Below, one piece after another: positions 1 to 39,562 of a DNA stretch of 39,562 bases. The notes under the pieces were generated by a model. That model made no database searches. It was given only the letters and a program-made list of their open reading frames with translations, and was not told where the DNA came from. The number at the start of each line of letters is the position of its first letter. Within the stretch, counting starts at the first letter, position 1. A program made the position numbers and the translations under genes. This DNA comes from Methanobacteriota archaeon. Its GTDB lineage: Archaea; Thermoplasmatota; Poseidoniia; Poseidoniales; Thalassarchaeaceae. The stretch spans positions 7,942 through 47,503 of the forward strand of contig PBMO01000015.1 in the NCBI GenBank assembly GCA_002722595.1, given 5' to 3'.

Positions 1-321
1 GTGTGGCTTTCTCAACTCGGTTCACCGTTGTTAGCAGGCATGGCATCGGTGTTCCCTGCGATTTTCTTAACCAGCATGGTCGCACTTTGGATTGCGCAGG
101 GTGAAGCGGTTCCAAGCGGAGCGGTGGGCCCGATGATGTTGGGTGCAATGTCCGTAAGTTTCTATGCTTTGTTGGCCACTATCACCCTCCCCAAATACGG
201 CATAGCCTTGGGTTCAGTCTTGACTTGGGTTGCCTCGATTGGAGCCGTATCTGTTCCAGCGGCGCTTTGGCTGAGATGGTCCAACAACCGTCGGATTGAA
301 GCACAAAGTCCGGCCCCGTAG
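1..321 (+). CDS. Small integral membrane protein, 3' part (DUF3147-like?)
   Basis: An open frame runs from the first base of the window to a TAG stop at 319-321, giving 106 residues. It begins with GTG at base 1, but the true start may lie upstream, so treat it as partial. The sequence is almost entirely hydrophobic, with about three membrane segments (roughly residues 10-32, 42-62 and 68-92) and a short polar tail (RWSNNRRIEAQSPAP). The pattern of GSPLLAG, FPAIFLTSMVALWIAQGEAVP and a repeated small-residue helix reminds me of DUF3147-type membrane proteins, but I cannot confirm this. Function is unknown. It ends 14 bases before the start of the downstream lipoprotein gene, so the two may be co-transcribed. 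Confidence 0.6.
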   Translation: MWLSQLGSPLLAGMASVFPAIFLTSMVALWIAQGEAVPSGAVGPMMLGAMSVSFYALLATITLPKYGIALGSVLTWVASIGAVSVPAALWLRWSNNRRIEAQSPAP

Positions 322-335
322 GATTGGTGGGCAGA

Positions 336-1556
336 ATGTCGAGTAGACACTATCCGTTGTTTTTGGCACTCTTGCTACTCTGCTCAAGTCTCTCCGGTTG
401 CTTCGGAAACGAGAAGGAAGTCGTGGAGGAAATGGAGCCTGAGGAGGCCTTTGGCGCCTACAGTGTGGTTGCCCCGATTGACACTGGAATCAATGTCTAT
501 CATGATCGATTTATTCTGAATGAAACCTTGCCAGATTGGTTGTTGGATGGGCTCGGCGTCACCATGTGGTGTAATCTAACACAAAATGGTACTTGGCAGG
601 AGCGATATGATGCCGATGCATCCACCTGTTGGGATATAATCACTGCCAACGACATCGTATATTTCCCAGGGACTCGAATTATCGGCACAACACCGGATGA
701 TGACACCAACATTCCCATTTTGGACGATCCGTCTGATGGGCATGGAACTGCAGTAACTGGTGCGGTCCTAGATGCCAATCCAGATGCCATAATTTTCTTT
801 GTTGAAGGTTTCAGTGACGCTGCTGTTCTGGCTGCAGCAAACCAGCCGTTGGTTGATATCATCACAACCTCCTTTGGTCCAATTGGAAGCGTTCCAGTGC
901 CGGGGATTGAAGATGCAACTCGGGTAGCGGTAGTTGAGCATAACAAGGTCCACACAGGAGCTTCTGACAACACACCCTCGCCCGCAGTCCAAGACTCAAC
1001 TGCTGGTCCACCTTGGTCGATTGGGATTTCTGGATACGCTGAAGAAGATGATGATCAGAAGGAAACGATGAGCGGTTCCTACCCCGACATTGCTGCTGAT
1101 TGGACACAAGTTTTGCCCAATCACGATGACACTGATGGGTACCATGAAACATCAGGGACATCGTTTGCCACACCCAGAACTGCAGGCATTCTTAGCTTGG
1201 TGTTGACTCAGTTACGGGAGTTAGGTGGGGACATGGGTTCAGGGGCATCTGAGGAACGTGGGGGATACTTAGTCAATGGCACGAATCTTTCAATCTCCAA
1301 TAGCCAATTGCGGGATGCGCTGAATTTGTCCGCCTGGTATCCGAGTTTCTCTAGTTGGAATCCAACATCTGGAACCATGCCGATTTCCCCCGTTGCGCCC
1401 TGTACACAAGTTGGTTGGGGTGTGGTCAACATGTCCAATGTCGAGCCATTGTACGAGCATTTGGCAGATATCGAAACCATGCCCAGTCGCCCCGCAGATG
1501 TTGTCGCTTGTATGGAAGCCAATCAGGATATTCGCGAGGCCTATTGGGGTGAGTGA
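336..1556 (+). CDS. Subtilisin-like (S8 family) serine protease lipoprotein
   Basis: A predicted 406-residue secreted peptidase. The N-terminus is a lipoprotein signal peptide with lipobox LSGC, so Cys22 would be lipidated and the enzyme anchored outside the membrane. The S8 catalytic triad is visible in order: Asp49 in APIDTGINVYH, His136 in DGHGTAVTG and Ser276 in SGTSFATPRTAG; Asn212 in GASDNTP may provide the oxyanion hole. ATG at 336 is preferred over TTG at 324 because a GGTGGG purine tract lies 4 bases upstream and the signal peptide then begins normally. The fold has acidic insertions (DDDTN, EEDDDQKE) between the triad elements. The substrate is unknown; degradation of external protein for nutrition, or surface-protein processing, are both possible. 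The stop codon overlaps the GTG of a longer alternative start for the next gene. Confidence 0.88.
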   Translation: MSSRHYPLFLALLLLCSSLSGCFGNEKEVVEEMEPEEAFGAYSVVAPIDTGINVYHDRFILNETLPDWLLDGLGVTMWCNLTQNGTWQERYDADASTCWDIITANDIVYFPGTRIIGTTPDDDTNIPILDDPSDGHGTAVTGAVLDANPDAIIFFVEGFSDAAVLAAANQPLVDIITTSFGPIGSVPVPGIEDATRVAVVEHNKVHTGASDNTPSPAVQDSTAGPPWSIGISGYAEEDDDQKETMSGSYPDIAADWTQVLPNHDDTDGYHETSGTSFATPRTAGILSLVLTQLRELGGDMGSGASEERGGYLVNGTNLSISNSQLRDALNLSAWYPSFSSWNPTSGTMPISPVAPCTQVGWGVVNMSNVEPLYEHLADIETMPSRPADVVACMEANQDIREAYWGE

Positions 1557-1579
1557 AATTAGTTCGGTGGGTTGGGAAT

Positions 1580-2311
1580 ATGGATTTCGACTCGAATGAT
1601 TTCCATGCATTTGTCTCTTCAAGACGTTCGACAAGGGACTTTTTATCCACTCCAGTTTCTGATGAAATAATTCAACAAATTATTGCTGATGGGCTTACTT
1701 CTCCCAGTTGGAGTAACACCAGACCAATTCGTGTGGCCGTTGCTAAAGGTGATGTCCGTGATCGACTTTCCAAAGAATTTCTTTCTCGATGGGATGCAAT
1801 AAAAGGAGCTCAGAGTGGCCTTTTTGGAAAAATCAAAGCGGTGCTAAAAAGAAAAGGGTTGCCAACAAGCAATTGGATTGTAACGAGGCCTTATCACAAA
1901 GATTTGGTTGAGAGGTCGAAAAACCAAGGCAAAGAATTTTTTTCATTTATTGGAGTAGACAGAGATGACAAAAAAGCCCGTGATCAATCTTGGGCCCGAA
2001 ATTACGATTTCTTCGGGGCGCCGGTAGAGTTGTTTATTTTTACACACAAATCATTGGGCAAATATTCGGCTTCCGATGCGGGATTATTTATGCAGAATCT
2101 GATACTTTCAGCCCATTCCAAGGGCCTGGGGACATGTCCACAAGGCGCTGTTGCAATTTGGGAAGATGCTGTCCGCAAGGAATTTGAAATTAGTAAAAAT
2201 TACTCTTTACTTTGCGGAATTTGCCTTGGTTATCCAAGTGATGAAAGGATAAATTCATTCAATGCAAATCGTCCAAATCCATCAGAGATTATTTTTCCAG
2301 AAAAAGGCTGA
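1580..2311 (+). CDS. Nitroreductase family protein
   Basis: A predicted FMN-dependent oxidoreductase of the nitroreductase fold, 243 residues, cytoplasmic, with no signal peptide. The family signature RRSTRDF lies at residues 15-21 (phosphate-binding arginines of the FMN site), SPSWSNTRP at 41-49 is the usual second FMN contact, and GLGTCPQGA at 182-190 is the conserved C-terminal loop. Family members use NAD(P)H to reduce nitro compounds, quinones, flavins or, in some cases, other substrates; the physiological substrate cannot be read from the sequence. ATG at 1580 is preferred because homology begins there and GGTGGG lies 8 bases upstream; a GTG at 1553 overlapping the previous stop is the alternative. 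The gene looks more A/T-rich than its neighbours, with runs such as GAATTTTTTTC, which may indicate different ancestry. Confidence 0.85.
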   Translation: MDFDSNDFHAFVSSRRSTRDFLSTPVSDEIIQQIIADGLTSPSWSNTRPIRVAVAKGDVRDRLSKEFLSRWDAIKGAQSGLFGKIKAVLKRKGLPTSNWIVTRPYHKDLVERSKNQGKEFFSFIGVDRDDKKARDQSWARNYDFFGAPVELFIFTHKSLGKYSASDAGLFMQNLILSAHSKGLGTCPQGAVAIWEDAVRKEFEISKNYSLLCGICLGYPSDERINSFNANRPNPSEIIFPEKG

Positions 2312-2337
2312 ATTACCTTCAGAATGTCAACATCTCG

Positions 2338-2353
2338 GGTTTTTTTGAAAACC
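2338..2353 (+). terminator. Hairpin with T-run after nitroreductase gene
   Basis: GGTTTT (2338-2343) pairs with AAAACC (2348-2353) across a TTTG loop, 26 bases after the nitroreductase stop codon. The T-rich arm could act as an archaeal oligo-T terminator. The stem is short, so confidence is modest. Confidence 0.4.
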
Positions 2354-2373
2354 GTTGGTTTGAAGCATAGGTC

Positions 2374-2391
2374 CCGGCCCCATAGGGCCGG
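2374..2391 (+). promoter_or_regulatory. GC-rich hairpin abutting the ribosome-binding site
   Basis: CCGGCCC (2374-2380) and GGGCCGG (2385-2391) form a perfect 7-bp stem with a CATA loop. The 3' arm runs directly into the purine tract GGAGGGG (2390-2396) that serves as the likely Shine-Dalgarno of the gene starting at 2401. Folding would compete with ribosome binding. It could instead be a terminator for upstream transcription, but no T-tract follows it. Confidence 0.45.
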
Positions 2392-2400
2392 AGGGGCACA

Positions 2401-3864
2401 ATGCAGCAGGCCAAGTTCGCCATCGTTCTTGCCATGTTGATGGTCTGCACATCACTCTCTGGGTGCTTGGGTGCTGAGGAGGAATCAGTTTACGAGGAAA
2501 TATCTCCATTCGACTTCGATCGCCCGGTTTCAAACACCACCTGGTATCACTACAGTGGCGGTGTTGATGCGCTGAATGAGGCAGCTGTACTTGCAGCCAA
2601 CATAACGGCGAATCTGACTGGAGACAATACTCCGTTCTGGACTTCTGCATCTTACTACGGAATTGGTCTCAGCACCTTTGAGCCAACCATGGGCATCACT
2701 TCGGATGACAATTTGTACATGACCAGTTGGGGCAATGGTGCAGCGGGCTCAACCGCGATTGTGCAGTGTACAGGCTTGATTGAAATGACCAATTTGTCAG
2801 ACTACTCTTGTAACGATGTGTATGATGCAATAGTTCCTGTTCCCAACAGCAATGATCCCTATGTCTATGTCGACAAGTGGACTGATCGAATCATGAAATT
2901 TGACATGCATGCATTGCTCGGGATGACGGTCGAGTGGTCGGACAATGAGGGTGCATCTTGGTCTCCTCCTACTGTGGCTACCGACATTCGCTCAGTCCAA
3001 GATCACCAAACTATTACCTCTGCACCCTACCCTGCTGCCTTACATCCCACAACTTGGGTATTCTGCATCAATGGAAATGCCCCCCATCCCCTGTGTTCCT
3101 CGAGTTTCGATGGTGGAAATACTTGGACTCCAGAGGTATCAGGTGCTCCAATCGATTGCCAAAGTGGGGGTTTGACCGCTCATCTTGAAGGCGGCCCCAA
3201 TGGGAATTTTTATCGAGGAAATGCAGGATGCAACGGCCAAGGATATGCGATTTATCGTAGCACAAATGGTGGGTTGACATGGACTGAGCACACCCTCCCA
3301 ACAGATGAATCGGGAACTGCTGATACTTGGAACGCTGAAGAGGCGCAAGTCGCTGTCGATGATGATGACAATGTGCATGCCATGTGGATGGGTTCAGACA
3401 ATATGCCGTACTACGCTTACTCTCTAGATGAAGGCAATACTTGGAGTGATGCGATGATGATTGCACCTCCGACCGATTTGGTGGGAACTGGCTTTCCTGT
3501 AGTAACCGCAGGAGCGGGAGGAAAAGTCGCGTTTGGTTACGTCGGCGATTCAGGTGAAGATACTTGGAATGCCTACCTCACGGTTGTGACAGATGCGTTT
3601 GGGGACGCACCCTTGTTTACCACTGTTCAAATCAATGCGCCAGAGGACCCCATCGATCTTGAAGAAGGATGTGGCTACAACCGCTGTGGAGGTTTGGGCG
3701 ATTTCCTTGATATGTCTGTGGATCAATATGGGCGGCCGTGGTTTTCACTATCACACAATTTGCAGGATATTGGCATTTTTGCAACCCTTACAGAGGGCCC
3801 CGTATTGCGGGGTAACATTGGGCCGTTGAATGTGATGCCCGCAGGTGGGCCTGAGACCCTATGA
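2401..3864 (+). CDS. Asp-box (BNR/sialidase-like propeller) lipoprotein
   Basis: A 487-residue secreted lipoprotein. Its signal peptide ends in the lipobox LSGC, so Cys22 would be the lipidated residue. The mature chain contains at least four Asp-box motifs of the S-x-D/N-x-G-x-x-W type: SDNEGASWS, SFDGGNTWT, STNGGLTWT and SLDEGNTWS. These lie at the turns of sialidase-like beta-propeller blades. The catalytic arginine triad and FRIP motif of true sialidases are not obvious, so the enzymatic role is open; carbohydrate or polymer binding at the surface is possible. ATG at 2401 follows the purine tract GGAGGGG at about 4 bases spacing. Several cysteines (CNDVY, CGYNRCGG) could form disulfides outside the cell. 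The stop codon overlaps the Shine-Dalgarno of the following HD gene. Confidence 0.8.
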   Translation: MQQAKFAIVLAMLMVCTSLSGCLGAEEESVYEEISPFDFDRPVSNTTWYHYSGGVDALNEAAVLAANITANLTGDNTPFWTSASYYGIGLSTFEPTMGITSDDNLYMTSWGNGAAGSTAIVQCTGLIEMTNLSDYSCNDVYDAIVPVPNSNDPYVYVDKWTDRIMKFDMHALLGMTVEWSDNEGASWSPPTVATDIRSVQDHQTITSAPYPAALHPTTWVFCINGNAPHPLCSSSFDGGNTWTPEVSGAPIDCQSGGLTAHLEGGPNGNFYRGNAGCNGQGYAIYRSTNGGLTWTEHTLPTDESGTADTWNAEEAQVAVDDDDNVHAMWMGSDNMPYYAYSLDEGNTWSDAMMIAPPTDLVGTGFPVVTAGAGGKVAFGYVGDSGEDTWNAYLTVVTDAFGDAPLFTTVQINAPEDPIDLEEGCGYNRCGGLGDFLDMSVDQYGRPWFSLSHNLQDIGIFATLTEGPVLRGNIGPLNVMPAGGPETL

Positions 3865-3873
3865 GGTGAGAAA

Positions 3874-5130
3874 ATGGCAGGACATAATCGGGTGGTGAGA
3901 GACAATGTCCATCGAGACATCGTTCTCGATGAAGATATCAGTCGACTTGTCGACACGCGTACATTCCAGCGTTTACGTGATATCAAGCAATTGGCAACTT
4001 GTCAATACGTTTTCCCGACGGCTACACACACTCGCTTCGTACATAGTTTGGGTGCTCAGCACCTAGCAGGGATTCTTTTGGAACATCTTGAGAAAGTAGA
4101 CCCAGGAAGGATATCAAAAGAAGATGGAAGATTGGTCCGATATGCGGCATTGTTGCATGATATCGGCCACCCTCCATTCAGCCATGCACTTGAGAGTGAC
4201 GAGGTTTTTGCTACATATCACCACCACGAAACATGGGGGCGTAAGATTCTCGAAGATCCTGAAAATGACTTGAGAAAAGTCTTGATAGATTTGGTGGGTG
4301 AAACTGGACTGAAACGATTGTTCTCGATTCTTGACGGCAAATGCGAATTGCCAGTATTACATGAGATAGTTAGTAGTCAATTGGACGTAGATCGGTTGGA
4401 TTATTTGATGCGAGATCAAATCAATACAGGTGCCAAAATAGGGACCTTTGATGTGTATCGAATATTCAGGTCACTCCGAATAGGTGAAGATGGGCACCTG
4501 ATGGTAACAAGGGGAGGTGTTTCCGAGGTCGAATCTTATCTGATTATGCGCTATCACATGTATCACAATGTATACTTCCACAAACTCAACATGCTGACAA
4601 CATCATATGTCATACGGGCACTAATTCGTGCGAGAGAACTAGTTGAGTCAGGAGAATTAACAGTCAGTGTGCGGATGAAACGAATGCTAACAGATGATTC
4701 ACTATCTGCCAAAGATTACCTTGCTCTAACTGATAGTCTCATCCAAGCTGAACTATCTGCCTTCGCCACACATCATGATCCGTTGCTTTCAAAGTGGGGC
4801 AATTTATTGGCTAGTCGTTCAGGATTGCATAAGCGAGTTCGGGTCCGAAATTTAACTGAGTTGGGTTACTGGGGTGCGCGGGATAATGTCAGAGAAATTT
4901 TGTCAAATGCAGGATATGATCCTGAACACGATATGATTACTGCTCGAGTCCACAAAGAAGGCTATCGTCCATATTCGGGGGGCATCAAAGTTGAAGGTGG
5001 TCATGACATCAAGGATGTGAGTCCAATGGTGGCTAGTATTGAGTCACTTGACGATATCATGCTTTTTGTACCCGAGGATTGCAGAAACGCTGTTGAAGAA
5101 GTCATCGAAAAGGCGATGGCTGGTGAGTGA
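3874..5130 (+). CDS. HD-domain phosphohydrolase, COG1078 (dNTPase/SAMHD1-like)
   Basis: A cytoplasmic 418-residue metal-dependent phosphohydrolase of the HD superfamily. The metal ligands are all visible: His57 in HTRFVHSLG, His95-Asp96 in LLHDIGHPPFSH and Asp171 or Asp173 in QLDVDRLDYLMRD. The N-terminal motif DTRTFQRLRDIKQL with FPTATHTRFVHSLG is typical of the COG1078 group, which is related to dGTP triphosphohydrolases and SAMHD1. A nucleotide triphosphate is therefore the most likely substrate, though family members are functionally diverse. The start at 3874 is supported by GAGGTGAG overlapping the upstream stop codon, so it is probably co-transcribed and translationally coupled with the Asp-box lipoprotein gene. 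No catalytic residue appears to be missing. Confidence 0.9.
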   Translation: MAGHNRVVRDNVHRDIVLDEDISRLVDTRTFQRLRDIKQLATCQYVFPTATHTRFVHSLGAQHLAGILLEHLEKVDPGRISKEDGRLVRYAALLHDIGHPPFSHALESDEVFATYHHHETWGRKILEDPENDLRKVLIDLVGETGLKRLFSILDGKCELPVLHEIVSSQLDVDRLDYLMRDQINTGAKIGTFDVYRIFRSLRIGEDGHLMVTRGGVSEVESYLIMRYHMYHNVYFHKLNMLTTSYVIRALIRARELVESGELTVSVRMKRMLTDDSLSAKDYLALTDSLIQAELSAFATHHDPLLSKWGNLLASRSGLHKRVRVRNLTELGYWGARDNVREILSNAGYDPEHDMITARVHKEGYRPYSGGIKVEGGHDIKDVSPMVASIESLDDIMLFVPEDCRNAVEEVIEKAMAGE

Positions 5131-5164
5131 AGACTCAAGTGCAGTAACGTGTGCGCAAGGGTAA

Positions 5165-5239
5165 GGACCCCTAGCTTAGTCTGGTTAGAGCACCCGGCTC
5201 ATAACCGGGTGGCCACCGGTTCAAATCCGGTGGGGTCCA
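5165..5239 (+). tRNA. tRNA with CAU anticodon (elongator Met or Ile2)
   Basis: A complete cloverleaf can be folded by hand. The acceptor is GGACCCC (5165-5171) with GGGGTCC (5232-5238) and discriminator A5239; the D-stem is GCTT/GAGC. The anticodon stem is CCCGG (5193-5197) with CCGGG (5205-5209), and loop CTCATAA gives anticodon CAT at 5200-5202. The variable loop is TGGCC and the T-arm is ACCGG-TTCAAAT-CCGGT. CCA is not encoded. The anticodon stem lacks the three G-C pairs of the initiator class, so this is an elongator tRNA-Met or the CAU-reading tRNA-Ile2 that archaea modify with agmatidine. Sequence alone does not decide between them. A T5 tract directly follows. Confidence 0.95.
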
Positions 5240-5240
5240 C

Positions 5241-5245
5241 TTTTT
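5241..5245 (+). terminator. Oligo-T terminator after the tRNA
   Basis: Five consecutive T residues begin two bases after the discriminator base, as expected for archaeal oligo-T termination of a tRNA transcript. Confidence 0.5.
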
Positions 5246-5252
5246 CAACACG

Positions 5253-5286
5253 AACCCTCTTGAACAATGGTATGACACCAAGGGTT
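5253..5286 (+). promoter_or_regulatory. Leader inverted repeat ending at start codon
   Basis: AACCCT (5253-5258) is complementary to AGGGTT (5281-5286), which sits directly before the ATG at 5288. Adding TTG/CAA pairs with a two-base bulge extends the stem. The same 10-mer AGGGTTGATG covers the start of the paralogous gene at 6410, which has a comparable inverted repeat. Confidence 0.35.
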
Positions 5287-5287
5287 G

Positions 5288-6349
5288 ATGACGACAACTT
5301 GGAGGGTGACGTTTGTCGCTCTATTGTTGCTCCTTTGCGGCCTGACTACAACAGTTTCTGGGCAACAACCATCAGTCCCTATCCCTGGTGTCACGATTAC
5401 ATGTGCAAATGAGGAATCGACCCTTGTTCTACAGCCAACCTCTGGTAGTGCTGCTGGTACTGCGGTTTGCACTGTGGAGAATCCTTCGTCATTTATCGAG
5501 GAGATTGATTTCGAATACGATGGAGACAGCGTAACTCTAGTGGGGCCTGAATCGATGAGTCTTGGTGCAGGAGCTGAGGAAAGCATAACCATAATTGTCA
5601 GAAGTGATAGTTTGAATCCAACTTTACGGAATTCTACTGTTACTGCTACGGTGACATCCGTACAAGGTGGAGAATGGCCATCTTTCCTTGAACAATTTTC
5701 TCCCTCTGATGAAAGCACGATTCTCTCACAAGTTGACGAGTTCGTCGATTTAGGTGTGACAGTTTCACCAGAAATTGTAATTCTTTCTTCTGAATTAATG
5801 CAACCAATGACTGCAACTCTTCGCGTATCGAATGATGGAAATATAGATGACAATGTTGAGGTTGAAATTCAGAATTCAGCAGCACTATCTGATCGCTCGA
5901 TAGAGTGGAATGTGACAACATCTGGGGACTCAACCATTCCTGCGGATGGCGGTTCTGCGACATTTGATATCCGATTTATTCCGAATCCTTCTATGAATGA
6001 TGAGACCTTCGATTTGAATATCCGAATTATTTCAAGTTCCGGTATTTCCAACAACGTCAACTTGGCACTCACAGTCAATACTTCTGCACCAGAAGAAAGT
6101 ATTTTGGATATTACTGCCATGAATATTCCATCTTGGGCATATATTGCCGGCGGTACTTTGGGGATTCTATTTGTTTTGGCGGCTGCCCTTAGTATTTCGA
6201 AACGTCTTAGAGGGAATAAAGGCGAGTATATCGAACAAGAGGATTTCGAGGATGATGTTGATTTAGATGATTTAGATGATTTAGATGATTTTGGCGAGGA
6301 TGATTTGTTAGATGATTTGGATGATCTAGATTTCGCAGATTTGGATTAA
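5288..6349 (+). CDS. Membrane-anchored surface protein, acidic tail (paralogue of next gene)
   Basis: 353 residues, not matched to a known family. It has an N-terminal signal peptide (about residues 1-26, ending TTTVSGQ) and a beta-rich ectodomain. A membrane helix of roughly residues 281-303 (SWAYIAGGTLGILFVLAAA) is followed by basic residues KRLRGNKG and a strongly acidic cytoplasmic tail made of DDLDD repeats. The N-terminal ectodomain aligns by eye with the next protein: GVTITCANEES / CTVENPSSFIEEIDFE here against DISLTCSPTA / CDASNPTLYVEKVNI there, so the two are tandem paralogues. The second ectodomain half (VTVSPEIVILSS, LRVSNDGNIDDNVEVEI) resembles CARDB/NEW3-type immunoglobulin-like modules. 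The tail may dock a cytoplasmic partner. ATG 5288 is preferred to TTG 5285. It lies just after the tRNA. Confidence 0.8.
   Translation: MTTTWRVTFVALLLLLCGLTTTVSGQQPSVPIPGVTITCANEESTLVLQPTSGSAAGTAVCTVENPSSFIEEIDFEYDGDSVTLVGPESMSLGAGAEESITIIVRSDSLNPTLRNSTVTATVTSVQGGEWPSFLEQFSPSDESTILSQVDEFVDLGVTVSPEIVILSSELMQPMTATLRVSNDGNIDDNVEVEIQNSAALSDRSIEWNVTTSGDSTIPADGGSATFDIRFIPNPSMNDETFDLNIRIISSSGISNNVNLALTVNTSAPEESILDITAMNIPSWAYIAGGTLGILFVLAAALSISKRLRGNKGEYIEQEDFEDDVDLDDLDDLDDFGEDDLLDDLDDLDFADLD
6260..6286 (+). repeat. Three tandem 9-bp repeats encoding the acidic tail
   Basis: Three perfect copies of GATTTAGAT run head to tail and encode Asp-Leu-Asp units. Degenerate copies continue to about 6345 (GATGATTTGGATGATCTAGAT). 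Slippage at this array would change the length of the cytoplasmic acidic tail without changing frame. Confidence 0.85.
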
Positions 6350-6381
6350 CTTTGGTAAATACTTGAGATTTGATTTCTCCC

Positions 6382-6410
6382 TCAACCCACGAACGCTTAT
6401 GTAGGGTTGA
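6382..6410 (+). promoter_or_regulatory. Leader inverted repeat overlapping the start codon
   Basis: TCAACCC (6382-6388) pairs perfectly with GGGTTGA (6404-6410); the last A is the first base of the ATG at 6410. The loop is 15 bases. A TATA-like TAAATACTT lies at about 6355-6363, which would place the transcript start near the 5' arm. Confidence 0.4.
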
Positions 6411-7372
6411 TGGGCAGGGCACCTACGGTGGAACCTGTGAAGTCCGTCTTTAGAATGACCATGCTGATTGCAATCTATGTGCTGAGCACATGGGCCGGAA
6501 CAGTCGATAATGCTCAGGCGCAAGTAAACCCAGACATCAGTTTGACATGCTCGCCGACTGCAATTGAAATAGATGTAGCACCCGGTGATACACGTATTGG
6601 TACAACTTACTGTGATGCAAGTAATCCGACTCTGTACGTTGAAAAAGTCAACATTCAGATTACTGCAGCAGGTCTAACATACTCTGCACCAGGTTCTATC
6701 ACAGTCGCAGCTGGTGACACGACCACATTCGAAGTAGTAGTTCGTGGTGAAGATCAGATGACAGAAGGCAGTCGTCAAGTCACAGTATCTGCACGAGTAG
6801 ATCAGGCGAATGGAGCTCCTTGTCCAACTTGCACATCGCAAACCACTAGTTTGTTGGTTGTGGTCAAACAATTCCCTATGCTACGCGTTCAGGCCGATGA
6901 ACCTTTCAAGCAACTGCGGCCCAAGGTAGACTATATCTTTGAATTCAAGATATACAATGACGGAAACAATCGAGATCAATTCTTCATCGCGGTATCGAAC
7001 CGTGACGACTTGGCTGATTCTGGATTCCAAATATCTCTGCCTGAGACAAATACTTGGATTGAATCCAAGGCCCCTCCTCAAAAAATGCGAGTTATGATGC
7101 GAACACCCAAGAAGCAGGGTTGGTCAGATCATTACTACCAACTTGACTTCCAAGCAACATCTGAGCACTCTATCCGAAGCGGTGGTACAGAGATGTCACA
7201 GACCCAGATGGTTACACTATACATTCGTGGTGTTTATCTTCCTGGATTCCAACTCATACCGAGTCTGATGATGCTGGGATTGGCCGCAGCGTTTGTCTCG
7301 AAGCGGCGTAGTGAAGATTACTCTGAAGAGACTATCGATATCACGGATCCGCCGCTAATGCCTTTGTACTGA
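6410..7372 (+). CDS. Membrane-anchored surface protein (paralogue of 5288 gene)
   Basis: 320 residues, family not recognised. A signal peptide (hydrophobic core MTMLIAIYVLSTWAG, likely cut near DNAQAQ) precedes two beta-rich ectodomain modules. The first has paired cysteines (SLTCSPTA and TTYCDASNP) that align with the 5288 protein, plus an extra CPTC pair. The second (YIFEFKIYNDGNNRDQFFIAVSN) has the look of a CARDB/NEW3-type module. One membrane helix near residues 278-297 (FQLIPSLMMLGLAAAFV) is followed by the stop-transfer SKRRSEDY and a short acidic tail. Start choices are TTG 6407, ATG 6410 and ATG 6455; 6410 matches the start context of its paralogue. The tandem arrangement suggests duplication and a shared surface complex, which is inference. 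Confidence 0.78.
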   Translation: MGRAPTVEPVKSVFRMTMLIAIYVLSTWAGTVDNAQAQVNPDISLTCSPTAIEIDVAPGDTRIGTTYCDASNPTLYVEKVNIQITAAGLTYSAPGSITVAAGDTTTFEVVVRGEDQMTEGSRQVTVSARVDQANGAPCPTCTSQTTSLLVVVKQFPMLRVQADEPFKQLRPKVDYIFEFKIYNDGNNRDQFFIAVSNRDDLADSGFQISLPETNTWIESKAPPQKMRVMMRTPKKQGWSDHYYQLDFQATSEHSIRSGGTEMSQTQMVTLYIRGVYLPGFQLIPSLMMLGLAAAFVSKRRSEDYSEETIDITDPPLMPLY

Positions 7373-7377
7373 CGGCA

Positions 7378-7397
7378 TTTTCAGAATTGTCTGAAAA
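7378..7397 (+). terminator. Hairpin 3' of the 6410 gene
   Basis: TTTTCAGA (7378-7385) and TCTGAAAA (7390-7397) form a perfect 8-bp stem with an ATTG loop, starting 6 bases after the stop codon. It may be a terminator or an mRNA 3'-end stabiliser. Confidence 0.5.
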
Positions 7398-7428
7398 GGG
7401 TCCTCTGTTGCTGCATTAGATGCAACGG

Positions 7429-7461
7429 TTTGATAACCCCTAGGGTGAGCAAGAACTTGCT
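7429..7461 (+). promoter_or_regulatory. Candidate promoter (TTTGATAA) with dyad AGCAAG/CTTGCT
   Basis: A TATA-like TTTGATAA (7429-7436) is followed by a dyad in which AGCAAG (7448-7453) mirrors CTTGCT (7456-7461). The dyad abuts GAGGCG, the likely ribosome-binding site of the 7473 gene. Archaeal TATA spacing would place the transcript start near 7459, inside the dyad. It could therefore be an operator site rather than an RNA hairpin. The same TTTGATAA occurs upstream of the 22507 gene. Confidence 0.35.
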
Positions 7462-7472
7462 GAGGCGACAAT

Positions 7473-8759
7473 ATGTCAGGCGGATTACTCGAAAAGGCAA
7501 AGCAAGCAAGTGATGAATCAGATGCAGATGTTGTGGCTGCCGCTGATGCAGTTATTGATACTGCTAAAGTGGTTGATGTGAGTGTCAAGAAACCATTGAT
7601 GCTCTATGTAGCAGGTGGGAGTCTGCTTGTTTGTATGGCCCTACTTTACTTCATGTATCTAATTCCAATTGATTACTTTGGTGTTGTTGTACTTCTGATG
7701 CTCGTTGGTTCGGGATATGCTGCATCGTTACATGTTCGTAATGAAAGAAATGGAGGAGATGCACCCAGTACAATACAGTGGGGTGCAATTGTGGTGGTTT
7801 ATCTTCTGTTAGCTGGAATTCCATACGTTGCAGCAATGGATCTTGGCGGTTCTGTGCTTGTAAATTACGACAGTGATGATTGGATTGATGAAGATTCAGA
7901 CACGGTCACTCTCAAAATCCGACAATCTACAGGGTTGATGGGGAGTGAATTCACCGGAGGCGATGTAACTGTAACAGTCTCACAAGATGGTTCAGAGACA
8001 TGGAGTGGCAGCATCAACCTGATGATGAGTTCAGGCATTGAGGGTAATACTGGCTCTCTCACTTTACCAATTGCTGACTTCTATTCGATGAACGCTCAAC
8101 GTGTGAAATCTTTCACAGGAACTGGTGCCCCGGTAATGGAAGATTATCCTTACACGGTTTGCGTGGATGTAGATGGGGCAACTGATTGTACAGATTTACC
8201 TACTTTTGAATTGACACGGACGATAACTGATGTTGACCAGAGGGCAGTTGGTTATGATGACCCTTCAAAGGATTGTGATGGGAATCACGAGACCTGCGTG
8301 GATTATGTTGAGATACAGGGCTGGGTTGGCGAGGGTTCAGCCAGCACTGATGCAAACACTGTTCCTGCCCGTGTTAGTGGAACTTATCAGATAAATATGG
8401 AGATGTCCTTCGTAGATACAGGCACAATAACAGTTGATTATTCTACAATAACAGTCGATGCAAATGTTGCAACTTGGGATGATGATATATGTGGTACTGG
8501 TCCAATGACAATTGGTGAGACAACGACTGAATTCTTCTTTGCCTGTGACGGTGATAATCGCTTCGATCGCGACCATGCTCTCGCAGAAGACTATGGGTGT
8601 TATTCACTTACAGTATCTGCATCACAAGGTGGTGCAGAAGTCTCATCATCAACCAGTTACTATGAGTTTTCTGAAAAGTCTGCTGAAGGCGAAGGTCAAC
8701 CTGGAGAACCTAGTGGGACCTATTATTGGGAAGAGTTAGAGGAAGTTGACTCCTGTTAA
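7473..8759 (+). CDS. Three-TM membrane protein with large ectodomain
   Basis: 428 residues, not recognised. The first 40 residues are polar and Ala/Asp/Val-rich (ASDESDADVVAAADAVIDTAK) with no signal peptide. Three membrane helices follow, at about 43-66, 69-86 and 104-124. From residue 125 the chain is an acidic beta-rich domain with cysteine pairs (YTVCVDVDGATDC, DCDGNHETC, DDICGTG with FFFACDG), suggesting disulfides outside the cell. With three helices the ectodomain and N-terminus lie on opposite sides of the membrane. The start ATG follows GAGGCG at a spacing of 5. It lies immediately after the paralogue pair and converges with the 10525 gene, overlapping it by 4 bases at the stop codons. 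A role in the same surface assembly is a guess from context. Confidence 0.78.
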   Translation: MSGGLLEKAKQASDESDADVVAAADAVIDTAKVVDVSVKKPLMLYVAGGSLLVCMALLYFMYLIPIDYFGVVVLLMLVGSGYAASLHVRNERNGGDAPSTIQWGAIVVVYLLLAGIPYVAAMDLGGSVLVNYDSDDWIDEDSDTVTLKIRQSTGLMGSEFTGGDVTVTVSQDGSETWSGSINLMMSSGIEGNTGSLTLPIADFYSMNAQRVKSFTGTGAPVMEDYPYTVCVDVDGATDCTDLPTFELTRTITDVDQRAVGYDDPSKDCDGNHETCVDYVEIQGWVGEGSASTDANTVPARVSGTYQINMEMSFVDTGTITVDYSTITVDANVATWDDDICGTGPMTIGETTTEFFFACDGDNRFDRDHALAEDYGCYSLTVSASQGGAEVSSSTSYYEFSEKSAEGEGQPGEPSGTYYWEELEEVDSC

Positions 8760-10525
8760 GCATCGTCTTCTTCCATCATTTCTGCGAATAGATCAACACG
8801 CTCTTCGTCCGAATCATTGTGAATGATATCGTGTTCTTCTGCACTAGCACTTGCCATTCGAATTACTACACCTAATCCGATGATTACTGTTAGGCCTAAT
8901 GCACCTAGAATGAGCATTGGTGTTACAGAATCACTCCCTTCTGTAGGTGACCATGAAACAGTTGCAACTTCACCATTCTCTGAACTTGTTGCCGAATTTT
9001 TTGTGATGAACTGAGAAGGATCTGAAAACTGGAGCGGCTCTTGTATATAGCAGACAAGGCCTACTTCTTCCTCAGAGCCATGGGACCACTGTCCAGTGAT
9101 GGTTTCAGTTTCACCCTCACTCAGTTCCACTCGTAGGCTACCAAATGCAATATCAGCTCTAGCACCATCAGTAGTATTACAGTCAAAGTAAACCGCAGCA
9201 GTTCCTGTGCCTGAATTAGTAGCAGTAATCTCAATGTCGATATTTCGGCCAATTTTCCCACTTTCAGATGGGAAACTCACAGAATCCAAGGAGATGATTG
9301 GGTGCTCAAGATGTGGGAGTATTTCGAATGCAGAGGTGTCCCATGGCAAAGGTACAGTACTACCTGTGCTCCAAGAACTAAAGTCATCATTCATGTTCCA
9401 TGCTACACGGAACTTATCCACTGTAATTGATGCGGATTCAGACCATAGAGTTCCATTTGAATATCCTATTTCTACAGTTCTTGCAGGGACCAATGCGACT
9501 CCGTCGACACTTTTTCGTTCAATACTCCCTTCGGCAGGTCCAATCCCATCAATTGTGTATTCGACACAATATCCACTTGAGCAGGTGCCGATAATCGGGA
9601 TATGTATTTCCTGCTGTTCTATATTCCTCTCCCACTTGTCGATTAGGTATCCAGTTCCATTTGTGTTTGTCCATGTAAGTTGTGCCACTCCATCCAGATT
9701 AACATCGTGGTCTGTGCTTGACATTGTTACAGAACCACCCTGTAATGTGAGCGATGCCTGTTCACCTTCGACATTCAATGGTCCACTTGCGGTGAATTCC
9801 GAATCGACACTAGTTGCAGCACCTCTTATCAGTACTTCAGCACCGATAACAGCAGCATCCTCAAAATGTGCGGTACCATCAATAGTGAGGGGGAAAGGAT
9901 TTCCAAATTCGGAAGCCATGAAACAATTAATTGGGCCAGATAGGTATGCGGGTGTGGATGTAATTACTCCCTCTTCATGAATTTCTAGGCGCTCTACTAC
10001 GAGGTCGGTAAGACTTCCAGGGAGCAAATCAAAATCCATTCTGAAGTCAGCCTTTGGACCTGTGAATTCAATTATGTGTTCAGAACCAGTTAGATCCTGT
10101 TGTATATCATCCCAAGAAACAGTCCACCCAGACATATTGACTCCCTCTGCAGCAACAATCTTGAGTGAGAAGGAACCACTGGCAATTCCAGAGTGAACCA
10201 TCAAACTCGAATCTCTAGGTGTCATACGCACTGCATGCGAAAATGCTTCGCTGGTCAAAGACCCATCTTCAATACGAAGTGTACCACCCTCGGAAACAGA
10301 AATGCTTGCCCCGTCAGGGAGTGTATAATCAGTTGAAATTGTTAGGGTAGCACCTGCGGAAACAGTGACTATCGCATCTAATTGGGTGCCTATATTCCAG
10401 GTTTCATCATTCGTAACTGTATATGTGCCACCATTTGTGGGTGCTGATCCAGCAGATGACAACGGTATTGTGCATATGAGCATCGAGATAGCAATGGCTA
10501 TTGGTAGTGCGGATTTAGTTCGCAT
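8756..10525 (-). CDS. Anchored surface protein with beta-solenoid-like N-terminus
   Basis: 589 residues on the minus strand, family not recognised. It opens with a signal peptide (MRTKSALPIAIAISMLICTIPLSSAGS). The next 70 residues (TVTNDETWNIG, VTVSAGATLTISTDYTLPDGASISV, GGTLRIEDG) have the short repeating strands of a parallel beta-solenoid cap. Similar phrasing occurs at the start of the 23962 protein. A long beta-rich ectodomain follows, including an Ig-like stretch (ISLDSVSFPSESGKIGRNIDIEI). A single membrane helix at roughly 533-555 (PMLILGALGLTVIIGLGVV) precedes an acidic cytoplasmic tail DEERVDLFAEMMEEDDA. ATG 10525 gives a normal signal peptide; ATG 10552 would add nine residues. Its stop overlaps that of the convergent 7473 gene. 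Confidence 0.8.
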   Translation of the reverse strand: MRTKSALPIAIAISMLICTIPLSSAGSAPTNGGTYTVTNDETWNIGTQLDAIVTVSAGATLTISTDYTLPDGASISVSEGGTLRIEDGSLTSEAFSHAVRMTPRDSSLMVHSGIASGSFSLKIVAAEGVNMSGWTVSWDDIQQDLTGSEHIIEFTGPKADFRMDFDLLPGSLTDLVVERLEIHEEGVITSTPAYLSGPINCFMASEFGNPFPLTIDGTAHFEDAAVIGAEVLIRGAATSVDSEFTASGPLNVEGEQASLTLQGGSVTMSSTDHDVNLDGVAQLTWTNTNGTGYLIDKWERNIEQQEIHIPIIGTCSSGYCVEYTIDGIGPAEGSIERKSVDGVALVPARTVEIGYSNGTLWSESASITVDKFRVAWNMNDDFSSWSTGSTVPLPWDTSAFEILPHLEHPIISLDSVSFPSESGKIGRNIDIEITATNSGTGTAAVYFDCNTTDGARADIAFGSLRVELSEGETETITGQWSHGSEEEVGLVCYIQEPLQFSDPSQFITKNSATSSENGEVATVSWSPTEGSDSVTPMLILGALGLTVIIGLGVVIRMASASAEEHDIIHNDSDEERVDLFAEMMEEDDA

Positions 10526-10535
10526 GTTTGAAACG

Positions 10536-10551
10536 TGACCAACACAGGTCA
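10536..10551 (-). promoter_or_regulatory. Short leader inverted repeat upstream of the 10525 start
   Basis: On the minus strand TGACC and GGTCA form a 5-bp stem with a 6-base loop ending about 10 bases before the ATG at 10525. It is weak on its own and recorded because several neighbouring surface genes have the same arrangement. Confidence 0.2.
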
Positions 10552-10605
10552 TGAAGGATGCGCTGAGATGGGCACAATTCTAAGCCCCCTTCCTCTAATC
10601 AGTTT

Positions 10606-11292
10606 GTGCCGAGTCTGTTTCTCAGTTCGAACCCCTCTCTCGAAAGTTCGATCAGTATCTGGAGTGGGCCTTTGCTTGTTTTGTGGCTATATCTTCCTGG
10701 CTATCTTGCGAACACTGCAGCGATGCTTGGGGGGAAATGGATTCCGCAATTGACTGGGATTGAACCTAAAGCGATTGATGGCGGGAGAAGATTGGGTGAT
10801 GGCTTTCGAATACTTGGCGATGGTAAGACATGGAATGGGTTGATTGGAGCTATTATTGGAGCAGGTTTACTGTGCATACTAACACATTCGTTGAGTGAAA
10901 ATCATTTGGTAGAGAATGGTATTTTCCTCGATCCTTTGATTTGGGCAGGTCCTGGAGATTGGTTTTGGATTGGTGGAGAATGGGGTGCGGCCTTTATTGT
11001 GGGTGCATTTTTGGGTCTTGGTTGCATGATTGGAGATTGCACCGGTTCGTTTGTCAAGCGCCGAATGGGTAAGAAAAGAGAGGGGGATGAAAGTTCAGAA
11101 GCCCCTTTGCTGGATACTCTTCCATTTGCCATTTGCACATTTGTAGTGGGTCTGTTCTTGTTCCCAAATACATTGGTTGGAAATATGGAATTGATTCCAT
11201 CGATGTTTGGATTATTGATTATCACACCGATTATCCATCGATTAACCAACATGTTTGGCTACTGGTTGGGTTTGAAGGAAGTCCCTTATTGA
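10606..11292 (+). CDS. carS: CDP-archaeol synthase (CTP:2,3-di-O-geranylgeranyl-sn-glycerol-1-phosphate cytidyltransferase)
   Basis: An integral membrane enzyme that activates unsaturated archaetidic acid with CTP to CDP-archaeol, the branch point of archaeal polar lipid synthesis. The 228-residue chain has about five to six hydrophobic segments and the CarS/DUF46 signatures: YLPGYLANTAAMLGGKWIP near 29-47, LGDGKTWNGLIG near 70-81, GDCTGSFVKRRMG near 143-155 and LLDTLPF near 168-174. Length agrees with bacterial and archaeal CdsA-like CarS proteins, allowing for a longer loop around WAGPGDWFWIGGEWG. No in-frame ATG exists upstream before a stop, so GTG at 10606 is the best start. It is read divergently from the 10525 gene and lies 38 bases upstream of purD, so the two are probably co-transcribed. 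It is strong evidence that the host is an archaeon. Confidence 0.92.
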   Translation: MPSLFLSSNPSLESSISIWSGPLLVLWLYLPGYLANTAAMLGGKWIPQLTGIEPKAIDGGRRLGDGFRILGDGKTWNGLIGAIIGAGLLCILTHSLSENHLVENGIFLDPLIWAGPGDWFWIGGEWGAAFIVGAFLGLGCMIGDCTGSFVKRRMGKKREGDESSEAPLLDTLPFAICTFVVGLFLFPNTLVGNMELIPSMFGLLIITPIIHRLTNMFGYWLGLKEVPY

Positions 11293-11330
11293 TGGCACTC
11301 TTCATGAGCCGAACCATGTGTGAGGCAAAC

Positions 11331-12593
11331 ATGGGCCGCACGGTTCTCATTGTTGGAGGGGGAGGTCGAGAGCACGCCTTGGCAATCGGTCTCGTTGAAA
11401 GTCCCTCAGTAGATTCTGTCCATGTAGCCCCAGGGAATGCTGGCACAGAAGCTATTGCCACCAACCATGATGTTTCGGCCGCCGATGTAGTCGGGCAAGT
11501 TGAATTAGCTAAATCACTTGGAGTAGATCTAGTAGTTGTAGGCCCCGAAGCACCACTGGTAGCCGGTTTGTCTGATTTACTTCGCACTGAAGGAATCCCA
11601 AGTTTTGGTCCACATGCTGCTGGTGCAATGCTTGAAGGAAGCAAGGATTTTGCGAAACAAGTCATGCTTGATCTAGAAATTCCAACTGCTAAAGTGCAAC
11701 ACTTGACTGCAGAAATCGATTTGGATGAGGCAGTGGATAAATGGGGTGCCCCTTGGGTAGTCAAACGTGATGTTCTAGCAGGTGGGAAAGGTGTAGTAGT
11801 AACTGATAACAGGGATGAAGCACTTGATTTCATTACAGAATCTATTGAATCGGATGGCATGGTTCTGCTTGAAGAATTTTTATCCGGTGAAGAAGCAAGT
11901 ATGCTCGTAATGATGGATGAGTCTGGTTTTGTGGCACTTCCATGCAGCCAAGATCACAAGCGAGTCAGTGAAGGGGATGTGGGCCTAAATACAGGCGGGA
12001 TGGGTGCTTATGCCCCCGCCCCTGTTGCAACTGAATTGGTCAGGTCACGTGCGATTTCAGAGATTGTAGAACCGATGCATAAACACCTTTCATCGCAGGA
12101 AATTCCATATCGCGGGTGTCTATATGTTGGCCTTATGATTGATGGTGACGGTGCGCCATCCGTAGTAGAGTATAATGTTCGGTTTGGTGATCCTGAAACC
12201 CAAGTCACAATTCCACTTATTGACAGTGATTTATGTGAACTTCTTCTTGCCGTTGCAGAAGGCCGATTGGCTGATTCTATGCCCACTTTTTCCGATAACC
12301 ACGCCCTCACAGTTGTGCTTGCAGCAGAAGGATATCCTGGCCCTCCTGTCAAAGGGCGAGAAATCTCGGGTGATTTTTCAGATTTAATAGATTCAAAAGG
12401 TCGTGCATTTATTCACCATGCAGGGACAGAAATCCGTGATGAGAAATTGGTTTCCACCGGCGGCAGAGTGCTGGCTTCAACCGGAATATCATCATCTTTG
12501 TCTGATGCCCAGAGTCTTGCTTATGAGATGCTCTCCCGGGTACATCTTGAGGGTTCTCATTTCCGCCGAGATATTGGTCATAGGGCACTTTGA
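11331..12593 (+). CDS. purD: Phosphoribosylamine--glycine ligase (GARS)
   Basis: The second step of de novo purine synthesis: ATP-dependent joining of glycine to 5-phosphoribosylamine, in the cytoplasm. The 420-residue chain is normal length for a monofunctional PurD. The N-terminal loop is VLIVGGGGREHAL (5-17), and GPEAPLVAGL is at 71-80. The ATP-grasp elements are AGGKGVVV (150-157) and LLEEFLSGEEAS (169-180). The signature QDHKR (207-211) with NTGGMGAYAP (220-229) is intact, as is the metal-binding FGDPETQ (285-291). ATG at 11331 is the start that fits family alignment; a longer frame upstream overlaps carS and has no family homology. It is preceded by GAGGC. No purine neighbours are in the window. 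Confidence 0.96.
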   Translation: MGRTVLIVGGGGREHALAIGLVESPSVDSVHVAPGNAGTEAIATNHDVSAADVVGQVELAKSLGVDLVVVGPEAPLVAGLSDLLRTEGIPSFGPHAAGAMLEGSKDFAKQVMLDLEIPTAKVQHLTAEIDLDEAVDKWGAPWVVKRDVLAGGKGVVVTDNRDEALDFITESIESDGMVLLEEFLSGEEASMLVMMDESGFVALPCSQDHKRVSEGDVGLNTGGMGAYAPAPVATELVRSRAISEIVEPMHKHLSSQEIPYRGCLYVGLMIDGDGAPSVVEYNVRFGDPETQVTIPLIDSDLCELLLAVAEGRLADSMPTFSDNHALTVVLAAEGYPGPPVKGREISGDFSDLIDSKGRAFIHHAGTEIRDEKLVSTGGRVLASTGISSSLSDAQSLAYEMLSRVHLEGSHFRRDIGHRAL

Positions 12594-12625
12594 GGCAACC
12601 TGTTTATTCGGGCTACTGAGCCCCA

Positions 12626-12652
12626 CCTCTCGCGCGAGCGCGTGAGGAGAGG
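12626..12652 (+). terminator. GC-rich hairpin downstream of purD
   Basis: CTCGCGC (12629-12635) pairs with GCGTGAG (12640-12646, one G-T wobble) around a GAGC loop. Outer CCT/AGG pairs close it across a 3-base bulge. It lies 32 bases after the purD stop and directly before the TATA-like box at 12653, separating the housekeeping operon from aglB. Confidence 0.5.
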
Positions 12653-12711
12653 TTATAACGAAGCCTCAAGTCGCGGCGTCGCTGATAGTGTAGCGTAAGT
12701 GCTGTCAGCAC
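12653..12711 (+). promoter_or_regulatory. Candidate aglB promoter and leader hairpin
   Basis: TTATAA (12653-12658), preceded by the purine-rich GAGAGG, resembles an archaeal BRE/TATA element; a start near 12682 would leave a leader of about 48 bases. In that leader GTGCT (12699-12703) and AGCAC (12707-12711) form a small stem ahead of the Shine-Dalgarno-like AGAGAGGG (12716-12723). The ATG follows at 12730. Confidence 0.45.
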
Positions 12712-12729
12712 CCATAGAGAGGGATAAAA

Positions 12730-15700
12730 ATGGAAAATGAAAATGTAGGCAAGTCGACATCAGTCCCCTTATTCGGACTGCTAGCGATTCCGGTTACGAT
12801 TGCTATCATGCTAGCCATGATGGTGGGCGCTACTTGGAACACAGTCGATTACGAAGCAAGCGAATGGAATACACTGCTGATGATTACCGCCGTTCTTTTG
12901 GCAGGCGGTTTACTTGGCAAGGCACCCCGCATAATCTTCGAACCTATTGGGACTCGACCCTCTCTCGTGTCTCTCGGTTTTGCAGTAGTTATCGGTGCAG
13001 TTGGCATGGTACACTACTATGACGGGGCAGCTCTACTCGGGCTTGCATTCACATTGATGGCCATAGGTGTTCATCTGTTTGATCGCTCACGTCGTCATGA
13101 AGAAGAAATCATGGTCGTTGGTTTTGTTGCAGGATTTATGTATGCAATACAAGTTGCCTCAGCAGGTCATGATTTCCCAGACTACGTAAATTCCCTACCA
13201 GCAAATTACTACGAAATGGTTGATGTTGATAGAGCTGTAACCGGTTATCTGTTTTTCACTTGGTGGATAGTTTCGATTCTTGTTAGTGCAATCATTGCAC
13301 TTGCAGTTCGTGGTCGCCTCCAAGAGGGAGGCCGGGGTTCGTGGTTCTCAGACTTGCCTGAAACAATTGGCAAGGCCCACGCGCCACTGTTCGTAGGGAT
13401 GTCCGTTTGGTTGGCTGCTCATCTATTCAGTCTCTGGCATCTCAAAACCCTTGAAAATCCTGATTCGATTTATTTGGCAGAACATGTCGGTTTCTTTTGG
13501 GCATTTTTCACTGGAATAATTGCTATGTTTGCAGTATTCTGCTGGGCGGAGCACTGGAGAACTTTGAGTATATTTGTTGCTGTAAACTGGATGCTATACA
13601 CATTTGGGAGTTGGCAGAATGCAGGATTATTTGTTTTCGGAGATGCAGAAGGTGCTCTTGGTTTCTTACATGGAAGTCTAGGAGGTTTGTCTTGGTTTGC
13701 GATTTTCTTCTGGCTTAATGCTGGAGTTTTGTATCTAGGATTCACAGGCCGCTTACTCCAAGGGCCCGAACGGCGTACTGCTGGAAATGCACGAATTTGG
13801 TGGAACAAACACTGGTATGGAATTACTGTGGCTAGCGCTCTTCTAACAGCACTAGTTGTTCGAGTGATGTGGAATGTAATACCTGCATTGAATGCTGCAG
13901 GAACTGGAGAATGGGACATGACTGGTGGTTCCGATCCGTGGTATATGAAAAGGGCAATTGACTACATTCTTGCTCAAAATAGTCATTTCATAATCGATAT
14001 GGATCGAGCCTACCCAGTGGGTTCAATCAATCCTCGTCCACCCTTATTCAGTTGGACTTTAGCATTAGGTGGTACTGCTCTAAATCCCTTCATAGATGGA
14101 GATGTGTTTGACGCTGCATGGTGGTCAATTGCTGCCATGCCTGCTGTTTATGGTGCGCTAACAGTTTTGCCCATTGCAGCTACTTGCCGAAAATTCTTCG
14201 GAAACGGAGCAGGTGCAATTGGTGCATGGCTCATGGCTCTAATGCCTGGGCACGTCAGCCACAGCACATTTGCTCTAGCAGACCACGATGCTTTCGTCAT
14301 CCTCTTCCTTTCACTAGGATTTTATTATTGGCTCTGTGCTGCAGAATCTATTGGTAGTGACAAATTACTTCCTGAGTCAAATTGGAGTCCTATGAACTTG
14401 GTTCGAGGGATTCAGGCAGCATTCAAAGAACACCCTAAGTCCATGTCATATGCTCTGTTGGCAGGTGTTTCATTTGCAACAGTTGCATTGGGTTGGAAAG
14501 GGTTTGTATACGGTCTTGCAATTATTTACGCAGCATTCTTTGTCCAGACGGCTCTCAACCTTCTAAGGCGCCGAGATAGTATGCCTCTTACTGCAGCAAT
14601 TATTGTCATGATGTTGACTACTTTCCTCCTACCTCTGCCATTTTATGGGAATATGCAGTTGGATCTCCTTTGGGATGCTAGCGGTTTCCAACCGTTGTTC
14701 TACATCGTTGGCTTTACAATAATCAATGGCTGGGTGGTCACTGCGTTCCGTGACAAACCTTGGTTACTCGTTATCATCATGGGTGTTGGTATTTCTACAG
14801 TACTTCTTGGTGCCTTGTACATTCTACAAGTCCTTGACATGAGCAATGGGTGGGATGTATTGACAACCGGTGGATTTTATTTCACAAAGAACAAGATTTT
14901 CGGAACTATTGCTGAGGCTCAAGCTCCAAGCAGAGGTCAGTTGTTCGCTAACTTCGGCCCACTGGTGTTCCTAATTTCATTGGGCATGGGCCTGTTCACA
15001 CTATTGAGAGGCCTGCGACAAAGAAATCAGTCGAATCTAATTCTTTCAGTCTGGGTTCTACTCGCGTCTTACATGGCATGGTCTGCGGGGAGATTCATGT
15101 TCAACGCAACTCCAATAATGGCGATTATGGGTGCTGCAGGAGTTGTTGGATTGTGGAACTGGTCGGGGATCAAAGACTACATGAAGACATGGAAGAGAAT
15201 GGGCACAAGTGGGCCAAGAGCACGACTTGGTTCTACAATCCGTGCAGGTAGAAAGCACCCAGGTGTACCTGCAATAGGATTAGTCCTTCTACTTCTAGTA
15301 AGCCAACATGCTATTTACGGCCTTGATTCGGGGATACCCCGCGGTGAGGCTGGTGAAAAGCAGGTTGACGATGTAATCTACGGTATCCTCCCAGATGCCC
15401 TTAGGGCTGAAATATTTGGCTGGTCTATCTTGGATAGTTCATCATACCCAGAATTTGGTGTTGATAATGCTGAAGATGAGACTTTCCGATGTAATCAAGA
15501 CTGTTGGTATATGGGAACCTTTGGGCCTGGATTTAATGGTCGGTCTTGGAATGAAGCATACGATTGGCTTGAGAACCAAGATGCCGACGTGACATTCTCA
15601 GAAAGACCTGCTTTCGTATCATGGTGGGATTATGGTTTCCAAGCACTTGCACAAGGGCAACATCCAACCGTTGCAGACAACTTGCAGTCTGGAATTCCTG

Positions 15701-18700
15701 CGGCAGGAAATATGCTTCTTGCAAATGGTGAAGAGGACACTCTTGCTCTCTTCATATACACGCTTGCAGAAGGTGACATGCGCTATGAAATAAATGTCAA
15801 TGATGGTGAGAATGGCCGATTCACACAAGATTTTGAGAATGTGATGCGTAGCCATTTCACTGCCACCACTTCCGATGGCAGTTCCACATGGGATGAATGG
15901 GTTGAGATCAGTACAATGGATGCTAGTGGTGTTGAAGAGCGCTCGTTCAAGGTAATCGGTTCAGCAGATGATGTTGTATTAGTTGAGGGATATCCAATTA
16001 CTGATGAGGGTATTCGTTCGGACACAAAAATTTACAAATTATATGAAGATCGAGAACTAGAGGGCGAGTTCGAAGATTTTGGCACAGCAATAGCAAATTT
16101 CGATAGCAATAGTAATGTTGATTGGATGGAAGATTGTCCACGTGAAGAAGAATACATTTTCGATAAAAATGGATTAACCCCTAATCAAAAGAATTTCGAT
16201 GCTTCATCAGGATTTTCCTGTGAAACTACACACTACATTATCGGAGATTATTGGTATACTAGTGATTTGTACGAAGACTTTGGAGATGTTTCGACCTCTC
16301 TACACCGACAAAATGCTCGATATGCAATATCCCGTAATTTGCTAACAAATGTTTTCTCAATGGATGAAATGGTTGATTTGTATAGCGATTTGACATCCCT
16401 GACTTACGAAGTAGCAACTTACGAAGGCGGCCCTGGTGAGACTGTAGAGCGTAACAATGACATTCGCTATTTTGCAGTTGACAACCGTCTCTATCCGATT
16501 GGTGGGTACCAATATGCGGAAAGTGGGATGCACTATGGTAATCCGACTGGTATTTTCTATGCGCCAACAACTCTTAGTGGGTTGGATCCTGATAATTACC
16601 TGAAAACAGTTTACATCACACAAAGAGGCGACCGTCCAGAGCAAGAGATGACGAGTACAGAATTCGAAGAGGCTTATGTTGCAGACATTATGGCTAGCCA
16701 ATCAGGTAGCGGCGGAGATATCATTGAACTAAACGATGTTCGAGTTGATCATCAATCAGCTTTCTACGAAACCATGGTTGCCAAAACATACGTCGGTTAT
16801 GGCACAACAAGTCTTGGTTTAGATCAACTGAATAGACAGGGACATCCTGCACAACACTTCAGCGGGTATGGTACTCCAGATACACCATTGACCTATGCGC
16901 AACCACTTCCAGGTGCCATGATGAGCCACTTTGTATTGGCCAACTGGTATGATCCTAGCAATACTGATGGCTCGATTGGTTCAGCAAATACCGGTGTTAA
17001 GATTCTCAAGTATTACTCTGGCGCTACTTTGGAGGGTGACATTGTTCTTGGTGAACTGGGCGCTGTGCCGAACGCCAAGATATTAATCGAACGTGATGCA
17101 TTTAGTGGCGAAGATGAAACAGATCTTGATGGTCGAACATATTGGGTTCCAATTGCTACTGCTCAGGCAGACGATGAAGGGCACTACAGTGTCCTTGTTC
17201 CAAGTGGTAGAATCCGAGTTTCCGCTTTCATGGGTGACTCAGACCTCGTAACAGCTCGCGATAATTTGATGACAGCAACTTCGCAGGATTCCTCGAATTG
17301 GTTATACGACTTGATATTGGAAGATGGGGATTATGAGGAGCGCGAAATGAACCCAATAACCGGGATATTGACTAATCTTTCAGGCTCTACATGGCTAGGG
17401 GAATCATCGATTAACGTATCGGGAGATGCTGGACATTCAAATGGGGAAATAACACTCAATTTGGATATAGAAATAGGCGCCTCAGGAGCGACTGGGACTA
17501 TACAGTGGGATGGAGAATCTCAATTTGGAGGAGAGCCACTTTCCAATATGGATTTGAGAATTAGCAATATTTGGGACGAAACTCGCCAAGATGCGTATCA
17601 CATTACCACTTCTGCCGGTGAAGTTGAAGGAGATCGACAGTTCGGTCCTAGTGCCACAGGTGAAGTTACATTCACAGGTGCGGGTACAATGATTTCAGAA
17701 TCAGGTGTAGTTACAGCAACCGATTTCACCGGTAATTACACGCGTAGTATATTGCACAACCATTCATTCACTGGCGAGGGGCACATAGATGGCCGTGGTA
17801 CCTTAGTTGGTACAATTTCAGGCGCATCTCCAGAAGCGTGTGTGAATGGGACGATGCCAGATGGAGCTGTTTATTGTCTTGAGGATGCAAATCAAACAGA
17901 TACGATTTTGATTGATGGAAGCGTTGAGAACATAGATGGAAAATTCACATCTAATGGGACCTCATTCTTCACAACAACCCTTTACCGTGAAACAATAATT
18001 GGAGCAGGTACATTCGTAGTCGATACATCAGATACTAGTTTGGAGTCATATGGTACTCTAAACGGTACAGGGACATTTGATGGGATTGGTAGATTTAGTG
18101 GAGACATGGTAAAGCCGGGTTCATTCCACCTGATTGATGCGATCCCAGGTACTTATCACGTCACTGTATTATTTGATAATGGACAAGAAGTGATACTACC
18201 AATGCCTCTCGAGGTTCCATTGTCTCGCGATAGTCCTGAAGCCAAGGATATTGAGTTATTATTACCAGGTACTTGGATTCAAGGTGCAGCGAGTTCACTG
18301 ACCCTTGATGGTGAAGAGAGCCAGGCAATTACAGGGCAGTTAGAACTGGTAAATTTCACAGATGCAGAAGCAACTGTCACGCAACCATGTGGAGATATTG
18401 CATGGGCACCTTGCTGGTTCGAAACTGACAGTGAGGGTAATTTCGGACTTGGGCCGGTGCTTGAAGGCGAATACCTTGTGATTATGGATGCAGATGACGA
18501 CGGGTTCGATGAATACCGTTCTGAGAGAATCGTAGTCAGTGCTGATACCGCAGGAAATGTAACTCCAACAAACATTGAGCGCATACCGCCGATGTATGAT
18601 ATTGAATTCCTATTGCTTGATCATGAGGATCAGCCGGTGGAAGGGCAAAACCTTTCATTCTCCAATCAATTTAGTCCAATTTCGATTGATGCACGAGACA

Positions 18701-21700
18701 ATGGTGGTGGTTCTTACAACGTAGAACTTCCGCGTGATACTTGGGTAGTCGAGGGAATTCTAGATGACAATTACATCCTGTACAAAGAAATAGATCTGCA
18801 AGATGATATTGATAGCCTTGTACTCCAATATGTCGAATCAGCATGGGTCAACGGTTCAGTAATGATTGAAGCTGATAAGCCCGACGATGAAGAAATACCG
18901 TACAGGAATCAGATGGTCGAGGTCCGTTGGGGTGGAATCATTGAGTCCACTTTAACTGATGACAATGGTTCATTCGGATTTCAGTTGCCAGTTGGTGCTG
19001 AAGTTAACCTGACAGTGAATGTAGTAGTAGGACACCTACTCGTTGGAGAGCACTTTACAGTACCCAGTGGTGGAATGACATTCAGTGGTGAAAACACACT
19101 ATATCCGCGCAATGCATTCGGTGCAGCAGGCAACCTCTTCCTCTATGATGTGGGCTTGCCATATTCGCAATCAGTCCCCGGATTCTTTGATCATCCATTC
19201 ATGATTGAAGCGTACGATAATTCCACAGGAGTCACTTGGCATTGGGATGTAGAGCCAGATACAGGAAGATTCACAACGTGGGTTTTGGGTTCAGAGGTTG
19301 AAAACACTACGCGAGAATGGACATTATCTGTAAGCAATGATGCACTAAATGTGGCCCCATTTGATTACAATCCAGTAGGCGACAATAATACATTGATTCT
19401 GATTGCAGACCCAGCTCCAGTCGACGTCACTCTGAGTACATTCATAGACCATAGTGAGGATGGAAATATGTCCAATGGAACAGCCATGCCGGTTGATTTC
19501 AGTCTTGTTCCACTAGGATGGGGCAATGAAACAGTGGTTGTTAATATTACAGCAGATGATGCTCGTTGGAGTAATGGAACTATCGATCTTGAATTGCAAG
19601 TAGGTAATTGGCAATTCACCACAGAGGCAAAGGATCCACGTTCTGAGAATGCAACTGATTACAATACTCTTCTATCCGTTTCGAACGGAGTAATTGAGAT
19701 TGGCATCGGTTCTGATGCGCAAACAGTCGAACTAGGATTCCAACCAGAGTGGTACACTTCGATATCATTGGTTAACGAGAGTGGTGGTCCTATGTCAAAT
19801 TGGACAGTATACTTCGAAGATGCAGAAGATGAGAGTAATCAGTTTAGTCTTGATACAGATGAGAATGGTACCATTGTAGAGTATCTTCCAGAAGGAGATT
19901 GGATTGCTTATGTTAACGATTTCATATTGGATGACGGTGATGATTCTAATGACGATCCGTTGCAAACCTTTAGGGCAGCCTTTACCGTTGATTCATTAAC
20001 ATCTGGCGTCCCAATTCAGTGGCAAGCAGTCGAATCTGCTCAATTCAACATAACCCTAGTTGAGGCTGGTAGTGGAGAATTGCTGAGTGGGTTTACGGTA
20101 ACAGCAGTAAGCAATGATGGCCTTGGTGAATTCCCAATAGGTCCAAGTGATGAGGACGGTGTGATTGATGCTTCTTTGATGCCTGGTGCATGGACTCTCG
20201 AACTCAACCGAACAGAAGGCCAAATGCGCTGGATTCTTGAAGATCATTCCATGAACCTTGTCTCAGGTTCGAGTAACTCCGAAATGAACTTGTCCCTAGA
20301 CAAGTGGGTTGAGATTGCAGGTAATTTGTTCCGTGATATTGATGCGAATGAGATGTGGAGTTATTCAGAAGGAATTGAGGGTGCTAACGTAACAGTTAGC
20401 AGTGAAAATTTCGGTCCTGTGTATCTTGAAACCGGCGCAATTGGAACATGGCGTGTATTCGTACCAGTCAATTCAACCTACGATATATTGGCAACCAAGG
20501 ATGGCTACAGCAATGGTTCATTGTCTATGGATGTAGACTATGTGGCAAATACATCTGACATCGAGATGTTTGCAGGAGTTGTTACCATCAGTGGATTGGT
20601 CGATCACATTCTGCCATCACAGTGGTCTCAAATAGCGGATGATGTAGAATTAGTTCTGATACCCGAATCAGGGTTATCGTACGATCGCGTTATTCCGATT
20701 AAGCAAACACCTAATGGTACTTGGACTGGTGAATGGAACGCAGAAGTTGACCCAGGTAATTGGTTGATTTATGCGGAATATGATGGTTCAGAGGGTCGTT
20801 TTGCAGCACTTGCATCGATTGATGCTCAAGTTGGTTTAGGTGGAGAGGCAAACACTACTCTCTCTACGGCGAGTGTTCTGCATATCAGTACAAAGTGGTT
20901 TGATTACGACCAAACTGAGAGAACTCTAGGTGATTCTGATTTGATTGAATCTGGTGCAAACTTGGTATTTTCAAGTGCACAAGTATTCGATTGGAATCAA
21001 ACAGTTGATTCAAATGGACAAATATCACTGCTACTACCTGCTGGGGATTACAGTTTCAGCGGTTCATTCACAACAATAGAGCGTGGCGTTAACATGACGT
21101 ACAACGGCGGTAAGAGTGCTGAGGTAGTTGGAGGAGGTGTAGAATCACCTGAGCAGATGGTTTTGTTCAGTGTTCGGGAAGACCACTCAATTTCATTCAC
21201 GGTGGGAGATTCCCATGTAGGTGTGAACCAATCTACAATGGATTCTGATGACTTCACAATCCTAGATGATGGAGATGAATATGAATATGTGGTGGGCGAA
21301 ATAAATCTTGAAATGGTTTACAATGGTAACCGTCCAGAAGATGATTTCCTATTGACTATCGAGATGAACGGTGGAGATGCCGAGTTCTGGACAGTTGAAG
21401 TTTGGAATGGTACGGACGAGGACGGTGTGGATGTATGGGAAATTTCCCGTCCATTTACGATGGGTCTTGATTCCAATACTACACAGGACCTACGTCTACG
21501 AATTACACCAGCAAATAAGTCTGTAGCAGAGTCATATGATTCTGGACATTCCATGCTGATTCGAATGACACACACTGATCAAACATTCAATGAATATGAG
21601 TTGAAACTATTCGTTCCACAATCTTTCGGATACGAGCTCCTGAGTGAAGCAGACGACATGATTGGCATAACACCTGGGTATGATGAAACCTATTCTATTG

Positions 21701-22407
21701 AGTTCCAGAACAAAGGAAATGGCGACGATACTTACACTGTGGAAATATCTGATTTACCGGTTGAGTATGCACTTTGGAGTGTAACTGGCCCATCTACTGT
21801 AACAGTTGGACCTGGAATCGTTCAAGCATATTCACTGAACATACATGCACCTGATCTTCCATCCATAGGTGACAATGATGAATTCGACATTTATGTTACA
21901 TTTACAAGTGAAAATAATGTGAGTTACGAGGCAATCAAGTTGAAGATTAAAGCAACTACACCTCAAATTGAATTCGGTGATGCAGGAACACTCGGACAAT
22001 CACAATCTGGATTCGCTGTGATGAATACAGTGACACAACTCTATGTCGATGTTGAAAATACGGGCGATGTTGATGCAAGGGCAGTAACTGTCGAAGTTTT
22101 AGACGACTCAGAATCACCACAAGTAGTTGCAACCGCAACCTTGGATGTCCCAATGAATGAAACAGTACAATTCGTCTTTGACATCCCTGCAGTAGATCAG
22201 CAGGGCTCCATTGATTACACATTCAGAGTCAATGGCACGGATGATTTGACTGATTTACCCGATGAAAAGATGCTCAAGGTAAATTATCAGCCGCAAGTGA
22301 GCAAGGAAGCAAATGACTACCTAGGCCTAGTCGTCTTACTATTCGTCATTGCAATCCTCTTCCTCTTCTGGAAGTTTGGTGGCCGTATGAGTTCACAAGC
22401 ATTCTGA
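12730..22407 (+). CDS. aglB: Giant AglB/STT3 oligosaccharyltransferase with multi-domain ectodomain
   Basis: A predicted 3225-residue archaeal oligosaccharyltransferase, which transfers a lipid-linked glycan to Asn of N-x-S/T outside the membrane. Residues 1-360 are an extra domain of about nine membrane segments, family not recognised. The STT3 core starts near 365. It shows the first acidic motif GGSDPWYMKRAID (Asp402), the second LADHDAF (Asp518/Asp520), the external-loop motif TIAE (726-729) and the acceptor-binding WWDYG (965-969). A globular part follows to about 1425. From about 1430 to 3190 lies a chain of beta modules: a carboxypeptidase-regulatory-like module (GATLEGDIVLGEL), many similar repeats with ExGNFGLG/DDNGSFGFQL turns, then CARDB/NEW3-like modules (YSIEFQNKGNGDDTYTVEI). 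A final helix near 3200-3220 (LGLVVLLFVIAILFLFW) anchors the C-terminus. Known archaeal AglB proteins are usually about 600-1000 residues, so this one is three to five times longer. The frame is continuous, with no sign of misassembly. Confidence 0.93.
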   Translation: MENENVGKSTSVPLFGLLAIPVTIAIMLAMMVGATWNTVDYEASEWNTLLMITAVLLAGGLLGKAPRIIFEPIGTRPSLVSLGFAVVIGAVGMVHYYDGAALLGLAFTLMAIGVHLFDRSRRHEEEIMVVGFVAGFMYAIQVASAGHDFPDYVNSLPANYYEMVDVDRAVTGYLFFTWWIVSILVSAIIALAVRGRLQEGGRGSWFSDLPETIGKAHAPLFVGMSVWLAAHLFSLWHLKTLENPDSIYLAEHVGFFWAFFTGIIAMFAVFCWAEHWRTLSIFVAVNWMLYTFGSWQNAGLFVFGDAEGALGFLHGSLGGLSWFAIFFWLNAGVLYLGFTGRLLQGPERRTAGNARIWWNKHWYGITVASALLTALVVRVMWNVIPALNAAGTGEWDMTGGSDPWYMKRAIDYILAQNSHFIIDMDRAYPVGSINPRPPLFSWTLALGGTALNPFIDGDVFDAAWWSIAAMPAVYGALTVLPIAATCRKFFGNGAGAIGAWLMALMPGHVSHSTFALADHDAFVILFLSLGFYYWLCAAESIGSDKLLPESNWSPMNLVRGIQAAFKEHPKSMSYALLAGVSFATVALGWKGFVYGLAIIYAAFFVQTALNLLRRRDSMPLTAAIIVMMLTTFLLPLPFYGNMQLDLLWDASGFQPLFYIVGFTIINGWVVTAFRDKPWLLVIIMGVGISTVLLGALYILQVLDMSNGWDVLTTGGFYFTKNKIFGTIAEAQAPSRGQLFANFGPLVFLISLGMGLFTLLRGLRQRNQSNLILSVWVLLASYMAWSAGRFMFNATPIMAIMGAAGVVGLWNWSGIKDYMKTWKRMGTSGPRARLGSTIRAGRKHPGVPAIGLVLLLLVSQHAIYGLDSGIPRGEAGEKQVDDVIYGILPDALRAEIFGWSILDSSSYPEFGVDNAEDETFRCNQDCWYMGTFGPGFNGRSWNEAYDWLENQDADVTFSERPAFVSWWDYGFQALAQGQHPTVADNLQSGIPAAGNMLLANGEEDTLALFIYTLAEGDMRYEINVNDGENGRFTQDFENVMRSHFTATTSDGSSTWDEWVEISTMDASGVEERSFKVIGSADDVVLVEGYPITDEGIRSDTKIYKLYEDRELEGEFEDFGTAIANFDSNSNVDWMEDCPREEEYIFDKNGLTPNQKNFDASSGFSCETTHYIIGDYWYTSDLYEDFGDVSTSLHRQNARYAISRNLLTNVFSMDEMVDLYSDLTSLTYEVATYEGGPGETVERNNDIRYFAVDNRLYPIGGYQYAESGMHYGNPTGIFYAPTTLSGLDPDNYLKTVYITQRGDRPEQEMTSTEFEEAYVADIMASQSGSGGDIIELNDVRVDHQSAFYETMVAKTYVGYGTTSLGLDQLNRQGHPAQHFSGYGTPDTPLTYAQPLPGAMMSHFVLANWYDPSNTDGSIGSANTGVKILKYYSGATLEGDIVLGELGAVPNAKILIERDAFSGEDETDLDGRTYWVPIATAQADDEGHYSVLVPSGRIRVSAFMGDSDLVTARDNLMTATSQDSSNWLYDLILEDGDYEEREMNPITGILTNLSGSTWLGESSINVSGDAGHSNGEITLNLDIEIGASGATGTIQWDGESQFGGEPLSNMDLRISNIWDETRQDAYHITTSAGEVEGDRQFGPSATGEVTFTGAGTMISESGVVTATDFTGNYTRSILHNHSFTGEGHIDGRGTLVGTISGASPEACVNGTMPDGAVYCLEDANQTDTILIDGSVENIDGKFTSNGTSFFTTTLYRETIIGAGTFVVDTSDTSLESYGTLNGTGTFDGIGRFSGDMVKPGSFHLIDAIPGTYHVTVLFDNGQEVILPMPLEVPLSRDSPEAKDIELLLPGTWIQGAASSLTLDGEESQAITGQLELVNFTDAEATVTQPCGDIAWAPCWFETDSEGNFGLGPVLEGEYLVIMDADDDGFDEYRSERIVVSADTAGNVTPTNIERIPPMYDIEFLLLDHEDQPVEGQNLSFSNQFSPISIDARDNGGGSYNVELPRDTWVVEGILDDNYILYKEIDLQDDIDSLVLQYVESAWVNGSVMIEADKPDDEEIPYRNQMVEVRWGGIIESTLTDDNGSFGFQLPVGAEVNLTVNVVVGHLLVGEHFTVPSGGMTFSGENTLYPRNAFGAAGNLFLYDVGLPYSQSVPGFFDHPFMIEAYDNSTGVTWHWDVEPDTGRFTTWVLGSEVENTTREWTLSVSNDALNVAPFDYNPVGDNNTLILIADPAPVDVTLSTFIDHSEDGNMSNGTAMPVDFSLVPLGWGNETVVVNITADDARWSNGTIDLELQVGNWQFTTEAKDPRSENATDYNTLLSVSNGVIEIGIGSDAQTVELGFQPEWYTSISLVNESGGPMSNWTVYFEDAEDESNQFSLDTDENGTIVEYLPEGDWIAYVNDFILDDGDDSNDDPLQTFRAAFTVDSLTSGVPIQWQAVESAQFNITLVEAGSGELLSGFTVTAVSNDGLGEFPIGPSDEDGVIDASLMPGAWTLELNRTEGQMRWILEDHSMNLVSGSSNSEMNLSLDKWVEIAGNLFRDIDANEMWSYSEGIEGANVTVSSENFGPVYLETGAIGTWRVFVPVNSTYDILATKDGYSNGSLSMDVDYVANTSDIEMFAGVVTISGLVDHILPSQWSQIADDVELVLIPESGLSYDRVIPIKQTPNGTWTGEWNAEVDPGNWLIYAEYDGSEGRFAALASIDAQVGLGGEANTTLSTASVLHISTKWFDYDQTERTLGDSDLIESGANLVFSSAQVFDWNQTVDSNGQISLLLPAGDYSFSGSFTTIERGVNMTYNGGKSAEVVGGGVESPEQMVLFSVREDHSISFTVGDSHVGVNQSTMDSDDFTILDDGDEYEYVVGEINLEMVYNGNRPEDDFLLTIEMNGGDAEFWTVEVWNGTDEDGVDVWEISRPFTMGLDSNTTQDLRLRITPANKSVAESYDSGHSMLIRMTHTDQTFNEYELKLFVPQSFGYELLSEADDMIGITPGYDETYSIEFQNKGNGDDTYTVEISDLPVEYALWSVTGPSTVTVGPGIVQAYSLNIHAPDLPSIGDNDEFDIYVTFTSENNVSYEAIKLKIKATTPQIEFGDAGTLGQSQSGFAVMNTVTQLYVDVENTGDVDARAVTVEVLDDSESPQVVATATLDVPMNETVQFVFDIPAVDQQGSIDYTFRVNGTDDLTDLPDEKMLKVNYQPQVSKEANDYLGLVVLLFVIAILFLFWKFGGRMSSQAF

Positions 22408-22421
22408 TATTAGGCGACATG

Positions 22422-22502
22422 TTTGATAATTCGCGTTGTTGCATGCGTCAGCCTTGGCTGTTGACAAAAGCCCATTTACCTTGACTGACGCCTTGGTAAG
22501 GA
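22422..22502 (+). promoter_or_regulatory. Intergenic region upstream of signal-anchored subtilase
   Basis: It contains the TATA-like TTTGATAA (22422-22429), an inverted repeat GCGTCAG (22445-22451)/CTGACGC (22485-22491) with an internal CAGCC/GGCTG dyad, and the Shine-Dalgarno-like AAGGA (22498-22502) 4 bases before the ATG at 22507. The inverted repeat could terminate aglB transcription or structure the leader of the next mRNA. Confidence 0.35.
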
Positions 22503-22506
22503 TACA

Positions 22507-23754
22507 ATGGTGCGTGGCCCCTATCAACACCTCGAATATCTTCCTGAACCTGAAGATCCGCGGATGCTTACAGCCATTGACCCAGATGCACCAGGTTACT
22601 CTCCAGAAGCGTATGGAATTAGTCCACAGGAGGCTGATGCATGGAAACAAGTTGCGAACGAAAATTTCCATCGTGCCCGGCCAAGAGCATGGGGCCCATT
22701 CATAGTAGTGAGCGTGGTTGGACTACTGCTGTTGAGTTATCCTGCACTGACGAGTGTTTTTTCCAAAGCTCTAATCCCAGATTCGTCTTGGGCATATGAG
22801 GACACAAATATTTACACTTTACAAGAAAATTTTGGACTAACGGGTGAAGGAATTTCTGTCTGTATCGTTGACACCGGTATCGATATGACCCATCCAGATA
22901 TTGCAGACGCGAATTTGGTTGCATACCGTGATTTTGTACAAGGTGATCATCAGATAATTCAAGATCGGGGAGATGATTTCCATGGTACTATGATGGCAGG
23001 CATTTTAGTGGCGAATGGTGAGCAATTCAAAGGAGCCGCACCCAATGTGGATTTGGTAATTGCAGCGGCCCTCGATTCTGATGGTGCGACGCGCTCAGAA
23101 TCGGATGTCGCAGACGCTGTCGAATGGTGCTGGGCTGTGATGGATGTAGACATCATTTCACTTTCACTTGGAGGTGATCCTGATCCGGAAAACCCCCTCG
23201 GTTCACTCACGGCCAATGCAGTTGGGGACGCATTGGATAACGGTGTATTCGTAGTTGCTGCTGCTGGTAATTCAGGAGGTGCAGGGACTGATGTGACAGA
23301 TGTATCAGTTCCAGCAAATGTCGATGGAGTGATTGCAGTTGGTGCAGTTGATCGGAATGGTGACCTGTGGGAAAGAACTGCAACTGGTTCTACGACAGAG
23401 GGTGCTGCAGGAGATGCACGTCTAGAACCAAATCAAAAGCCAGAAGTCACAGCACCTGGTGTTGACATAATTTCAACATCTGATTCTGCCTTCACAGTAC
23501 CCTATTCAGCGAGTACTGGGACCAGTGATGCAACTGTTTTTGTTACTGGTGCTTTAGCTCTTATTCTTGAAAGGCACGGTTCGGAATTACCTGAATCAGA
23601 TTCACGCCGCATGGGAATTTTATTGGTAAAACAGGCATTAGCAGATTCATGCACCCCCAATCCATTACAGGGGGAATCCCACCACCCTCGATGGGGTTAT
23701 GGAATGCTTGATGCATTGGCTTGGGAAAGAGCAATTGCAGACTCGATAGTATGA
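22507..23754 (+). CDS. Signal-anchored subtilisin-like serine protease
   Basis: 415 residues. Unlike a normal secreted subtilase it starts with a polar, proline- and acid-rich segment of about 62 residues (cytoplasmic by prediction). A single membrane helix at about 63-81 (GPFIVVSVVGLLLLSYPAL) puts the peptidase domain outside with no cleavable signal. The S8 triad is intact: Asp122 in CIVDTGIDMTHPD, His159 in DDFHGTMMAGIL and Ser340 in STGTSDATVFVTGAL; Asn255 in AAAGNSGG supplies the oxyanion hole. There is no obvious propeptide. The Ser motif reads GTSDAT rather than the common GTSMA/SxP, a small deviation also seen in other archaeal members. Position directly after aglB suggests a role in trimming or quality control of exported glycoproteins, but this is inference. 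Confidence 0.9.
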   Translation: MVRGPYQHLEYLPEPEDPRMLTAIDPDAPGYSPEAYGISPQEADAWKQVANENFHRARPRAWGPFIVVSVVGLLLLSYPALTSVFSKALIPDSSWAYEDTNIYTLQENFGLTGEGISVCIVDTGIDMTHPDIADANLVAYRDFVQGDHQIIQDRGDDFHGTMMAGILVANGEQFKGAAPNVDLVIAAALDSDGATRSESDVADAVEWCWAVMDVDIISLSLGGDPDPENPLGSLTANAVGDALDNGVFVVAAAGNSGGAGTDVTDVSVPANVDGVIAVGAVDRNGDLWERTATGSTTEGAAGDARLEPNQKPEVTAPGVDIISTSDSAFTVPYSASTGTSDATVFVTGALALILERHGSELPESDSRRMGILLVKQALADSCTPNPLQGESHHPRWGYGMLDALAWERAIADSIV

Positions 23755-23757
23755 TTT

Positions 23758-23888
23758 TCGATATTATTGAACTATTTCGATACTAAAAGATGATTTTTTA
23801 AACACATAATGATATTTTTTTAATATTTTTAATTTAAAAATAACATTATTTGGCGAACATACTTGATACAAATGTCTTTTTTTGATAC
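23758..23888 (+). repeat. Four direct repeats TYGATAY in two 19-bp-spaced pairs
   Basis: Core copies are TCGATAT (23758-23764), TCGATAC (23777-23783), TTGATAC (23863-23869) and TTGATAC (23882-23888). The spacings are 19, 86 and 19 bases. Flanks are also similar: TTTCGATAYTA in the first pair and TTGATACNAA in the second. Paired same-face direct repeats upstream of a promoter are typical of regulator-binding sites. Confidence 0.45.
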
Positions 23889-23935
23889 CAATTAATTTGA
23901 GTACACCGGTTCTATTATAGTGGAAATAGCGCTGG

Positions 23936-23954
23936 CCCCAGATATAATCAGGGG
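23936..23954 (+). promoter_or_regulatory. Leader hairpin sequestering the GGGG ribosome-binding site
   Basis: The sequence CCCC-A-GAT-ATA-ATC-A-GGGG is mirror-complementary. Four C-G pairs, an A-A mismatch and three further pairs close an ATA loop. The 3' arm GGGG (23951-23954) is the only good Shine-Dalgarno candidate for the ATG at 23962, 7 bases away. Confidence 0.4.
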
Positions 23955-23961
23955 TAGAACG

Positions 23962-26900
23962 ATGAGCGAAAAAAATCGAGAAAAGAGCATATTCTTGTCA
24001 TTTCTGATGCTTACTAGCATCATGATTGGCTTTGTAGGTGCGTTACCTACAGTTGCAGCAACCAACGAAACTTCTAGTGGTACAATTACTGCTAATCCAG
24101 AGATCTGGAGTGGCTCCCATACTGTGACTGGAGATATCGTTGTGGCAACTGGTGGACGCTTAGTCATCCAACCAGGGACCACTATTACAATGCCAAATGG
24201 GACAATGATTGATGTGCGTGGCGGTATCTGTGCAGGTGATGTGGCCTGTGGTGCAAATGGTATGGCAAGCAATTCATCTAGAATCACATTCAATTGGCAA
24301 GATCCAGCGGACCCTGAAGCAATTGGTAGTTGTTATGGGATATTCAACAACAATCACTACAACCGGGATCCTTCCTGCAATGAGGGAATCCTTCTTCGAA
24401 GCACAGTCGATATTGGGGCCACTAAATTGAATCATGTGACAATTAACAATGCGTATGGGATGCCTCTTTGGGTTCCAGAAATATCTGAAGTCAGATATGG
24501 TTCATTGGTGACAGAAGGCGCGAGCCCAACTCTCACTGGAATGAAATTCACGGGTATAAACACAACCAGTTTGCTGATTTTGAATCTGGCGCGCCCCAAT
24601 ATTGTGGGCGGAGAATTTACTGTTGGTGATGACGATTCATCGTTAGTTGGTTCAGCAATTCAGGCATATGGTGCAGGGAGCTCGTTACAGCCGCTTACAA
24701 TTACAAATGCGATTTTCACGGGTACAGAAAACGGTTGTGGACAGAATAACGACGGGCGCTATGGAATCTGGGCCGAAGAGTCATTTGTTGATATTCAGTA
24801 CTCTGTAATTGATGGTGGAGATTATGGTTTCCGTTTAGATAATTCAGCAGGCCAGGTTAGTTCTTCTACAATCACGACTACGTGCAATGGAATCGATATA
24901 AACAACAAAAAAAGGGCAGGTGACCTGTCTTACAAATTGACAGTAACTGGCAATAGTATCGAAACTGACGAGAGGTCTCCACTAACAGCCTACAACTTCG
25001 CTTGGGTAGATTTCAACAACAATGTCATATCGGGTGCTTCAGAGGGCTCTGGAATCCAAATTTCCCAAAGCCAAGTCAATATCAATGGTGGCGCAATAGG
25101 GCCAATTGGTGGATGGAACGGGATCTGGTCGATTGGCGAAAGTGATGTCCGTATCGAGAATGTCACAATTCAGGATACTGCACAGGAGCCCCTTGTTGCT
25201 GGCCAATACCCATGGGGTAGTGAAGGCTGGAAGACATTAACTGAAAATCGAATGTATGTTGCTAATTCCGTGATTACTGGGCAACCTTCGGGATGCACAA
25301 GTGTGAAGTTGTGGAATGGAGATTTCGGTTGTCCAGGTATACATGCATACGGGGCATCAGTTTCTCTGATGAATAATCAGTTTGACATTTCAGGAGGCGG
25401 TGATGGTATTCGTGCAGTAGGTTCTATCCTAGATGTCAGAAACAATGATTTCAATGTATCAGGGACTGGTGCCACAATTAAGCACCATGATACTAAGGTG
25501 GCAGGTTCTCAGCAGTATGGCAGTTTAGGATTCTTTTCGATGAATAATTGGATGGGGGTTGGTCAAACCTATAACATCACTAAGAGCAGTGTTACTGTTC
25601 AGTCTGAGAATATCCCCATACCTAGTCAATCAGTCAATACATCTGACCCTGCGACGTTGAGATGGGAAGGCAGACAATCATGCCCTGGTTGTTCCGACAC
25701 GACTGGGGGCGATTGGGCCACCCAAGTTTTGGTTCCTGAAACCAAGATATGGCCACCTCAGGAATTCCCATTGGCACTTGAAATGACAAATAACTCAACG
25801 GTTTTCACATATTCTAATCTAACTGGTTTGGATACATCCAACATCTACATCGACGTATCTCCTTCGAAGTGGGCTGTTCAGATTAGGAAGGCAGAAATTG
25901 TTAAATTCAGAACTATAGTTGAAGGCGTGCGTGTAGGTGGGACAAGTGTCTTGGTTGAGGACAGTCATGGCGATGACATTTACAGTCTGACAACCGATTC
26001 CCAAGGCTGGACTCCTGAAATCTCATTGGCAAGTGATTTCCATTTGGATTTTAGAGGCAATGGGGATAATCCTGATCGATATGCAGATGATGCTGGTGAA
26101 AATTCATGCAGTGATGGAATAGATAATGATGGGGATTTAATTTATGATTTAGATGACCCGGATTGCAATGCAGGCGCCAATAGTCGTGAAATGTCTCTCT
26201 ACTATGTAACAGCGTATAAGTTTGGAAAGGGATACAAGAAGTACAGTTTAGTGATGACGAGCCAAACGGGTGTTCTGTCAGAAATTATTCCTTTGGAGAA
26301 CATGGATCCCACGGTTTCGGTAAGTCAAAATGATGGTCATTCATTCAAGCGTTCAGTCAACTTTACCGGTTCAGCACATGATGGCATGTGGGCTGGAATT
26401 TATGGTTCTGATGATTTAGCACAGTGGGATCAGCAAGGTATTGTTGAACAGGTTCAGGTCAAAGACCCCTTCACTAGTGATTGGCTTGATGCACGCCTTG
26501 CAACAGATTCCAGCGGTGCAAATGGCGAAGTCACTTACAATAATCATCCATTTAGAAACTGGTATTTTGAATATGATATGAGTGATCAACCAGAAGGAGA
26601 TTATACGTTTGAATTTAGAGCGTTTGATGGCGTTGCTGAATCACAAATAGTCACCCGTACAATAAAACTCAACACAGAACCTCCAACAATTTGGGTTGAT
26701 GGACCAGCGGATAATTCTGTTATTGATGAAGGCGTTATCCAATTCACTGGACGTGCATCAGATTCATACAGTGGTATTTTTGGTAGTGATATTCAGCGAA
26801 TTTGGTTTGAGGTTGAAGGACCAAATAATTACTACAATTTGTTTGACAAACCCGGTGGGACTGCTTGGTCAGCTGATTGGAACGTAGGCCATTTACCATC

Positions 26901-28332
26901 AGGCAGTTACGTCGTGAAAATATGGGCTAGTGACTCAGCCTTTTGTCTGAACACACCAGATGAATGTAATGAAGTAACACTCAACCTAGAGTTTGACAAT
27001 GAAAATGCACTACCTGTTGTCCAATTATTGACACCATTTGAAGGCCAAGTCATTACTTCAAGCGATGACACTCTGCTGAGTGGTGTTGCAAGGGATACAG
27101 ATGGGACCGTCACCAAAGTCGAAATCACAATCAGGGATCCGCAAGCAGGAATTGATCCTGATGGAACGGGTTTCCTGCGACTTCCTGATGGCCCCCACTC
27201 TCTCGTGACAGACATTCAACCGAGTGGTGGTTGGGCCACAGCTTGGGACACAACTCAATTAGTTCACAATTACAATTACATTGTCGAAGCGCGGTCATTT
27301 GATGGTTTCCAGTACAGTGACGCATCATCTGTTCAGATCAAGATTGATAATCCACCTAATCAGGACAACAATCGCCCACAGTTTGATTCCACTAACTGGC
27401 CAGATAGCATCACAATTTTCTGTGAGGAAACAGGTACATCTGCAGACCGTTGTGGAAACGGAAAGTCGATTGATTTAACACAGTATTTCTCTGATTCGGA
27501 TTCCGGAGATAGTCTACAATATTACGTCCTTGACCAAGATATTGCTGCTGATAATGATCATGTTTTGATCAAGGTAGATGACAGTGGGGTTGCTACATTC
27601 AACCCAATCGACATGTCGTATACTTACTCAGATATGGCTGATTGGTCTCTTCAGAATGTCATATTCCAAGTGAGGGACACTGCCGGCAGTACTGCATCTT
27701 CAGCACCGATTGATTTCGATGTTGTTGGAGTTTCCTTCTCCTCACAATGTGCAGGTTTAATGGTCGATGGGCAATTCGAATCAGGATGTCCTGACGAATT
27801 AACGAAATCAGATACACTGGTTTATTCTGGCTCTGGAAGGCCATCTGTCACAATTATCGGTGAGACTGAGGCTGGTTTGCGTTTAGCAAGCACAGTTGTT
27901 CAAGACGACGGCACATGGATGATGGAAATTCCTGCCAGCCGCTTAGAGCAAGGTGATAACACGATAATTTTCGAATATGGTACAATTGAGCAACCGAAAA
28001 ACGAGGATTCGGTAGTGAATCTTGGAGGAACTTCTGATAGTGGTTCAGCACTTACCACAATATTGGTAATTATTGCAATAATTGTCATTATTGCAGTTCT
28101 AGGAGGGGTATTCGTCTTCTTCTTTGTGGAGTTTGAGGAAGAGCCAGAAGAAATGATGGAACCTGTTGCTGAAGCCGATCCATATGCGTGGGCAAAGCAG
28201 AACCAACAGGAACAGGCAGCCCCTCAACCAGTAGTACAACAGCAACCCGTGGCAGCTGAACCGGTGGTGTCTGGATATCCTGGTTGGAAATGGGATTCAG
28301 AACAGAACAAATGGGTTCCAGATAACCAGTGA
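23962..28332 (+). CDS. Beta-helix surface protein with Ig-like modules and membrane anchor
   Basis: 1456 residues, extracellular. A signal peptide (hydrophobic core FLSFLMLTSIMIGFVGALP, cut near TVAATN) leads into a right-handed beta-helix of roughly residues 45-560. Its short repeats include GGRLVIQPGTTITMPNG, IWAEESFVDIQYSVIDGGDYGF, GIHAYGASVSLMNNQFDI and ILDVRNNDFNVSG. Near 710-735 is an Asp-rich calcium-site motif, CSDGIDNDGDLIYDLDDPDC. Next come several Ig/cadherin-like modules (PPTIWVDGPADNSVIDEG, LPVVQLLTPFEGQVI), then a membrane helix near 1366-1392. The cytoplasmic tail is Glu-rich, then Gln/Pro-rich, and ends in GYPGWKWDSEQNKWVPD, which resembles DUF2510-type Trp motifs. Beta-helices often bind or cleave polysaccharide, but no catalytic site is evident. 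ATG 23962 gives the signal peptide; an upstream GTG at 23920 does not improve it. Confidence 0.83.
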   Translation: MSEKNREKSIFLSFLMLTSIMIGFVGALPTVAATNETSSGTITANPEIWSGSHTVTGDIVVATGGRLVIQPGTTITMPNGTMIDVRGGICAGDVACGANGMASNSSRITFNWQDPADPEAIGSCYGIFNNNHYNRDPSCNEGILLRSTVDIGATKLNHVTINNAYGMPLWVPEISEVRYGSLVTEGASPTLTGMKFTGINTTSLLILNLARPNIVGGEFTVGDDDSSLVGSAIQAYGAGSSLQPLTITNAIFTGTENGCGQNNDGRYGIWAEESFVDIQYSVIDGGDYGFRLDNSAGQVSSSTITTTCNGIDINNKKRAGDLSYKLTVTGNSIETDERSPLTAYNFAWVDFNNNVISGASEGSGIQISQSQVNINGGAIGPIGGWNGIWSIGESDVRIENVTIQDTAQEPLVAGQYPWGSEGWKTLTENRMYVANSVITGQPSGCTSVKLWNGDFGCPGIHAYGASVSLMNNQFDISGGGDGIRAVGSILDVRNNDFNVSGTGATIKHHDTKVAGSQQYGSLGFFSMNNWMGVGQTYNITKSSVTVQSENIPIPSQSVNTSDPATLRWEGRQSCPGCSDTTGGDWATQVLVPETKIWPPQEFPLALEMTNNSTVFTYSNLTGLDTSNIYIDVSPSKWAVQIRKAEIVKFRTIVEGVRVGGTSVLVEDSHGDDIYSLTTDSQGWTPEISLASDFHLDFRGNGDNPDRYADDAGENSCSDGIDNDGDLIYDLDDPDCNAGANSREMSLYYVTAYKFGKGYKKYSLVMTSQTGVLSEIIPLENMDPTVSVSQNDGHSFKRSVNFTGSAHDGMWAGIYGSDDLAQWDQQGIVEQVQVKDPFTSDWLDARLATDSSGANGEVTYNNHPFRNWYFEYDMSDQPEGDYTFEFRAFDGVAESQIVTRTIKLNTEPPTIWVDGPADNSVIDEGVIQFTGRASDSYSGIFGSDIQRIWFEVEGPNNYYNLFDKPGGTAWSADWNVGHLPSGSYVVKIWASDSAFCLNTPDECNEVTLNLEFDNENALPVVQLLTPFEGQVITSSDDTLLSGVARDTDGTVTKVEITIRDPQAGIDPDGTGFLRLPDGPHSLVTDIQPSGGWATAWDTTQLVHNYNYIVEARSFDGFQYSDASSVQIKIDNPPNQDNNRPQFDSTNWPDSITIFCEETGTSADRCGNGKSIDLTQYFSDSDSGDSLQYYVLDQDIAADNDHVLIKVDDSGVATFNPIDMSYTYSDMADWSLQNVIFQVRDTAGSTASSAPIDFDVVGVSFSSQCAGLMVDGQFESGCPDELTKSDTLVYSGSGRPSVTIIGETEAGLRLASTVVQDDGTWMMEIPASRLEQGDNTIIFEYGTIEQPKNEDSVVNLGGTSDSGSALTTILVIIAIIVIIAVLGGVFVFFFVEFEEEPEEMMEPVAEADPYAWAKQNQQEQAAPQPVVQQQPVAAEPVVSGYPGWKWDSEQNKWVPDNQ

Positions 28333-28418
28333 GGGTAATTTCCTCGCATGGGTCAAGATGGGGTTGCTGGCATCACTATCAAAAGGGAGTGCTGCCAAAT
28401 GTATGTCTGGTGGAAAGT

Positions 28419-30941
28419 ATGAGTCATCCAAGGCCAGGTGTTCAGGAGCGTATTCTCTTACATCTGAGAGACTATGCAGACTATACCGAATCAGTTGAGG
28501 TCCCCTTCGCTTTATCGCAAATGGGAATTGCGAATGCAGTTGCCATTGCTCGTAGCAATGTTCCACGCGCAATTGCAGGTTTGAAAGATGCCAATCATCT
28601 CATCGAACGTCAAGCACATGTCGCGGGCGTCAGCAGAAAGCGCAAGGCATATTTTCTCACCGATTCAGGTATGGTGCAAGCAGAAGAAGCCTGGCGTATT
28701 TTATCGGAACATCCAGTGAAAATAATTGATGGTGACGGGGCGACACACGCGACTACACTTGCCGGATCTATTGAGATGGCAACTTTTGCATTACGTGCAG
28801 TTGATGTTCTAAGGTACATGGATGATAATGGCTTACTGGATTTACGAACGCTAAACGAGGAATTAATTCAGAGGGATTTAGACAAGCATGTGGAAAAACA
28901 ATTAGTGACATCATTAGGTGATTTACCACGGACAAGAACATTTTTTGGAAGAGAAACGGAATTGGAAAATATTTGTGCTTTGCTAGATGCTCGTTCTTCT
29001 TGTCTGCTTCTACCAGGTATAGCAGGGATTGGAAAAACAGCTTTGGCAGGAAAAGTCATCGAACAGTACACCCATCGTCGCAATTTGATGTACCATCGTT
29101 GTCAAGATTGGGAGGGAAGTCGAGCTTTCCTTGAAGCTTGTGCAGAATGGCTATCGGCAATAGGCAATGATGATCTTTCAGATTATGTTCATGCCACTGC
29201 TGTACCTCAACCCTCGGTCGCGGTGAATTTGATTTCAGTCGCATTAAATGATGTGCCTGCGTTGATTGTGGTTGATGATTTACACAAGGTGAATGATGAT
29301 GCCTTGTATGCCATCATCCGAGGTTTGGCAATGCGAATGGGTGAAGCAGAACAATGTGGTCTTGTTTTATTCAGCCGTTCATATCGTGAAGTGGTTCCAC
29401 TGAAGGATGCAGAAGGTAAAATCTCAGCACTGGTTTTGCCACTTGAGGGCCTTGATCAGACAGCAAGTAGAAGTCTCTTAACTGCAATGCCTGACATAGA
29501 AATGTCGACATTCCTCCACATTTACACATTATCGCGTGGTCACCCATTGATTCTCCAACTTATCAATCGTGGTTCTGTTGGTTCGAAATTCCATGATTCG
29601 CTAGAAGCATTCGTTGAAGAAGAGATTTTCAGTCGCTTGTCTGGTGCGGAGAAGCGCGTTCTTGGAGCAATTGCGATATATCGTGAACCAATGCCACTTG
29701 AAGCACTTTCAAAGCACGATATAGAGGCTGATTTACTCGATGACTTGGTTGAAAAAGGATTGGCAAGGCAGGCCGATAGCGAAAATTACGATGTCCATGA
29801 TCTAGTTCGAGAATTTTTACTTAGAACACTTGACACCTCCACGGCGACTTCCTTACATGCTGCTGCTTGTGACTGGTACCGTAGGAGGAGAAATACCCCG
29901 GAGCAGAAGTTAGAATATATTTTCCATTTAGTTAATTCAGGCGATACAGACTCACTCGGAGATGTACTCGATGAAAGTGGTCGGGAGTTAGTTGAAAATG
30001 GGCATATGGAATTGCTACCATTGTTACAAGACTTGGAGAAAGATCATTTCGGCCCAAGAACTTGGGCTTCAATACTTGAAATGCGAGGCGATATTCTTTC
30101 CATACAGGGTCGCTGGGATGATGCTGAGAAAGAGTATGAAGAGGCCCTACCACTAGTAAAGAAGCATAAAGTCAAGGAAATCGAAGGACGTATCCTATCT
30201 AGTAAGGCAGATCTTTCGGTTCATCGTGGTGATTCAGATAGTGCCTTAGAATTACATCGGAATGCCCTAGAGATATTCATTGATTTGGGTAATGCTATGG
30301 GTGCGGCTCGAACATACACCAATATGGGTTTTATCTTCAGGCACAAGAAGGATATGAAACGAGCACTGGAAGTGTATGGGAATGTAGAGGAATTACTCTC
30401 TACCGAAGCAAACCCAGAACTTGTCGATGTTAGAATCAAGTTGGCATCTGCTCTTTTGGAAATGGGCGAAGTAGATCGCTCTAGGGAGCATGCACTGACA
30501 TCATTTGAAGAAACAGAAAATGGAGATGATTTAGGTCTACATGCTCGTTCTCGGGCAGTACTCGGTCGTCTTTATGCAAGAACTGGCGACCCTGACCTAG
30601 CCTTGCATCATTATACTGAGGCACTAAAACAAATGGCAGAGGAAACCAACCAAAGAAGTGCTGTAGAAGTTACAATTCTACTAGGTGAAGCATTATCCGA
30701 TGCTGGCCGTTCTGATGAGGCAGTAGAGCATTATCTTGATGGCCTTGCTATGGCCGAAGCAAATGACTTCCGCCCACTAATTGGTGAGTTGTTAGCACGT
30801 TTGGGTGAATCGGCACCCGAAAAGGCAGAACGCATGAACTATTTGCAACGTGCTTTGACAGTTTTCCGAGAACTCGGTGCTGGTGCCCGTATGCGTGAAG
30901 TTCAGACTCAGATGCATCGCGCAATCATGGGGGGGCATTAG
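28419..30941 (+). CDS. wHTH-STAND NTPase-TPR protein (MalT/NB-ARC-like)
   Basis: 840 residues, cytoplasmic. Residues about 1-100 form a winged-helix-like DNA-binding region (PGVQERILLHLRDY, SNVPRAIAGLKDANHLIE, RKRKAYFLTDSG). A linker leads to a STAND-class NTPase that starts at FFGRETELENICALL. Walker A is GIAGIGKT (200-207) and Walker B is ALIVVDDLH (281-289); GLVLFSRSYREV resembles the sensor-1 strand, and a winged helix with DVHDLVREFLLR follows. TPR-like helices fill about 547-835 (DILSIQGRWDDAEKEYEEAL, NMGFIFRHKKDMKRALEVYGNVEEL). Such proteins act as ligand-gated oligomeric switches, as transcription regulators (MalT) or in antiviral defence. The N-terminal wHTH favours regulation. ATG 28419 follows GGTGGAAAGT; a GTG at 28329 overlapping the previous stop is an alternative. 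Confidence 0.85.
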   Translation: MSHPRPGVQERILLHLRDYADYTESVEVPFALSQMGIANAVAIARSNVPRAIAGLKDANHLIERQAHVAGVSRKRKAYFLTDSGMVQAEEAWRILSEHPVKIIDGDGATHATTLAGSIEMATFALRAVDVLRYMDDNGLLDLRTLNEELIQRDLDKHVEKQLVTSLGDLPRTRTFFGRETELENICALLDARSSCLLLPGIAGIGKTALAGKVIEQYTHRRNLMYHRCQDWEGSRAFLEACAEWLSAIGNDDLSDYVHATAVPQPSVAVNLISVALNDVPALIVVDDLHKVNDDALYAIIRGLAMRMGEAEQCGLVLFSRSYREVVPLKDAEGKISALVLPLEGLDQTASRSLLTAMPDIEMSTFLHIYTLSRGHPLILQLINRGSVGSKFHDSLEAFVEEEIFSRLSGAEKRVLGAIAIYREPMPLEALSKHDIEADLLDDLVEKGLARQADSENYDVHDLVREFLLRTLDTSTATSLHAAACDWYRRRRNTPEQKLEYIFHLVNSGDTDSLGDVLDESGRELVENGHMELLPLLQDLEKDHFGPRTWASILEMRGDILSIQGRWDDAEKEYEEALPLVKKHKVKEIEGRILSSKADLSVHRGDSDSALELHRNALEIFIDLGNAMGAARTYTNMGFIFRHKKDMKRALEVYGNVEELLSTEANPELVDVRIKLASALLEMGEVDRSREHALTSFEETENGDDLGLHARSRAVLGRLYARTGDPDLALHHYTEALKQMAEETNQRSAVEVTILLGEALSDAGRSDEAVEHYLDGLAMAEANDFRPLIGELLARLGESAPEKAERMNYLQRALTVFRELGAGARMREVQTQMHRAIMGGH

Positions 30942-31405
30942 AACCCTGGTTGCTCAATTTGTAGTGTAACTTGACCAGATTCTAATACTACCCAGATTGT
31001 TTCAACTCCACCCAGATTTACAACTCCTGAATGGTTGGTGGCAGCTGCTGCGGATATTGGTTGACTTGTGCGGTAGTATTGTTGTCCATCCGATAGGTGG
31101 ACAGCATCATCAGTAAGCCACATTTCGATATCCAACCCAACTGCAGAAGAAAGATGCAGACTTATTGGTTCTGCATATTTTGCACTTGGATCTATTCGTG
31201 CTGCTTCATCAGCTCTCTCTACTGCGGCTCCTACTGCAAGAAGATTCTCTTCAAGTGCTTCTTCAGTCCAACGGTCCTGTGTTGAGACCTCGAGGTCCCA
31301 AACCCAGATTGAAAATGCAGAGAGGAACATCAATCCAAGTAAAAATGTGAAAACATAACCAATTTCAGTGGCTGCAGCATTTTCATCCTTTTGCAAACGC
31401 CTCAT
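30938..31405 (-). CDS. Small pilin-like protein with type IV pilin N-terminus
   Basis: 155 residues. The N-terminus MRRLQKDENAAATEIGYVFTFLLGLMF has the archaeal type IV pilin layout: a short basic leader, an acidic pair, then a hydrophobic helix (about 13-32) beginning with a small residue. A prepilin peptidase (PibD/FlaK class) would cut the leader, and the helix would pack in a pilus core or sit in the membrane. The rest is a small acidic soluble domain with no recognised family. Its start overlaps the stop of the upstream gene as ATGA, so it is the last gene of a translationally coupled three-gene operon. Its TAA overlaps the TAG of the convergent STAND gene by 4 bases. A longer start at 31444 lies inside the neighbouring gene and is unlikely. 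Confidence 0.75.
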   Translation of the reverse strand: MRRLQKDENAAATEIGYVFTFLLGLMFLSAFSIWVWDLEVSTQDRWTEEALEENLLAVGAAVERADEAARIDPSAKYAEPISLHLSSAVGLDIEMWLTDDAVHLSDGQQYYRTSQPISAAAATNHSGVVNLGGVETIWVVLESGQVTLQIEQPGF

Positions 31406-33708
31406 GCAATCGAACCCCCTAGTGATGTCTGGCTGGAAATGCAAGCCATTTGCAGGTTGAACAGAACCGGTCCACCTCCAGCATGGTATACTACTTCAGG
31501 CATCGTCGGAGAGGTCTGAACCCAACCCACATAATCTGACAATGTGTCTAATTGGCCAGGGAATGCCAACCAATCTGAAGAGTAGTCAGCATCTGCTGCA
31601 CTTTCTGCGGCGATGGTTAGTGCATACGGCCCATCCCACCCCCTGCGCACTTGGTGCGCAGATAGTGAGGTAATCTGTTCCCTCCCCTCCAATGAGAGTG
31701 TTAATTCTAATTCTGTCGATCCAAGTACTGAATCTCCAGTTGGGACCGTTACTGGTACTGTGGCTGCTAAGCGAGGCCCTGGGCCTTCTCGCGATGCAGG
31801 AGGCCGCAAAACATCTGGTTGATACTCAGGATGATTTGTACCAACAAAACCTCCCTGTGTCAGGATTTGTAAATCAGATACACTAGAATCAAATGTGTAT
31901 GTTAGTCTCGGCATATGGAATGCCCATGCACTAGCAATTACTGTATTCGGTTCACCATTATATTCGCCACGTATTTCCATTTGCAAGCCGAAGAAATGGG
32001 ACCCATCCTTCCAAGAACTGAGAATATCGCTTTCCTTGTAATTATGAACCGAAATCCAAGGTAGTGTGACATCAATCCAGCCTGATGCCCTCATGCCAAT
32101 CACAATACAACGATCTGCTCCATCATCCTGTATTCCAATAGCACCACTATCGCCTGTTGATGAAAATATTCGTAATGAACCAGATGTCGCGTCCACCGAA
32201 AATGCGCCAATGTGATTTGAATCAATGGAGTGAATAGTTGAATCATCGCTGTGATTGATTGTTTGTTCTTGACTAGTTGCAGTATTCCACGTAGTTCGAG
32301 GCCCAGCGGGTTGGAGGATGAGACTTGTTTCCCCTACTGCCGGTGTTGCTGAATCGCCCCCACTTTTCGGTGGGTAAAATTTCCATTCAGCCCCTGATGT
32401 TCTGCCCGTGTCTGCAGCAGGAATCATGGTTAAGCTACCTGGCCTCCATGATGTTGCATGGTTAGCATTAGAGTCAAGAGTTTGAGAATCCAAAACCCAC
32501 TCGATTTGAATTGGGTCTGATCCTTCTATCCACGATAGGGAGTCTGATGTCCATGGGATTCGGATACTGGAGTACCCCGAAATTGCCTGATAGAGGTTCC
32601 CAATTTTAGCTGTAGTTGACGTGGGGCTAGGGTTGTTGATTATCAGAGTTCCATCCATTGCAGGAGGGCGGAAATTTTTTCCTGTCCAAGATCCAGTTCT
32701 ATCTGGCCAAGAAATCGCTCCGGGCCCTTCTCCATCTAACTCAGCGGATTCTCCCCAGCGTACAACCAGTGAGGCATCGCTTGAGGTTCTTAGAACCAAT
32801 TTTTCAGGTTCACTAGTCACTAACTCTTGCGTCCATGTGTGGACATTTGGTAGTGCCCCCTCTGGATTTTGTTCGACGTAGAGAGAAGTTGATTGCCCAT
32901 TTCCTGATTCGGAACCAATCTCCCATTGCACTGTGAACGGGTTGTCAGATTCAACCTGCAGAACATGCGACCCTCCAATAAGTGGAACAGACCAAATTCT
33001 TCCTAGCCCAGAATCAGGATTTTCCATGTCTGTATTAGCGATAAACGCTCCACCTTGTCCATGCCAAACAATGACATTCAGTGGCATCTCAGAGTGTATC
33101 CAAGATTCTCCTGTACTGCTGTCGGTATTCTGAATCCAAGTATCACTACTAGAGATTAGATATTCAGTCTCAATTCCACCCTGTTCAAAGGTTAGTGATT
33201 TGGAGCCCAGTACTGAAGTCAGGGTGTTTGATGGGGTCGCAGTAATTGTTGCATTGATAAGTGGTATTCGGTAATGGTGGAGTGATTCTTCAGAAGCATG
33301 CAAATCTGTCGCACAAAGGCTATTTACAGGATATTCTGGATGACGTATTCGCATTTCTTGGTCTAGATCAAGAGCACCTTCTATTCTGAATGTAGTGTCT
33401 GGAATATGTGTTGCAGAGTACCAACTACCACCTTCAAACATTTGCCATCCAAGCTGCCCAGTATGTGGCCTCATGGTCAGCAGTGCTGAATCACCCGGAG
33501 TTCCGGATTCACTGAGGCGCTCAGTTTCCTTTGCTAAATCTTCCATTTGCCCAACCATGTTTTCTCGTTCGACAGCACCGTGAAGCTCATCAATTACGGG
33601 TATGACTGTGACCATCATTCCTGAAATAATGGTAATCACACCAGCGAATAGGAGGACTGTGGCGATGGCTGCAGAAACAGCATCTTCATCACACTCTCGC
33701 CTAATCAA
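31402..33708 (-). CDS. Large pilin-like protein (768 residues)
   Basis: The N-terminus MIRRECDEDAVSAAIATVLLFAGVI matches the archaeal pilin/DUF1628 pattern (DExAVSxxI): a short basic leader and a hydrophobic segment at about 10-38. A heptad-like stretch (ELHGAVERENMVGQMEDLAKETERLSE) follows. The remainder is a long beta-rich domain full of Ser, Thr and Trp, ending SQTSLGGSIA. Archaeal pilins are normally about 120-250 residues, so this is far larger. It may be a minor, tip-located adhesin or a membrane-tethered surface protein that uses the pilin export route. Paired cysteines occur (NSLCATD and DRCIVIG). The ATG overlaps the upstream stop, and the stop overlaps the next ATG. Confidence 0.75.
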   Translation of the reverse strand: MIRRECDEDAVSAAIATVLLFAGVITIISGMMVTVIPVIDELHGAVERENMVGQMEDLAKETERLSESGTPGDSALLTMRPHTGQLGWQMFEGGSWYSATHIPDTTFRIEGALDLDQEMRIRHPEYPVNSLCATDLHASEESLHHYRIPLINATITATPSNTLTSVLGSKSLTFEQGGIETEYLISSSDTWIQNTDSSTGESWIHSEMPLNVIVWHGQGGAFIANTDMENPDSGLGRIWSVPLIGGSHVLQVESDNPFTVQWEIGSESGNGQSTSLYVEQNPEGALPNVHTWTQELVTSEPEKLVLRTSSDASLVVRWGESAELDGEGPGAISWPDRTGSWTGKNFRPPAMDGTLIINNPSPTSTTAKIGNLYQAISGYSSIRIPWTSDSLSWIEGSDPIQIEWVLDSQTLDSNANHATSWRPGSLTMIPAADTGRTSGAEWKFYPPKSGGDSATPAVGETSLILQPAGPRTTWNTATSQEQTINHSDDSTIHSIDSNHIGAFSVDATSGSLRIFSSTGDSGAIGIQDDGADRCIVIGMRASGWIDVTLPWISVHNYKESDILSSWKDGSHFFGLQMEIRGEYNGEPNTVIASAWAFHMPRLTYTFDSSVSDLQILTQGGFVGTNHPEYQPDVLRPPASREGPGPRLAATVPVTVPTGDSVLGSTELELTLSLEGREQITSLSAHQVRRGWDGPYALTIAAESAADADYSSDWLAFPGQLDTLSDYVGWVQTSPTMPEVVYHAGGGPVLFNLQMACISSQTSLGGSIA

Positions 33709-34739
33709 CTAATCACCACCTGTTGCAAGACGACATCTAAATGGAATGCAGCCTCAATTGGATGCAATGTCATACCCTCTGCTCCTGAGACTCGCCCCTT
33801 GGGGCCGAATCCAAAATAATCACTTGAATCGCCAGTGGCTCGATGTAAATCATAGGAGTCTGTCCATTGTCGAAGATATCGTGATTCAGGATTATCTACT
33901 CCGGTGAATTCCGGAGATATTCTCAGATTCCTTGCATTTTCATCAAAGAACGTGATGGCTCCTTTGCTCTCTATGTCGAGTGACATTGACATGCTCTGTT
34001 CAGCACCCGCAATGTCCGCATCCAGTAGCATGATACTTACTCTCATTTTGCCATCTAAATCAATGTCATGGTGTAATCTTGGGTATTCTTCCACCTCTAT
34101 TGGCTGGTTTGGTAGTTGTTGAATCCTGGCTCCATTGATTAGGTTAACATCAAAACTTCCTACTGACAGCGGAGTCCTCAGTTGGATGCCATCAAGTGGT
34201 GTTTGAATCCATCGATGGATGATGATGCCATTCGAATCCTTGACATCTATTTTTATCCATTGCTGCATACTTGCATTTGTGATAATGTCTCCCATGCCTT
34301 CGTTCAAATCCCATTGTTCAGAAATTGATGGTCCAGTTATACTGACGGATGCTGCGCTTGAGTTCAGAGATGTGATATTGAAAACTCCGCCTGATAATTC
34401 GATAGTAACTCTGTCATTGCCAAATAAATCAGCACTGATTTGCCATATTTCAGCCATCCTAAGTGGCTTGATGGTATCTGAAATGTGTTGGCTATGGATG
34501 ACCATCCCAGTACCTGCGGGTGATTCTGCGGCTACAAGTAATCGATCATTAAATTGAGTTGCTGCAACAGTGCCAGAGGACCAATCTCGGTTATCGGTTA
34601 AATCTTGCATAAAGGGCTGCATGACCACCATTACTCCAGCCATTGTTGATATCACCATGGCCAGCAGCATCGTAACTCCCATAATCTCTGAAACGCCGCT
34701 TTCATCGGCCCGGCGATACGGGGCACAGGGTCGGCGCAT
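33705..34739 (-). CDS. Pilin-like protein, first gene of the operon
   Basis: 344 residues. The N-terminus MRRPCAPYRRADESGVSEIMGVTMLLAMV is the clearest pilin type of the three: a basic leader, DESGVSEIMGV, then a hydrophobic helix to about residue 45 with repeated small residues and Met. The mature domain is beta-rich and acidic with no recognised family (ISLDIESKGAITFFDENARNLRI, HHDIDLDGKMRVSIMLLDADI). Three consecutive genes with the same N-terminal plan but different bodies and sizes resemble sets of minor pilins or pseudopilins that assemble together. No pilus ATPase or platform protein is in the window, so the assembly machine must be encoded elsewhere. An AACCG/CGGTT dyad abuts the ATG. 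Confidence 0.78.
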   Translation of the reverse strand: MRRPCAPYRRADESGVSEIMGVTMLLAMVISTMAGVMVVMQPFMQDLTDNRDWSSGTVAATQFNDRLLVAAESPAGTGMVIHSQHISDTIKPLRMAEIWQISADLFGNDRVTIELSGGVFNITSLNSSAASVSITGPSISEQWDLNEGMGDIITNASMQQWIKIDVKDSNGIIIHRWIQTPLDGIQLRTPLSVGSFDVNLINGARIQQLPNQPIEVEEYPRLHHDIDLDGKMRVSIMLLDADIAGAEQSMSMSLDIESKGAITFFDENARNLRISPEFTGVDNPESRYLRQWTDSYDLHRATGDSSDYFGFGPKGRVSGAEGMTLHPIEAAFHLDVVLQQVVIS

Positions 34740-34740
34740 G

Positions 34741-34758
34741 AACCGAGATAACGCGGTT
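34741..34758 (-). promoter_or_regulatory. Dyad immediately upstream of the pilin operon start
   Basis: On the minus strand AACCG and CGGTT flank CGTTATCT and end one base before the ATG at 34739. The 5-bp stem would occlude the start region; no clear Shine-Dalgarno is present between it and the ATG. Confidence 0.3.
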
Positions 34759-34777
34759 CGTTCTTAGCAATTCTCAT

Positions 34778-34798
34778 TTCACCTCATACTGAGGTGAA
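34778..34798 (-). terminator. Perfect 9-bp hairpin between MBL gene and pilin operon
   Basis: TTCACCTCA (34778-34786) and TGAGGTGAA (34790-34798) are perfectly complementary around a 3-base loop, 4 bases after the MBL gene stop on the minus strand. Position suggests a terminator or mRNA end-stabiliser, though no U-tract follows. The 3' arm on the minus strand contains GAGGTGA, a near-perfect Shine-Dalgarno, directly before an ATG that opens only a 41-codon frame. Confidence 0.5.
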
Positions 34799-34802
34799 GT
34801 TT

Positions 34803-35627
34803 TCACAGGGTAATCAGTTCTGCTTCTTCTTGTCCAATCCAGTGGCTGAATTCAGGCCCGTTTCGAGTCGAAATCCGCAAATCACCTGACCAGTTATCTA
34901 AGCGGAATAGCACCTCACTCTCTGCTATATGTGGGGCATTGTTTTTTTCTGAAAGGTGACAAAGCACCACGCTTTTTGTTTGTTCACTCAAGACTTCTTC
35001 CAAAAGGAGTGATGTTTGTAAATTCGACAGGTGACCACCACGGCCAGCAATTCTTGTTTTCAGACTTTCAGGGTAGGGCCCAAGTGCAAGTCTCTTTGCA
35101 TCATAATTTGCTTCTACAGAAATATGTGCACATCCTTTGAGGTGCCGTATTAGTTCATCAGTGGGTTCTCCTAAATCAGTGACAATAGCAGCACGTTTAC
35201 CTGTCCCTGAATTGATTATGAAACCAACATTTTCAGCATCATCGTGGGGAACTGGAACAGGTAGTACTGAAATGTCTTGGGTGACCTGTACACGTTCTAG
35301 TGATTCAAACAATTTGCATTGATTTACAGGGTCAAGGCCAATATTTGCACAAGTGGTGAAGTTTGCAAAAATCTTGGCGCCATGCCTTCGCTGAAATATC
35401 TCGGCACCTTTAGCATGGTCTGTGTGGTGGTGTGTGAGCAGAATGGCATCAATGGACTCTGGCTGTACTCCAATTCTAGCTAATCTTTTCTCAATTTGCT
35501 TACCGCTGAAGCCACAGTCGACCAATACTTTCGACTCACCACTTTGCAACAGCGTAGAGTTGCCACGACTCCCTGATCCAAGGTGGGTAATCTCTAGACT
35601 CATGCCAACCTTTGTTCGTGTAGCCAT
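34803..35627 (-). CDS. MBL-fold metallo-hydrolase (YycJ/VicX-like)
   Basis: 274 residues, cytoplasmic. The metallo-beta-lactamase signature H-x-H-x-D-H is THHHTDHAKG, with His66, His68, Asp70 and His71. Further metal ligands are likely VPHDDAEN (His), VTDLG (Asp) and LCHLSEKNN (His). The N-terminal LGSGSRGNSTLLQ and VLVDCGFSGKQIEKRL are typical of the YycJ/VicX-type branch, whose members include nucleases and hydrolases of unknown substrate. ATG 35627 has AAGGAGTGA just upstream; Met9 (35603) is closer to the usual family start and is an alternative. It precedes the pilin operon on the same strand but is separated by a strong hairpin. It is divergent from the gene at 35840. Confidence 0.87.
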   Translation of the reverse strand: MATRTKVGMSLEITHLGSGSRGNSTLLQSGESKVLVDCGFSGKQIEKRLARIGVQPESIDAILLTHHHTDHAKGAEIFQRRHGAKIFANFTTCANIGLDPVNQCKLFESLERVQVTQDISVLPVPVPHDDAENVGFIINSGTGKRAAIVTDLGEPTDELIRHLKGCAHISVEANYDAKRLALGPYPESLKTRIAGRGGHLSNLQTSLLLEEVLSEQTKSVVLCHLSEKNNAPHIAESEVLFRLDNWSGDLRISTRNGPEFSHWIGQEEAELITL

Positions 35628-35839
35628 TCACTCCTTGAATGAAGCGCTCCTAACAGTGTCTTCAAAGCCAATTTTGGATGTTAATTCTATCCTCCAATTA
35701 GTAATTTTACCTTCGACTTTTATTACAAAATTATTCCAGAAAAGAGGTTTTGAAAATGCATCTCGTCCGAACGACGCTCCATCAGCATCATAAGCGTGAG
35801 AGGGGGGATGGGCTGTGGGTGTAACCCACAGGTGAATCC
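35628..35839. promoter_or_regulatory. Divergent intergenic region (MBL / giant TSP3 protein)
   Basis: A 212-base gap between divergent starts. The MBL side holds AAGGAGTGA (minus strand). The middle (about 35680-35745) is A/T-rich and is the likely site of the promoters, e.g. TTTTATTACAAAATTATT. The right side holds a purine run GAGAGGGGGGATGGG and the hairpin listed separately. I see no small gene here that I can support. Confidence 0.4.
35813..35831 (+). promoter_or_regulatory. 8-bp hairpin overlapping the Shine-Dalgarno of the 35840 gene
   Basis: CTGTGGGT (35813-35820) and ACCCACAG (35824-35831) are perfectly complementary with a GTA loop. The Shine-Dalgarno AGGTGA (35830-35835) begins within the 3' arm, 4 bases before the ATG at 35840. 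Folding would partly mask it. Confidence 0.5.
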
Positions 35840-38800
35840 ATGCGCCGCAAACAAACAGCACTTCTAATGACGCTACTAATCGTTGGTTCGATGGTTTTTG
35901 TTAGTCAAATAAGGCCAAACAGTCCAGTACAATCGGTACATCCTGGTGATACTACAGGGGAGGGTCCCCCAATAACCGATCGCGATAAAGATGGGATGCC
36001 AGATTTGCACGAAGAGGCTTTCAGTGAAGCGATTTTCTTGGATCAAGGAGATAGGTCAAGAACGGTCCAAGGACTTGATTCAGACAATGGTACTGATAAT
36101 CAAAGTGACCATGATTTCGACGGTCTAACTGCTTTGATGGAATATTGTTGGCCTTATGATTTGGATTCTTGTTTCACCGATAATCGAACGGGGTTGCCAG
36201 GTAAACCTGATGATATTTCTGAAACAGGAGTCCGCTGGTACTTGGATCCAAGAATGGGTGACACTGATGGCGATGGTTTGCCTGATGGGTTTGAAGTTTC
36301 GATGTGTATGTCGTATACCGGGGAAATCAATGCCCAAACGCATGTTTGGGAATGCGAAATTTTTGATCCTTTGAACAGCAGTGATGGTTTAGCAGACAGT
36401 GATCGATGTGAACTCGTGACGGTCTTCAATTGTGGGGATGGTTTTGACGTAGACCGAGATGGGGAAATAGAGCCGCATGAGTACTACACAAATACGGAAG
36501 AATACCTGTATGGTGCACCTGAGAGTTGGACTACTGAGTTTGATGGTTTGCGGTGTTCTGGCCAGGTACCACATCTAGTTGACCCTTGTCGGACCGATGA
36601 AACGCGCCCTACAAATGATGATGGATGGCTTGGCACAGACCCTCTTGACAATGATACTGATTACTATCGCTGGGCTGGAAACCCAGGCCAAGCATTCGGT
36701 CTAACTCAGAAGGGCGATGGAATAATTGATGGTTGGGAAATATACTTCCAATTAGATCCTTTGAACAGTTCTGATGCACTGATTGATAGTGATGTAGACG
36801 GTTGGGATATCAATCGTGATGGTGCGATATCTCCTGACACCTCTAGTGTGACCCTTGATTTGGGAGAGGCTCTAAGCAATTTGGAAGAATATACCATTTC
36901 AGTTGACGATGGCAATTGGGTTACAGCAGGTGTGAAAAGTACATCAATCGGTTTTGAAAATGCAGTTGTTCATGAGTATAATCAAGGCACCACTCCTGAT
37001 ATTTTGCACCATGACACTCACTCCTTATTTGCAGATGATTCAGTTGGCTTGCTGTATATAGGCACCCGTAGTGGTGTTTCTGTAATGCAACCATCTACGA
37101 ATAGCTCGACTCATTACACACTTCCTGCAGGCGTCCATTTGCATGATATGTATCACTGGCCTTCGGGTGGTGAAAATGGCATTCTAGTTCTTACCACTAG
37201 CGTTGGCTTGCAATCCATTGCTTTACTTGAGGACGGGCTATTATCAGGTGTCATAGATGAATTGGTTACTGGGGAAATGCATTTGACAATCCCATTAGAT
37301 ACAGGTAGTGGTGACTTGGATATGATTGGTTTTGGTGAATCCCAAAATGTGTGGAAATATTCAGTTGATTCTGAAGGGCGCATCGGTTCAGTCGAATCCG
37401 TTGCACCTCTGACCAACGCTCTCCAGCAAGAAGAAAATGCTACGGTCAATGCAGCAGTCCATGTTGTTTTACCCAGCGATGGCCCCCGATTATTCATAGG
37501 CACAAACCGTGGTTTAGTCATGGCCAACTCCTCTGATTTATCAGGTGGTTTCCCTACGAGTTGGATATTTGATACAAGTAATGCTGGACAATACGTAAAG
37601 TCTGGTGTAGTAGGTAGTGGTATGGATGCCGCGGTCCAATCGTTGGTTGTTGATGGTCCTCGAGACTCAGGGGGTGAAATCACTAGCCCGCAAACTCTCT
37701 GGGTTGGCACAAGAGTAGCCGTTCACCAATTCGATTTGATTGTAGGACCGTCACAACCGGTTGGAGCCTTCAGTTATGAGAGGATGTACAACAACTTCGA
37801 CGACGATGAGGCAACAAAAACAGCTGGAAATGATGTCTTGACTATATTGCCACTGGGTGATGAAGTAATTATTGGTTCAAAATGGGGTACGTGGGCACTC
37901 GATGCAGATCACAGCCGTTCTTCAGGCGTAGAGCCCGATCACACAAGAATCCCTGGCCGGGTTGTCGATTTAGCCATTTTAACTGTAGAAGATGAACCAC
38001 TATTGTTTGCAGCACTCGACCCAGGTCAATATGCCAATATTGTGCAGATAGACCCTCTGTCAAATGACTCCGACTCGGACGGTATGCCAGATGGTTGGGA
38101 GTACATATTTGGGCTTGATCCAACCAATCCATTTGATCGCGACGATGATCTCGATGCTGATGGAGTTAATTTGAATCCTGATGCGGATGATTATTTTGAT
38201 AGAAGTTGGACTAATCTTGACGAGTTCCGATATGTTGCAATGACTGACCAAGGATGGAATTCGACCAATCCAAAACTATCCGATACTGATGGGGACGGCC
38301 TATTAGATGGCGAGGAATATTGGGGCTTCTTCGTCGATAAGACCAACTTCACTTGCCATTATCTGAATGGTGATTATCTATGTGATGAAAACACTGGTGA
38401 AGACGCTAGAAATACATACATCACTGGTTGGTCTGATTCAGGCGCTGGTGGAGGGACGGATCGTACAATTGATCCAACAAATACAGACACAGATGGAGAT
38501 GGTATGCCAGATGGTTGGGAAATCAAGTATCGTCGATGGATTGGTCAAACTTTCACCGGAGGGAATGAGTGGTCTCTAGACCCTAGCGATCCTAGCGATG
38601 CTGTGGAAGATGCCGACGGGGATGGGTTGACCAATCTCTGCGAGTATCAATGGCAGCAAATTCGGTTACTTGTTCTCGAGCAGGGTCTTTCAACTCACAA
38701 CGAAACATCTGATGGAGCCGAACTTTGGGTAGATACTGATCCAAACCTCATTGATTCAGATGGAGATGGATTACCTGATGGCTGGGAGGCACGGTACACC

Positions 38801-39562
38801 TGCTCATGGTCTTCTGCTCAGGAGGGATTGAATCCGCTGAATGGCTCTGACGCAGGTAACAATCCAGATGGGGACGGATATGATGTTAATCATGATGGAA
38901 TATTACAGCCTGAAGAGTCTCTAACGAATTGGATGGAGTATTACTTATCGTCACTGATAATGCTTGGTGATGTTGACCAAAATGGTGCATCATTGGCGTA
39001 TTCAACCCATTTGTACAATGATTCTTGGAATGGTTCTGCAACCAATGCATTTGGCTTCTTTGTTTCACAGGAAGTGCTAGACGATCAACCACTTGCACCA
39101 CAGCGGGATTATGGTACCAGTGATCCATTGAGTAGAGATACGGATCAAGATGGAATGCCAGATGGTTGGGAGGTATACTTCGCAAGATGGGATGTATATG
39201 CCGACGATTGGACACTGAATCCTGTGATGGAATTAGATTCACTGGGTGATCCTGATGGGGACGGGATGACGAACTGGGAGGAATACAATTCAATTGCTGC
39301 CAACTTCACCGAATCCGATCCAGATAAATCAAGTCCTCAGTACTATGCATTTGGCACTGGTAATATTGCCTCTATACAGGTATGGAGTGAGGGGGGTTCC
39401 TCAATGTCTTTTGGCGAATTCATGACTCCTGAGCAGATTGCAATTAGTGGTATGACCGCTGATCCAAATAATCCAGATACAGATGGTGATGGGATGTACG
39501 ACGGAATTGAACTTCTATTCACACAGTGGAACCAATCAGATATGGTTTGGACCCTCAATCCA
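35840..39562 (+). CDS. Giant secreted protein with thrombospondin type 3-like Ca2+ repeats and a propeller-like region (3' truncated)
   Basis: 1241 codons remain open to the window edge, so the gene is truncated at its 3' end. A signal peptide (MRRKQTALLMTLLIVGSMVFVSQI) is followed by Asp-rich repeats of the TSP3/dockerin-like calcium type at about residues 45-330. A middle region of about 370-740 carries LLYIGTRSGVSVM, RLFIGTNRGLVMAN, TLWVGTRVAVHQFD and VIIGSKWGTWALD, blade-like motifs of a two-component-regulator-type propeller. TSP3-like repeats resume at about 745-1241 with nearly identical units: DSDGMPDGWEYIF, DTDGDGMPDGWE, DSDGDGLPDGWE and DTDQDGMPDGWE. Such repeats bind calcium and stiffen cell-surface or adhesin proteins. 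The GGTATGCCAGATGGTTGGGA block recurs almost unchanged in the DNA near 38083, 38501 and 39151. ATG 35840 has Shine-Dalgarno AGGTGA. Confidence 0.85.
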   Translation, partial: MRRKQTALLMTLLIVGSMVFVSQIRPNSPVQSVHPGDTTGEGPPITDRDKDGMPDLHEEAFSEAIFLDQGDRSRTVQGLDSDNGTDNQSDHDFDGLTALMEYCWPYDLDSCFTDNRTGLPGKPDDISETGVRWYLDPRMGDTDGDGLPDGFEVSMCMSYTGEINAQTHVWECEIFDPLNSSDGLADSDRCELVTVFNCGDGFDVDRDGEIEPHEYYTNTEEYLYGAPESWTTEFDGLRCSGQVPHLVDPCRTDETRPTNDDGWLGTDPLDNDTDYYRWAGNPGQAFGLTQKGDGIIDGWEIYFQLDPLNSSDALIDSDVDGWDINRDGAISPDTSSVTLDLGEALSNLEEYTISVDDGNWVTAGVKSTSIGFENAVVHEYNQGTTPDILHHDTHSLFADDSVGLLYIGTRSGVSVMQPSTNSSTHYTLPAGVHLHDMYHWPSGGENGILVLTTSVGLQSIALLEDGLLSGVIDELVTGEMHLTIPLDTGSGDLDMIGFGESQNVWKYSVDSEGRIGSVESVAPLTNALQQEENATVNAAVHVVLPSDGPRLFIGTNRGLVMANSSDLSGGFPTSWIFDTSNAGQYVKSGVVGSGMDAAVQSLVVDGPRDSGGEITSPQTLWVGTRVAVHQFDLIVGPSQPVGAFSYERMYNNFDDDEATKTAGNDVLTILPLGDEVIIGSKWGTWALDADHSRSSGVEPDHTRIPGRVVDLAILTVEDEPLLFAALDPGQYANIVQIDPLSNDSDSDGMPDGWEYIFGLDPTNPFDRDDDLDADGVNLNPDADDYFDRSWTNLDEFRYVAMTDQGWNSTNPKLSDTDGDGLLDGEEYWGFFVDKTNFTCHYLNGDYLCDENTGEDARNTYITGWSDSGAGGGTDRTIDPTNTDTDGDGMPDGWEIKYRRWIGQTFTGGNEWSLDPSDPSDAVEDADGDGLTNLCEYQWQQIRLLVLEQGLSTHNETSDGAELWVDTDPNLIDSDGDGLPDGWEARYTCSWSSAQEGLNPLNGSDAGNNPDGDGYDVNHDGILQPEESLTNWMEYYLSSLIMLGDVDQNGASLAYSTHLYNDSWNGSATNAFGFFVSQEVLDDQPLAPQRDYGTSDPLSRDTDQDGMPDGWEVYFARWDVYADDWTLNPVMELDSLGDPDGDGMTNWEEYNSIAANFTESDPDKSSPQYYAFGTGNIASIQVWSEGGSSMSFGEFMTPEQIAISGMTADPNNPDTDGDGMYDGIELLFTQWNQSDMVWTLNP
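38083..39170 (+). repeat. Recurring DNA block encoding D-G-M-P-D-G-W-E
   Basis: Near-identical copies of GGNATGCCAGATGGTTGGGA occur at about 38083, 38501 and 39151, with weaker copies near 38770 (TTACCTGATGGCTGGGAG) and 36276. They encode the core of the calcium-repeat modules. The nucleotide identity suggests recent duplication or strong constraint. Confidence 0.6.

Follow-up and report, generated by a model that had tools for sequence, protein, structure and literature searches.

Six compared archaeal AglB proteins have 754-1054 amino acids (aa) and 13-15 transmembrane helices (PMC5131992). The AglB/STT3 oligosaccharyltransferase encoded in the window (the whole 39,562-nucleotide stretch of Poseidoniales DNA that was analysed) has 3225 aa, far beyond this range. 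Its gene occupies positions 12730-22407 of the forward strand, and the ORF check showed a single ATG-start open frame of 3225 codons without internal stops. A preliminary description of this DNA had noted the unusual size and had recognized an AglB with a long ectodomain and a C-terminal anchor, which was correct. It overlooked a block of ten helices at the N-terminus and the homologous stalks present across the phylum.

The enzyme part of the protein has the expected STT3 elements. The Pfam domain PF02516 was detected at aa 401-797 with 57 bits, above its curated cut-off of 24.5. According to Pfam and the motifs, the STT3 transmembrane core covers aa 353-870 (13786-15339, + strand). It contains GGSDPWYMKR at aa 399 (GGSDPW, the first DXD-type motif, starts at nt 13924), LADHDAF at aa 516 (LADHD, the second, nt 14275) and TIAE at aa 726 (nt 14905). 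The catalytic globular domain follows at aa 901-1540 (15430-17349, +), where WWDYG starts at aa 965 (nt 15622) and which is matched by AglB structures in the PDB; the best PDB sequence matches of the protein were the A. fulgidus AglB chains. All four motifs are within the first third of the frame, as described previously. The globular domain is closed by a P1-like first transthyretin-like domain (nt 16945-17352, +), identified by the repeat profile and by a PDB profile match. GGSDPW, DHD and WWDYG are kept in 51/51 Poseidoniales AglB proteins, and T726 and E729 of TIAE are invariant in 27 aligned sequences. DGGK, DK and MI were not found in an exact-pattern search of this protein. The model for archaeosortase A-associated STT3 (TIGR04154) gave 161.4 bits, below its curated cut-off of 450. 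Because of the conserved motifs, the giant AglB should catalyze the same reaction chemistry as archaeal AglB.

The giant AglB is the sole STT3 detected in its own genome (1.64 Mb, 76% complete), which belongs to the Thalassarchaeaceae of Candidatus Poseidoniales (Marine Group II), and the PF02516 search found exactly one STT3 copy in nearly all genomes of the class. In a Marine Group II metatranscriptome study, 'oligosaccharyltransferase' transcripts were higher when genus O1 (Thalassarchaeaceae) was active (PMC9723583). Since STT3 is present as a single copy, these transcripts would come from an orthologue of the giant aglB.

In front of the STT3 core, aa 1-352 (12730-13785, +) form a ten-helix transmembrane block. 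The AF2 model built with 50 orthologues gave a mean pLDDT of 82 for aa 1-352, with ten long helices ahead of the first STT3 helix, i.e. before aa 353. The block was found in 50/51 sampled Poseidoniales genomes and in 0/144 genomes outside the order in the phylum sample, and it is Poseidoniales-specific in this sample. Foldseek against the PDB returned no match at E<=0.001, and neither the PDB sequence search nor Pfam gave a match to it. Its assignment to a known transporter or glycosyltransferase was rejected, given that Pfam, PDB sequences and Foldseek all gave no match. The block probably packs on the STT3 membrane core as an accessory domain of the order. The ten helices would leave the orientation of STT3 unaltered.

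Behind the globular domain, the chain continues as a long modular ectodomain. This ectodomain was present as previously described, and its size is about 1650 residues (about aa 1541-3190) rather than the 1800 or so proposed before, because the P1-like domain extends to about aa 1541. Its first part is a long-stranded beta domain at aa 1541-1815 (17350-18174, +), which is conserved in Poseidoniales with an invariant Cys pair (1704/1716) and is faintly detectable in the sister family f3 by profile alignment. It is followed at aa 1816-2800 (18175-21129, +) by about 9-11 sequon-rich transthyretin-like repeats of the CarboxypepD_reg / SdrD_B / prealbumin-like beta-sandwich type. PF13620 (CarboxypepD_reg) was detected in the tail with 41.9 bits (cut-off 32.3), and transthyretin-like/CarboxypepD_reg Pfam matches were obtained for 14/14 Poseidoniales members and 20/20 other relatives. 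The repeat profile found 8 copies within aa 1816-2800 of the window protein, 9 copies in the whole protein and up to 10 in relatives. The P1-like domain is similar to the stalk repeats by profile search, and the stalk may have grown through tandem duplication of this domain.

AF2 modelled aa 1500-2690 with a mean pLDDT of 85 and nearly all beta structure. The pTM was 0.43, as expected of a domain string, and at this value the stalk may or may not bend back as an arch. Foldseek with the stalk matched Gram-positive pilins, SdrD, TIE and alpha-2-macroglobulin, among which pilins and SdrD-like surface proteins dominated. A Ca-binding-like DxDxDG loop at aa 1920-1925 (18487-18504, +) has its three Asp invariant in 50 sequences. 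Judged from this loop, the repeats are probably stiffened by calcium.

The ectodomain ends with two Ig-like domains (FixG_C/NEW3-like and CARDB-like) at aa 2850-3180 (21277-22269, +), which in the window are weak and below the Pfam cut-off. CARDB/NPCBM_assoc matches were found in the Ig-like region of relatives, and the profile of this region matches giant AglBs of other families. Hydropathy then shows the C-terminal membrane anchor (22306-22380, +), one hydrophobic helix starting about 33 residues before the end, as had been anticipated; it is present in 50/51 complete Poseidoniales proteins. According to hydropathy and the termini of relatives, the last part is a short, presumably cytoplasmic tail (22381-22404, +) with Phe as the final residue. 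A terminal Phe was observed in 50/51 Poseidoniales AglBs and in 12/285 ORFs of the sampled own genome; it is a possible cytoplasmic docking motif. No homology was found between the stalk and the other proteins of the window. A short distance downstream of aglB, f3 has a large ORF (L060:13856-18502) that matches the C-terminal Ig-like domains of the stalk (E 1.4e-18), and domain exchange between the oligosaccharyltransferase and this surface protein is possible.

The giant gene is conserved within the order. It was present in 113/117 related genomes, and in contigs long enough to be counted the frame was mostly 3120-3335 aa in both families. In 50 named Candidatus Poseidoniales loci the frame was complete, with 2971-3321 aa and a median of 3183; these include the apparent single-cell genomes AG-404-A19 (L135, 3178 aa) and AG-313-L18 (L176, 3168 aa). 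The preliminary description had named an equal length in all relatives as an observation that would speak against novelty here; such a length was found order-wide, and the protein is not peculiar to this genome. In close pairs with unsaturated dS, dN/dS was about 0.03-0.13 for the stalk and 0.02-0.06 for the catalytic part. These ratios indicate that purifying selection acts along the whole protein, stalk included. Two records deserve separate mention. In the complete relative G071 (L053, a single 2.06 Mb contig) a frameshift splits aglB into overlapping ORFs of 1603 and 1624 aa, which jointly span the whole protein and are either a real split or a sequencing error. L163, titled 'Deltaproteobacteria bacterium isolate AH-558-G13', holds a Poseidoniales aglB and is a mislabelled or mixed genome.

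AglB length was surveyed outside the order by PF02516 searches of the class and of the phylum, presumably Thermoplasmatota; selected full-length genes were fetched. Besides the forms of about 3200 aa in Poseidoniales, we found forms of about 2320-2360 aa in f3, a family that looks MGIII-like from its position. At least 12 further families of the phylum have 2000-2750 aa and others 1100-1430 aa, and a few have about 900-1000 aa. In the fetched full-length genes, the giant AglBs terminate in one hydrophobic helix and a short tail, and the forms of 1120-1430 aa are without this helix. By hhalign, the Poseidoniales profile was collinear with those of f3, f23, f29/36, f11, f7, f8/17, f25 and f13/19 (probability 100), from the STT3 core to, or nearly to, the C-terminus. 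Many off-diagonal matches indicated internal repeats. Families f26 and f16 were linked to this set by profile alignment via f23 and f29. The repeat profile gave 8-12 copies in most giants, with f26, a divergent family, at 4; mid-size forms had 3-6 copies and a form of 981 aa had none. Recent acquisition of the stalk in the own genome was rejected, since the stalk is collinear across the phylum. The profile alignments support a general finding, namely that the stalk is homologous through many families with forms of 2050-2750 aa and that much of the phylum carries a predicted stalked oligosaccharyltransferase. In a quick tree of the core, whose backbone support is low and whose branches are long, the giants were scattered over most lineages with the main mid-size clade among them. 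An old giant form that was later shortened would suit this tree; repeated gain is the alternative.

Potential N-glycosylation sites were counted as N-X-S/T and compared with the reversed pattern S/T-X-N. In the stalk of the window protein, 44 forward and 15 reversed patterns were counted. In 50 Poseidoniales sequences the stalk total was 2157 forward versus 907 reversed, with 441/246, 1356/474 and 360/187 in its three parts; these counts pool related, non-independent sequences, and sequons are potential sites, not occupancy. In the same 50 sequences the catalytic globular domain was depleted (87 forward versus 240 reversed), and the STT3 membrane part (133/108) and the N-terminal block (74/65) gave similar forward and reversed counts. 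Several stalk sequons are kept in 40-48 of the 50 sequences. As controls, about a quarter of the own genome gave 244/241 for ORFs without transmembrane segments and 458/366 for secreted-like ORFs. Sequons were equally dense in two further giant surface proteins of this genome (143/92 and 68/45), so that a high density is a mark of some large surface proteins and not of AglB alone. The neighbouring 1470-aa Ig-type surface protein was not enriched (12/20), and the signal is thus neither unique to AglB nor general to beta-rich surface proteins. L215:2410-17656 (5082 aa) and L202:10242-19593 (3117 aa) of the own genome are surface-like proteins with about the sequon richness of the AglB stalk and are candidate main glycoproteins. 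In other families the tail sequon ratio ranged from 1.2 (f3) to 4.0. Enrichment in the f3 stalk was weak (199/163) and depletion of the globular domain was absent outside the order, which means that sequon density is not universal to the stalk. The best reading is that the stalk of this membrane-anchored enzyme would be a densely N-glycosylated rod.

Taken with the domain order, this led us to propose, with a little less than even confidence, that AglB N-glycosylates its own stalk and that the sugar-coated rod keeps enzyme molecules in place and at a distance from one another in the envelope. An ordinary STT3 core lies between the ten-helix block and the ectodomain of about 1650 residues. The transthyretin-like string leads through the Ig-like domains to the C-terminal helix, so that both ends of the chain are held in the membrane. 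The domain order is read from the sequence, and the proposed shape is a rod or an arch. The stalk would be an acceptor of its own enzyme, in cis or between neighbours; it is taken as such because sequon enrichment begins where the catalytic part ends. The resulting rod would hold and space the enzyme on the cell surface near the sites where surface proteins emerge, and the enzyme would stay fixed there as a component of the envelope. The preliminary description offered three functions for the tail, of which a surface protein carrying its own glycosyltransferase fits best with the sequon-rich stalk, although the function itself is deduced. A wider version appears to us rather unlikely: AglB would be a major self-glycosylated envelope component in Thermoplasmatota, above all in Poseidoniales, combining enzyme, acceptor and anchored scaffold, and the new ten-helix domain would act in donor handling or translocon docking.

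As the main alternative, the stalk might be a scaffold for substrate handling or docking, a built-in analogue of NOMO that tethers the oligosaccharyltransferase to the translocon or holds emerging proteins near the active site. NOMO is an elongated single-pass protein of 12 Ig-like domains with a possible tethering role (PMC11169918). Stalk profiles matched NOMO2 in the PDB over several NOMO domains (3.4e-5 and 5.1e-8, the latter with the P1-like profile). Pfam NOMO1-like_9th was found in 7/14 Poseidoniales members, and NOMO_5th in 9/20 and the EMC7 beta-sandwich in 2/20 other relatives. However, SdrD is an equally good match, bacterial transthyretin-like proteins also match, and pilins and SdrD dominate the fold search, which points to a common fold; for this reason, direct NOMO membership of the stalk is not claimed. 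Moreover, the OSTA-containing translocon and the NOMO-containing multipass translocon are described as distinct (PMC11169918), and a scaffold leaves the sequon enrichment unexplained. We consider this scaffold role improbable, though worth keeping in mind.

The gene neighbourhood bears on another explanation, in which the frame is translated whole and then cut between core and stalk, possibly by a neighbouring subtilase, to give a normal AglB and a separate anchored surface glycoprotein. In Poseidoniales the order purD, aglB, S8 subtilase, Ig-domain protein, TPR protein was kept in 54/54 loci upstream and 51/51 downstream. In the window, purD (GAR synthetase; 11133-12593, +, true start probably downstream of 11133) lies directly upstream. 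A membrane-anchored S8 subtilase-like protease (22507-23754, +; PF00082) with an N-terminal transmembrane segment at aa 61-86 lies directly downstream. The block continues with a 1470-aa surface-like protein with bacterial Ig-like domains (23920-28332, +) and an 870-aa TPR/AAA protein (28329-30941, +) overlapping the preceding gene by 4 bases. Further downstream, a large surface-like protein with TSP3-type repeats (35840-39562) runs off the window end. The constant subtilase neighbour, the stalk's own anchor and the shift in sequon density at about aa 1540 speak in favour of such cleavage. The fusion, however, is kept in f3 and other giant-AglB families, where the subtilase was not found near aglB; in f3 the whole 22507-30941 block was not found beside it. 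Cleavage of this kind is therefore quite doubtful.

It is similarly hard to credit that the stalk serves chiefly as a structural element of a coat, an S-layer replacement or partner, with fusion to the oligosaccharyltransferase as its delivery route. The fold matches to pilins, SdrD and adhesins, the dense sequons and the many beta repeats would suit a coat, and within Thermoplasmatales cell-wall-deficient members outnumber S-layer members (PMC5155288). On the other side, the own genome has other giant surface proteins, and a coat would require the protein to be abundant. Finally, an assembly chimera of genes mis-joined near window position 17000, once raised as a concern, has practically no chance of being right and was rejected, because, apart from the G071 frameshift, whose two pieces combined still cover the entire protein, the continuous frame recurs in dozens of independent MAGs, including 50 named loci, and in apparent single-cell genomes, with purifying selection over the full gene length; by these comparisons assembly fusion is excluded for the giant AglB.

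Planktonic archaea include few groups as abundant as Marine Group II, yet to our knowledge its cell surface is hardly known. The single oligosaccharyltransferase of Marine Group II exceeds characterised AglBs threefold in size, and the repeat-stalk architecture occurs in many families, several with complete genomes. The annotation 'AglB' conceals a large ectodomain, joined in Poseidoniales by a ten-helix membrane domain without classification that nearly all genomes of the order contain. We did not find the giant AglB described in the open-access literature, which the search covered; a prior description in subscription papers is possible. The combination of stalk, anchor and ten-helix block, conserved over the order and in part over much of the phylum, is apparently undescribed, while the enzyme family and the repeat fold are already known.

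Compared with known systems, the giant AglB shares with archaeal AglB (A. fulgidus AglB-L, PDB 3WAJ/5GMY/7E9S) the STT3 core, the DXD-type motifs, TIXE, WWDYG and probably the P1-like beta domain. It differs in length (3225 versus 754-1054 aa; PMC5131992), in having ten additional N-terminal helices, a stalk of about 1650 aa and a C-terminal anchor, and in that the exact DGGK, DK and MI motifs were not found. The mid-size AglBs of the phylum (1120-1430 aa) have a homologous core and the first 3-6 repeats, but no C-terminal anchor, no N-terminal block and fewer repeats than the giant form. NOMO, a BOS complex subunit of the ER translocon, is alike in its string of transthyretin/Ig-like beta-sandwiches, its one C-terminal helix and a significant profile match; unlike the stalk, NOMO stands alone as a eukaryotic protein whose domains follow an order of their own and include no enzyme, and the similarity is one of a common fold. 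SdrD B repeats, Gram-positive pilins and CarboxypepD_reg domains of surface proteins have the repeat fold in common with the stalk, as indicated by PF13620, Foldseek and profiles. SdrD and pilins are cell-wall-anchored adhesins and pili, whereas in the giant AglB the predicted rod forms one chain with a polytopic enzyme and is held by the membrane at both ends.
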